Shown here piece by piece: positions 1-64,000 of a stretch of DNA of 64,000 nt (position 1 is the stretch's first letter; the number at the start of each line of letters is the position of its first letter). The notes under the pieces are model-generated. The model ran no database searches, was not told the DNA's origin, and saw only the letters and a program-made list of their open reading frames with translations. Origin of the DNA: Physcomitrium patens (taxonomy: Eukaryota > Streptophyta > Bryopsida > Funariales > Funariaceae); NCBI RefSeq assembly GCF_000002425.4, contig NC_037271.1, forward strand, positions 7,367,800 through 7,431,799, read 5' to 3'. Position numbers and translations under genes: made by a program.

Positions 1-1453
1 TATTTCTTGATCCAACTATTATTTTTTTTAATTTATAAATAATATAGAATTTATTCTTAAGTATTACTACAAAAACATTCAACTATAAGTTTGCTACTAA
101 TCATTTGGCATCTTAAAAACCCTAGCAGGTGCTTAAATCCTAATTCACAAGTACTTGAGTATTATTTTCTTCATATCTTACAAATCCTAAATCCAAATGC
201 TACAAAATTTATATATAAAGTGATAAAGTAAATGTTGGATAAATAAAAGATATTATCTAATATAAGTTACTAATGGTTAAAAGACAGCAAAAGGTAATAA
301 GAAAGTTATCAAGGTGGTAGCTAGGATTTATAGTGGAAACTAGATTAAGTGGAATTTAGGATTTAGTTGGATGAAGTAAGGATGAATAAAAATAAAGTTG
401 AGCCATAATGGATGTAAACTCTATCTATAAGTAAAGAGTGTTGGAAATGAGAGGCATCTCATTTCACACTTTTTTTGTGTCTAACCTTGCTGATTTCTAC
501 TTACTTGTATCTTATTTATTGTGTTTCTTTAATATAAAGTTTATTAACATGAAAATATATATTCTTAGAAATTTTTAGACAAAATCTTATCAGATTGTAC
601 AAGATATGGCTCAAAATACAACTACTAGCAATTCAAGTCACTTAATACTTCTTAGATTCCAAGTACTGACTTCAACTTCCAATATCTCTTTTATTCTAAC
701 TTATAATTCATCAAATAATATATGTAAAGTGTAGCCAAAAAAGTGCTCTCCTCAAAATAAGTCACCAATCCTTTTTTGCTTTCTGTATGCATGCAATATA
801 TTCAAAAACGTGATAGTAGGTACAAAACCAATGCTTTGATTTTAAGCGCCTATACCTCCTTTATAAAAACTCCAAATGACTCAAAATTTGTATTGAAACT
901 ATAGCCAAAAACCTAAACTTGTTAACCTTAGCCTTCAATGTTCAAATCCTTCTAAAAGACTAATCTTAATTCCTAATATGGCCTTAGGCAACCTTATTGA
1001 AGTCTATTGGTCATAATTTTTGATCAATAGAAATGGAGATTTTCATTATCCATCTCTATTCATCCATATAGATGCCTTAATTTCTCTTTTTTGCTACTAA
1101 GATCCTTTTCTAATCCTTTTTTTATAAGATTTACATAATATATGTCCTAAACACCAAATTAAAGAATCAAAATAAAACTTCAAGAATCACCAATGTCTAA
1201 CAAAGGTGACTTTAAATATGTAAAAGTCACTATCAACCAAAATTAATCTTAAAAGCCACTATGAAAAGAAAACAAAGTTATACAAATTCTAATAGTAGTT
1301 ATTTTAAATAACTTTCTTTTAAAGTAGTAATCTAATTACATTCTACAATCAATTAAAATCCATTAATATGGTTCTTATTATGTTACTTAGTAAATTAGAT
1401 ATCAAACATATAAACACAATATTTTCACATAATAGCCAAACCACAACATAACA
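1..1453 (-). repeat. Solo LTR A1 (truncated by window start)
   Basis: This is AT-rich non-coding sequence, homologous over its length to the LTR copies at 15806-17134, 18267-19616 and (inverted) 20361-21710. It ends in a CCACAACATAACA terminus like the others. It contains the LTR-family box near 785-825 (GTATGCATGCAATATA then GTGATAGTAGG). Its end falls inside the chromodomain of element E1, so it inserted into E1. Its 5' part lies outside the window and no target duplication can be tested. Confidence 0.75.
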
Positions 1454-2570
1454 CCACACCAATGAATAAGATATTCTAACCTATTTTGGCATTGTGTTGA
1501 GCTTAAGACTTCTTCCACATCAAATTCTTGATTATTATCCACTTTTATAGGTAGAGGTGATATTTATTTTCTTTTTGAGATATTTATTATCTTATACAAC
1601 CCAAGAAGAAACATGTGAAATATATGGTAGATCTTTATAGACTCTGATAGATATAATTGATAAGCAATAGGATTGATTTGTTCACAAATAGGAAAAGATC
1701 TTAGCCTACAATAGTCCAACTTATCAGAAGGACAAGTAGTCTTGATCTTGCAACAAAGTAAGTATATCTTGACATCTATGTTGAATTATAGTTTCTCCTT
1801 GCGATAGGCATCTTCATTGGTCTTTTGTCATTCTTGAGCTTCTTTTAATTATGTCTTCATTGTGGCATGTACCTCTAACAAATAATTTACTAAATCTTTT
1901 GTCATAAGATTATCAACTTTTGAAAAGTCAAAAATATCAAAATATAGATGATAACTATAATTGATAAAAAATGGTATTTTTTGAGTAGAAGAATGTATGA
2001 AATTACTATATGCAAACTCTGTCAATGGCAAAAAAATTGTCCAATCATCTTGATGATAGTTGATGGTACCCCTAAAATCTTGCTTTAGAATTTGATTCAC
2101 ATATTTTGTTTATCCATCACTTTGAAGATAAAAAGCTAAAGAGAGCTTTATATCCACTTTTAAAATCTTAAATAGGATTTTTTAAAATCTTTATATAAAT
2201 TGAGTCTCCCTATCTAATATAATATATTTTAACAATCTATGATAATGATAGATATTGTCAATGAAAAGCTTAGCTATTTCTTCACTTAAATAGATTTTGT
2301 ACATGGTATAAAATGTGCCATTTTGGTGAACCAATCTATGATTATAAATATAAAGTCATATGAACTTGAACTTGGAAGATCTGTAATAAAATCTATAGAA
2401 ATGGAAGACCATGGTTGTTTAAATATAGACAAAATTGGAGAAGTCCATAGGACCAATGATGAGGAGTTTTTGATCTTGAACAAATGTCACATGATTAGAT
2501 AAAGCCTTCTTTTACCTTTCACATTTGCAGCCACTATAAATCTTTAAATATAAGTACAAATATCACATGA
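1454..2570 (-). pseudogene. E1 integrase and chromodomain remnant
   Basis: The minus strand reads as a Ty3/gypsy integrase. A decayed zinc-binding region lies near 2480-2560. The core follows at 2286-2483 with 'SISIDFITDLPSSSSYDFIF' and 'DWFTKMAHFIPCTKSI', and then a C-terminal part at 1849-2100 with 'DDWTIFLPLTEFAYSN'. Downstream, around 1480-1560, 'VDNNQEFDVEEVLSSTQCQN' followed by 'RLEYLIHW' has the opening pattern of a chromodomain. That domain is cut by the terminus of LTR A1 at 1453. In live elements integrase inserts the cDNA and the chromodomain biases targeting to marked chromatin. Here stops make it a pseudogene. Confidence 0.85.
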
Positions 2571-2599
2571 CTAAACAAAGTCTTTTTATATAAAGTTGA

Positions 2600-2901
2600 T
2601 GTACAAATAAATTTATTTTTTAAAGCAAAAAATAATACTTTTATTTCTTTATTCTACTCAAGTTTATCTTTACAAGTCAAACATGTAAGTGGAGCTATAA
2701 CTTGAGAAAATTTCTTGATAGAGATTTCATAATAATTAAAAAAGTCCAAAAAGTATTATACATCTGTTATTATTCTTGAGATCTTCTAATCTATGATAGT
2801 TTGGACCTTGTTTAGATCCATCATAAGAACTTCATTGTAAATGATGTATCTCAAAAAGTCAACTTAAGTAGTATAAAATATACATTTTTTTATCTTCACG
2901 T
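2600..2901 (-). pseudogene. E1 RT connection / start of RNase H remnant
   Basis: Minus-strand translation gives 'KVDFLRYIIYNEVLMMDLNK' and then 'VQTIIDWKISRIITDV', followed by 'KKFSQVIAPLTCLTCKDKLE'. This is the usual gypsy segment after the RT palm (FLGY...DPxKVxxIxxW...PLTxLTxK). The rest of RNase H seems deleted, because integrase follows after about 50 bases. The upstream half of RT lies beyond solo LTR B1 at 4155 and up; the two join in register at the LTR insertion point. Confidence 0.8.
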
Positions 2902-4154
2902 TGTGATACTATAAAACCTTACAGTATGAAAAAATTAATTAAAATATATTATATGTTAATAAATCTAGATGTATGTTAGAATGATTAATAGATTAATTTA
3001 AAGAGAGTAGATTTAAGAAATTTTATTTTGAGTTTTATCTTTTTTGATTATAGCATTTAAAACAATCGTAAGATCTAAATATTTAATATAAAGCCTTGAG
3101 AGGAGATTAGAGCCTAAAGAAGAAAATCTTAACTAATAAGAGGCTTATTAGAAAGGATGAAAGTAAGGCATGGTTGGATGAAGGCAAAGAATGAGAAACT
3201 TCATTCCTATTGATCAAAGGCCATGTCCAATGGGCTTCAAGGAGGCTGCCTGAGGTCTTATTAGGGATTAGGATTTTATTTTTAAAGGCATTTGAGCTTT
3301 GGAGGCTAAGGCCAGTAAGTTAAGGATTTTGAGTATAATTTGAGTAAAGATTTTGGGTGATTTCGAGTTTTTGTGAAAGAGATATAGGTCTTCAAAGTTA
3401 AGGTGTCAAATTTGTACCTAATATCATTCTTTGCAGCATAACATATGCGTATAGAAAGCAATAAAAGATCAATGACTAGAGTTGGAGAGAACACTTTCTT
3501 GGATACACTTTATATATAGTTTTTGATGAATTCCAAGTCTACATGAAGGAGTTATGGGGCATTGAAGACAGCATATGTAATTCAAAGGTAGTAAAAGAGT
3601 CATTTTATTGATAGAAATGCTTAGAGAAATATCTTGAGTTTTTAGACGAATTTTTATTTCAAAATTTCCATAAGTGTAAGTTATTAAGTTAAAAATCTAT
3701 AGATCAAAGTTTCATGGTATTTAAATACTTATTTTGTGAGATATGAAGAAATTAGCATGTAAGTATATGTAAGCTAGGGTTTTAAGCTACTATTAGGGCT
3801 TTAGTGATATCTCAAGATCCATAATGAATTTGCAATTGAATTTTTTTTTGGTAGTTTTTGAAAGTATATCAGTACTCTACTTAAAATTTATGATTGTTTA
3901 GACAATCCGATCATGAGATATGAACTATTGAAGTTTGGGAAACATTTCTCATAAGGACATATAAGGTTTTAAGATACTTTATCATATATTTGGGTGTTTT
4001 TTTGGTACTTGGGCTTATGTATTGATTTAATTGTCCTAAAAAAGAATATATTGTATATATAAACTTGGTACTTTTATATCTTAGACTTGCTTGAGCATTT
4101 AATAGTAGCCACAAGCCCAACACTTTCTTGAGGCAAACTCTCTCTACCTCAATA
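2902..4154 (+). repeat. Solo LTR B1
   Basis: This copy of LTR family B is homologous to 8917-10233, 31925-33177 (both opposite orientation) and 48779-50032. The ends are a decayed TGTC...GACA type (TGTGATA at 2902; CCTCAATA at 4147-4154). No internal region is present. It sits inside the RT of E1, between the segments reading 'HILQKLRDVRLYII' and 'KVDFLRYIIY', which are contiguous in intact gypsy RTs. A solo LTR is the usual product of LTR-LTR recombination. Confidence 0.75.
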
Positions 4155-4990
4155 ATGTATAATCTTACATCTCTTAGTTTTTGTAATATATGAAAAATAT
4201 GAACTACATGCTCTTTTGTATTCTTATAATAGATTAAAATATTTTTCAAATAACAAATGACAAAACCATGAAGAAACTCACAAAGGACATCATTTATTAG
4301 ATATTGGAAAGCAATTGGTATATTTGTAAATCCAAAAGACAGGATATTATATTCAAAATATCCATATCTAGTTCAAAAAGAAATCTTCTATTTATTTCCT
4401 TTTTTGATGTAGATTAGATTATATGCTCCTCATAGATCTATTTTTGTATAGATTTTTGCTTGATTTAGTTGATCAAAAAGTCTTCAAATCAAAGATAGAG
4501 GATACTTGTTTTTGATGGTGATCTTGTTAAGTCCTCAATAATCTATACACATTTATAGAGATTTATCTTTTATCTTCACAAATAAGATAAAAGCCTTGAC
4601 TAAAGATTTAGAATGGCATCTAAAATTCTTAGCCAAGTTCTCATCAATATATTCTTTGAGTGCAGCCAACCTATTTTGTGATAGGCTATAAATTGGTCCA
4701 AATGGTGGTTAAGTTCCTTCTTGAAGATTGATGGTACAATCATAAGGACGATGCTTCGAAAGAATATTTATATTTTTTTTTTCAAAAACATCTTGAAAAT
4801 CTTGATATTGACTAAGAATATCACTTATAATCTTTTCATCATCAACAATGGGCATGGTGTATCTAGCAAAAGATGATCCGTCATTTGCAGCATGCATGAA
4901 AGCTTTTGCATCTACTAATATGGGTTTGGATATACTAGACATATAGATTTCTACTCACTTATTAGAACCTTGTGCTAAACTATAAAAAAA
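4155..4990 (-). pseudogene. E1 reverse transcriptase remnant
   Basis: An open stretch at 4709-4942 (minus) covers the protease-RT linker and RT start: 'YQDFQDVFEKKNINILSKHR' followed by 'PYDCTINLQEGT', the typical PYD-x-xI-L-x-GT entry into gypsy RT. Downstream the palm is broken by stops. At about 4220-4240 the catalytic YLDD box reads Y-L-K-N, with both catalytic aspartates replaced, as expected from G-to-A change. Reading then runs into solo LTR B1 after 'RLYII'. Non-functional. Confidence 0.8.
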
Positions 4991-5345
4991 TTGAGGTAAC
5001 AAGAAATCAAATCTATTTAAGAATTATATCTTTTTAATCACAATAATCCTAAAATGATTAGATTAGAATGAGATTTAATGAAATTAAATATTACTAAACT
5101 ATTGTGACCATTAATTGCTACTTCTACAAGAATAGTTTTATGTGTAATATTTTCAAAAGATAATAAATATTCATCTATTACTTCTACATGCACATGTTTG
5201 ATTTTCTTAACTAAAGATATGTCTTATTTTTTAAAAAAGTTTTCATCTATAAAAACAAGTTGAGGCTCTTCAATCCAACAAGGCTAAGACTTTGTAATTT
5301 TTCAGACCTAAATAAATTTCTATTATAAAAGAAGGTAAAGAATCA
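4990..5345 (-). pseudogene. E1 retropepsin-like protease remnant
   Basis: On the minus strand 'NYKVLALLD' is followed by a stop and 'RAST', matching the retropepsin active site LLD-S-G-AS with serine changed to a stop and glycine to arginine. It lies between gag (zinc knuckle near 5500) and RT, as expected for a gypsy polyprotein. Several further stops are present. The call rests on this motif and on position. Confidence 0.6.
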
Positions 5346-5399
5346 AAGAAGAGAATATGACCTTTATTAGATATTGTATATGATTCTAAGTACATAGTT

Positions 5400-6440
5400 C
5401 TTATTGTAGCTAAAGCAATTCATTTTCTAACACATTCTCTTCTTTGACGATCAAGCTTCTCATTTTGTCATTGCATTATTTCTTTGGACAATGTTGAGTA
5501 GTATATTTAACTTCTGCACAATATAAGCATAAGTCGTCTTGACATTGTTGACTCTTTTCTTGCTTTGTGAGAAGTTTAAAACATACCATATCAATTTGTA
5601 TTGGTTCTAGCTTTGATAAATAAGTTTCTAAAAACTTAGAAATTATCTTCATTATTTGGTTTATTCTTCTTCAACCATATCTTTGTTCTCGATGTCTTTC
5701 AGATAATCAATTTTTATATGCAATGGCTTGAGTAATAAATTGTTCTAAAGATTACATCTTTAGCATTGTCAGTAACAAGTCTTTGTCTTTATCCTTCAAT
5801 CTATATCAAAATTGATTCATAAAGATTTTGTCATTCCAGTCCAAGTTGCAAGTGAGGTTTTGGAATTCAATAGCATATATAGAGGTTGACCATGATCCTT
5901 ACCGTAAAGATAAGAACTTTATCTTTGCTACTATTTTTCAATCACTTTCTTTAAATGTGGCTATAAATACTTTTAGGAATGAATTCAAATCATAAAGGAG
6001 TTACAAATCTTTTTCTATTAAAGGTACAAATTAAGAGAGAGTACTTCTTGATGGAATTACTCTTATAGATCTGACTTAAATAAATCCATCGGAGTATTGG
6101 AAAGGGTGCAACCTTAGAAAAAGCTTGACTTATTGCAAAAATCCTTGAAATTTTGATCTTGTCCCATCAAACTTTTCAAGCATATTAATCCTTATCCTTG
6201 TCAAACTTATAGAAGCAAAATTCCTTAGATTTGGTTGTGAGGTCAATCTACTTGCTTCTTTCAACTACATAACTTCTTATTGTAGACTCTAAACTTCTTC
6301 TATAGGCATAGGCATAGTACTTCCATAATTTAGGTTAGAAATATGTAAAATTTCTACTCTTAGAGTATTGACAAGCTCATGAAGATTTACAACAGTTGCA
6401 AATCTATTCTCACTTCTACTAGAAGTAGCATCCGTAATCT
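5400..6440 (-). pseudogene. E1 gag remnant with zinc knuckle
   Basis: Minus-strand reading shows a capsid-like start near 6160-6190 ('MLEKFDGTRSKFQGFL') and 'NLDWNDKIFMNQFWYRLKDK' near 5800-5850, a pattern typical of gypsy Gag. A CCHC zinc knuckle follows near 5490-5530 ('LCLYCAEVKYTTQHCPK'). In a live element Gag forms the particle and binds RNA through the knuckle. Stops and frame changes are numerous. Confidence 0.7.
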
Positions 6441-6450
6441 TTTTTTTTTA

Positions 6451-7149
6451 TAGAAAATTCAAAAAAATCTAAAAAAGTTAAACTAGAAGAAGATAATTTG
6501 CAACCTCTATTAAAAAAATTTACAAAGTGGAAAAATCCACTTTTTTTAATAAATGTTAAAAAATGTTAAAAAATGAAAAAATATATTTGAAAGTAGGTAG
6601 TCTGTAACCTTCAAAATATAACAATAGAAGTGGAATAATCCACTCACATTTAAAATAAGATAAAAATATTATGTTAGTACTCTTATTAAATTATCAAGGA
6701 TATGCATCTCAAAGAAAGAAAATTCTCAATGCAGTCTTATGTCACTAAAGAGAACTAAAAATTCACTCAAAAGGTGATGTAATATTAAACTAGAATTGCT
6801 ATTGCCAAAAAAAAGACTAAAAAGTCTTGAAACTAGACTAAGAACTAGAAATATATTGACAAGAGTGAAGAAGGCTTCATTTTTGCCTCTATATATACTC
6901 TCTAATTAAGAGCTACGTGGCAATATTCTATAGGATCTCGAATATGTATTGACTTTGCTAGCCACATATCTTAACTTGTAATGTAAGTTATTTATATATA
7001 TACTATGTAATTAACTTATTTCAAAAGCTATTATACAGAGTTAACTTGTTCCATAAGCTATTATCACATGCTTAACTTGTTGGCCAAATTTCTAATCTAC
7101 AAATATATCTAAAGTCAAAATCTTGTCTATAAAGTTTTTTTAGAAGACT
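6451..7149. other. AT-rich intergenic stretch, no gene recognised
   Basis: No open frame resembles a known protein. The stretch may hold the leader or 5' LTR of E1, but I find no primer-binding site and no matching second copy in the window. Short A/T tracts are frequent. Confidence 0.4.
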
Positions 7150-7749
7150 TTATGAAATCAATCTATATTTACCTACTTCTACCTAATCATATAAATAACT
7201 ATTGAGATAAATGTATATGTCCATAACAAATGGTGATGGATGTGCTGCTTTAAGGATTATATTCTTTGATGTACCAATTTCCTTATTGAAGATAGATGCA
7301 ATCTTTTTCTACAAGACAAATAGCATCTCTTCTTTTATAGATCACAATCTTATGCATGTATTTGTAAACCATTGCCATAGAGCATCGTAACTTCTACTTC
7401 ATCCACTCTCACTTATTAATGTTGAGTTTAGAAGAAGTACACCTTACTTACACCTCTTAGTGAGATCACCATAAAAGAGTATATCAAAGCTTTTTATCTC
7501 ATCAAATATTTCTTTGAATATATCTACTAGTAATGGAAGAATCAGATATCCTTTGTTAGTTGAAAAAGATAATCTATTAACCTTGTCAATATCCTTATAT
7601 AATTCTTGATCAAGTATTATTACTCTCACATTAATTAATGGTATTTTATAGAATACTCTAAAGACATCATTTAATATTAAAAATAATATAATTTTATTGT
7701 CTATTTCTCTCTTAAATATAGTAACTATCTCATTTAATTCATTTGCCAT
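7150..7749 (-). pseudogene. Uracil-DNA glycosylase (family 1), virus-like, decayed
   Basis: The minus strand starts at ATG 7749 and reads about 200 codons, close to the usual length of family-1 uracil-DNA glycosylases, which remove uracil from DNA. The conserved order is visible. 'VRVIILDQELYKDIDKVNRL' and 'SFSTNKG' sit at the water-activating loop (family: GQDPYH). 'LPLLVDIFKEI' and 'GDLTKRCK' follow, then a stop where Gln-Gly-Val is usual, then 'GVLLLNSTL', 'LWQWFTNTC' and 'AAHPSPF' (the HPSP loop at 7231-7242). About five in-frame stops and the altered catalytic loop make it inactive. Its start codon overlaps that of the plus-strand zinc-ribbon gene. With RPB1 next door, a large-DNA-virus origin is the best inference; a plant or bacterial UDG is the alternative. 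Confidence 0.88.
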
Positions 7750-8062
7750 GGAAACAATGAACTCCTTCTATTTAAAAAGTAATAACAAAGATATAATTAA
7801 GTGGTATGAATTTAATGTCAAATGTATGATTAAAAGAGGTATTAAAGTACCAAGTATTAATTCTTACAAAGATATCAATAATACTATCTTCTTTGATATA
7901 GACTTAAAAGACTCAACAACTCTCATAGAAGAAGGTGTAGAGTGTTGCACTAAATAAAAAAGTAAAAAAATAATATCCATTGATATTTAAAAGAGATTAG
8001 CTGATGAAGAAATGACAACAATGTTTGAGTATTATGAATGCCATAATCAGTGGCAATTATAA
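7748..8062 (+). pseudogene. TFIIS-like transcription elongation factor, C-terminal zinc ribbon
   Basis: From ATG 7748 the frame reads about 105 residues with two in-frame stops. The C-terminal part has 'KRLADEEMTTMF' at the place of the TFIIS signature RSADEPMTTF. It is preceded by 'GVECCTK' and 'KSKKIISIDI' and followed by 'YYECHNQWQL', the second metal-binding half, with one cysteine now Tyr. TFIIS rescues stalled RNA polymerase by stimulating transcript cleavage, and large nucleocytoplasmic DNA viruses encode short versions. It is head-to-head with UDG (ATGs overlap in CATG) and tail-to-tail with the RPB1 remnant, a compact arrangement typical of viral genomes. Missing cysteines and stops show it is dead. 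Confidence 0.78.
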
Positions 8063-8916
8063 AAAAAAAAAATATATATATCTTATTATTATCTGAATTC
8101 TCTTTTATAGCAAAACTATATAATATCTATACCATCTCTTAAAGTACCATCGTATTATGCTATTACATCTTATATAGACTTTGAGATACATCTTTGTATA
8201 TATCCAACATCAGAAGTGTTTCCACCAATATTCAATAGTCCTTCTCTTTTTCTTTGATAGTGAAAGAAGTATTCATTAGGACTAAGCTCTTGTTAATATG
8301 AGCTATTCACAAATCCTTGCTATTGTAAGGAATTATTATATAGACTACACTATGTTAAAGTTCTACTACATGGTAACACTCTTTGTGGTCTTTTTTATGT
8401 TATCCATTATTGACCTACTACTGAAGATATTTATCTTAGATTAACAAAGATTCTTTTAGATCTATTTTTTAAGATTGTAAAGAGTAGATTATTGACTTTA
8501 ATGGATTCTATTAATACTTGTTGGCTTATATTTTTAATATTATTAAGAATAACTTCTAGATCTTTATCATCTATATCTATATTAGCTATAGCAACAGAGC
8601 TAAGCTTGTTAATATATTTATTGTATCATATGCTTAATTCTTCTTCAAGAAGCTAGCGATCAATGATCATCTTTAGTGATCATACAAACTTTAAAGCATA
8701 CTATCCATATATGTTTTTTATCACATTCTTTATTGTATTGGATATGAATAGTTTAATCATCAAATTATTGTCACTGCTTACTATCTAGATAAGTATGAGT
8801 ATGAAATTTCTTAAAGTATGTACATTAACAGTATGAAGATGAATATAAGATGTCATGATACAGTCATATAGTGTTGATCATCTCAATAGCTTATCCATCT
8901 TGTACATCATCAACAC
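8063..8916 (-). pseudogene. RNA polymerase largest subunit (RPB1-like), downstream part
   Basis: Minus-strand translation gives 'VNLR-stop-ISSVVGQ', 'KRPQRVLPCSRTLT', 'QGFVNSSY-stop-QELSPNEYFF' and 'KREGLLNIGGNTSDVGYIQR', then 'YDGTLRDGIDII'. This is the conserved block of RNA polymerase largest subunits around the bridge helix and trigger loop (VGQQ...GKR.P..RTL...GFV..SY..GL.P.EFFFH...GREGL...TGYIQR...YDGT.R). The sequence is closer in pattern to large-DNA-virus RPB1 than to plant RPB1 ('GFVNSSY'); that is my judgement from memory. About a dozen stops are present. The far C-terminus is missing where the TFIIS-like gene ends. Solo LTR B2 separates this piece from the active-site piece at 10234-10505. 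Confidence 0.88.
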
Positions 8917-9008
8917 TATCAGGATAGAGAGAATTTGTCTCAAGAAAGTATTTGGTTCTTCGCTACTACTAATTACTCAATCAAGTCTTGAAATAAAAAA
9001 GACCAAGT

Positions 9009-9045
<37 letters not shown>

Positions 9046-9380
9046 CTTTAAAAAAAATTATACCATATACAAGTCTTAAATTTCCAAAAATATCTAAAAT
9101 ATGATAAAAGGATTTTAAATCCTTATATATCCTTATAGGGTATTATTCTCAAAATTCAACAACTCATATCTTCCAATTGGATCAATCAAACATATTAAAA
9201 TTTTACATGAAGTACTGATGTACTTTTAACAACTATCACAACAAATTTTAACTATAAATTTATTACAGATCTTAAGATATTACCAAAATCCTAATAGTAG
9301 CTTCAAATCCTAGTTTTTATATACCTACGTGCAATTTTCTTCATATCTCACAAATTAAGCATTCAAATGCCATAAAATTT

Positions 9381-9449
<69 letters not shown>

Positions 9450-10233
9450 AATATAATAATCTACTTTTTTCAAAAGATTTGAGCTAAAAATTTGTCCAAA
9501 AAATTAAGATGTGGCTCCAATCATTACTATGAATAAAATCACTTATTTACTCCCTTTGATTTGGATGTGCTGACTTCAACTCTCTATAACTTCTTCATTT
9601 AAATTCCAAATTCATCAAATAATACATGAAAAGTGTAGTCAAGAAAGTGCTCTCCACGCTTAGTTACTGATCCTTTGTTGCTCTTTGTAAACATATGTTA
9701 TGCTCCAAAAAGTGACAATAGATATGAAATTGACATCTTAACTTTGAGTGCCAATAAGTCCATAAAAAATCCAAATCATACAAAATTTACATCCAATCCA
9801 TATCCAAAAACCTAAACTTATTGATACTAGCTCCCAAAGCTTGAATGATCTTAGAAGAGAAATCCTAATTCCTAAAAAGGCCTCGGGCAGCCTCCTTGAA
9901 GTTCATTGAGCATGAAATTTGACCAATAGAGATGGTCTCCATTCCTTGCCTTCATCCAACCATGCCTTACTTTCATCCCTTCCAATAAGCTTCCTATTAG
10001 TTTAGATTTTCATATTTTAGACTCTAATCTCTTCTCAAGGCTTCATACTAAATATTTAGGTCTTATAATTTTTTAAATGCCATAATCAAAATAAATAAAA
10101 TTCAAAATAAATTTTGTTATATTCAATCTCTTTAAATTAATATATTAACCATTCTAATATACATCAAGACTTATAAACATATTATATATTCTAATTAATT
10201 TTTACATACTATAAGCAATTACAATATGACAAT
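8917..10233 (-). repeat. Solo LTR B2 inside the RPB1-like gene
   Basis: This LTR of family B (about 1.3 kb) starts TATCAGGATAGAG and ends CAATATGACA, homologous to 31925-33177 in the same orientation. Two (TA)n tracts (about 9013-9042 and 9383-9447) lie inside. It interrupts the virus-like polymerase gene, so the viral insert is older than this LTR. I cannot see a clear target duplication. Confidence 0.75.
9383..9447. repeat. (TA)n microsatellite
   Basis: About 65 bases of uninterrupted AT alternation within LTR B2. The matching position of B3 (32360-32400) lacks it, so it expanded after insertion. Confidence 0.95.
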
Positions 10234-10505
10234 GGTCTTGTAGTTGTATCTTGTATTGCATATACAATAGGCAATGAATTTTTAGGTGATAAGATGCACT
10301 TATCAAAAACAAGAAGAATGTCACAATTTTCTTTAGATTTATATGATGATGCACAAAATATATTCATCTCATGTCTGTCAAAGTTTGTATTGAATACTAG
10401 ACAAACAGATGGATTGATTCTTATAGTAAAAGAATCACTCATCATCTTCACTTTGAATGCCATAAAGAACATCCTTTTAAGAGATGATTGTCTATTAAGT
10501 AGTAT
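10234..10505 (-). pseudogene. RPB1-like active-site region
   Basis: Minus strand: 'YILLNRQSSLKRMFFMAFKV' and 'TIRINPSVCLVFN', then 'NTNFDRHEMNIF' at about 10361-10396. This is the universal RNA polymerase largest-subunit segment (NRQPTLH...R.NP....YNADFDGDEMN). The metal-binding NADFDGD motif reads N-T-N-F-D-R-H, so two of the three catalytic aspartates are lost. 'SPKNSLPIVYAIQDTTT' follows, the usual P-x-x-G-x-P-x-x-x-x-Q-D segment. It continues, beyond LTR B2, into 8063-8916. The piece immediately upstream in the protein lies on the opposite strand at 10540-10800. Confidence 0.9.
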
Positions 10506-10539
10506 ATATCAGAATTTCATAATGAACTACATATCCATT

Positions 10540-10800
10540 ATTTTTAATTGTATTAAAAAAATTTTAAGACCTAAAAATAATCTAGCAAGATTATATAATT
10601 TAATACTAAGAAATAGTAATAATACTCCTATTATATACAAAGAACACTGTGCAAAAATTAGAGAGGACTCTTTTGAGAAAAATGAAGGATCTTTAATAAA
10701 TAAAATATATGAAAAGGGAGTTAATTTTAGAAAGTGCATTCTTGGTAAAAAATCAAGGATTGTACAAGAGCTATAATAATTCCTTAACCCAATATATATA
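10540..10800 (+). pseudogene. Inverted RPB1-like segment
   Basis: On the plus strand 'ILRPKNNLARLYNLILRN' and 'KNEGSLINKIYEKGVNF' are followed by 'KSRIVQEL'. The spacing EG-(7)-xKxVNF equals the RPB1 block EG-(7)-GKRVDF that precedes the active site in all largest subunits. This block should lie between the N-terminal piece (10830-11329, minus) and the active-site piece (10234-10505, minus), and it does, but in reverse orientation. I infer a small inversion of about 0.3 kb inside the gene. Reading the minus strand here gives no RPB1 similarity. Confidence 0.65.
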
Positions 10801-10829
10801 TTGATGAAATAGATATTCATTTATTTTTT

Positions 10830-11329
10830 TGTAGTAATGTTAAGATACAAAGAGATGATTAGGATTTGACAAGTTGTAGCCCATAAAGCTTACTTGATCA
10901 TTTAATAGAATATTAAATATATCCTTCGTAAAAGAAATTAATATAGTTTAACTTTATTTTTTCTTATTAACAAGACACATCTTCTTTGAATCAAATGTAT
11001 ATACTCTTCTATGATCTTTGTAATTCGAACATACCTTCTTTGTTTTGATCTACTAAGCCAAATAATTTACATCTAAGACATATCATCTCTGCAATTTTTA
11101 TTACCTTCTTTAAATATAATGGATTAAACACTTTTTCTTTAAGTTATATAAATCCCATATGCCTTGGAGAACATTTCGGATCAAAACATATAAAGTAATA
11201 GACCAAAGGTCTTGTTTTTAGAGTAGAAGAACTAATGTTGTTTTTGTTATTAATTTGTATTGAAGATATTTAGATAAACTCATCCAAAGAATAGAATGAG
11301 AAAGAAATCGTCTTAAGCTGACTAGCCAT
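10830..11329 (-). pseudogene. RPB1-like N-terminus
   Basis: The minus strand starts at ATG 11329 ('MASQLKTISFSFYSLDEF'). It continues with 'INNKNNISSSTLKTRPLVYY', 'CSPRHMGFI' and 'LKEKVFNPLYLKKVIKIAEM', then 'ICLRCKLFGLVDQNKEGMFE'. This is the clamp head of RNA polymerase largest subunits (CPGHFGxIxLxxPVxxxxFLxxxxxIxxxxCxxC), with the zinc-binding Cys/His cluster partly retained. Few stops occur in the first 130 codons and more after that. The start is chosen because the family N-terminal pattern (V..I.F...S..EI) begins here. It is the first of four pieces of one gene running 11329 to 8063. Confidence 0.88.
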
Positions 11330-13880
11330 GGTAGTGTTGATAAACACTAATTAAAACATATTATATAAAAAATCACAAAAAAAAAAACTACACATATTGT
11401 GAGCAAATTTTTCTCCATTCACTTAAGTTCAATTTGATTCAATTATAACTTAGATTAAAATTAAATATTAACCAGTGTGGGCATATAAATCATAAATATA
11501 AAAAACAAATAAATAAGAATAAAAAGAAATAAATAACAAAATAATCACAAATAATCCAACTAACACTACAAGTTAAATATATAATTTTTATGATTTCTTA
11601 AATATTATAGTCTAATAAGTTAATTGCTTTTTAAGGTTTACTTGATCAAGCTTAAACTCTGAAAATTATGAATAAAAATAAAATAAAATAAAATTACTTA
11701 GAATTAATCATTGAAAGTTGAGTGAAGAGTTTAAAAAGAACCATAGTAAAAAAAAAAATGAAGATAAAAAGTAAATTTTTTAAACTATAATTAAAAGTAA
11801 AAGGTAAAAATAAAAAGATAAGATTAATTTTTATTTTCTTTTATCTTTTAATGATAAAGATGGATGAAAAGATGAAAACTTATCATTAATTATTGAAATG
11901 ACAAAAAAATTCTTAAAATATTATTAATTAATATTAATTAATGAAAATAAGAACTAATATTGCAGATTAGGTGCTAAAAAAATGTGATTAGAAGATGATT
12001 AGAGAGAAAAAAAATAACCTACCTTCAATATGTCAAATTATAGGCAGCCACCTTTGCCACTCAAAAATTCACCAAAAATTCCTTGAGACTCCAATGCATG
12101 TAAATTTTGGTGTAATTAAGGTTAACTTCAGCATGCTTCTATCTTCTCAAATCTTGTGGCAATTTGATCCAAAATTCTTGAGATATGGTTTTTTCCAAGT
12201 AGAGCCACTTGAGCTGCCTTGGCATCAAATCCCTTCTATTTAAAAATTCACTAAAATTTGGTTAGTAATTCAAAGTTAATAATTCTAATTTTTTTCTAAA
12301 ACTACACTTAGCAAAATTTTTTTTCAAAATAAATTCAATGACAAAAAATAAGTAGGTATAAAGCTACGTTTTTCCAAAGTTAATTATTCTAAACTGCTGA
12401 GATAGTAGATTCATTCTTACTTTAAAAATCATCAAAAAAAATTTATAACTTGAAAGTTAAAGACTCAAATTTTCTAATAAATAAGACTTTAAATTGAATT
12501 CACAATAGTAAGTCTCATTAAAGTTTAGTTAGAGGTTGCTAAGTTACAAATTTTTGAAATTAATGCTCTTATGTTGCTAAAGATAATAGACCCCTTGTCA
12601 CTTAGAAATTTGCCAAAAATCCGTCTAAGCTTCAAATTACTCATGGATTATGTTGTTGAAAAGCTAGTAATTAGAAAAAGATGAGAATTAAATACTACTC
12701 AAAATCATAAAAAATTGAGCGACTGAAAGGAAAACAATATTGAGGTAGTGACAAAGTGGGAGAAAATTCCTTCAATTAAAAGCTTAGAAACAATCTGGTA
12801 CGGCTTTGCCTTACAAAAGGAAGAAGAGAGAGAGAGAGTTCAGCCACCCAAGACCTCTTAACTAGGTGGGAAGAGGCCCAAAGGTGGCAGCCACATCTCC
12901 ACCATCCAAATCAAAAAATGTTTAACCAAGATTAAGAGACTATAATGACTCTAAGCCTTAATCCAATTTTAAGGCTAAAAATGCCTCTAATTCAAAAACT
13001 AACATCTTTTTGGCAAAACTAATACTACCAATATTTCTAAAATAAATTTTTACTCAAAGATTGATTATTCTCAAGTCCAAATACGAATTCTAAATCAGAA
13101 AAATTAATTAATTTATTAATTTAGTTGTAAGTTTCAACTATAATATTAATTTTAATCAATCTACTTTGAAATCAGCAAGGGTCCTTGCCATCAAAGCCAT
13201 CATGATCACTATTCTTCAATTTAAACTCCCTTAAACATAAACTCTTAGCAAATCCAAGATTCAATTGTAATTTGGTCATAAATTAATATACTTATGATTT
13301 CTTTTTTTCTTTTTTTCCAATTTTCAATTCCAAATAGTCTTTAAAATTACTAAGAGAAGAATTCTACTATAAAAAATACCTCACCTCTATCTTCTAAAAA
13401 TTATCATTAATTTAACAATTGGACTTTATATTTTTAATCCATTTAAATTGCAGCATGAAATTTAAACTTAAAAAAATCTTAAAAATTAAATAAAAAGATA
13501 GATCTATTAGACTTGAAGGATTTTTTAACCATAGTCAAATTAAGAATCAGCCTTGGAATTGAAAACTAAGATTGTGGATTAATTCAAGATATAATTTCTA
13601 AGACTTAGAAGAAAAATTCTATTAGAATTCTAATTTTAGTATTAAAAGAGAATTTAGACCAAATTAAAAAAATATAGATCTTCTAAACTTACTATTTTTA
13701 GAATTTTAAATAATCACTCAATCTAATAATTAGAAGTATCTATCTAATTAATAACCTTAAAATACAAATAAAATCATAATAAACTAAAAAAAGCTACTTT
13801 GGATCCATAAATTAAAAATATTAGTATTAAAATTAATAAAAATATATTAAAAATCATAAAAATGATTATAACTAACCATT
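11330..13880. other. 2.5-kb non-coding AT-rich insert, possibly an old LTR
   Basis: I find no frame with similarity to a known protein. The stretch lies between the RPB1-like start codon and the possible thymidine-kinase remnant. A TGTTGATAAACAC start near 11336 and scattered purine tracts (12820-12900) suggest a degraded LTR, but I see no partner copy, target duplication or coding domain in the window. Confidence 0.35.
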
Positions 13881-13934
13881 GGAATTATTAATTGTGCTCA
13901 CACATACATAATTGAAGATAGTTATACGTAATAT

Positions 13935-14240
13935 TTGTTGCTTATAATTATGTTGATAGGTCATACATTTAAAGGACAAAAGATGGTTCTCTCAAGATTT
14001 ATAGAAAGTATTGAATTGGATGCTTGTATTATTAAAAAATATAATACTATAATACTAGATGACATACATTTCATCAAGAACATAATCGTTGATAACTGTA
14101 AGATCTTCAACAATATATCCATGTCATTAATGTAAGTACATTTTTAAAGAATCTATTTCTTATATACATTGCTCTAACCATAGCTTCTAACTAGTATTTA
14201 TGCCTAAGATTTTCAGCTTGAAGCATAATCCTTGCCATCT
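13935..14240 (+). pseudogene. Possible thymidine kinase (type II) remnant
   Basis: The plus strand reads 'IGHTFKGQKMVLSRFIESIE' and then 'YNTIILDDIHFIKNIIVDNC', followed in another frame by 'STFLKNLF' and 'IYIALTIASN'. These resemble, in order, the P-loop (GPMFSGKT), the IDExQFF box and the DGTFxRKPF...L.P.A segment of type II thymidine kinases, with the middle apparently deleted. Large DNA viruses often carry this gene, and the virus-like UDG/TFIIS/RPB1 cluster lies 2.6 kb away. The 3' LTR of E2a abuts it at 14253. The match is weak and could be chance. Confidence 0.35.
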
Positions 14241-14252
14241 CTACAATGGTGC

Positions 14253-14752
14253 TGAAATAAGACTAGAGTAACTCAAGAATCCAAGATCTTTCTAATCCAT
14301 AGTAATAGAAAGCCTCATCACAAAATAGGATAGAATAGAACAAAATAGAATTGAACAAAACTAAAAAAAATATAATATGAAAGATGAAATTGAGTAAACA
14401 AAAAAAAATAAAACTTAATTGAACAAAAAGATGCAAAATTAAAATTTACTAAGAAAAAAGATTTGAAGCCATACTTGACCAGATGTCCCAAAAGACCCTC
14501 GCCAATCTTATTTATACCTTATCCTACAACCCTATACTTTTTAGAATGTTTTTAAGTAGTAGACTCCACCTAGATAACCATCCTAAGTCTTTTCTAGAAG
14601 ATTCTATGGTAGGCCCTATTTAAATAACCACCCTAAACTCTTTCTAGAATGTTGTACAATGGGTCGTATCTAGTCCTCTAACCTAACTTCAATTCTAGAA
14701 ACTTCTATGATTCTAACTATCTGTACAATTATCTTTTCTATACTTTGTTATA
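14253..14752 (-). repeat. E2a 3' LTR
   Basis: About 500 bases, homologous to 46685-47230, 51654-52210, 57367-57876 and 33291-33615. Read on minus it starts TATAACAAAG (family TGTAAGAAGG) and ends TTATTTCA. It is preceded by a purine-rich tract next to the integrase end, the usual polypurine position. Confidence 0.8.
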
Positions 14753-14759
14753 ATTAATC

Positions 14760-15805
14760 CTCTTTTACTAATGTAAAACATCAACATTTCTTTTTCAATG
14801 GTATTTTCAAATTTTCTCTTAGTAATGGGTGAGATTTTATGCATGTTTTCACATTGCATCATGAATAGGATATCCTTTCTAAAGAAATTTGTACTGAAGT
14901 TGTGAATTTCTACTACGACGATAAAAATAGCAATGCTCCAAAATATTATCTACTTCATATTTTTATTAGTCATCAATTATAATTGGTCATAGTGATGGTT
15001 GGTGTTGATTTGAAAAGCACTTTGGTTCGGTATGAAATTCTTTTAATTACAAAATATAAAAAATTGGATGGATCCAAATATGTAGTAGAAGCTTGAGGTG
15101 ATATGTGACATCAGAAATCATTGCAAAAATGTAGAAAGGTCTAAGCCACTAAGGTCCTAGTTTACAAATTTGGTTTGATGTAGTAAGTAGAAAGTTGGTA
15201 TTGGAGAGTAACACCTTATCACCCTTTCAAAAGATCATATCTCATCAATGGTTTTGCACATACTATTTTTATTAATTTTATATATTAAAGAAGTGGTATC
15301 ATACTTTTTATAAGACTATTATAAGCCATTGTATAAATTTCTCTATTATTGAATTATTGGTATCAATGGAATAATGTAAAATTATTAGCATAATCAAATA
15401 TTCACTGCTATTAAAAAAATATATTAAATAATCAATACTTACTTGAATACTATCATTATAAGCAAACCATAAAGATGTCAAATATTCATCCCAATCATTA
15501 TGATGAACTACCTCAAATACCCACAGTATATCTTTCTAGGTCTGATTTACATACTTTCTTTGTACATTTGTATGGAGATAAAAGACTGTAGATATGATAA
15601 GTCGTGTGTCTAGCAGCATGAACAAGGCTTGCCAAAAATTACCCATGAAGCATAGATCCGAATCTAAAATGATGACACAAAATAATCCATAGTGAGAAAA
15701 GATGATATCAAAGAAGACTTATGCAAGCATTGAAGCATCAATATCCAAGGGCATTACAGCCAAGTGAAGTTGCATTCAAAGTCAATCCCTAAAGATGGCA
15801 ATTGC
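14760..15805 (-). pseudogene. E2a integrase, C-terminal part
   Basis: Homologous to 47240-48300 of E2b, where a 79-residue open stretch reads as the gypsy integrase end ('VVIYHNDWNEYLTSLKFAYN'). The same region here (15430-15640) is broken by stops. The integrase N-terminal part lies beyond solo LTR A2, at 17135 and up. Integrase would have joined the element's cDNA to the host genome. Confidence 0.75.
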
Positions 15806-17134
15806 TATTGTATAGAGTGATTTACAATCTTGAAATATACTAAATACTAAGTTGTAGAAAGTTTAGCTTTGGCTTATATATGATGTCTTAGCTCCCAAAA
15901 ATCCCTTTATTTTGGACAAAAGCTCAAATTATAACAAAATCCTTCAAACCATTTTCTTCTCTCAAAGGATATTTTTACCTTAAACTTTAGAAATTTGCAT
16001 CTCTTGATCCAACCGTTCAATTTTTTTCAAATTTCTATATAATGTAGATTCTATCTTTAAGCTTTATCACAAAAAAATGAACCATTAATGTATTATCGAA
16101 CTTCTAGCATCTTAGAAATCCTAGAAGATGCTCTAAATCTAAATCTACAAGCATCCAAAAACTATTTTCTTCATATCTCAAAAATCCAAAATCCAAATAC
16201 TACAAAACTTATGCAAAAAGTTTATTAATATGATTATATACAATTTTAAAAAATTTGAGCCAAAATCTTATCCAATTTCTCAAGATATAGCTCAAAACAC
16301 AAGAACTAGAAAAATGGGTCACTTACTACCCTTAGATTTAAAGTGCTAATTTCAACTTCTAATATCTCCTTTATTTCCACTTAAAATCCATCAAATAGTA
16401 TGATAAAATTGTAACTAAAAGAATATTTTCTCCAATCCTAATTGCCAATTATTTATTACTTTCTACAAGTGTGTGTTATATCCAAAAGAGTGACAATAGG
16501 TACAAAATCAACACCTTAACTTTGAGCATCTATATTTCTTTCATGTAAATTTCAAATCAAACAGAATTTATATCAAAATCGTAGCCAAAAATCTAAATTT
16601 ATTCAATTTAGCCTCTAAACCTGAAATGGCTTTGAAAAAATAACCCTAATCCCTAATAAGACCTCAAGTAGCATCCTTAAAGTCTATTATGCACGATTTT
16701 TGGCCAATAAAAATGGAGCTTTTATCATCCATTTCCATTCATCTATATGGATACCTTAACTTCTCTTCTTTTGCTACCAAGATCCTTCTCCAATCATTTT
16801 TTTTTATAAGATTTACATAGTATATGGCCTAAATATCAAATAAAAGAACCAAAACAAAACTTCAAGAATCACCAATATCTAACAAGGGTGACTCTAAATG
16901 TTTAAAATTTACTACTAATAAGATCAAATTCAAAAGTCACTATGAAAAGAAAATAAAGTTATATAAATTCTAATAGAAGTTCTATTAAACAACCTCTTTT
17001 TGAGGTAGTAATCTATCCACATCTTATAATCAATAAAAATCTACTAATATGACTTTCACTATGTTATCTAGTAAATTGTATATTAAATATATAGACACCT
17101 TATTTTCACATGGTAGCCGAACCACAACATAACA
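15806..17134 (-). repeat. Solo LTR A2 in E2a integrase
   Basis: About 1.33 kb, starting TATTGTATAG and ending CCACAACATAACA, homologous to LTR A3 (18267-19616) in the same orientation. Comparison with E2b near 48265-48280 shows integrase sequence on both sides. The flanks TTGC and TTGT may be a decayed target duplication. The family box lies near 16470 (TGTGTTATATCCAAAAGAG). Confidence 0.75.
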
Positions 17135-18266
17135 TTGTAGTATGATTATGAGGCGTTTGCAGCAAACATGTAATAAGATACATAGTTACATACTCCCAAT
17201 GTGTTGAAGATAACAAAATTGGCTGCAATAGTCTTAGAGATACTACGTTTTGTGCTTTGTTATATTGACATGACTTGCAAGAGCATATAAAGGCTTGAAC
17301 ATTATGATCCAATCTTCTCCAAAATCATGTCCTTGAGATCCATTCTAGAGTCTTCTTTCATCCGAAATGTCTAAATATTGAGATGTCATGTCTCTCTTAA
17401 GGTATGCATGTCTAGAATTTACTATTGTCAAGTACATAAATTTACTTCTTGAAATAGAAAAAGCTATTATTAAGAGTGTTATCTTGAGTATTATATATTA
17501 TCTATCTTTAGCCAATCGCTAATCATCTTGAAATAAGCATCCTATTACATAGCTTTGTTCTATTCTATCTCTTTGGTTAGATATGAAATGATACTACTAG
17601 TGGTAGCGACTTCTGCCTTGTCTTTTGATTCTTCCTTCAAGTCTGGTCTCCATGATAAATTTTCTGGCACAGTATGTTGTCGGCTTTGCTTGTACTGAAA
17701 ATGAATATCAAAAAACTACAATTATTCTTTTTAGCGATGATGCTACAATTTTATATTTTTTAGATATAAATCATGTAGCAAAGATCAATGGATAGTCCAA
17801 AAAATCACTAGCTTTTCTAATATATAGTATCGCCACACCTTTGTGGCGTGTACAATCACTAATTGCTCTTAATCATGTACAAAGTAATTGCACTCTATCC
17901 TTTTGAGCTGGCGTAATTCATATGCTATAAGTTGAAGGCCCCTATCAAAGTCTTGTTGAAAGATTGCTCTAATAGAAAAGTCAAAAGCATCAATGTCAAG
18001 CTCACAAGAGAGATTAAGATCATATGGTTGCAATATTGAAGTAGTAATGAGTACCTCCTTCATCTTATTAAAGGTGTTTTGCTACTCTAGTTTCTTTTCA
18101 AATGGCACACCCTTCTCCAATAGGTTTATCAATGAGACAATAATGTAAAAAAATTCCCAAACAAAATGGAAATATATCTAGCAAGGAATAAAACAAGTAA
18201 ACTTTAGAAGCATCCTTAAAGGTTTGTCAATCCTCTACTACTTTCATCTTCTCTTGCTCTATATAT
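17135..18266 (-). pseudogene. E2a RNase H and integrase N-terminal part
   Basis: The minus strand at 17869-18063 reads 'ILQPYDLNLSCELDIDAFDF' and 'SIRAIFQQD', the gypsy RNase H start (YEL-x-x-D-A-S). The integrase zinc-binding piece lies at 17106-17312 ('CSCKSCQYNKAQNVVSLRLL'). Stops and frame changes are present. It joins the RT segment at 19617 once solo LTR A3 is removed; 62030-62350 of E2c shows the uninterrupted arrangement. Confidence 0.8.
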
Positions 18267-19616
18267 TATCGTATGGCATGATTTACTATCTCGAAATACA
18301 CTAGATATTTAGTTATAGAGAGTGTAGCTTAAACCTTTATATAAATCTTTTCTTAGCTTCCAAAACTCCTTTATTTTGCATAAAACTCAAAATATAACAA
18401 AATCCCTTCAAAACATATTTTTCCCACAAAGGGTTTTCTTTTTTTGAACTTTAGAAATTTATAACTCTTGATCTAACTATTCAGTTTGTCTTAAATTTAT
18501 AGGACAAGTAGAATTCACCTTTAAATTTTACCACAAAAAAACCTAACTGCAAATTCACTTCAGATCTTTTAGCATCTAAGAAACCCTATCAGATGCTCTA
18601 AACCCTAATTTACAAGCACCTGAGCACTATTTTCTTAATATCTCAAGAACTCAATACTCAAATATTATCAAATTTATGTATAAAGTTTACTAACATGAAT
18701 GTACACATTTTGTGAGATTTTGAGCCAAAACCTTATTAAATTGCTTAAGATATAGCTCAAGACACAACCACTAGTAAATCGGGTCACTAACTACCCTTAG
18801 ATTGCATGGGCTGACTTCAAAATCCAATAACTCCTTCATCCCAACTTAGAATCCAGCAAGAAATATGTGAAGAGTGTAGCTGCAAAATTTTTCTCTGTAT
18901 TTGCAATCATCGACTTTCAATTTCTATCCGTACGCGTGCGTTATACTAAAAAGAGTGACAGTAGCTTCCAAATCAACACCTTAACTTTGAGTGCCTATAT
19001 CTCCTTCATATATACTCCAAATCATTCAAGATTTATACCAAAATCATAGCCAAAAATCTAAACTTGCTGACTCTAGCCTTCAAACCTCAAATGGTTTCGG
19101 AAAATTAAACCTAATCTCTAATATGGCCTCGGGCAGCCTCCTCAAAGCCCATTGGTCATGATTTTTGACCAATAGGAATGGAGATTTTCATCATTCATCT
19201 CCATTCATCTATATTGGTGCCCTAATTATTTCCTTTGCTACCAAAGTCCTTCTTCAATTCTTTTTCTTATAAGATTTATATAATTTATGCTCTAAACACC
19301 AAATAAAAGAACCAAAATAAGTTTTCAAAAGTCACCAATGTCTAACAAAGGTGACTTTAAATATTTAGAAGTTACTATCAACCAAAACCAATCTTAAAAG
19401 CCACTATCAAAAGAAAATTAAAGTTATACAAATTCTATAGTAATCTTTTTAAACAACCTCTTCTCAAGGTAATAATCAAATTATATATTACAACCAATTA
19501 AAATTTTACAACCAACTAAAATCTACTAACATAGCTCTTGCCATGTCACTTAATAAATTATATATTAAGTACATAATTATTTTAATTTCATATAGCAGTC
19601 GAACCACAACACGACA
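18267..19616 (-). repeat. Solo LTR A3 (left arm of inverted pair)
   Basis: 1350 bases, exact partner of 20361-21710 in reverse complement with no net indel: position x pairs with 39977 minus x throughout. The ends are TATCGTATGG and CACAACACGACA. The central part (about 18355-19595) is almost identical to the partner; the outer ends are clearly diverged. A matching 60-codon open stretch occurs in both arms and has no protein similarity. It inserted in E2a between RT and RNase H. Confidence 0.88.
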
Positions 19617-20360
19617 TCGCACAACTTTTAGGACACCACATGCTTCAAAAAAGTAACTTTTGACTTTCAAAGTTTATATTTTGATTACTTATAATAGAAG
19701 CAATTATCTTACATTTGGTACAGTACTTCTTGTAGGTATTATTCATGCTCTTCAGGGATTTTACTATATACAAAGATATCATCAATGAAGTCAACTATAT
19801 ATTTATTTGAAATGTCTTGAAACAATTTATTCATATAATCCATAAAAGAGGCTGGAGCATTGATGAAGTCAAAGGATAAAACCAACTATTCAAAATATCC
19901 ATAGCACATATGAAATACCATCTTCTTTACATCCTCTCTTGCAATAGGTATTTGCCAATAGCCACTCTGGAAATCTAATTTATTAAAGATGGTTGTATGT
20001 AAAAGATGGTCAAAAAGATCATCCATGTGTGGAAGTAGATATGCATTTTTAATAGTCGGCATATTGAGACATCAATATGCAATGCAAAGGAAAAATCCAC
20101 CATCTTTTTTAGGTATAGAGAGTACAAGTTCTTCCCGTGGTGATGTGCTTTTTTAAATGAGGCTTTTTTTTAAGAGTTTATCCAATGTCTTCTACAGCTC
20201 TTTAAGTTCTTTAGGTGCTAGGCAATAAATTGGTCGACTTGCTAGTTTGGCTCCAAGTAATAGTTCAATTTGAAAAGGGGTACTTTAATCAGGAGGTATG
20301 TCACTCGAAAGGTCAGTTGGAAAGACATCCTAATATTTTTGTATAAGTTGATCTACTTGT
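19617..20360 (-). pseudogene. E2a reverse transcriptase palm remnant
   Basis: The minus strand includes a thumb-ward segment with 'VDFIDDIFVYSK' at about 19765-19800. This is the RT catalytic box (F/YxDD) with both aspartates retained. Upstream come 'HTWMIFLTIF'-type frames corresponding to DxLLDQL...T.FSKLDLxSGY, in several frames. RT would copy the element RNA to DNA. It is bounded on both sides by solo LTRs A3 and A4. E2c 59600-60050 and 61800-61900 is the homologous piece. Confidence 0.8.
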
Positions 20361-21710
20361 TGTCCTATTATGGTTTAGCTACTATATGAAATTAAAATAA
20401 TTATGTACTTAATATATAATTTATTAAGTGACATGGCAAGAGCTATGTTAGTAGATTTTAGTTGGTTGTAAAATTTTAATTGGTTGTAATATATAATTTG
20501 ATTATTACCTTGAGAAGAGGTTGTTTAAAAAGATTACTATAGAATTTGTATAACTTTAATTTTCTTTTGATAGTGGCTTTTAAGATTGGTTTTGGTTGAT
20601 AGTAACTTCTAAATATTTAAAGTCACCTTTGTTAGACATTGGTGACTTTTGAAAACTTATTTTGGTTCTTTTATTTAGTGTTTAGAGCATAAATTATATA
20701 AATCTTATAAGAAAAAGAATTGAAGAAGGACTTTGGTAGCAAAGGAAATAATTAGGGCACCAATATAGATGAATGGAGATGAATGATGAAAATCTCCATT
20801 CCTATTGGTCAAAAATCATGACCAATGGGCTTTGAGGAGGCTGCCCGAGGCCATATTAGAGATTAGGTTTAATTTTCCGAAGCCATTTGAGATTTGAAGG
20901 CTAGAGTCAGCAAGTTTAGATTTTTGGCTATGATTTTGGTATAAATCTTGAATGATTTGGAGTATATATGAAGGAGATATAGGCACTCAAAGTTAAGGTG
21001 TTGATTTGGAAGCTACTGTCACTCTTTTTAGTATAACGCACGCGTATGGATAGAAATTGAAAGTCGATGATTGCAAATACAGAGAAAAATTTTGCAGCTA
21101 CACTCTTCACATATTTCTTGCTGGATTCTAAGTTGGGATGAAGGAGTTATTGGATTTTGAAGTCAGCCCATGCAATCTAAGGGTAGTTAGTGACCCGATT
21201 TACTAGTGGTTGTGTCTTGAGCTATATCTTAAGCAATTTAATAAGGTTTTGGCTCAAAATCTCACAAAATGTGTACATTCATGTTAGTAAACTTTATACA
21301 TAAATTTGATAATATTTGAGTATTGAGTTCTTGAGATATTAAGAAAATAGTGCTAAGGTGCTTGTAAATTAGGGTTTAGAGCATCTGATAGGGTTTCTTA
21401 GATGCTAAAAGATCTGAAGTGAATTTGCAGTTAGGTTTTTTTGTGGTAAAATTTAAAGGTGAATTCTACCTGTCCTATAAATTTAAGACAAATTGAATAA
21501 TTAGATCAAGAGTTATGAATTTCTAAAGTTCAAAAAAAGAAAACCCTTTGTGGGAAAAATATGTTTTGAAGGGATTTTGTTATATTTTGAGTTTTATGCA
21601 AAATAAAGGAGTTTTGGAAGCTAAGATAAGATTTATATAAATATTTAAGCTTCACTCTCTATAGCTAGATATCTAGTATATTCTGAGATAGGAAATCACG
21701 CCATATGACA
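20361..21710 (+). repeat. Solo LTR A4 (right arm of inverted pair)
   Basis: 1350 bases, read on plus as TGTCCTATTATGG...CGCCATATGACA. It is the inverted partner of A3. It inserted in E2a in the linker between protease and RT; E2b near 48715 shows the uninterrupted linker. The family box lies at about 21015-21055. Confidence 0.88.
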
Positions 21711-21764
21711 CCCTTCTATCCGCTCGACTATCTTTTCTACTACTGAGGTGAGATTTAGAACCAC

Positions 21765-21801
<37 letters not shown>

Positions 21802-22236
21802 TGCTCATGCTATAGTTGCTTCTTCATAAAGTTTATTCCTACAAATAAGTCTTTAGTTATAGGTTATATTTCCTCTTTATTTGATGTTAAGGTACAAAAA
21901 GTCACCTTTTATCTTCCATCTATAAAAAAATTATCCTTTCTATCCAATTAACTTTCTTATTTTTTATCTTTAGCCATGGCATACCAAAGATAACATCATA
22001 TCTTAGCTTTGTCACTTTGAATCTTTTTCTTAAGACATAGGTGTCTATCAATTTGAAGATTTTTTCTTCACACTTTTCACTCAATATGTTCTCTTGGTCA
22101 TCTGTAAGGTATATACTTCCTTCTTTAATTTCCTTGGTTTTAATTTCAAGCTAATCAAGAATTTCAATTGAGATACAATTTTTTGTAGAGCAACAATCTA
22201 CAAGCATTTAACATGATTTCCTCTTAGTAGTCCCGT
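21711..22236 (-). pseudogene. E2a protease, C-terminal part
   Basis: The minus strand near 22165-22205 reads 'LVDCCSTKNCIS', the retropepsin active-site position (D-S-G-S in the family, D-Y-G-S in E2b at about 50430). Downstream it matches 50040-50290 of E2b. A (TA)n run sits at 21768-21797. The inner element splits the gene about a dozen codons before the active-site aspartate; the N-terminal side resumes at 30961. Confidence 0.75.
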
Positions 22237-22237
22237 T
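22233..22237. repeat. Target site duplication CCGTT (left)
   Basis: CCGTT precedes LTR1 and recurs at 30961-30965. The last T overlaps the LTR start TGTGATG, so one T has been lost or is shared. The uninserted homologue at 50467-50473 reads TTCTGTTAG with a single copy. Confidence 0.8.
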
Positions 22238-23609
22238 GTGATGTTGTAACACGAGTATATAGTGAAAATAAAAAGAAAGGGGAATTTTATTAATATTCAG
22301 TTACCTCGAATATTGAGAGCATTGACCAACTCCAGTACAAATACTGAGTGGTCAGGTTCAGTCACTCCGTTACAGTCAGCCTGGGCATACTGAAATGCTC
22401 CATTCGATTCCAATAACGGGAGTCAGCATGAAGAGAAGGACCAATTCACACGACAGGTTCGAGGAGCCAATTGGATCCAATTTCGATAATCCAATCCGGA
22501 TCCTCTTATCCAATATGAGACCTGAATTGGCCGGTCAACCCAATGCAGTCTAATTACGAGAAATCCAGGTCTTACTACGGGTCTTAGCCAATCCGACGCG
22601 AGGACCAATTTGACCCAATTAACGGAACATCCAGGTTACTACGGGCATCTTTCCCAATCTAGGATCTAAATTGGTCGGGCGAGTCAATGTGGTCCCGATT
22701 ATGGGGTTCGATTCTGTTTCAGGCTGTCTTGTTCTCTGTGCCGTTTCAGGGAACGTTGTTTTCGGTAAATAGATTTCTTAAAGGTAACAACGGAGGAGAA
22801 AGCTCTGACGACGAGAGCCATTTTTGGATCCAAGCTTGACGGCAAGAGCCAATTTCGGATCTAAGCTTGAGGCGGGAGCCAATTTCGGATCTAAGACGGA
22901 AGATTGAAGAAATTCAGAGGATAAGGTTAGGGGGGATATAGTTTTGAAAGGGGGAGGTTTTTTTTCGGGGGGAATCGGGGGGGGGGGGGGAGCTAGTTTT
23001 CAAGCTTTTGCAAGGTTACAAGTTCGGTTTCATTGGAGGTTTTTAAAGATCAAGGAAATTAGAGAGAAGAGCTTCATGCTTCGGGTCGGGGAAGGAAAGA
23101 CATAGAATTTGGATTTTTCTTCTTCATAGAGTTTTGGGAAGACTGAGGCAATCACTGCTGAAGTCAGTGTTGTAATGGTGAATCGGGATTTTTAAATGAA
23201 GTAGGTTTGAATACTCTTGACTGTTTTGTAAAATCGAGTTACGTCTGTGATTGAAGGATTAAAGGGGTGTCTATAGGATTGAGTATGCGGAGTGAATGAA
23301 ATTTATTGGGTTAATCTAACAAGACAGTCAATGGATACAAGATCGTAAGTACAAAGGGGTATTGAAGATTAACAGTTTGGGTTGTTCGGGGTTCTTTGTA
23401 ACGTCTAGAGACCTATCGGCTGGGGCAAAAAAAAAGACTTCGACAAGCAGTCGAAGAGCATCCATATAGATTTACGGTACATTGTTGCAGTCGTTTATAT
23501 TCCAGCAGTCAAAAACTGATAGACTGCTTGACTATCGGCGAATCTCCATACTACCTTCTACAGCCAGACGCCCGGTGCATTCTCGAGCAGGAAAGCATGT
23601 AATACGACA
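22237..23609 (+). repeat. Inner element 5' LTR
   Basis: Begins TGTGATGTTGTAACACGAG (3' LTR copy: TGTCGTGTTGTAACACGAG) and ends GTAATACGACA. It contains a roughly 30-base unit repeated about three times (22800-22895; core GAGCCAATTTCGGATC) and a G-rich tract at 22929-22992 with several G runs, the longest of about 16. Transcription in such elements starts within the LTR; I cannot point to a convincing TATA box. Confidence 0.93.
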
Positions 23610-23613
23610 TAAG

Positions 23614-23631
23614 TGGTGAACCCGACGTGAA
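23614..23631 (+). other. Inner element primer-binding site
   Basis: TGGTGAACCCGACGTGAA starts 4 bases after LTR1. The TGG start is the complement of a tRNA CCA end. It is not the initiator-Met site (TGGTATCAGAGC) seen in the E2 elements. I did not assign the tRNA. Confidence 0.8.
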
Positions 23632-23680
23632 AGCTTGAGGTGGAAGGTATTGGATTTCAATTGATTTTATCTTTATTTTT

Positions 23681-26053
23681 ATGGAAAACGAAAATAAAAA
23701 TTTTAAAGGATTTTTGGAAGAAGTTTCAGGTGGGGAGTCTTCTAAAGGACAAGGTATGCACATAGATCCGTCTATTGCTAGTTTGTTTCAAGCCTTCTCA
23801 TTGTCAATGCAACAATAGCAAAGCAATGATCGGAAGGAAGCTTTGGCAACCAAAGCATTGCAAGCAGTGGTCAATAAAATTGATCAATTTTATGGGAGGA
23901 ATATTTCAAGGTATTTAAGATGTTATGTTCGTGAAATGGAATTAAATCGGGTTTTTGAGAAGAAAATGGTTGCACTATTTGGACTTGCCACAATACCGGA
24001 GATAAGGGACCACATTACATCGATTACGGATCGTTGTGGGAATTCATGGGAGGATATTTCACATGCATTGAAAGACGAATATTTCTTTGAAGATGCTTAT
24101 CGCGTTACTAAGAAGCTGTTTCTAGGATGGATTGAATGGCCCAATAAGAATTTGCAAGCAACAGAGCTACTAAGGGAATTTGAGAGGCAGTACTCTCAAT
24201 TATCGAAGGTAGAAAAATTGACATTGGAGCCGAACAAAGTTGATCTATTTCTTCAAGCTGCTGATGGAGAATTGCAAGAGAAATTAGAACCCCTTCTTGA
24301 AGACAAAGAAGAAGATGAAGGATTGACAACGAAGTGGAAGAACGTTGAAGATGTAGTGGAGTTGCTTACAAAAAAAGAAAGGAAGAAGGATAGGAGCAAT
24401 ATTCCGAAAACAGTACAAGCACCCAAAGCTCCAGTACGTACAACACCACCGACAATGCCTATAGTTCAACCTTCGACATCCTTGTCAAAGAAAGCAGATA
24501 TGGATATGGAAGAAATTATACAAGGAATGCGAGATCTTCAAATCAAATTGGCAAGACTTCAAGAGAATACTTCTATAAACAATTCGAAGAATGTTTCAAA
24601 ACAAGGATATGTACAAAGATGCATTTGGTGTGATGATGCTTCACACACTAGAAAAGATTGCAATGAATTTAATAATATGATACGGCAGGGAATTATTTGC
24701 TGGAAAGATGGGAAGATAGCATTGAAAGATAGGGAGGATCTTCTTCAAACCAATTTTGACAAGGGAGGAATAAGAGCATTGGTTCAAGATTACTTAAAAG
24801 GGCATGAAACAGTAGCACGAGAAAGTGCAAGTTATGGTGCTAGAGTAGATGATGAAATTAGTGGAAGTACGGAAACTAGTGAGTTTTGGGCTTCTGCCAT
24901 TTCTACAATGCAAGAAGGGAAATTACCTCGAGAAGCGTTATTGAGAACTGCAGCTATAATATGAGGAAGAACAGGTTGGGAGGATCCTGTTGAGTCTCTT
25001 TCAGTTCATGCATATATAGCTAAGAGCCAACATCAAGCTTTGATGGAAGAAAAAAGACGAGGAAATTTTGATGATACTAGAGAAGAAAATTCTTTTAAGA
25101 GACAAACTCGAGGAGACAAGGCTCGGGAGGCAGCTTCACAAGAATTGCCTGTAAAGGATACCTCAGCATCATTGGGAGAAAAAACAACGGAGACAAAAGA
25201 TAAGGGCAAATCAATTGCTTATAAGCTACTTTCTGACATTGAAGCGGCAACAAATTTGAAAGGGGTGTTGGAAGAACGTATATTAAATGCTAAGGTGGAA
25301 TTCACATTGAAAGAAGTCTTGGGAATTGCAAAGAAGGAGTTTCATGATGTTATCATTATTAGCATTAAGCGAAAGAGGCAATTAATGAGCGAAACTGGAA
25401 TGAGTCATGCTATTGATGCAAGAATATGTAGAGATGAAGAAGAGGTTGATATTGGTTACAAGCAACCAACAAATGAAAAGAATGGGTATAATCAGCGAGT
25501 AAGTTTCGAAGATTCTAGTGACAAGGAAATGGAAACTTTGAGCCATTATACTCGAAAGCATTGGGCAAGGGCAACTACTGAGGTATTGGTGAAGGTAGGA
25601 GATATAGAAGAACCAATAGTTGCCTTGGTGGACCATGGTTCTGAAATAAATCTCATGTCTAAAGATCTTTATAAGAAGCAAAAATGGCCAATTGATATGG
25701 AACATGGATGGGCAATACGAGCAGCTAATAACACATGAGGCGAATTATATGGACCTTGTCCAGATGTCAAAATTCGGATTGGGGATGTTGCTACGGAGCA
25801 ACATTTCTTCGTTCAAGATACAACATCTTATCCGTTGATTTTAGGACAACCTTATATCACGACAACATGGATGGAAACAAAGGTACTTGACGATGGTTCT
25901 GCTTATGCAAGGGTACGGAGCGAAGATGGGAGGAAAGCTGTACAATTTGTAACAGTACCTCCTAACCATGAACGGAATCGAGATAGGTTGAGGGAGAAAC
26001 CATTGCCAAAGATTGTTGAAGGATTTAAGGATTTTGGGGAGGTACCACTGTAA
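23681..26053 (+). pseudogene. Inner element gag-protease frame
   Basis: The frame opens at ATG 23681 (MENENKNFKG...), is interrupted by TAG 23816, runs open 23843-24961, then TGA 24962, open to TGA 25736, and ends TAA 26051. Gag has a helical capsid-like region, a charged linker and one CCHC zinc knuckle (C-x2-C-x4-H-x4-C, 'RCIWCDDASHTRKDC', about residues 260-273 of the 23843 stretch). The protease part near 25590-25900 has 'VALVDHGSEINLMS' (retropepsin D-S/T-G-S with His in place of Ser/Thr) and 'LILGQPY'. Gag packages RNA and protease cuts the polyprotein. Stops 24962 and 25736 fit CGA to TGA. Pol continues in the -1 frame. Confidence 0.9.
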
Positions 26054-26059
26054 AGCAAG

Positions 26060-28026
26060 ATTATGGAGGTACAAAAGAGGAGGTACTCTCGCGAGATGAA
26101 GGTGCCTTTGATGCAAGTTTTATTGGTATATTGGAGAATGGAAATATTATGTATAAAAAAGTTGATGATTTTAAAAGAAAAGAAAGAAAAAGATTATATG
26201 ATATTGAAGGACAGTTACACAAGATAGGTACATTGCAAGATGATGAGAGGATTTTGGGTGTTTATGAAGAAAATGGACTGGAAGATTCATTGGAATTGAT
26301 TACATCTATTGGGTTAGGGGATAATGATAAGATTGTTGAGATTCATTCGAGAGAGGTTTATACCATGCTTGAATCTTTTCAAGCACCAGAAGTCACAGTA
26401 GAGACGAGATATAAAACGGCAGATAAGAAGGTAAAGCTTGTTGCCGGACCATTACCAGAGGATTCTAAAGAACAAATGGGAGAAGCATCAAAAGAAGCAA
26501 GTTTAAGAGATCCAATGAGTATTGGACATCAGTTTACTGAAGAGACTTTTGAAGAATTGAAGATTGGTTCTGATGGTTCTTTATTGCCCGAGGAAATTAC
26601 TTGCTTCAAAAAGATGTTGGCTAAATAAGGTAGATCGTTTGCCTTTGAATCTCATGAAATTAGGTGTGTGGATCCAAATATTATAATACCTATGGTTATC
26701 TTCACTGTACCACATGTACCTTGGAATTTAAGACCGATTCCAGTACCGAGGGCACATTCACCTAAATTGATGGAACTATTGAAAGAAAAGATAAAGATGA
26801 AAATATTAGAACCTTCATTTGCGCCGTATTCTAGTCGATGGTTTACGGTACCTAAGAAGAATGGGTCACTACGGTTTATTCAAGATATGCAGCCGGTGAA
26901 TGCAGTAACTGTCAGGAATGCAGGAATTGGACCTATTGTGGATGAATTTGCTGAGGCGTTTGCTGGAAGGGCGATCTATTCAATGGGTGATTTGTATTCA
27001 GGTTATGATCAATTTCAACTTGCCGAAGGAAGTAGAGATATGACAACGATGAGAACATCGCTTGGATTGGTTAGAATGTGCACTCTTCCTCAAGGTACGA
27101 CCAACTCAGTTGCGCATATGATGAATGGGATGAATAAGGTATTGAGAGATTTTATTTCGGAAAAGACTATGCTTTTTTTGGATGATGTTCCTATAAAAGG
27201 GTGCAGAGAAGGAGACAAGGATGAAACTTTAGATACGAGGGGATATCGCAGATATGTTGTTGATCATATACAAGATTGTGAAAAGATTTTAACTCGGCTT
27301 GGAGAAGTTCATCTTACATTATCGGGTATGAAGTCCGTATTTGGAGTGCGAGAGGTTGTAATTGTTGGACATTTATGTGGATCTTACGGAAGAAAACCAG
27401 ATCCGACTAAAGTTGATGCAATTGGAAGGATGAAAGAGGATTGTGGTTCGTTAATAGAGGTTCGTAGGTTTTTGGGTGCATGTGTATTTTATCGAATCTG
27501 GATCCTTCATTTTGCTCACATAGCGGATCCATTATATGAACTGTTACGCAAGGGTTACCGATTTGAATGGGAAGAAAGGCATATTTAGGCAATGCAAAGA
27601 TTGAAGAAATTATTGATGTCACCTCCAATATTGAGGAAGGTTGATTATAAGTGCAATAGACCAGTGATTCTTATTGTAGACGCTAGTCCAATTGCCGTTG
27701 GATGGGCTGTGGGTCAAGATGATTCGAATGGGAGTAGATTTGCAGTTCGATTTGGGGCTAAAGTTTTAAGTATTCGTCAGCGTGCATATTCGCAAGTCAA
27801 AAGAGAACTTTGAGAGGTCGTTTCGACTATGAAAGCTGAAAAGGACTATTTGATTGGGGCAGTAGTAGTAATTGAAATAGATTGCTTGCCATTGCTTGGA
27901 ATGATTATTAACTGTTCAACGCCAGATATTGCAATGTTGAGATGGATTTCTTATATTAAGTCACTAAATCTAGAATTTAAGCATATCACTGGAAAGGATA
28001 ATTTAGTAGCAGACATGCTATCTTGA
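26060..28026 (+). pseudogene. Inner element reverse transcriptase-RNase H frame
   Basis: The pol frame is -1 relative to gag-protease. The linker at 26131-26625 ends in TAA 26626. RT at 26668-27585 has 'RWFTVPKKNGSLRFIQDMQP', the first catalytic Asp in 'YSMGDLYSGYDQFQL' (residue 108) and the second pair in 'LFLDDVPIKG' (residues 172-173). TAG 27586 follows. RNase H at 27592-28023 shows 'ILIVDASPIAVGWAVGQ', 'QVKREL', 'EIDCLPLLG' and 'KDNLVADMLS', giving the D-E-D-D residues. TGA 27811 and TGA 28024 interrupt it. Catalytic residues are intact despite stops, so decay is recent. Confidence 0.92.
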
Positions 28027-29529
28027 GCAAGATACGAGAGGGAGGACGAAATGGTTGAAGACATTGATGATGTCGGATTGAAATTCTATTCAATATCAAA
28101 TCTCAACAGAGAAGACAAGCTATTTCTTGAAGAATCTTATGAAGGAGAATTATTGGATATTGGTCATTATTTGAATACCTTGTCTAAGTAGGGGAATTGG
28201 TCTACAGAAAAAGTCAAACAAATAAGAAAAAAAGCATATGGATTTTTACTTCGAGATGGATTCTTATGGAAGAGACCGAAAAAAGGATTTGGGATGCCAC
28301 AACGAGTGATAGGCAAAAGGGAAGAAAAACTAAAATTATTAAAGGAGTTTCATGATAGTTTATGTGCAAGGCATAGAGGAATCAGGGCTACTTTTGCTAA
28401 ACTCAAGGAACGATATTGGTGGAAAAATATGTATCGAGATGAACTCTCATTTGTAGAGTCATGTGAAATTTGTCAATCGTATTCTAATATCCGACATCGA
28501 GATGGTCTTCATCCTACGTATCCTCTGGCTATTCATTTTAAATGGGTTGTTGATTTGGTTATTATGCCGGTTGGGTTATGGCAGATGAGATATTTGGTTT
28601 TAGCTCGTGAAGATTTATCAAATCTACTAGAAGGAAGAGCATTGAGGACAAAATCTGCAGAGGGAATTTGTAGGTTTTTGCTTGAATATGTCATTTGCCA
28701 TTACGGGTGCGTAGGAAAAATCACTGCAGATCGTGGAGAATTAAATGCACAAGAAGCTCGTAAGTTCTTTGAAAAATGTGGAGTTAAACTATCATTGACT
28801 ACTGCTTATAATCCGGAAGGGAATGCGAAAAGCGAACGCGGTCACCCGCCGATTGTGAAAGCATTGGTTAAAGCTTGTAATGAGAAAGTTAAAGAGTGGC
28901 CACGGCTTTTGTCATTTGCATTATGGACTGATCGAACAACACATAGTTCGGTGACAGGATATATGCCAGTAAAACTTATGACAGGTCAAAAACCAATTAT
29001 GTCGATTGAAAAAAAGGTACTTGCTTGGAGTATGCTACTATGGGAAGATGGACTGACAAGAGAAGAACTTCTGGCTATTAAGATTCGACAATTGGAGCAA
29101 AGAACGGAAGATGTCCAGATAGCATTGGAAAGGTTAAAAAGAGCAAGGTTACAAAACAAGGCGCGATTCGATAAGCAACATGGATTGAGACCAAAAGCAA
29201 TCGAGGAAGGTGACTGGGTACTTGTTTATGACAATAGTTTGGATAATCAACATAGTACTTTGCGAAAATTTTCAAAACGTTGGTTTGGACTATATGTGGT
29301 AACAACTGTTCATGATAATGCGACTTACTCATTACGGGAGTTAGATGGTACAAAATTGAAAATACCAATTGCAGGGAAGCGAGTAAAAATATTTAAACGA
29401 AGACACGCGGAGATGAATATGGAAGACCTTAATGAAGGTACAGAGATTCCGCAGCAAGAAGATGAAAGTGATTTGGATAATGAAGGTGACGAAGACAAAC
29501 TGGACAAAAACGTAGGAGATATATTCTGA
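28027..29529 (+). pseudogene. Inner element integrase
   Basis: The linker carries TAG 28189. From ATG 28294 an uninterrupted 411-residue stretch follows. The zinc-binding HHCC is H20, H27, C57, C60 ('SCEICQ'). The catalytic triad is D87 ('WVVDLV'), D146 ('ITADRGEL') and E181 ('AKSERGHPP'). The C-terminus ('GDWVLVYDNSLDNQ', 'WFGLYVV') is the GPY/F-type module, then an acidic tail; no chromodomain is visible. All core residues are intact. It is part of a polyprotein, so the ATG is not a real start. Confidence 0.92.
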
Positions 29530-29580
29530 ATCAAACAGCAATTGGGTAAATTGGTGCATACCGGAGGATGCACAGGTTCA

Positions 29581-29591
29581 GAGGAGGTGGA
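29581..29591 (+). other. Inner element polypurine tract
   Basis: GAGGAGGTGGA lies directly before TGTCGTGTTG of LTR2, the primer for plus-strand DNA in LTR elements. The same GGAGGTGGA ends E4 just before 57300. Confidence 0.8.
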
Positions 29592-30960
29592 TGTCGTGTT
29601 GTAACACGAGTATATAGTGAAAATAAAAAGAAAGGGGAATTTTATTAATATTCAGTTACCTCAAATATTGAGAGCATTGACCAACTCCAGTACAAATACT
29701 GAGTGGTCAGGTTCAATCACTCCATTACAGTCAGCCGGGGCATACTGAAATGCTCCATTCGATTCCAATAACGGGAGTCAGCATGAAGAGAAGGACCAAT
29801 TCACACGACAGGTTCGAGGAGCCAATTGGATCCAATTTTGATAATCCAATCCGGATCCTCTTATCCAATATGAGACCTGAATTGGCCGGTCAATCCAATG
29901 CAGTCTAATTACGAGAAATCCAGGTCTTACTACGGGTCTTAGCCAATCTGACGCGAGGACCAATTTGACCCAATTAAGGGAACATCCAGGTTACTACGGG
30001 CATCTTTCCCAATCTAGGACCTAAATTGGTCGGGCGACTCAATGTGGTCTCGATTATGGGGTTCGATTCTATTTCAGGCTGTCCTGTTCTCTGTGCCGTT
30101 TCAGGGAACGTTGTTTTCGGTAAATGGATTTCTTAAAGGTAAAAACGGAGGAGAAAGCTCTGACGGCGAGAGCCATTTTTGGATCCAAGCTTGACGGCGA
30201 GAGCCAATTTCGGATCTAAGCTTGAGGTGGGAGCCAATTCTGGATCTAAGACGGAAGATTGAAGAAATTCAGAGGATAAGGTTAGGGGGGATATAGTTTT
30301 GAAAGGGGGAGGTTTTTTTTTGGGGGGAATCGGGGGGGGGGAGCTAGTTTTCAAGCTTTTGCAAGGTTACAAGTTCGGTTTCATTGGAGGTTTTTAAAGA
30401 TCAAGGGAATTAGAGAGAAGAGCTTCATGCTTCGGGTCGGGGAAGGAAAGACATAGAATTTGGATTTTTCTTCTTCATAGAGTTTTGGGAAGACTGAGGC
30501 AATCGCTGCTGAAGTCAGTGTTGTAATGGTGAATCGGGATTTTTAAATGAAGTGGGTTTGAATACTCTTGACTGTTTTGTAAAATCGAGTTACGTCTGTG
30601 ATTGAAGGATTAAAGGGGTGTCTATAGGATTGAGTATGCGGAGTGAATGAAATTTATTGGGTTAATCTAATAGGACAGTCAATGGATACAAGATCGTAAG
30701 TACAAAGGGGTATTGAAGATTAACAGTTTGGGTTGTTCGGGGTTCTTTGTAACGTCTAGAGACCTATCGGTTGGGGCAAAAAAAAAGACTTCGACAAGCA
30801 GTCGAAGAGCATCCGTATAGATTTATGGTACATTGTTGCAGTCGTTTATATTCTAGCAGTCAAAAACTGATAGACTGCTTGACTATCGGCGAATCTCCAT
30901 ACTACCTTCTACAACCAGATGCCCAGCGTATTCTCGAGCAGGAAAGTACGTAATATGACA
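29592..30960 (+). repeat. Inner element 3' LTR
   Basis: TGTCGTGTTGTAACACGAG...GTAATATGACA, 1369 bases, followed by target copy CCGTT at 30961-30965. Compared with LTR1 there are roughly 40 differences, mostly C/T and G/A, plus a shorter G run (30333-30341). Confidence 0.93.
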
Positions 30961-31924
30961 CCGTTAGATGCACTAGTCAACTCTTTTTATAGTTGTCTCA
31001 GGCTATGCCATTTATCTCTAAGAGATAGTAGCTACTTCTAGTACTGACTTCCAATGCCTTTACTAAGAAGACCTATTTTTCTGCTCTGAATCATTATCGG
31101 CTTAGTAAGTTTTAAGACTATGAACTCGCCTTATCTTGGTGGTACTTATAATTTGATATTTTAGACAACTTTTGATCTGATGGCTTGACTCTTGACAATA
31201 GAAAGACAATCTTTTTTGTACCAATATTTGTTGTCTTGATAATATCAATGATCCTTATAAGGCATTAATTTTTATTGAAATAGATTGTTGTATCGTAATA
31301 TTAGATAGTGGCATAGAACTTCATGCTATAAGTTGTATTCTACAATTTATGAAATCTATAGCATTGACCCTCTCTACAATCCAAATGGCCTCTTTGAATG
31401 TTTGTAGATTTCTTAGTTTTAACTCTTACTAGATTCTAGGTTTCAAACCTTGTAGGAATTGATCCATTAACTTTGTCTCTCAAATATTTTCAATTTATGG
31501 ACTTGAATCAAGATACATAATCTTGTATCTACCTAGCTTGTATAAACTTGATGTTGCCACCAAATAGTTGCCGTATCTTTTAAATAGCAGACTGCATATA
31601 TAATTCCTTCAATAGTATTTATTCTAGAAATTTAGAGGTATTGTTGCATGTTGAAGAGTCATTAACATATATCTCCTTGTCTTGAAGTTCTAAAGTATGT
31701 ACTAGGCTTATTCAACTTCAATCTAGCAGATATCAATTCCCTTGTATCCAAAGCTTCTATTTGTCCTTATAGAGTAGCTATCTAGTATAAGAGATGTTGT
31801 ATTTGAGCCTCTATTTGGGATTGCTCTATTATATCTTCCATGCTCTAATTCCTCTACTAGACTCTATTATTCTAATATCTTCTCACCTCTTAGTTGTCTT
31901 TTTAAGAGTAGCTTGTAGTAACAT
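30961..31924 (-). pseudogene. E2a gag / protease N-terminal part
   Basis: Homologous base by base to 50472-51560 of E2b and, inverted, 58080-59040 of E2c. No long open frame survives. It is read as gag by position (between primer site and protease) and by the homologous E2 copies. LTR B3 interrupts it at 31925. Confidence 0.7.
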
Positions 31925-33177
31925 TATCAGGATAGAGAGACTTTGCCTCAAAAAAGCGTTGGGCTTCTAACTACCACTAAATACTCAATCAAGTCTAAGA
32001 TATAAAAATATCAAGTTTATATATATAATATTTTTTCTTTTTGGGCTATTACATCAATACATAAGTCCAAGTACGAAGAAAACACCCAAATGTATGATAA
32101 AGTATCTTAAAACCTTATATATCCTTGTGAGAAATATCATCCAAACTTCAATAGCTTATATCTCACGATCAGACCATCTAAACAATCCTAAATTTTACAA
32201 AAAGTACTGAAATACTTTCTAAAACTACTACAAAAAAATTCAATTGTAAATTCATTACGGATCTTGAGATATCATCAAAATCCTAACATTAGCTTTATAC
32301 CCTAGCTTACATACACCTGCAAGATAATTTCTTCATATCTCACAAAATAAATACTCAAATACCATGAAACTTTAGTCTATAGCTTTTTAACTTAATAACT
32401 CACATTTATGAAAATTTTGAGCCAAAAATTTATTCAAAAACTCAAGATATGGCTCCAAACATTACTATCAATAAAGTGACTCACTTATTGCCTTTGAATT
32501 ACATGTGCTATCTTCAATGCCCTATAGTTCCTTCATCTAGACTTGGAATTTATCAAATAGTATATATAAAATATAGCCAAGAAAGTTTTCTCTCGAAATT
32601 CAGTCACCGATCTTTCATTGCTTTTTGTACGCATATGTTATGCTTCAAAGAGTGATAGTAGGTACAAATTTGACACCTTAACTTTGAACACCTATATCTC
32701 CTTCATAAAAACTCGAAATTATACAAATTCTTCATCCAAATTATATTTAAAATCCTGAACTTATTGATTCTAGCCTCCAAACTTTGAATGCTTTCGAAAG
32801 TGAAATCCTAATTCCTAATAAGGCCTTGGGCAGCCTCCTTGAAGTCCATTGGGCATAGCCTTTGACCAATAGGAATGAAGATCTCCATTCCTTACTTTTA
32901 TCCAACCATGCCTTACTTTCATCCCTTCCAATAAGCCTCCTACTAGTTAAGAATTTCTCCTTTAGGCTCTAATCTCCTCTCAAGGTTTCATACTAATATT
33001 TAGGTTCTATAATTTTTTTTGAAATGTTATAATTAAAAAAATAAAACTCAAAATAAAGTTTCTTAAATCCACTCTCTTTAAATTAATCTATTAACCATTC
33101 TAACATACACCAAGACTTATGAACATATTATATGTTCTAACTAATTTTTACATACTATAAGCATTTACAGTATGATA
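31925..33177 (-). repeat. Solo LTR B3
   Basis: 1253 bases, TATCAGGATAGAG...CAGTATGATA, closely similar to B2. The host sequence on both sides (GCTTGTAGTAAC | ACCACAACAA) is contiguous in E2b near 51545-51580. The family box lies near 32624-32665 (GTACGCATATGTTATGC). Confidence 0.78.
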
Positions 33178-33290
33178 GTGTCAACATAATATCTAATGTC
33201 ACCACAACAATTGACTTTGGACTCGATAATGACTATTGGCACACTACCAAAGAACAATCTAACACTCGCACTGATAATAATGAAACATGA
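33178..33290 (-). other. E2a leader and decayed initiator-Met primer-binding site
   Basis: Read on minus just inside the 5' LTR end (TTTCA at 33291) comes TTATTATCAGTGCGAG, matching TGGTATCAGAGC with decay. E2c has a clearer copy at 57878 (TGATATTAGAGTG). Confidence 0.65.
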
Positions 33291-33615
33291 CCTCATTAAC
33301 TAAAGAATCTAAGATCCTTCTAATCCATAGCAACATAAAGCCTCATCTCAAAATAAGATAGAATATTCCAAATAATAAGTAAACAAAATTAAAAAAAATA
33401 GAACATGAAAGATAAAATTGAGCAAAAAGAAATAGAATAGAATAGAATTGAACAAAGGGGTGCAAAACCAAAATTTACTAAAAAAAAAAGGTTTGAAGCC
33501 ATATCTGACTTGATGCCTTAAATGGCCCTAGTCAGTCCTATTTATACCTTGTCCTATAATCCTAGACTTTTTAGAATGTTCTTAGGTAGTAGATTCTATC
33601 TAGATAACCACCCTA
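33291..33615 (-). repeat. E2a 5' LTR, truncated
   Basis: Homologous to the 3' part of the E2 LTR (14253-14580). Similarity stops near 33615, where copia gag sequence begins, so the LTR 5' end was lost by a rearrangement or by the junction with the copia fragment. Confidence 0.75.
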
Positions 33616-34200
33616 AGTCTTATATTTAGTCACTTAATGAACAAGTCTTAATGAGATATAATTCATAGTAAGCTCTTTTATATTGATAGATTCTAATGCC
33701 ACAATGAAGTAACAGTAAGATTAGAAAAGGCTCATGAGCAATGTCAATATAATGTCTTTATTATCAACTAACTTGTCAATAATTGCTAGTTGGTTTGCAA
33801 GTGCTTTTATCTTATTGACATAAGCCATGAAGTCATCTCCTTCTTCCATCTTTACTATTAAGAACTTCTTCTTTGTTCAAAGAATACTGATAAGGTTTCT
33901 ACTTTTATGGATGTTACAAAGAGTCTTCTATGCTTTTATTAGTCTATTCCAAGCAATTACATGTGAAAAGTTGGCATTATCCAAATTTGATGCTATCATA
34001 TCAAAAGCCTTTCTTTCATGACATTTATACTCCTTTATCTTGACATCAACATCATCATTTAGACGCTCTTTACTTTCATCAACTATGTCCCAAAGGTCCA
34101 GTGAAGCCAACAAAAGCTCCATTTTCTTCTTTCAATGATAGAAATTGTTACCCCTAAATTTCTCAATTACTCTCAAACTCTCACCTTTACTTGAAGCCAT
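33616..34200 (-). pseudogene. Ty1/copia gag fragment
   Basis: The minus strand starts at ATG 34200: 'MASSKGESLRVIEKFRGNNF' and then 'MELLLASLDLWDIVDESKER', 'YKCHERKAFDMIASNLDNAN', 'MEEGDDFMAYVNKIKALANQ', 'LTLLMSLF' and 'ALESINIKELTMNY'. This is the standard plant copia Gag (UBN2-type) opening, about 195 residues with only a few stops (one TGA at a Trp position). It is cut at the junction with the E2a LTR. It is better preserved than the neighbouring gypsy frames. Confidence 0.85.
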
Positions 34201-35150
34201 TTCTAATAAAGAAGAGTATTAAAGAAAATCAAGAAAAAAAATATATATATATAATTCACTAAATAAATAAAAAGTTTTTAGTACCTTAAAAATTGAAAAT
34301 GCCTCCTTTGTGGATAAACAAGTAATTTTACTCTTTAATCACTTTCAACTCTTATAAAAATACTTTTAATTTCACAAATATCTTCTTATTACTATAAGAA
34401 AATCTCTTAAGAAATTCAACATACAAAAGCACAATAATAGTGCACCAATGATGTAACTTAGCAAAGAAATACAATACCAATATTCTATAATATCATTCTA
34501 AGGTGATTACTACCTTCAAAGACAATGAATATACTTAGCAACATGTAAGAGTAAAACTATATCAATAACTAAACACAAAAGAGAGTTTAGAATATATCAG
34601 ATTCTAACATTAACAACAACCATAAGATCTACTCTTTATAATAAGAAAGACTTCAAAGAACTTCAAAACTCACAACTAAAGGTGAGTGGATCCATAATAT
34701 ATTGAAGAAAAAAACTTTGAAGTCACCAATACAAAGCATCAGTAAGATTGCTTATTAAAAAAAATATAAAATAAGACATCTCTTACCTCCAACATCTATT
34801 ATTTATAGGTAGTGGCTACTGCTTTAATAAACAACTTCTATTCTTTGATGAATACATCCATCCAATATTCTACCAAAACCATCTATTACTACCATATCTA
34901 TTATAAAAATATATTTTTAACATATTTTTTATACTCTTAAGATTCTTTTTCTATTCATCTACTTTATCTCTTGGCCTCATATTTACCAAGAGCCAACTAT
35001 TTAACCAATAGCAACTAACTTAAAGTAATATCCACTATAATATTACTTATTCTACTTTCACCATTATTTATTTACTTTAATAATTTTTGCTTGAATAGTT
35101 GGCAAGTTAACCTAAAAATTCATTAATTCTAAAATAGTCAGAAGAGTGTG
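34201..35150. other. Likely copia 5' leader/LTR, unresolved
   Basis: AT-rich sequence immediately upstream of the copia gag start on the minus strand. By position it should hold the leader and LTR, but I see no primer-binding site or second LTR copy. Confidence 0.35.
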
Positions 35151-37436
35151 CATATATTTGGCACAATGTCTTGTCCATCAATCATGTCTAAAAGAAGACT
35201 CATCACAAGAGCCAAATCACACTAATAATGTTGAAGGTGAGGAAGGGCATCAGTACGCATGAAAAGCCAATGTCAAGTTCCTTTGACCATCCCCTCCAGG
35301 AAGTAGTAACTAATATCCAAGTAGATCACTGCTGAGAGAAGGAGAATTAATAGGATCAATTAATAGACTTGGCTGTAACTTATCCTTGACGTTCCAAATG
35401 CCCCAAGAGATGTCTCACTGATACAAACCAACCCCTCCTTCGGGAACATAGGTCACGAAACGATGGTGGTGAAAACAATGAATGCCTCTATGAAGGGTAA
35501 TAATAAAATGGGGTGTGTGACCTCTTACAGAAAGAGGGTTCTACGTATATGGCCACAAATTGCCAAAGCCACCAACAGATTTTCACATGAGCTCTTAGAT
35601 CTGAATGTGCCAATGTGTGTGTGATGTTAAGATATGAATTAAGACGTATCAGAATTGTCTGCAATGTACCCATGAGTGACTAAGAAAAAAGAACAAAAAA
35701 AAAAAAAAAAAAAAAAAAAAAGGCCGTTTGACAGGAGAATAGCAATCTATTCATGATGCAAGCACCATACAAATGATGACAATGGCCAGGGAATGCAGCA
35801 TAGTTAGCAGCTCCTGCTGATTGAAAAGATATCATGTCCCGCTTGAAAGAATTTGCGAACAGGGATTGCATGACCTTCTCTGCGGCTGCATGTGTTGTCG
35901 GTGAGAAAGTACAGCATCTCTTTGTTTCTCCTCAAGTACTTACGTCTTTTGCTGAAAAAGTCACAACAGAGCCGAAGATGAAACCTTTGAAGACAAACCT
36001 GTAATGAAGCACCACCAGTGGAGTTCTTTGTGTTAAGAGAATGTTGAAGTTTCTAACACGCAGCGATTGAAGTTTACCGATAGTAAGCACCAAGAGTGAG
36101 TTTTGGATTTCTCCAGTATTATATGCAAAATAAACAATGCACATGTTTTGGATTTCTCCAGTATTGAATAGCCTCATGCTTTACTACAATCCACATACCA
36201 TATTAACACTTTGGTATGTATCTCTTAACTTGCAAATCACATTTGTTATCAAAAAATAAGTAGAACCAAAACAAAAATTAAGTAAACATCCAGACATGGA
36301 GAGCAACAACGCAACTAACAATAACTTGAAATGCACTCGACGTGCTTCTAAAATGACCAGAATGACCAACACTAGCAGACAAGAATGGCCCTCCTCCCTA
36401 GTTGAGATCAGCAATGAGTTGCAACTGCTGGAGTAGGCTCCCTACCCACAATTACATGTCCGAGGATACAGCGTTCAATGCAATCGATATGGGTCACCAT
36501 CTCCGAGACTAGGCTGTGATTGACAACATTTTCTTCAACCAGCACCAAAAACTTATCACTCAGTGCAAAAACATGGTCCTCAAGAGCACAGTGCAGTGTA
36601 GCAGTGGTGCCATAGAAGGCAGGATGTGCAGTACACACGGAATAGCGGAGCTATCCATCTGCAACCTCAGTTGAAGGTAGCTCACAACAATGGTGTCCTG
36701 TTCGCGATCACCACGTGGATATTTCACTAGAATTAAGAACCAAGCATGAGTTTGCCATTCAAAACGGGATCCACAGCTCCAAGCACACACTGCATCGCTC
36801 AGAAACCAGCAGCTATTAAAAGATTACGAATCTGGCATGGTCATTTGTAAATTGGGCAAGAGTGAACAAGAGAAGCGAATGCAATCCTCCACAAACACCG
36901 TCGTGGAAGGCCATCCACCAGAAAATGTTAGCTGGAGGCTGTATATGTTTATTTACATTTTCAGTTGTTTGTTTGTTTGTTTTGTTTTGTTTTATTTTAA
37001 TATTTGCATCTATTTGTGATATAACTATTCTAAAAATTCAATCAATTGCAACAAAAACTATTAATTAGCAGAGGTTATTAATCATCAGAGGTGGTGAGTT
37101 GAAGGAAAAATCATCCTTGCCAAGGTTCTACAATTTAGATTTTTTCTTTCCATCGTAGCAGTCACATAGCATTGTCTTGCCTAATCACATACAGCCACGT
37201 GGTCTTGTTGGATACATGATTTTTGTTGATTATCTTAATTAACTAATTAAAGTCAATGAAAAAGAATCATTTATTGAAAATCAAAAGATACTAATTATAC
37301 ACCATAGAATGGAACTCGTTCCAAAAATATTTGTTTAATTATTATAGATTATTTATTTTTTGGAAATTATTTATTGGAAGGACACTATGTAATATGCAAA
37401 CTTAAATATATCAAAATAAGCATAATAAAATGAATA

Positions 37437-37474
<38 letters not shown>

Positions 37475-37522
37475 CTTCAAAATGCATCAATCTTAATATG
37501 ATTTTGTTCTTGTATAAAGCTG

Positions 37523-37564
<42 letters not shown>

Positions 37565-38380
37565 TTTTCTCTTAATAGATAAGAAATTTAAACTTGCAAA
37601 TTAAATTATATGTTATATAAAACTTTTATCAAATATTATTTAATATAAATCTTAGTAAGTTCATCATAAAATTATTTATAAGTATTTATAACAATAATAC
37701 TATTAAAAATATTTTACAAAAGATTTGTGAATTTTATGTTTTTATAATAAAATAAGTGATTTGATAAAACAAGTTTCATATAAAAATAATCACATATTTC
37801 AAATAATAAATTGTAATTCTTAATTTAGAGGACTTATTTAGTTTTTGACATATTAAAATATATAATTTATTGATACTTTGACTTTTGTACTCTACATACA
37901 ATTAGAATCTATTTTATAATAATATACTTAATTTTATATTTATGTCATGTGATATGGCATTGGGTGCCAAATCCCATTGAATGTATGTAGTTTAGTTTGG
38001 TTAGTAGTTTTTTATCCATTGGAATTTTTTTATTAGTTGACTTGCTAATGTCAACTAGGGTTTGAATACTTAGATGGAGAAAAACCCTTGACTTGACAAT
38101 CTTGTTAAGTCAAGTCTTGTGAGTGATTTTGAGAGAGAGAGAAGTTGTGAGAGTTTGCTTGGATATGGTGATTTAGCCACTCCAGTAAAACTTTAGGGTT
38201 TTCTCTACTTTCACACTTGTATTCTCCCTTTGTGGTGTGAGAGATAGCTTGACTTAATTTTGTGTAGATTTCTAATCTTTCACTTAACAAGAATGTTTCT
38301 TTCCCTTCAATTTGTGGTGTAGCAGATTGGAATGAAGTAGATTAAAATAAAATAAAATAAAATAAAAAATCTTTGCAATT
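35151..38380. other. Unclassified region, no gene recognised
   Basis: 35151-36850 is less AT-rich than its surroundings and has several short open stretches on both strands, none of which I recognise. It includes a poly-A run at 35695-35721 and a 20-base direct repeat (TTTTGGATTTCTCCAGTATT at 36101-36120 and 36146-36165). 36850-38380 is AT-rich with poly-A at about 37442-37472 and (TA)n at 37526-37559. This may be host intergenic DNA, the least transposon-like part of the window. Confidence 0.4.
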
Positions 38381-38384
38381 TCTG

Positions 38385-39165
38385 GGTTGTTCTTGCTGCT
38401 GGGTACCGGTTGCTGTGCCAGATTGCAGTATTGTGTTAGGCTGCTACATACTATTCTGAGATACTGTATTGTAGTACCATATCGGGGTGATACAGGAGCT
38501 GAGATGCAAGGTAGAGCCGATGTACAGTGTCGCTACGCTGTAGTTCGAGTCTCAGAAGCTCTCCTGGCGCAGAGGCAGGAATTGGGTGCGACGTCGGGCA
38601 ATACAGACCCACAGGACGTCCCGAGGCGAGGCTGAGCTGGAAGTTGGTCGTAGGCCGCGGCTTGGGATTTCAGTGCATAGTGGCTGTGTAAGTAGGCCGC
38701 GAAACAATAGTGCAACACTGGGTGGAGGAGCACAAGGCCACGATGCTAGGCAAAGCTTGATTGCGAGGTTATTGGGTTACTGTTTTCGAATCTGTGTGAG
38801 TGCTAATATACTGTTGTGGACATCAACTAAGGGATTTGGTACGAGGTGGTGCGACGCGCTATTGCGTACCGAATTGTGTGAGAAACAAATTGGATCCACG
38901 GCGGTGAGCGGTGGCTAATAACGGCCGACGACGATGCGCGACGTCCCTCTCTACGGTTCGTGCTTTAATATACGATTACAGATCTCACGCCCATAGGAAG
39001 TATACGGTTGTAGGGCTATGCGGTCATATGAACCACGGTGACATGTCCAGTGAGGTGATAGGCGCTCAACGTGGTCATAAGGACACGCAAATACAGGATC
39101 TAGTGGTTATAGGACTCTGCGGTCAAGGGTTGCATGCTCACAAGCCATGTGCACAATCATAGGGC
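38385..39165. other. CpG-rich GC patch, function unknown
   Basis: About 780 bases near or above 50% GC with many CpG dinucleotides, bounded by an (AAAAT)n run (38343-38368) and (TA)n (39177-39204). Overlapping open stretches (38387-38635, 38586-38918, 38911-39162, plus) have no recognisable domain. A 21-base imperfect repeat, GGTTGTAGGGCTATGCGGTCA, at about 39006 recurs at about 39105. It could be part of a young LTR or an unmethylated regulatory segment. Confidence 0.4.
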
Positions 39166-39169
39166 TTTA

Positions 39170-39176
<7 letters not shown>

Positions 39177-39204
<28 letters not shown>

Positions 39205-39850
39205 ACACACACACATAGACACATTGTCCAATATGTGTTAAATTTGGAAGTTCACTCCAAGAGCATATGGAGTCTAAACTTAATCATATTTTTGCCAATT
39301 TAGCATAAAAAGGACCCAAAGAATCCATTGGTATTCTTGGTTTTTGAAGTAGAGATCATTTGGAGCATTGAAGTAGCATTTATTAAATGCCAATTGCTTT
39401 ATAAGTGAGTTTTTGATTTTCTCTCTCTTTTCTACATTTCATTTTATTGCAATTATCTTTTATTGTTATAAGTTCTATAATTTGTAATGATGAATTGTAG
39501 GTGGGTGCAGTTGCTTTGATCCACTTTTGATTTTTGCTTTTGTGTTGTTGGAGATGAAGATCTACGATAGATTTTTTTATTTTTTTTTAATATCTTCCTG
39601 AAGTTACTAGTATTGCTCTCAAAGATTTTTTGTAGTTATCTTATTTTGTGTTTGTATTAGATTATATTAATAGATATATTGTAAAAATAAAATCAAATTA
39701 TTGGTTAATAAGATCCTTTTATTTGTGGATATATTGGATCTATAAATAATAAATTACAAAGCTTGGTAGTATTTGCAAGTACATATTATATTTTTAGCCT
39801 TTAAATAGTTAAAATTATCTAAATAGTTCTATTTATGATACATATTAGGA
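39177..39850. other. AT-rich stretch before E3 gag
   Basis: (TA)n, (CA)n and T-rich tracts; possibly E3 leader or 5' LTR, but no terminus or primer site is identified. Confidence 0.35.
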
Positions 39851-41130
39851 ATTAATATTATCAATCTCCTTCACTAGACTACTTTGATAGTGACCACATC
39901 CAAGACTTTGAACTAGTAGTAGATACTAATAAGGCTTTTTAGCTTGTTTCAACATTGGATACTAATAAGAGACTTTGGATCTCATGGATAGACACATTTA
40001 ACAAGATGGAGGACAATCCTCATAGCGTAGTGAAAAATTTGTTTTCAAAAAGAATTAAAGATATTTCTTTGTCAGATTGGAAATTTAGATTTCAAACATA
40101 AATGAAAGAAAAGTGTCAAAGGTCTAATATTTTCAATGAGTGGTATGCTTTTGAATTATTATCACAATATTTGGAGCATAAGGCGCTCCAAACCTATTAG
40201 AGATAGAGTAAGAAACATTCACTTGAGTTGTAAAAAATAAAGTATTATTGAGAGGCAAGAATAGAGCTTATTTCAACTTTTAAGAAAGGTATTATTTTAA
40301 GTCTAATGCCTATGGTGAAGGAAGAAGATCCAATCCAAAGAGAAGTTGATACATCTTTAAAAGATACTAAAAAAAAAAAGTAGCTACTTCCTTAGTCAAC
40401 ACTCTATTTTCTTTGTCACAAATGAATCAATTAATAAAGGCAGCTTTATTTGGAATAAGAGAGCTACTATTATTTGAGCCTCCTCAAATATTTATTAAAT
40501 ATTTAGAACATAAGTATTGAAGTTTTAGGTATAATTAAATGTAATATATTTAAGACTTTTGATGTAAAAAAGAAGATATCTCACATACTATGTATACTTG
40601 TTTGGCTTGTTTATAATAAAGTCAAGAGGTGTGTTTGCTGAGAGACAACTTTTTAAGATTTTTTTATTTAAGATTGATAAGAAACTCTTGAATTTAGCCA
40701 CACTAAGAATCATTTTCAATCATAATGGCAAGACAATGTTGGCCTAAGCATTTGCCAAATTTGAGAAATATAATAAGATATATTGTCAATATGATGCTAC
40801 TAACATCGTAGCTTAGATGACAGATGTATCTATGCCTAAGAAGGTTGCAACTGCCATAAGTAGTATAATAGAAACTCAATCTAAATGGATTATGCATTGT
40901 TGAAAGGTGTAATGAATTTGGTCACACCAAAAATAATTTCAATTGTCCTAAGAAGAAGAAAATTTAATATACATACAAAAGTCTAAGACATAAGTAGAAA
41001 TAGTTAAGATAAGAGATAAATCTAAAAAGAAGCAATTGAAGTATATTTATTGTGGTAAGCTTAATCATAATGACAATAACTGTTTTATATTATATCCACG
41101 CAAGTGTCTTGTTTTGCAAAAAAAAAAAAA
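39850..41130 (+). pseudogene. E3 gag remnant
   Basis: The frame beginning 'DHIQDFELVVDTNKAF' and 'RLWISWIDTFNKMEDNPHSV' resembles Gag capsid regions. Two zinc-knuckle-like motifs follow: 'CNEFGHTKNNFNC' near 40910 and 'YIYCGKLNHNDNNC' near 41045-41085. Frame changes and stops are present. The assignment rests on the knuckles and on the downstream protease. Confidence 0.65.
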
Positions 41131-41229
41131 AAATTTAGAAGCTAAAATTGTAGGACTCAAAAAAAGATTCAATTAAATGGCCTTATTAAACTATGTCATT
41201 ATATTTCATATGTATTCTAGACGTGAAAT

Positions 41230-42310
41230 AAGTTATTCTTCTTTGATAAATTATATATTTGGTGCATCAAGAAAAATGGTAGTTGTAACTGATATACATG
41301 CCTAAATAACAATTAAAAATATGGTGTTTCCAATAAGTGAGGTACAAAAAACTTTGTTTGGTCATCTAAGCAATTATAAAAATTTTAATATTCATGTACA
41401 ATTGCCTTTATCATTTGACCTTGCAGACATTAATTCTATCGCAAAGACTTTTATTTCAACTTCAATATGAGATGAAAATACTAGTATTAAAGATTTGGTA
41501 CATACTTTGGCTTACAAAGAATTGAACATCCTTATAATTTTTAATATTGATTTGTTGGCTCTAGAATTTAAACGAGCATGGATCTTTCAATTAGCTAATA
41601 AAATATTGGAAGGCAAGATGTATATGCCATTTATACATATAGCTTAAGTAGTCACAAAGCCTTAAATAAAGGAAGATCTGGCTAAGTTGCAAGCAAAACT
41701 TGTAGCTAAAACTATTATCATATTGAATGAAGGCCATTTGAACAAAATCAATATAAGTCCTTCAAGTGAGGTGCCATTAGCTACAAAGATATCATTTTTG
41801 TTTGATGTTGTGATTAGACATATTTAAAAAGATCAAAACTTATGCTTTAGAATTATATAATTAATTAATAATAATAATAATATACTTGTTGTTAGCTATA
41901 CTAGCGATAATACCACTTATGCCACATTTTTATATATTATAATAGATTTTGGTGTTCAACCAATAATGATTAGTAGGTGGCTTATTCAAAAATTAAGTCT
42001 TAGTCCTACAAACTTAAAATCTTGTCTTTTTATTATTATCACTTTAATAGGAGGTATGGAGTGAGTTATTGGCTATACCAAGCAGCCATTGCAATTAATA
42101 TTTTTCATTGGATTTGGACCACTTTATTCATACTTATCTCTAAAGTATGCAGTGGCTAGTGCTACCAGCTATGATATTTTAATTGATCAATAAGTGCTTT
42201 ATCTAATTGATTTTGATTTAGATAATTGAACTAAAGAAGTATAGATTAGATTTAAATGGTCTACTAGTGATAGAAAAAAAGTATTTATTTCAGTTATATT
42301 TGTAGCAATG
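41230..42310 (+). pseudogene. E3 retropepsin remnant
   Basis: One frame runs through with few stops. The active-site region at 41939-41990 reads 'YIIIDFGVQPIMISRWLIQK' (D-F-G-V in place of D-S/T-G-A). Then come 'SLSPTNLKSCLFIIITLIGG', 'YTKQPLQLIF', 'GPLYSYLSLKYAVASATSYD' followed by 'ILIDQ', and 'IRFKWSTSDRKKVFISVIF'. The pattern matches a retroelement aspartic-protease family with conserved GAQP, TSxGGxE and TNATNYDxLVG blocks. Stops sit where CGA, CAA and TGG would be expected. The methyltransferase-like domain begins about 230 bases downstream. Confidence 0.8.
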
Positions 42311-42534
42311 GCCATGATTATGTTAGTAGAAACCTTCATTTGAGTGTAGTGCATTGGCATTTAACTTGTTTTATGGAATAATTTTATTAGAAGAGACATT
42401 AATATTTATATCCAATTCTAAAAAAAATTATTTTTTATCTTTAAAAATTCATACAAGACATTGAAAGGATCTATTTTTTTATAAAAAATATATGCAAAAT
42501 TCTTCTATCAATATCAAGAGATTGTATCTTCATT

Positions 42535-43335
42535 GAATAACTTAGAAATACCAAATTTTTCTTTATTAACTATCTTTATTCAATCTATTTATTAATACTG
42601 ACTAGATGAAGGTATTATCCTTGTGAAATTCTTTGTATATATTGATATAGGATTGATAATACTATTACAGGTTGAACTTACTATTGGACAATACATTCAT
42701 GCAAATACAAGAAATACATCTAATTGAATAGTTCAACATCATCTCTAAAGGTTATTAGTTTTATATCCTGAGTAATTATAACCTTCTGTCATTTTTGATT
42801 GCTTTAACCAACTTCTTTAAGATATCAATTTTATTAGTAATAATAATTTAAGAAGATTAGACAACATTGAATAATTGATTTCTAGATGGACTTATTAAGG
42901 TCATTCATATGTTAAAGTAATTCAAGGATTAAATGATCTTTAATTCAATTTTGCTTATATAATAATGGTCTATACATCAAACCATACGATTTGAGTATTT
43001 TTTTGAAAATATACATCAATTAGGTGATACTTAAATATAAATATTGGAATTTGATTACTATATTAATCAATTCCTTTGTCCTCCAACCTTGATAGATATT
43101 GCGGCTTTGGGCTTCTATGTCCATTGATTTTCTTTGATTTAGGACAATTTAATTATATCTCATATTATTATGATATAAAATAGCTAATAGATGAAATAGT
43201 GAAGAAAATATCATATTTTTGAAGATCTTATTTCAAATATATTATAACAAATTATCTTGAAAAAATAGATAATAGTCAAGGAATAGAAAAATTAAAAGTG
43301 TCAATGCTGCCTTTTTGCAAAATATGCTTCTACTC
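42535..43335 (+). pseudogene. E3 cytosine-5 DNA methyltransferase-like domain
   Basis: Plus strand. 'FFVYIDIG' at about 42629 fits the acidic end of the second strand of a Rossmann MTase. 'HHL-stop-RLLVLYPE' follows. At 42881-42907 'SRWTY-stop-GHS' sits where C5 MTases have the catalytic PCQ(G/x)S motif IV, followed by 'VIQGLNDL'. After a +1 frame change, 'FFENIHQLGDT' at 42999-43031 fits motif VI (ENV), and 'IDIAALGFYVH' at 43092-43124 fits the D-A-(A)-x-x-G-x-x-x-x-R motif VIII area. Live C5 MTases add methyl groups to cytosine in DNA. Loss of the catalytic cysteine region and many stops make it inactive. It lies directly after the E3 protease and before RT. Confidence 0.62.
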
Positions 43336-43439
43336 ACTTTGTAGGACCACAAATAGAGAAAAATAAGGTAGATTAGAAAAATAAATAATATAGGCACCTT
43401 TGAAAAGAAGTCAAGAGTATTTTGTGGAAAAAAGTACCT

Positions 43440-45914
43440 TATAAACCTAAGAGTTGATACCTAGAGAGGACTATTTATAACTAAGGTTGAAATCAAATCC
43501 TAAGGTACAAAACCAAGCCTCGATGATAATTATGAGATTTTTTTAGAGATTGAAGAGTAGGATCTAAGAGTTGACTTGATAGGATTTTTTTGAGTATTAA
43601 TTTTAAGTGATTTGAGTGTGTATTAATTTTGTAAGAGCTTTGCAAAGTTGAGGTTTGTTTTGAGTGATTCTAGATTTGTGAAATAAAATAGGTGATACTT
43701 TTTGAAAAATTTTATAAATTTGGCAATAGATCTATAAGTGAAAATTTTAGATTTTTATATGTAGTTGTGCTTCATGTATGCTGTATATTTGGATTTGATC
43801 AAATGATTAGATTAAAAGGCATAAAAGTTTTTATGGATTATGGACTTGGAATTTAGGATTTTAAAGACTAATGAGGTTTTCTTAGATATCTGTCAATCCA
43901 CTAATTATATTGAAATAATTATTTTCATAGAACTAGTTAAATTGATTTCTAATAAGTATGTAAAGTTTGGAAGCAAAGTAATAGTTTAATGAAGAGTAAT
44001 TGGCTCTGGGAGATTGGCATCAAGGTCAGAGAAGGTGGCTGGCCAACTACTCAATACATTTTTGAGGTTATCATCTATTTGGTAATTTTGATCCTTTTCT
44101 ATATTTTTTTGTAATTATTTTCAACTTAATTGTTAAGAAGTGTACAAAATTTGAGTTAAAATCAATGGTTCATTTATTAGATATTGAAGTTTAAATCTGT
44201 TGTAGGAATTACTTGGAACTGATTAAGATTCAATTTAGGGTGAAGGTCTGGATTTTTGATTGATTTAAGGTTTAGTTAGGGTTAAGATTTGGTTAGAATT
44301 AAGATTAGGATTTTCAATTTGATCAGGATTGGGATTTGGTTTAGTTTAGAATTTGGTTAGGACTTATTTAGGATTTATCTAGGATTTGACTAGGATTTAT
44401 TTATAATTTGGTTAGGATTTTTTTAGGACTTGATTAGTATTTGATTAAGATTTCATTAGAATTTGACTAAGATTTATCTAGAATTTGTTTAGAGCTTATT
44501 TAAGATTTTTTTAGGATTTGACTAAGATTTTATTAAAATTTGTTTAGGATTTGATTAAAATTTGATTAGGATTTGACTAAAATTTGATTAGAGTTTATAT
44601 AGGATTTGATTAGGACTTATTTAGGATTTATCTAGGATTTATTTGGAATTTGACTAAGATTTATTTAAGATTTGATTATGATTTGATTAGAATTTGATTA
44701 GAACTTAATTAAGATTTGACTAGGATTTGATTAGAATTTATTTAGAATTTGGTTAGAATTTATTTATAGTTTGATTAGGATTTGAATAGGATTTGATTAG
44801 AATTTGACTAAGATTTGTCTCGGATTTGGTTAGGGCTTATTTAAGATTTGTTTGAAGATTTGACTAAGATTTATATAAAATTTGATTATAATTTATTTAG
44901 GATTTAATTAAGGTTTGGTTAGGATTTGACTAAGATTTGATTAGGATTTGATTAGGATTTTACTAAGATTTGACTAAGATTTATTTATATTTTAGTTAAA
45001 ATTTGATTAAAATTTGATTAGGATTTAATTAGGATTTGACTAAAATTTGACTAGGAATTGTCTAGAGTTTGGTTTAGACTTATTTAGGATTTGTCTAAGA
45101 TTTGACTAGGATTTTATTAGAATTTTTCTAGGATTTGGTTAAAACTTATTTAAGGTTCGTCTAAGATTTGACTAGGATTTTATTAGAGCTTATTTAGAGT
45201 TTGTTTAGGATTTGATTAGAATTTACTTAGGATTTGATTAGAATTTATTTAGGATTTTATTAAAGTTTGGTTATAATTTGATTAGGATTTGTCTAGGATT
45301 TGATTAGAATTTTTTTAGGATTTTATTAGGGCTTATTTAAGATTTATTTAGGATTTGTTTAGGATTTGATTAGGATTTATTTAGGATTTGATTGAAATTT
45401 GACTAGAATATCATTAGGATTTGATCAAAGCTTATTTAGGATTTTTTTAAGATTTGATTAGGATTTGGTTAGGATTTAATTAATATTTGATTAAGATTTG
45501 ATTAGGATTTATTTAGGATTTGATTAGGATTTGACTAGAGTTTGATTAAGATTTTTCTAGGATTTGATTAGGATTTGACAAGGATTTGATGAAGATTCGA
45601 CTAAGGTTTGATTAAGATTTGACTAGATTTTGACTGAGATTTAATTAATATTTTTATTTTAATATATATTTTTTGAATTTCTATGTTATTTTTTTATGAT
45701 TTCTTTTTAAAAAATTCTAAGAATTCTTTGTATTTTTCGTATAATTCTTTTGAAATTTTAATTAAATTTGATTAATTTTTAATTATATTTACTAATCTTT
45801 AATTATAATTTATTTAAGAATCTATTAGAATTGTTAGAACTTATTATTGTAATTTTCTTTTTATCTTCTACAGCCAGGTATCCCATGCATTCTTAAGTCA
45901 AATACCACATAATA
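43440..45914 (+). repeat. Solo LTR D with minisatellite
   Basis: The 3' end CTTCTACAGCCAGG...CATAATACAACA (45872-45914) matches the inner element's LTR end. The 5' part near 43455-43520 matches LTR C (60385-60450; GGTTGAAATCAAATCCTAAGG). The exact start is unresolved. It lies between the methyltransferase-like domain and the E3 linker. Confidence 0.65.
44190..45645 (+). repeat. 11-base minisatellite (GATTTGATTAG)n
   Basis: About 130 degenerate tandem units of roughly 11 bases (GATTTGATTAG, GATTTATTTAG, GATTTGACTAG variants) over 1.45 kb, all in LTR D and ending about 270 bases before its 3' terminus. There is no spacer/repeat alternation, so it is not CRISPR-like. Confidence 0.93.
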
Positions 45915-46684
45915 CAACAGTATGCTTACAAAAATACTTTCTAGACTTAAATAACCTCTTAAAAACCATATTGATAATATCTTAGATGATAATTGAATTT
46001 TTTTGGTTGTTACTAAGGCTGATGAACCTCCTCTTACCTTGATTAATAAAGTGGAGGCATCTTGTGGTGCATTTCTTATCTTTATAATATTTCTAACATC
46101 ATTTGTATTTTGAATATGCTAATTAGTTATGGATTGAGATGTTAATTTTTAAATCTATGAAGAATCTAATACCAATGAAAAGAAGCATAATATGGACTTT
46201 TTAACTAGCACCATAAATACTTATGATATCATTGAGAAATAATGTAATTTTTTTTAAGTCGGACTAAGGACTTAAATACTTTAGTATAGATTTTTGGCAT
46301 TTGTCTTCTTATTCAAAAGTATTTCCATGACTATTTTAGTACTATAAAATCAAAGAATAATAGTTAGGAAGAAATAGATCTTGAACTTACTAAGATTGAA
46401 GAATTTGAGTTATTTTTTTGCTTAAAGTGACATGCAACTAATGAACTACAAGTTCAATGCATCTTTGCTACTTTGTCCAAAGACTTCAAAAAAATAAATA
46501 CTCAAGAGATTCTTTTACAAGACTTTTTTTTAGAAGATATTCTATATTCTACCAACATTGCTAATTTACACAAATATTGTAGTGATGAAGTTCCTCATTT
46601 GATTACAAATGAGGATGTTAAAAATATAAGAGTTGTTTCTTCAATAGATTAGTAGTTAAAGGTTGTGCGAATATATAATAGTGC
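45915..46684 (+). pseudogene. E3 linker between methyltransferase and RT
   Basis: Coding-like remnants in shifting frames ('VTKADEPPLTLINKVEASCG' near 46005; 'NLHKYCSDEVPHLITNEDVK' near 46570-46625). The second joins, across E2b, to the frame leading into the RT at 52211. I recognise no domain. Confidence 0.5.
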
Positions 46685-47230
46685 TAAAATAGGACCAATC
46701 TATTTCAAGTATCTAGGACCTTTTTAATCTACTATAATATAAAACCTTATCTCAAGGTAGGATAAGCTAAACTAGAACAAAACTGAATAATACTAAACAG
46801 AATGGGACATAGAAGAAAAAACTGAGAAAATGGAAACAAAAAAAAATAGAAAGATGCAAAATCAAACTTTACTAAGCATAAAGGCTTGAAGGCATATTTA
46901 ACTAGATGTTCCAAAAATTCCTAGCCAGTCTTATTTATACTTTGTTCTTTCACTTTCAACTTTCCAGAATGTTCCTATATAATATATCCCACTTAGATAA
47001 CTACCTTAATTTCCTTTTAGAAGGTTTTATAGTAGACTCCACCTAGATAATCGCCTTAAGCCTTTTCTAGAAGGTTCTATGGTAGGCTCTACCTAAATAA
47101 CCACCTTTAATCCTTTCTAAAATGTTCCACAATAGATCCTACATGGTCCATTAACCTAACTCTAATTCTAGAAACTTCGATGGTTCTAACTATCTATCCT
47201 TATATAAATATCTTATTATACCTTCTTACA
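46685..47230 (-). repeat. E2b 3' LTR
   Basis: Read on minus it starts TGTAAGAAGGTATAATAAG after the purine tract GTGAAAGGGGA and ends CTATTTTA (family TATTTCA). 546 bases. Confidence 0.82.
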
Positions 47231-48324
47231 ATTAATCCCCTTTCACTGATGTAGAACGTCTTTATTTTGCTCCTAATAGTATCTTTGAATTGTCTCTTGG
47301 AAATAGGTGAGATTTTGTACAAGTTTTTACATTGCATCGTGAATGTGACAACCTTTTTAAAGAACTTTGTATTGAAGTTGTCGACATCTACTGCCACGAT
47401 AAAAGTAGTGATGCTCCAAAATGATTTCTACTTCATATTTTTGTTAATCATCAATTATAATTGCTGATGGTAGTTGTTGGTATCAATTTAAAAAGTACTT
47501 TGGCTTGGTATAAAATTCCTTTAGTTACAAAATATGAAAGACTAAATAGATCCAAATATGTGCCAAAAGTTCAAGGCAATATGCAATATCAAAATTTACT
47601 ACAAAAATATAAAAAGATCTAAGCCATTGAGGTCTTAATTTATAAATTTGAGTTTACATAGCAAGTGGCAAGTTGGTATTGGAGAGTAACACTTGATCAT
47701 CTTTCCAAAAGGTCTTATGTTATCAATGGTTATCAATATACTACTTTTGTCAAATTTATGCAATAAAGAGGTGGTGTCGTGCCTCTTGTAGGATCATTAT
47801 AAGTCATTGTATAAATTCTTCTATTCTCGGATTGTTGGTATCAATGGAATGATAGAGAGTTCTTGGCATAATAAAATGCTCACCAATATTAAAGAAGAAT
47901 GGTGAATGATTGGACTTACTTGAATATTATCATTGTAAGCAAATTTCAAGGACGTCAAGTATTCATTCCAATCATTATGATAAATCACCACAAATGCTTG
48001 CAGTATATTTTCCAAGGTTTGATTTACACACTCTGTTTGAAGATAGAAGGTTTTAGACATGGCAAGTTGTGTGCCTCATAGCTTAAATAAAGCTTGCCAA
48101 ATTTTTTTTGTGAAGTATAGATATCGATCTAAAACAATGATTTGAGGCAATCTATAGTGATAAAAGACGATACCAAAGAAGACTTATACAAGCCTTGGGG
48201 CATCAATATCCAAGTGCACCATGGCCAAGTAAAGTTGCTTCAAGAGTCGATCCACAAAGACGACAATCGTAATATGATTGTAAAGCATTTCTAGTAAATA
48301 CATAATGATATCTATAGTCACTTA
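47231..48324 (-). pseudogene. E2b integrase remnant
   Basis: Minus: core pieces near 48100-48320 ('VTIDIIMYLLEMLYN', 'VVFVDRLLK'). Then at 47821-48060 'FYLQTECVNQTLENILQAFV' and 'DWNEYLTSLKFAYNDN' cover the catalytic Glu region, but the usual D-G-x-x-E-R stretch is degraded. A C-terminal end at 47200-47397 finishes at the stop just before the LTR. No chromodomain. Frames are broken. Confidence 0.8.
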
Positions 48325-48778
48325 CTTTTAATTTGCCATAGGTAATAAAATTAATAGCAAATTAGTCAAGAAGATCATCCATGCATGGAAGTAGATATGC
48401 ATTCTTCATAGTCTACTTGTTAAGGCCTTAATAGTTAATACAAAGGTAAAATCTACCATCTTTTTTGAGTGCAAAGAGTATAGGTGCTCCCTATAGTGAT
48501 ATGCTTTTTCAAATGAGATCTTTCTCTAAGAGTTTATCTAATGTCTTTTAGAGCTCTTCAAGTTATTTTAGTGCTAGGCAATAAATTGGTTGACTTACTG
48601 ATTTGGCTCCAAGCAATACTTCTATTTGAAAGGAGGTACTTCAATTAAGAGGTATATTACTAGATAGGTCAATTGAGAAGACATCTCGATATTTTTGTAT
48701 GAGTTACTCTGCTTGTTCTACTCCTTCAGCTATCTTGCCTACCATTGATGCAAGATTTGGAATCACCATATACATTGG
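48325..48778 (-). pseudogene. E2b reverse transcriptase N-terminal remnant
   Basis: The minus strand corresponds to the RT entry (LGAPxLF...[35 protein letters not shown]), homologous to the better-preserved 59702-59893 of E2c. It ends abruptly at the DLLD position, where the internal deletion begins. Confidence 0.75.
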
Positions 48779-50032
48779 TGTTAAATTGTAATTGCTTATA
48801 ATATGTAAAAATTAATTAGAACATATAATATGTTTATAAGTCTTGGTGTGTCTTAGAATGGTTTATAGATTAATTTAAAGAGAGTTGATATAAAAAAATT
48901 TACTTTATTTTTTTACTTATTATGATTTTGGTATTAAAAAAAAATATAAGACCTAAATATATAGTATGAAGCCTTGAGAGAAGGTGGAAGCCTAAGGATG
49001 AAAATCTAAACTAATAGGAGGCTAATTGAGAGGAATGAAAGCAAGGCATGGTCGGATGAAGTCAAAGAATAGAAAACTTCATCCCTATTGGTCGAATATC
49101 ATGCCTAATGGGCTTTGAGGAGGCTGCCTATGACCTTAATAAGGCATTTGGCACCTTCAAAGAGAGGATTTGGAAATTAGAAGATAGGATTGTAAATTTT
49201 AGAATTTGAACTATAATTTGTATCAAAAAATTAAAGGATTTGGAGTAAAGGTGAAGAAGTTATAGCCATTTAAAATTAAGGTATTAATTTAAGATATACT
49301 ATTATTCTTTTGAAAATATGACGAATTGTATTGGAGCTTTTGAAGTTTGAAAGGTGTAGCTAAAACAGTGATTTCTAAGCCTACATCTTTCATGAAAAAA
49401 TTATTACTTTTGGAGTTTATGTAAAAGAAATATAGGGAATTAAAAGCAGTACTTTTAAATCAAAGGTAGTAAGTGACTCGTTTTATTTATAGTAATGGTT
49501 GGAGCCATAACTTAAATTTTCAGACAAAATTTTATTTCAAACTTTTTGGAGAATATAATTTTTTGTGTTCAAAAGCTCTACATATAAATTTTGTGGCATT
49601 TGAGCTTATATTTTGTGTCATATGAAGAAAATTACATGCAAATGTATAAAGATAAGGATTTAAAGTGACTGTTAGGATTTTCAAGATATCTCAAGATCTA
49701 CAATGAATTTACAATTGAAGTTTATTGTAAAAGTTAATAAAAATACATTAGTATCTCATAAAAAAATTGAATTTGTTTGGATGGTCGGATTAAGAGATAT
49801 GATGTGTTGAAGTTTGAAAAAATTTTTACATAAGGATATATAAGATTTTAGAGGATTTTATCATATTTTGGATATTTTTGGTTGCTTGAGGCTTATGTAT
49901 TTAGTGTAATTTCTCAAAAAGAAAAATATTATATATAAACTTAGGGCCCCTCCTATTTTGAAGCTTAATTGAATAATTAGTGATAGCCAAAAGTCCAACA
50001 TTTTCTTGAAGCAAATTCTCTATACCTTGATA
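48779..50032 (+). repeat. Solo LTR B4
   Basis: 1254 bases, TGTTAAATTG...CCTTGATA, same family and orientation as B1. Uninterrupted host sequence is seen in E2c around 59490-59520. Confidence 0.78.
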
Positions 50033-50567
50033 CTAGTTACTTATATTATATTTGCTTCTTTATAAACGTTGTTCCTACAAGTAAGTCTTTGATTGCAAAT
50101 TATTTTTTTTCTTCACTTAATACAAAGATGCAAAGAGTCACTTTATATCCACCATCTTTGAAAGAGATTGTCCTAGATATCCAATCAACTTTACTAATTT
50201 TTTATTTTTAGGCATAGTATACTAAGGATAACATCATATGTTAGCTTTGTCACCTTGAACCTCTCTCTAAAGACATAGGTGTCAATCAACATCAAAATTT
50301 TTTTTTACATGTCTCACTCAATATATTTTCTTGGTCATATACAAGGTATGTACTTCCTCCCTTGATTGCTTTAATTTTAATTCCAAGCCAATCGATAAGT
50401 TTACTTGAGATATAATTTTTTGTAGAGCCATAATCTACAAGCACTTGATATGGTTGTCTTCTTAGTAGTTCTGTTAGATGCACTAGTCGATTCTTTTTAT
50501 AGTTGTTTGAAGCCATGTCATTTGTTTCTAAGAGACAATAGTTATATCTGGTACTTGCTTTCAACAC
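50033..50567 (-). pseudogene. E2b protease
   Basis: An open stretch at 50292-50567 (minus) includes 'RRQPYQVLVDYGSTKNYISS', a retropepsin active site (D-Y-G-S-T), then 'KLIDWLGIKIK'. Downstream is broken. The region at 50461-50488 is the intact version of the site where the inner element entered E2a. Confidence 0.82.
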
Positions 50568-51653
50568 CTTTATAGGGGAGCCTTCTTCTTCTACTTTGTC
50601 TCATTATTGACTAAGTAAGTTTTGAGATTGTGAATCCACCTTGTCTTGCTAGTACTTAAATTTTGACATTTTGGACAACTTCTTATTTAATGGCTTGACT
50701 TCCATCAATAAAAATACAATTCTTTTTGTACCAATATTTTTCATTTTTGTGGTAGCAATGATCTTTGTAGGGCATCATTCTGCATTGGTTTTGGTTGTTG
50801 TGTCATAGTATTAGATAGTGGCATAGGACTTCATGCTATAGGTCTTATTCTATGATTTCTAAAATCTGTAGCGTCGACCTTCTCTGCAATTCAAATTGCC
50901 TCTTCAAATATTTGTACATCCTTTAATTCTATCTCTTGCTCGATCTTAGATTTCAAACCTTATAGAAATCAATCTATTATCTCTGTTTTTGAAACATTGC
51001 TAATTTAGAGACATAGAAACTTGAATTAAGAGAAATAATCTTTCATTGATGTAATTTGTATAAGATTTACCAATTGATCGCATGCTATCTTCTCCACATT
51101 GATGGATCAAAATTAATTCCTAAACTGAGTCTCAAACTTCTATCAATCACAAAATCCACCTTGAGTTTCATACCTTTGAACTCAATGTTGCCACCAAATG
51201 GTTGCCGTATCTCTCAAATAGTTGGCGACATACATAATTTCTTCAATGGTATTTGTCCTAGATAGTTGGAGGTATTGTTGCATATTGAAGAGTCATTGAC
51301 ATACATCTTTATGTCTTGAAGTCTTAGCGTATGTACTAGGCATACTCAATTTTAGCCTAATAGATGATAACTCCCTTGTCCTCAAGGCTTCTATTTGCTC
51401 TTACAAAGAAGCCATCTGGCCTAAGAGGTGTTAAATTTGAGCTTCTATCTGGGATTGCTCTGCCATATCTGCCATGGTATAATTTCTCCATTAGATTTTA
51501 CTATTATAATACCTTTTCATTTCTTTGTTGACTTTTTAAGAATAGCTTGTGGTAGCCTCAATATAGTGCAATCACAACAACTTACCTTGGACTAGATGAT
51601 GACTATTGATATACTACCAAAAGTAAATAGTTTAACTTACGCTTTCATATCAA
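50568..51653 (-). pseudogene. E2b gag and primer-binding site
   Basis: Degenerate gag by homology with the other E2 copies. Next to the LTR (51641-51653, minus) TTGATATGAAAGCG matches the initiator-Met primer site TTGGTATCAGAGCG at most positions. No zinc knuckle is clearly readable. Confidence 0.65.
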
Positions 51654-52210
51654 TGAAATAGAATTAGTCTATTTCAAGTATATAAGACCCTTCTAATCTA
51701 TTGCAACATAAAACCTCATCACAAGATATGACAAAATAAATTAAAATTAAATTAAATAAAATTAAATAAAATAGAACACAGAAGACAAAACTGAGCAAAT
51801 AGAAATAAAGTAAAATAGAACTAAATAGGAAGATGCAAATCTAAACTTTACTAAGAGAGTAGGTTCAAAGCCATACTTGACTAAATATCCCAAAAGGCCT
51901 TGGCCAGTCCTATTTATACTTTGTTCTACCACCTTTGACTTTTTAAAATATTCTCAAATAGTGGATCTTATTTAAATAACCACTTTAAATTTTTTTTAGA
52001 AGGTTCTATAGTAGGTTCCACCTAGACAACTACACTATGCCTTTTTTAGAAGGTTCAATGGTAAATTCTACCTAAATAACTATCTTAAATTATTTTTAGA
52101 ATATTCTATAATAGATCCTATTTGGTCCATTAACCTAACTCCAATTCTAGAAACTTTGATGGTTTTAACTATCTATCTCTATACAAATATCTTATTTATA
52201 TTCTATTACA
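51654..52210 (-). repeat. E2b 5' LTR
   Basis: Read on minus TGTAATAGAATATAAATAAG...CTATTTCA, 557 bases. The LTR pair of E2b is strongly diverged, so E2b is much older than the inner element. Confidence 0.82.
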
Positions 52211-53690
52211 ATTGTTCTAATAGTAAAAAAAGATACCACAAAGTTTGATGATTAGTCATTGAAATTAGAGCCATATTTTATTGATGTCAAAGTACGAAAG
52301 ATATAGACTTTTATCCACTTATTTTGCAACTATTATGCCTTTAGTCTTGAAGATCTTAAAGATTACATAAGCAAATTTATTCACATCTAATCAAAAGATG
52401 ATCATTTAATCTTTCAATGATCATACAAGTTTAATGTCTCAAAAAAATGTAGTGTCTAAGTTCATTCACAAGAGTTATTGTTTGTAGGCTTAAATGATCT
52501 TTCCAATAGTAAGTATGCTTGTACTATAATCATACCTTCAAAAAAGGATGTTTTTGGTAATTAGACAATAAAATAAATATGTAAAGACTATTTTTAAATT
52601 AATTATAAGATCAAGTTTGATTGATATCTAATATCAATGCCAAAAACATTATTTGATCTAATAGGATTTTTGTAAGCATTTAGCATTTTGGATTTAAGAT
52701 TTCATTATCACCAATTACCATTATTTGTTCAAAATTAGGTAAAGACAATATTTTGGAGAGTTAATGAAGATGAAAAAGATCAACTCTATCATTAAAAATT
52801 TCTTCTATTTGATTCTAATAATGCACCAAATGAATTTCAATGGATCATGGATTGGATGTTATTTGGTTTTTTATTTTCTAGATACTACATTAATAATGTA
52901 ACCATTTTTAATACCAACCCAAAAAATTATATGAGACATTTATAAATAATATTTGAGCAATTATAGCTATAGTGATTATATTTAAATTATGAAAAGTTTA
53001 AATTCTTCCATAAATGGTTATCATATTTGAGTCACATGATTATTCCAAGAGGTCTTGGCATACAACAAGTAAAGGTAGATGCCTTGCAAAAAATCTCCAC
53101 ACTAAGTGATATTTTTTTGACTTGGGACTTTTTTTAAAGATAAAAAATTAATATTAAAGATTTATTAAAATATTTAGCTTGATTTCCAAGCTTTTAATTA
53201 TTTTCATAGACAATGATCAATTATGGACTTAGATTTATAAGCAAAAATATGAATTTGGTACATTAAAACAAAAATTGGATTCAATTCTAGTATTTTGACT
53301 TTTAGATATCATTAGATATTTTCAACTATACTTAGATTAGAATATAGTAGGATTGAAAACAATCTTAATACAAAAAGATGATATAGGACCAAAATATGTT
53401 ATTATATTTACTTTTAAAAGAAATAAAAATACAAATTCTAATTACTCATCTTATAAAGGAGAAGCTTTAGTAACGATTTGAATGATTGCTCAATTTTGAC
53501 TTTACTTGTATGGTCCATAATTTATATTGGTAATTAATTATCAATCTTTGAAATGACTTATGATATTAGATAAGATTACTACCAAGCTTGCAAGATGGAC
53601 TTTATTTTTTTAAGAATATAATCTTAAGATTGTACATTAGACAAGTATTATTAGTTTAGATGTAAGTAAATTTTCTTGTAAAAAAAGACT
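52211..53690 (+). pseudogene. E3 reverse transcriptase-RNase H remnant
   Basis: Plus: 'TIIIPSKKDVFGN', 'YLISMPKTLFDLIGFL', 'FSILDLRFHYHQLPLF', 'FWRVNEDEKDQLYH' and 'SNNAPNEFQWIMDWMLFG' trace an RT palm. The catalytic YIDD box near 52875-52910 reads Y-I-N-N. RNase H follows ('QKDDIGPKYVII', 'NSNYSSYKGEALVTI', 'DKITTKLARWTLFF', 'IVH-stop-TSIISLDVSKFS'). This RT type is distinct from those of E1, E2 and the inner element. It joins E3 upstream parts once E2b is removed. Confidence 0.85.
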
Positions 53691-54779
53691 ACAAGAAAGA
53701 GAAAGCACAACAATAATAAAATTCTATACATAAAGAGAAAATAAAAGATATTTTTGCAAAAAAAGAGATTTTATCAAAGAAATAAGAAAGGCCATTGCTT
53801 ATTTATTATAATCAAATGTTGAGATTGCTACAAATTTAGAGAAGAAATTAGAAGAACATATTATAGGTGAAAAGGTTGAATTTATAATTAATAAAATATT
53901 AGAGTGATGATAGGAGATGTTATTTATAAATAATATTTCTTTGTATAAGATATGTCTACATATCCTATTATATTGTAACAACCATATATTACTACCACAA
54001 AAATAGAAAAAAAAAATATAGATGATAATTTAGCCTATACAAGAATAAGAAGTCAAAATGAAAAATAATTAATTAATTAATTAATTAATTATTTGTACAA
54101 TTATGAAAAAAATTTCTATAAGTTGAAAAACAATTCTTATCAAATATAAATTTTGAAGACCTTCAGAGTTTTTACTACACACCACTACAAAGCAAGATTA
54201 TAATGGATTAAAAAAAAAAATGCTCCTACTTAGTCTAAAAGAGGAGCTATTATCCACTAGACTTATTGGAATAACATAAGATTATTTATTATCATTTAAG
54301 AATATTGATAAGATGAAAAATATAGATAAATATTACATAAAAAATATTAAAAAAAAATGATAAATTGATTAAAAATGAATTTATTTTAAGAAAATCTTAA
54401 AAATTAGGATTAAAAAATAAAATAAAATAATTATTTTAATTATTTTAATATAAATTTTAAAAAAGAATAGAATTATTAATGTATGTTTAAAGAATTTTAT
54501 AATAAAATTTAAAGATTTATAGAAAATTTAAGTAGCCAAAAGGTACTTGTTGAAACTAAGTAAAAATCAAGGCAAAAAAAGATTAAATTAATGGCTTCTT
54601 GACTACCATCAGATTGTGAAGAAAATGTGAATAGAATATCTATGCAGCCAAATTTTAGGGATCCTAAAAAGATAGGGCATGAATTTATAGATGCTACATT
54701 AGATAAATTAAATATTAGATGTAATGGATTTTTAACAAAATATAAAAAAAAATCTAGAAACATGCATTCACAATATGAA

Positions 54780-56050
54780 AAGGCTTTTAAATTTTAAGTA
54801 CATAGAATTGGATGCATTGATCTAAGTATTAAAGCACCTATGATTATTTTTACTATTCCTCATAAATCATAGAATTTGCGACTAAATTCAATAAAAAAAA
54901 AAACACATTTATCCAAGCTATTAGATTTATTCAATGAAACATTAAAAAAGGGATTTTGAAACCATCTATGGTATCTTATTCTAATCAATGGTTTACAATA
55001 TCAAAGAAAAATAAAACAATGAGATTTATGAAAGACATGCAACTTGTGAATTAAGTAATTATTATAAATATGGATTCAAGTTCAATTATGGATGAATTTG
55101 TAAAAGCATTTATTAAACAATTGATATATTCAGTAGGTGATTTTTACTTAAGATATGCCATTCTCAGACATTCTTAGACATTCTTAGACAATGTTTCAAT
55201 TAAAAGATGTGCAAAAGAAGAGAAAGATAAAACATTGGATCAAAAGGATTGTCAAAGATTTGTTGCAAATCATATCATGAATTGTGACAAGATTTTATCA
55301 TGGTTGGAAGAGATACATTTGACCTTATTAGGAATAAAGTCTATATTTAGAATAAATAAAATAATTTTTATTGAGTACATGTATAAATCACATAGACATA
55401 AATAAAATATTGAAAAAAAATTTATTATTAAAAAAATGAAAAAATGAGCAAACATAATAGAAATTAGACAATTTTTTAGAGCATATATTTTCTATTATAT
55501 ATGGATATCTCATTTTTTACATGCAACAAATTTATTGTATGATTTCTTAAGAAAGAATCAAAAAATTTAATGGAAAATAAAATAAAGAAAAATTATAGAA
55601 AAATTGAAGAAACTTCTTTTTTTACCTCCAAATTTAAATTGAATTATAAATATAGAAGGCCAATGATATTAACAATCGATATAAGTCCAATTGAAATAGA
55701 TTGAGCAATTGGACAAGATGATAAATAAGATAATAGATATGTAATAATTTTTGGAATAAAGATTTTGAATATTACACAAATAATATATACATAAATCAAA
55801 AACACATTATAGAATATAGTAATAGCTATGAAAAATAAAAAAGATTACTTAATTGGTACATTGGTAGAAATTGAAATAAATTATCTACATTATTGGACAT
55901 GATTATAAGTTGTTCAAATTTTGATATTATTATATTAAGATAGACAGCATATATCAAATTTAAAAATCCAAAATTAAGCTTATTACAAAAAAAGATAATT
56001 TAGTTGCAAATATTTTATCAAAAATAAAGTATTATCATGAAAAATATATA
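54780..56050 (+). pseudogene. E4 reverse transcriptase-RNase H remnant
   Basis: Frames match the inner RT: 'CIDLSIKAPMIIFTIPHKS', then 'FLDNVSIKRC' (catalytic box L-D-N in place of L-D-D). Between 'VGDFYLRYA' and this box about 60 codons are deleted, and a 12-base unit (CATTCTTAGACA type) is repeated three times at the junction (55160-55195). An RNase H remnant follows to about 56050. Confidence 0.8.
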
Positions 56051-56079
56051 ATTGATGTGGATGTAAAATTTTATATTAA

Positions 56080-57290
56080 GACATTATCAAAAACAAAAAG
56101 ATGTATATGAGAATATACCATTAGAATTATTTTTAAGAGGTTTATATGAAGACAAATAGAAAGATGTTAAAAAGTATCTAAACATATTAAAGCAATAAGA
56201 AGGTTAGATAGAATAAGAATTTGAAAAAATCTATAAGAAAGCCTATGGGTATTTTTTGTGATAGATATTTATAGAAGCATCCAAAGAAGAAAAAAATATA
56301 TCTTAATAAGTGATATGTTATTTAAAAGCTCAATAAAAGATTATCAAGGAATTCCATGAGAATTTATAGGACGCAGAAGAATTTAAGCAAGTTGTATTAA
56401 GTTGAAAGAAAAATATTGGTAGAAAAGCATGTATAAAGATGTAGCTGATTTAATAGGACTATGTGTAATTTATCAACTTTATTCTAAAATTTAGCATTAA
56501 GATGGATTACATCCAACTTAGTTTTTAGTCCTACTTTATAAGTGGATAGTGGATTTAGTGGCAATACCTATAGGACTCGGTCAAATGAAGTATTTGATAC
56601 TTGTTCATGAAGATTTATTAAATATGGTTGAAAAAAAAAGTATTAAGAATAAAAAGTATTAAAAATATATGTTGATTATTCTTAAATATATATTATTTAT
56701 TGCTATGATTTTATTAAAAAATTACTATAGATAAAAATGAATTGGATGAAAAAAAAGTAAGTAAATTTTTTGGTAGGTTAGAAATTAAACTTTCTTTGAC
56801 AACAACATATAATCCAAAAGATAATAAGAAGAATGAGCATAGACATTCACCTATTGTTAAGGCATTAATAAAGGCATGCAATGGCAAAGTACATCAATGG
56901 CCTAAACTACTATCATTTGGATTATAGATAGATCACATAACTCATAATGCAATAATTAATTATATGCCTTTTAAGTTAACACATGGATAAAAGTCAATTA
57001 TACCAATCAAAAAAATAATACAAATATAGAAATTGTTACTTTGGAAGGATGACTTTAATAAAAAAGAGCTTTTAGTATTATAAATTAAACAATTGAAAAG
57101 AAGACGTGACAATATTAAAATAGCAATAAAAAAGTTGAAAGAAAGAAGAAAAAAGAATAAATAAAGATTTAATAAAATATATTGACTATAGCTTCAAAAA
57201 ATTGAAGAAGTTAATTGAATCTTAATTTTCTTTGGTTTATGTCAATATTAAATAAAATCATAGGTACATGCCTGAAAATATACATGTTGA
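56080..57290 (+). pseudogene. E4 integrase remnant
   Basis: Open stretch 56742-56927: 'KFFGRLEIKLSLTTTYNPKD' and 'NEHRHSPIVKALIKACNGKV', colinear with inner integrase residues 158-200; the catalytic Glu region reads K-N-E-H-R-H. Upstream and downstream are full of stops. Confidence 0.85.
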
Positions 57291-57299
57291 AAGGAGGTG

Positions 57300-57366
57300 G
57301 ATATTGTGTAGTAATACTACTATTAGGTAAAAGAAAAAATAAAAGATTTTATTATAGAAAATTTTA
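57300..57366 (+). repeat. E4 3' LTR stub
   Basis: TATTGTGTAGTAATACTAC matches the inner LTR start TGTCGTGTTGTAACACGAG position for position, with transitions at most differences. Cut by E2c. Confidence 0.8.
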
Positions 57367-57876
57367 TATAACATGATATAGATAAGATATTTGTATTGTT
57401 AAATATGGATAGATATTTAGAATCATGTTTGAGAAGTTACAAAAGTTTCTAGAATTGATATTAGCTTAGTGGATCATATAGGATTTACTATGTAACATTC
57501 TAAAAAGACTTTAGGATAGTTATCTACATGAGGCCTACCATAGAACCTTCTAAATAAAATTTAAGGTAATTATCTAAGAACATTCTAGAAAGTTCAAGGT
57601 GGTGGAATAAAGTATAAATAGTATAAGTTAGGGCCTTTTAGAGAATTTGGTCAGATATGGCTTTGTATCCTTTCTCTTAGTAAAATTTGGTTTTACATCT
57701 TTTTATTCAATTCTATTTTGCACTATTTCTATTTACTCAGTTTTGTCTTTTATGTCCTATTCTATTTAGTTCTGTTTAATATTATTCTGGTCTATTTTGT
57801 CATACTTTGTGATGATACTTTTTGTTATTGTGGATTAAAAGGATCTTAGAATTTGAAATAAACTGGTTTTATTTCA
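57367..57876 (+). repeat. E2c 5' LTR
   Basis: TATAACATGATATAG...TTTTATTTCA, 510 bases, homologous to the other E2 LTRs. Confidence 0.83.
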
Positions 57877-57877
57877 T

Positions 57878-57891
57878 TGATATTAGAGTGG
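57878..57891 (+). other. E2c primer-binding site (initiator Met type)
   Basis: TGATATTAGAGTGG matches TGGTATCAGAGCG with three transitions, right after the LTR. Confidence 0.75.
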
Positions 57892-59560
57892 AAGTTAGAC
57901 TATTCTTTGGTAGTATATTCATAGTTATTATCTAATTTAAGATCAATTTTTATAATTATATGATGTATTGAGTTGAAGATACTATGAACTACTCTTAGAA
58001 AGTCAACTATAAAGTAAGAAGGCATTATAATAATAGAATCAAGCAAAGAAATTATACCATAGGAGATATGGAAGAACAATCTTAGATAGAAGCTCAAATA
58101 TAATACCTCTTAGGCCAAATAGCTTCTTTATAAGTGCAAATAGAAGCCTCAAGGGCAAGGAAGTTAGCATTTGCTAGGCTGAAATTGAGTAAGCTTAGTA
58201 CATACTCTACAACTTCAAGATAAGAAGATGTATATCAATGACTCTTCAATATGCAACAATACCTCCAACTATCTAGAACAAATACCACTGAAGAAATTAT
58301 ATATATAGCCAATTATTTGAAAGATGTGGCAGTTATTTAGTAGCAACATTGAGTTCAAAGCTATGAAGCTGAAGGTAGATTTTGTGATTAGTAGGAGTTT
58401 GAGACCAACTTTAGGAATTAATTTTGATCCATCAATGTGGAAAAGATAGAACGTGATCAATTGGCAAATCTTACACAATCTAGGTGAGTGTAAGATTATG
58501 CCTCTTGATTCAAGTTCCTATGTTTTTAAATTGAGAATGTTTCAGACATGGAGATAATAGATCAATTCCTACGAGGTTTGAAACTTGAGGTCTAATAAGA
58601 AGTAGAAGTAAGGGATCCACAAATATTTGAAGAGGCAATTTGAATTACAAAGATGGTCGATGCTATAGATTTTAGAAATTATGGAGTAAGATCTATAGCA
58701 CAAAGTCCTATACTACTATCTAATATTATGACACACAACCAATACCAATAGAGATTGATGTCCTATAAAGATCATTAACACTACAAAAATAACAAATATT
58801 AGTTCAAAACGGATTGTATTTTTATTGTCAAAAGCTAAGCCATCAAATTTGAGGTTGTTCAAAATATCAAAATTCAAGTACGAATCAAATGAGGTGGATT
58901 TATAGTCTCGAAATTCACCCAGTCAATAATGAAATAGAACAAGAAATTGAGGCTTCTCAATAAAGGCACTGAGGGCCAATACTAGAGATAACTATTGTCT
59001 GTTAGAGACAAATGGCATGGCCTCAGAGAACTATAAAAAGAATTAATTGATGTATCTAATGAGCCTATTAAGAGAAAAAATATATCAAGTACTTATAGAT
59101 TGTAGCTCTATGAAAAATTTCATGTCAATTGAAATTGCCAAGTGATTTAGAATTAAAACTAAGATAATCAAAAGAAGGAATATATGCCTTGCAAATGTCT
59201 TAAAGAACGTATTGAGTGAGATATGTGAAGAAGAAACCTTGAAGATGACTTACATCTACATCTTAAGAGAGAGTTTTAAGATAAAAAAGCTAAAATATAA
59301 TATTATTCTTAATATTCCAGGGCTAGAGGTGAAAAATAAGCAAGTTGATTGGATAGCAAGGACAATCTCCTTCAAAGATAGTGGATGCAAGGTGACTCTT
59401 TTTATCTCAATATCAAGTAAGGAAGAAAAATAATCTATAATTAAAGGCTTATGTATAGAGACGACCTTTTTCAAGAAAAAAATACAATATAAGCAACAGG
59501 TATATATGATGGTTTTAAATCTTGCATCAGCAGTAGAAAAGAGAGCTAAAAGAATAAAAT
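57892..59560 (+). pseudogene. E2c gag-protease remnant
   Basis: The gag region is broken by stops. The protease near 59085-59130 reads 'VLIDCSSMKNFMSIEIAKWF', the retropepsin active-site position with D-C-S-S. Open stretch 59212-59433 covers its C-terminal part. This is the least interrupted copy of the E2 protease-RT linker and was used to place LTRs A4 and B4. Confidence 0.75.
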
Positions 59561-60053
59561 GGATAAATCAAGTGATATGAAAATATCAAGATATGGCATG
59601 CCTCCTAATCAAGGTATCTTTTTTCAAATAAAAATATTACTTGGAGCCAAACTAGTAAGTTGATCAATTTATTACCTAACACTAAAAGAACTTGAAGAAC
59701 TTTGGAAGATATTAGACAAACTCTTAGAGAAAGGCCTCATTTGAAAAAACACATCACCATGGGGGCATCTATACTCTTTGCATCTAAGAAGAATGATGGA
59801 CTTTGGCTTTGCATTGACTATGAAGGCCTTAATAAGCAAACTATTAAGAATGCATATCTACTTCCATGCATAGATCTTCTTGACCAACTTTGAAGTACGA
59901 CCATCTTTAGTAAGTTGGATCTTTAGAGTGGCTATTAGCAAAGACCTACTACAAGAGGAAATATAGAGAAGACATCATTTTGTACATACTAAAGATATTT
60001 TAAATAATTGGTTTTATCTTTTGGCATTACCAATATACCAACTTTTTTCATAG
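59561..60053 (+). pseudogene. E2c reverse transcriptase, first part
   Basis: Open stretch 59702-59893: '[20 protein letters not shown]' and '[20 protein letters not shown]', the RT finger/palm entry. It continues with 'SKLDL' and 'TFFI', then is broken by LTR C at 60054. Confidence 0.85.
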
Positions 60054-61791
60054 TGTCGTGTTGTGACACAATTATATGGTGAAAATATGACTAAAAATGA
60101 ATTTTAATTAATACTCTATTATATAAATTTTATAAGAATTAAAAATATTTTAATAAGTCTTTTATGAAAGCTTCTTAGCCTATTTTTTTGTCTTAATAGC
60201 AGTAGATAAAATTTAATTAATATTTTTACCTTCTAAGATATAGAAACTCTTTTATTGCCTTAAAAAGTCCATAAATTAATAAAATCAGGTTATAAGAGAT
60301 AAATAATTAGTATAGTGGATACTAAGGTTAAGTTGAGGATAGAATTGGGTTAAAAAAAAATCCTTAGGATAGATTAGATTGGTACCCGAGGTCGACCTTT
60401 TGTGAGACAGGGTTGAAATTAAACCTTTGGCTGCTAAAACCATCGCCTAGAGCAAAATTTAAGAAAATTTTGAACATCAAAGGTTGGAATTGGTAGGTTT
60501 AAGTTTTTCGTTAGGATTTTGGTAAAAAATTTGAGCCGTTTGGAGATTTTATGAAGGAAATATAGACACTCAAACTGGAGGTATTGATTAGGTATCTGCT
60601 GTCACTCTTTTGGATATAACGCATGCGCACAAAAGTAATAGAGTATTGGTAATTTGAATTGAAGAAAAAACTTTCTTAGCTACACTTTCTATATATTTTT
60701 TGATGAATTCTAAGTCGGAACAAAGGAGATATTAGAAGTTGAAGTTAGCACTTAGAATCTAAAGAGTAGTAAGTAACTCGAATTGCTAATGGTTGTATTT
60801 TGAACTATATCTTGTGCAATTTGATAAGATTTTGGCTAAAATTTTTTAAAAATGTGTATTTTTATGTTATCAAATTTTATACATGAGTTTTGTGGAATTT
60901 GGGTTTTGAATTTGCGAGATATGGTGAAATCAGTATATGGATGTTTGTAAAGGTGATATGTATCAAACTTCCTACTAAACAAATAATATTTGGAGTTTAG
61001 TAACAAATTTATAGTTGATCTTTTTTGTGTGGTAGAATTTAAGAGCATTATCTTACTCTTCAAAAAAAAATTTATACAATCCAACATTTAAATTAGAAAA
61101 AACTGAATGCTAAAGTTCTATAATTTTGAAAGAGTATTGATATTGGTTATTGGTTATTGTTACTACTATTGGTTATTGTTACCGGTTATTGATTACTATT
61201 ACTACTATCGATTGCTATTATTGCTATTGGTTATTGTTACCAAAGCCAATTATCGTGACTTATTATTGATTATTATTACTACTATTTGGTATTATTATTG
61301 ATTATTGGTTACTGTTACTCATATTGATTATTGTTATTTCTTATTGATTACTATTACTACTATTGGCTATTGTTATTAATTATTGGTTATTATTACTACT
61401 ATTGGTTATTGTTACTGATTATTGATAACTGTTACTATTATCGGTTATTATTATTGCTATTGATTATTATTACCAAAGCCAATAATCATCATTGGTTATT
61501 GATTATTGTTACTACTATTGGATATTGTTACTAGTTATTGATTACTATCACTACTATTAGTTATTGCTATTGGTTATTATTACCAAAGCTAACTATTGTT
61601 ATTGGTTATTGATTACTATTTGTGCTATTAGTTTTTGTTACTACTATACTTATTGTATTCATGGAGTTTTGGTAATTTTTGACTACTATAGATAAATTGA
61701 TTTTTAAATAAGAAGCCATTAAACTACAAATAAGTTCTCCACAACCAAATATCCAAGGTATTTCCAGATAGAAAAAATACGTACTATAACA
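60054..61791 (+). repeat. Solo LTR C
   Basis: Starts TGTCGTGTTGTGACACAATT and ends ACTATAACA, 1738 bases. It carries the family box in the plus orientation (near 60597-60640, ATAACGCATGCGCAC) and, near its 3' end, a TTA/TTG-rich tandem region. RT is continuous across it (TFFI | FFIDDIFVYN). Confidence 0.8.
61130..61640 (+). repeat. Low-complexity tandem (TATTGGTTATTGTTACTAC)n
   Basis: About 500 bases of degenerate units built from TATTGGTTATTG and TTACTACTA, inside LTR C and ending about 150 bases before its 3' end. Translated open stretches here are repeat artefacts. Confidence 0.9.
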
Positions 61792-62700
61792 ACGGGTCAT
61801 ATAATCAGGTTGTTTTGAGACCTTTTGAATATGTAGTTTTTTTCATTGATGATATCTTTGTATATAATAAAATTCTTAAAGAGCATGAGTAAGACCTATA
61901 AAAAGTGTTGTACTAGCTATAAGATAGTCTTTTTTATTATAAGCAATCAAAATATGAATTTTGGAAGTTAAAAGTCATCTTTTTAAGACATGTGGTATCT
62001 TTTGAAGGCATGCATATAGAACAAAGTAAGGTGAAAGAGGTAGAGGATTGACCAACCCCCAAAGATGCTTCTAAAGTGTACTCATTTTCAGGCCTTGCTA
62101 GATATTATTGCCATTTTGTTTGGTAATTTGTACACATTGATGTTTCATCAACAAACTTATTAGAGAAGGGTGTTCCATTTGAATAGAAACTAGAACAGCA
62201 AAAGCACATTTGATAGATTGAAAGAGGTGATCATTACTCCTCTAATATTACAACCTTATGATCCCAACCTTTCTTAAATGCTTAACATTAATACTTCCAA
62301 CTTTGCTATTAGAGCTGTCTTCCAATAAGACTTTGGTAGGAACCTTCAACATGTCCCATATAAATGAGACAAGCTTAGAAGGGTAGAGTGCAATTACTCT
62401 ATATGTGATTAAGAGCAATTAATAATTATACATACAAAAAATATATGATAATATTATTTTTTGGATAAGCCAGTGGTTGTTATGACTAACCATCAACCCT
62501 TGCTACATAAGTTGCATCTAAAAAATATAAATTTTTTTGATATTCAACTTAAATACAAGCAAGGGCAATAATATACTGTACTAGACAGCTTATTATAGAG
62601 ACAAGACTTGAAAGAAGAATTAGGAGACAAGGCAGAAGTCATTATCATTAATAGTATCATTTCAAATTTAACTAAAGAGGTAAAATAGAAGGAAGTTATG
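61792..62700 (+). pseudogene. E2c RT palm end and RNase H
   Basis: Starts with 'FFIDDIFVYN' (F-x-D-D catalytic box near 61845), then connection, RNase H ('ALNMLNI' type DA region degraded) and 'LLHKLHLKNINFFDIQLKYK' near 62505. Stops are frequent. It shows the uninterrupted sequence at the A3 insertion point of E2a (near 61985-62035). Confidence 0.78.
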
Positions 62701-63020
62701 CATCGGCATACATATTTCTAGATAGTTAGTAATCAGTTGAAGATAGACAATATACAGTATCAAGATTATAGTTTTAGTGATAGCTTGTTCTATTTCAAGA
62801 AGTGAATTTATGTACTTGACAATATTATACTTTGTACTCACATACTTTAAGAGGGACATCACATCCCAATATTTAGATATATAAAGCAAGACAAGTCTCT
62901 AGAATAGATTTCAAGGATATGATTTTGGATAAGTTTAGATTATGATGTCTGAGCTTTTGTACACTCCTACAAGTCATGTCAATGTAATAAAGCATATAAT
63001 ACAGCATCTTTTAGACTATT
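62701..63020 (+). pseudogene. E2c integrase, zinc-binding part
   Basis: 'CKSCQCNKAYNTASF' near 62970-63012 is the CxxC end of the HHCC zinc domain. It is interrupted by solo LTR F and resumes at 63796. Confidence 0.78.
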
Positions 63021-63790
63021 TGTGATTATCATTTTACTTATTCTATAATTCCTTCCAGAATAAACTTGTATAGGAGAATTCAAACACAAGAAAAGACTAA
63101 GTGCATGAGTTTCACTTGTAAGGATCACAAAATTAACTATATTTTGAACCACTAAAATACTAAGAAATACTACAATGCTTCCTCCCAGTAACAATATTCC
63201 TTCATCAACTGATAACCACAATAAGCAACCTTGCACTCTCAAAAGACCGCTCAAAACTCAATAAATTCCATCTAACACTAGGAATAATAGACTTCACTAC
63301 AATCAATCTGAATTCACAGAATTTCTATAATCACAGACTTTTTCTATCGAAACACACACACACAACTCTCAATAAACAACAATCATAATCTTCCATCCAT
63401 AATCAATCTTCCAATAACTTCTCATATAATTCAATCACTCAGTACTCCAATTACATAATCAATAACTCATAAATCAATCTCTGATTTATTCCACAAACTC
63501 ACTTCTCAGTATTCAAAAACTATCCATTATTCTTCAACAATAAAAAAAACAAAAAAAACAAAAACGAAGCACCAAGCTTAACCTCGGCTCATGACTATCA
63601 TAGTCTGGCCCCCCAACAAACTTCTATAATTCTTATATAATTGCTACTGATTTCCACATTCTAATCGTAATCCTATAATAACTACTTTTAATAACTAAAT
63701 CAATCATCCATCCTCCTAAATTGACTATTCTATGGGCTATTAATCTATTTTATCAATAGCTTACAAAAACAAACTAATATCTATTCTACA
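63021..63790 (+). repeat. Solo LTR F with perfect target duplication
   Basis: 770 bases, TGTGATTATC...TTCTACA, flanked by CTATT at 63016-63020 and 63791-63795, inside integrase; the host frame resumes exactly after the duplication. No coding frame. Not related to LTR families A-E here. The strand is unknown and given as plus arbitrarily. Confidence 0.88.
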
Positions 63791-63795
63791 CTATT

Positions 63796-64000
63796 GCAGC
63801 TAATTTTATTACCTATGGCACATAGAGAGCAAGTGACTATGGATCTTATTACATATTTGTCTCAGATGCTTCATAATTATACTATGATTGCCGTCTTTAT
63901 AGATCAACTTCTCTTAGTTGTGGTGCACTTGGATATTAATGCCTCAGCACTTGCATGAATTTTTTCTAATACTATCTTTTGTCACTATGGATTACCTTGT
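63796..64000 (+). pseudogene. E2c integrase core, partial
   Basis: 'QVTMDLITYLSQMLHNYTMI' and 'AVFIDQLLLVVVHLDINASA' give the first catalytic Asp (MDLIT) and the following strand. The window ends before the second Asp. Confidence 0.8.

What the first reader, a model, noticed from the sequence alone, without database searches (positions are those of the whole stretch)
7150..11329. Giant-virus-like gene cluster (UDG, TFIIS, RPB1) fossilised in plant-like DNA
Three adjacent remnants encode DNA-repair and transcription proteins that large nucleocytoplasmic DNA viruses carry: uracil-DNA glycosylase (VRVIILDQELY, GVLLLN, HPSP), a TFIIS zinc ribbon (KRLADEEMTTMF) and an RNA polymerase largest subunit (CSPRHMGFI, NTNFDRHEMN, GFVNSSY, DVGYIQR). 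They are packed head-to-head and tail-to-tail without introns. This is unlike the surrounding retroelements and points to an endogenised viral genome fragment.
Basis: partly seen in the sequence, partly recalled or inferred. Interest (0 to 1): 0.95.

Follow-up and report, generated by a model that had tools for sequence, protein, structure and literature searches.

The report
Giant-virus-type gene fossil in plant-like DNA
A short stretch of plant-like nuclear DNA holds the decayed remains of three tightly packed genes of the kind that giant DNA viruses carry, which suggests that such a virus once entered the germ line of a spore-bearing plant.

Summary
Three remnants lie at 7222-11330: a family-1 uracil-DNA glycosylase (minus strand), a TFIIS zinc ribbon (plus; weakest match) and an RNA polymerase largest subunit (minus). 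UDG and TFIIS start codons overlap; the TFIIS stop is 44 bp from the last RPB1 match. The UDG has an intact relative (61% identity). Of 66 differences, 45 fit C>T/G>A decay alone (shuffles: mean 14.8, maximum 26), and CpG and CHG are depleted, as expected of long-methylated plant DNA. Best reading: a silenced, decayed fragment of a large DNA virus genome in a non-seed land plant (retroelement kin in liverworts and a fern). The virus family is unresolved: RPB1 scores about equally with giant-virus-type RPB1s and fungal Pol II, the tree cannot place it, and no plant Pol II or UNG could be compared. Packing and lack of introns speak against host pseudogenes without excluding them. Giant-virus insertions are already reported from moss and fern allies, so this is a new member of a known kind.

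The parts
7222..7749 (-). Uracil-DNA glycosylase (family 1) remnant: one frame, four in-frame stops, 25-27 C-terminal residues not found; motif GQDPYH reads DQELYK (intact relative P0241: GQEPYK)
7748..8062 (+). TFIIS-like gene remnant, 104 codons before its stop, two of them in-frame stops, C-terminal zinc ribbon with some cysteines lost; its first ATG overlaps the ATG of UDG, another ATG lies at 7757
8107..8589 (-). RPB1 remnant, profile positions 621-781 of 1403 (domains 4 and 5)
8912..10231 (.). LTR-like dispersed repeat lying between RPB1 blocks 2 and 3; other copies at 31921-33189, 2890-4158 and 48787-50041
   Evidence: no clear target-site duplication
10239..10505 (-). RPB1 remnant, profile positions 388-475 (domain 2, damaged active-site loop)
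11048..11173 (-). RPB1 remnant, profile positions 66-105 (N-terminal zinc region); weak on its own (9.1 bits); a possible start codon is at 11329

Best explanation
A fragment of the genome of a large eukaryotic DNA virus, most likely a nucleocytovirus-type virus, was inserted into the nuclear DNA of a non-seed land plant. It was silenced by cytosine methylation, decayed mainly by C-to-T change, was hit by an LTR-like element, and survives as about 2.8 kb of non-functional sequence holding UDG, TFIIS and the first part of RPB1. In the virus, UDG would have served DNA repair or replication, and RPB1 with TFIIS virus-directed transcription. Shown: homology, order, spacing, interruption, direction of the decay in UDG, damaged motifs. 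Inferred: viral source, methylation, host group, former roles.
For: Homology of all three genes. UDG and TFIIS starts overlap (next TFIIS ATG 7 bp on), and the TFIIS stop is 44 bp from the RPB1 match. Collinear RPB1 blocks whose spacing is shorter than in reference P0139 once the repeat is discounted, so no intron is needed. 45 of 66 UDG differences from P0241 fit C>T/G>A only, against 6 in reverse and a shuffle mean of 14.8 (2,000 shuffles, maximum 26). CpG observed/expected 0.10 and 0.22 and CHG 0.43 and 0.38 in the two parts, against 0.79 and 0.88 in the Gypsy element at 22242-30960. Retroelement kin: of 120 listed hits 17 carry an organism name, 16 of them Riccia, Calypogeia or Adiantum and one bacterial. 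RPB1 and TFIIS are informational genes shared by Nucleocytoviricota and Mirusviricota (PMC10132985, passages). Moss and fern precedents are cited in PMC5294986, PMC12344493 and PMC10640383 (passages).
Against: RPB1 is not clearly closer to giant-virus-type RPB1s than to Pol II. Block 5: 77.9 bits (best of the panel) against 76.2 (S. pombe); block 2: best of the panel 54.5 against 44.4 for the best cellular structure (archaeal) and 40.9 for the best Pol II, but the panel median is only 34.9; the 40-residue piece of block 5: panel best 29.0, yeast Pol I 29.2. Identical plus decay-compatible sites are 74/129 (57%) with S. pombe Pol II and 84/157 (54%) with the panel protein that has most such sites, and the decay excess over shuffles is no weaker for Pol II (23 against 12.9, SD 3.2) than for the panel (25 against 18.1, SD 3.9). 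The tree does not place it. UDG kin in the tree are bacterial. No capsid, DNA polymerase or other viral hallmark gene was found in the parts scanned (partial). In the viral loci fetched (short stretches), no UDG was found by similarity and no TFIIS by a crude motif beside RPB1. The flanks are as CpG-poor as the remnant. The whole genome could not be searched.
Confidence: 0.8

Rival explanations
1. Three host nuclear genes (UNG, TFIIS, a Pol I-V largest subunit) became pseudogenes and lie together by chance or by retroposition.
For: RPB1 block 5 scores nearly as well with S. pombe Pol II as with the best panel protein, 57% of sites are identical or decay-compatible with it, and grouping with fungal Pol II is not rejected (p-AU 0.389).
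Against: Three unrelated genes within tens of bases in opposed orientations. S. pombe and S. cerevisiae Pol II are 107/128 identical in block 5, while the remnant is identical or decay-compatible with S. pombe at 74/129 sites, against 153/174 for UDG and P0241. The chain named Pol IV subunit 1 scores 18.5 bits.
Confidence: 0.09
2. The source was a mirusvirus or another large DNA virus outside Nucleocytoviricota.
For: Mirusviruses carry RNApolA and TFIIS (PMC10132985, passages). The RPB1 remnant is not near any group in the panel. The RPB1 chains recalled as African swine fever virus and vaccinia score 27 and 13.5 bits in block 5.
Against: The held main text of that paper has 0 occurrences of 'uracil'. 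The RPB1 panel was not labelled by virus family, so this was not tested directly.
Confidence: 0.12
3. The window is not plant DNA but an alga, protist or fungus with Gypsy elements; the insertion is real but the host is different.
For: No host gene was identified. Host identity rests on one retroelement protein, best-scoring named matches 71-73% identical. The genome of the fungus Rhizophagus irregularis is similarly AT-rich (27.89% G+C) and holds a giant-virus region (PMC10640383, passages).
Against: 16 of the 17 organism-named hits among the 120 listed are liverworts or a fern. CHG as well as CpG depletion fits plant-type methylation.
Confidence: 0.12
4. Chance open frames that mimic these families.
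For: TFIIS alone is weak, and RPB1 block 1 scores only 9.1 bits.
Against: 40 shuffles gave no listed RPB1 match and at best -2.2 bits for UDG; three RPB1 blocks lie in the right order on one strand.
Confidence: 0.01

Closest known systems
Nucleocytovirus insertions in the moss Physcomitrium (Physcomitrella) patens and a lycophyte/fern ally (Maumus et al. 2014; paper not held, known here through passages of PMC5294986, PMC12344493, PMC11244446 and PMC10640383; that the second host is Selaginella is recalled)
   Same: Large DNA virus genes in non-seed plant nuclear DNA; the moss insertions are reported as methylated
   Different: Here a short fragment with UDG, TFIIS and a truncated RPB1; the host is not identified; no capsid or DNA polymerase gene found in the parts scanned; sequences could not be compared directly
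1.5-Mb asfarvirus-related region in Rhizophagus irregularis (PMC10640383, passages)
   Same: Endogenous giant-virus region with RNA polymerase genes in a very AT-rich genome
   Different: That region is 1.5 Mb, richer in G+C than the rest of its chromosome (36.58% against 28.00%) and asfarvirus-related; here the RPB1 chain recalled as African swine fever virus scores 27 bits and the remnant is as AT-rich as its surroundings
Protein P0241 (202-aa UDG, two public contigs, longest 8,016 bp, origin unnamed)
   Same: 61% identity over 94%; GQEPYK where the window reads DQELYK; 153 of 174 sites identical or decay-compatible
   Different: Open reading frame intact and above curated UDG cut-offs; neighbours and organism unknown

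Membership tests
Endogenous element of Nucleocytoviricota | Homologues of NCLDV-type informational genes | tested here: met
   RPB1 and TFIIS remnants; such genes are not exclusive to this phylum
Endogenous element of Nucleocytoviricota | Genes branch inside Nucleocytoviricota | tested here: inconclusive
   RPB1 tree unresolved, window end branch 4.55, p-AU 0.389 with fungal Pol II
Endogenous element of Nucleocytoviricota | Capsid, B-family DNA polymerase, packaging ATPase or VLTF3 present | tested here: inconclusive
   None found in the pieces of 5700-8911 and 10232-14250 given to Pfam (not all pieces); the rest of the window was not scanned with profiles of these genes and the genome was not searchable
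Endogenous element of Nucleocytoviricota | Compact intronless gene order in host DNA | tested here: met
Family-1 uracil-DNA glycosylase | Family-1 profile match | tested here: met
   Window E=1.2e-29 but under the curated cut-off; intact relative P0241 above the cut-offs of four of the five models listed
Family-1 uracil-DNA glycosylase | Motif GQDPYH | tested here: not met
   Window DQELYK, P0241 GQEPYK; 74 of 85 compared rows have GQDPYH. HPSP is kept in the window
Decayed Pol II RPB1 of the host | Residual divergence explained by decay from a Pol II gene | tested here: inconclusive
   74/129 sites compatible with S. pombe Pol II while two yeasts share 107/128 points against; plant Pol II itself not compared
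Mirusviricota | HK97-type capsid and mirusvirus-type RNApolA | not testable with these tools
   No labelled mirusvirus sequences in the collections used

The most novel reading that the evidence does not exclude
The remnant records an unsampled large-virus lineage of non-seed land plants whose RPB1 gene ended near the archaeal A'/A'' split point (truncated gene abutting TFIIS), with a short, about 104-codon TFIIS and a UDG of bacterial affinity that carries Glu at the position of the usual catalytic Asp.
Probability: 0.15. Interest if true: 0.75.

Novelty: new member of a known kind. Interest (0 to 1): 0.5.

Why it matters
Nucleocytovirus genes are reported from moss and fern genomes although no such virus has been isolated from these plants (PMC10640383 passage). 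Fossils of this kind are therefore main evidence for which plants were infected and by what. An intact relative of the UDG exists in public contigs, so the source lineage can be recovered and placed. The decay pattern also shows what happens to such insertions in methylated DNA.

Tried and rejected
Searching viral contigs with the decayed RPB1 and UDG pieces found no relatives. UDG loci from viral contigs (L019-L021) look phage-like by eye, with no RPB1 or TFIIS found. A TFIIS pattern found one locus (L018) with no convincing match to the window. Seven of the 80 kept MAG loci with the nearest UDGs were looked at and read as ordinary bacterial neighbourhoods; only the UDG matched the window. 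Of 1,160 open frames from 25 viral loci, three matched outside 8000-11400 at E 0.003-0.006 and none is convincing. Among 26 RPB1 frames in 19 viral loci, breaks inside a locus fall near profile positions 293, 430 and 949, not 781; frames ending at 764, 807 and 819 run into the end of the stretch. A clean target-site duplication around the LTR-like repeat was not found. Papers: the listings of eight searches (titles and starts of abstracts) showed no report of a UDG-TFIIS-RPB1 cluster in a plant; Maumus et al. 2014 is not held, so this cannot be excluded.

Odds changed on re-checking: the confidence went from 0.82 to 0.80 and the host-pseudogene rival from 0.07 to 0.09, because one search shows a decay-compatible fraction with S. 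pombe Pol II as high as with the panel.

Corrected error: one pattern had a wrong spacing and found nothing; it was repeated.
Full report
What is there. The minus strand from 7749 to 7222 reads as a family-1 uracil-DNA glycosylase in one frame with four stops. Its first open piece matches solved UDG structures (best E=3.5e-6), and the frame with X at stops matches the NCBIfam models (best E=1.2e-29, under the curated cut-off). Pfam did not report it. On the plus strand 7748-8062 a TFIIS-like frame ends in a damaged zinc ribbon; this is the weakest of the three (Pfam 4.1e-4 for 23 residues, 0.0039 for the fuller frame; NCBIfam 4.2e-4; solved elongation factor SII, E=0.0044). On the minus strand three RPB1 blocks lie in order at 11173-11048, 10505-10239 and 8589-8107 (9.1, 49.0 and 86.2 bits), with Pfam domain 2 at E=1.3e-14 and domain 5 at 7.2e-12. 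In 40 dinucleotide shuffles of the whole window no RPB1 match was listed and the best UDG score was -2.2 bits, against 188.4 in the window. TFIIS was not tested on shuffles.

Arrangement. The sequence CCATGG at 7746-7751 holds start codons of both UDG and TFIIS, on opposite strands; a second TFIIS ATG lies at 7757. The TFIIS stop is at 8060-8062 and the last RPB1 match at 8107. Between RPB1 blocks 2 and 3 lies a 1.32-kb repeat; its matches to the copies at 31921-33189, 2890-4158 and 48787-50041 are 68-80% identical. Reference P0139 has about 161 residues (about 480 bp) between these two blocks; the window has about 350 bp once the repeat is discounted, and the stretch between blocks 1 and 2 is also shorter than in the reference. 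No intron is needed, though deletions are. RPB1 ends at profile position 781 of 1403 and nothing significant beyond it was found in the window. In one search the archaeal Rpo1N and A' chains (880-910 residues) match up to residues 839-868, so they end shortly after the same place; here the end is either a true gene end or a later deletion. Among 26 RPB1 frames in 19 viral loci no internal break falls there.

Decay. The protein search with the UDG frame (64 candidates) gave two hits: P0241, 202 aa, 61% identity over 94%, E=1.7e-54, and P0242, 33%. Over 174 aligned sites 108 are identical. Of the 66 differences, 45 can be reached from a codon of the P0241 residue by C>T or G>A only, 6 by the reverse changes; 2,000 shuffles of the residues gave a mean of 14.8, SD 3.3, maximum 26. 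Two of the four stops fit this alone. CpG observed/expected is 0.10 and 0.22 in the two parts of the remnant and CHG 0.43 and 0.38, against 0.79 and 0.88 in the Gypsy element at 22242-30960, whose end repeats are 96.9% identical. The flanks and the repeat are equally depleted (CpG 0.16-0.21, CHG 0.34-0.50), so this describes the neighbourhood, not only the insertion. That CHG methylation is characteristic of plants is established knowledge, not a call. The active-site loop that reads NADFDGD in the references reads NTNFDRH here, so this RPB1 could not work.

Host. A Gypsy reverse transcriptase at 26629-27588 has 291 relatives, of which 120 were listed. Seventeen listed rows carry an organism name: 16 are Riccia sorocarpa, Riccia fluitans, Calypogeia fissa or Adiantum nelumboides, and one is a Kitasatospora record that is probably contamination. 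The best-scoring named plant matches are 71-73% identical (shorter ones up to 79%), so the host is probably none of these. Non-seed land plant is the best guess and rests on this element plus the CHG signal.

Source. Organism labels of structure entries here (S. pombe, K. phaffii, S. cerevisiae, ASFV, vaccinia) are recalled from the entry codes; the calls give molecule names only. For block 2 the panel of 120 RPB1 proteins scores up to 54.5 bits (median 34.9), the best cellular structure 44.4 (archaeal) and the best Pol II 40.9. Block 5 scores up to 77.9 in the panel and 76.2 with S. pombe Pol II; ASFV scores 27, vaccinia 13.5 and the chain named Pol IV subunit 1 18.5. The panel proteins are mostly unnamed metagenomic sequences; many are labelled by their source as Pol II subunit RPB1, one comes from a record named Legionellales MAG, and the best-scoring group is itself close to Pol II (P0139: 1,029 bits with S. 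pombe). That this group is viral is inferred from its joining a viral contig, L022, in the tree (95/83) and from its contigs. In that tree of 32 rows the window has an end branch of 4.55 and no supported place; holding it with fungal Pol II is not rejected (p-AU 0.389). Decay does not explain the distance to either group: identical plus decay-compatible sites are 74/129 with S. pombe Pol II and 84/157 with the panel protein that has most (60 shuffles per row, excess over shuffles similar for both), against 153/174 for UDG and P0241; two yeasts share 107/128 in this block. The Pol II rows were short stretches taken and covered block 5 only. The UDG tree (85 rows) joins the window and P0241 (100/99) on a long branch near a Bacteroidota UDG with weak support (96/55); it holds no plant and no labelled giant-virus rows. 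A UDG of bacterial affinity would not be odd in a virus that takes up genes, but the source cannot be named.

Judgement. The packing of three informational or repair genes with opposed, nearly touching frames, the lack of introns and the divergence from fungal Pol II make host pseudogenes unlikely, without excluding them. Nucleocytoviricota is the most likely source because insertions of that phylum are known from non-seed plants (PMC5294986, PMC12344493, PMC11244446, PMC10640383, passages only), while Mirusviricota, which also carries RNApolA and TFIIS (PMC10132985, passages), remains open. The original plant paper is not held and the host genome could not be searched, so whether this very locus or host is already reported cannot be said.

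Noticed in passing
22242-30960: A Gypsy-type element with end repeats 96.9% identical and several open frames; relatives of the RT frame carry PF00078 and occur in liverworts and a fern; the other frames were named by eye only.
   Followed up: partly
18269-19616 and 20361-21708: Two 1.35-kb copies in inverted orientation, 97.9% identical, about 745 bp apart, related at 74% to 15806-17135.
   Followed up: no
44317-45630: A tandem array of an 11-bp unit (about 119 copies, consensus ATTTGATTAGG) with strong GC skew.
   Followed up: no
P0034: A Kitasatospora herbaricolor record encodes a protein 88% identical to the plant-type reverse transcriptase over 68% of it; probably contamination of that assembly.
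   Followed up: no
P0241: The intact UDG relative has GQEPYK where 74 of 85 compared rows have GQDPYH, so the usual catalytic Asp is Glu.
   Followed up: partly
L022-L026, L028, L029: Viral RPB1 genes interrupted near the active site (profile position about 430; L026 also near 293) or at 949 (L029), as by introns or inteins.
   Followed up: partly
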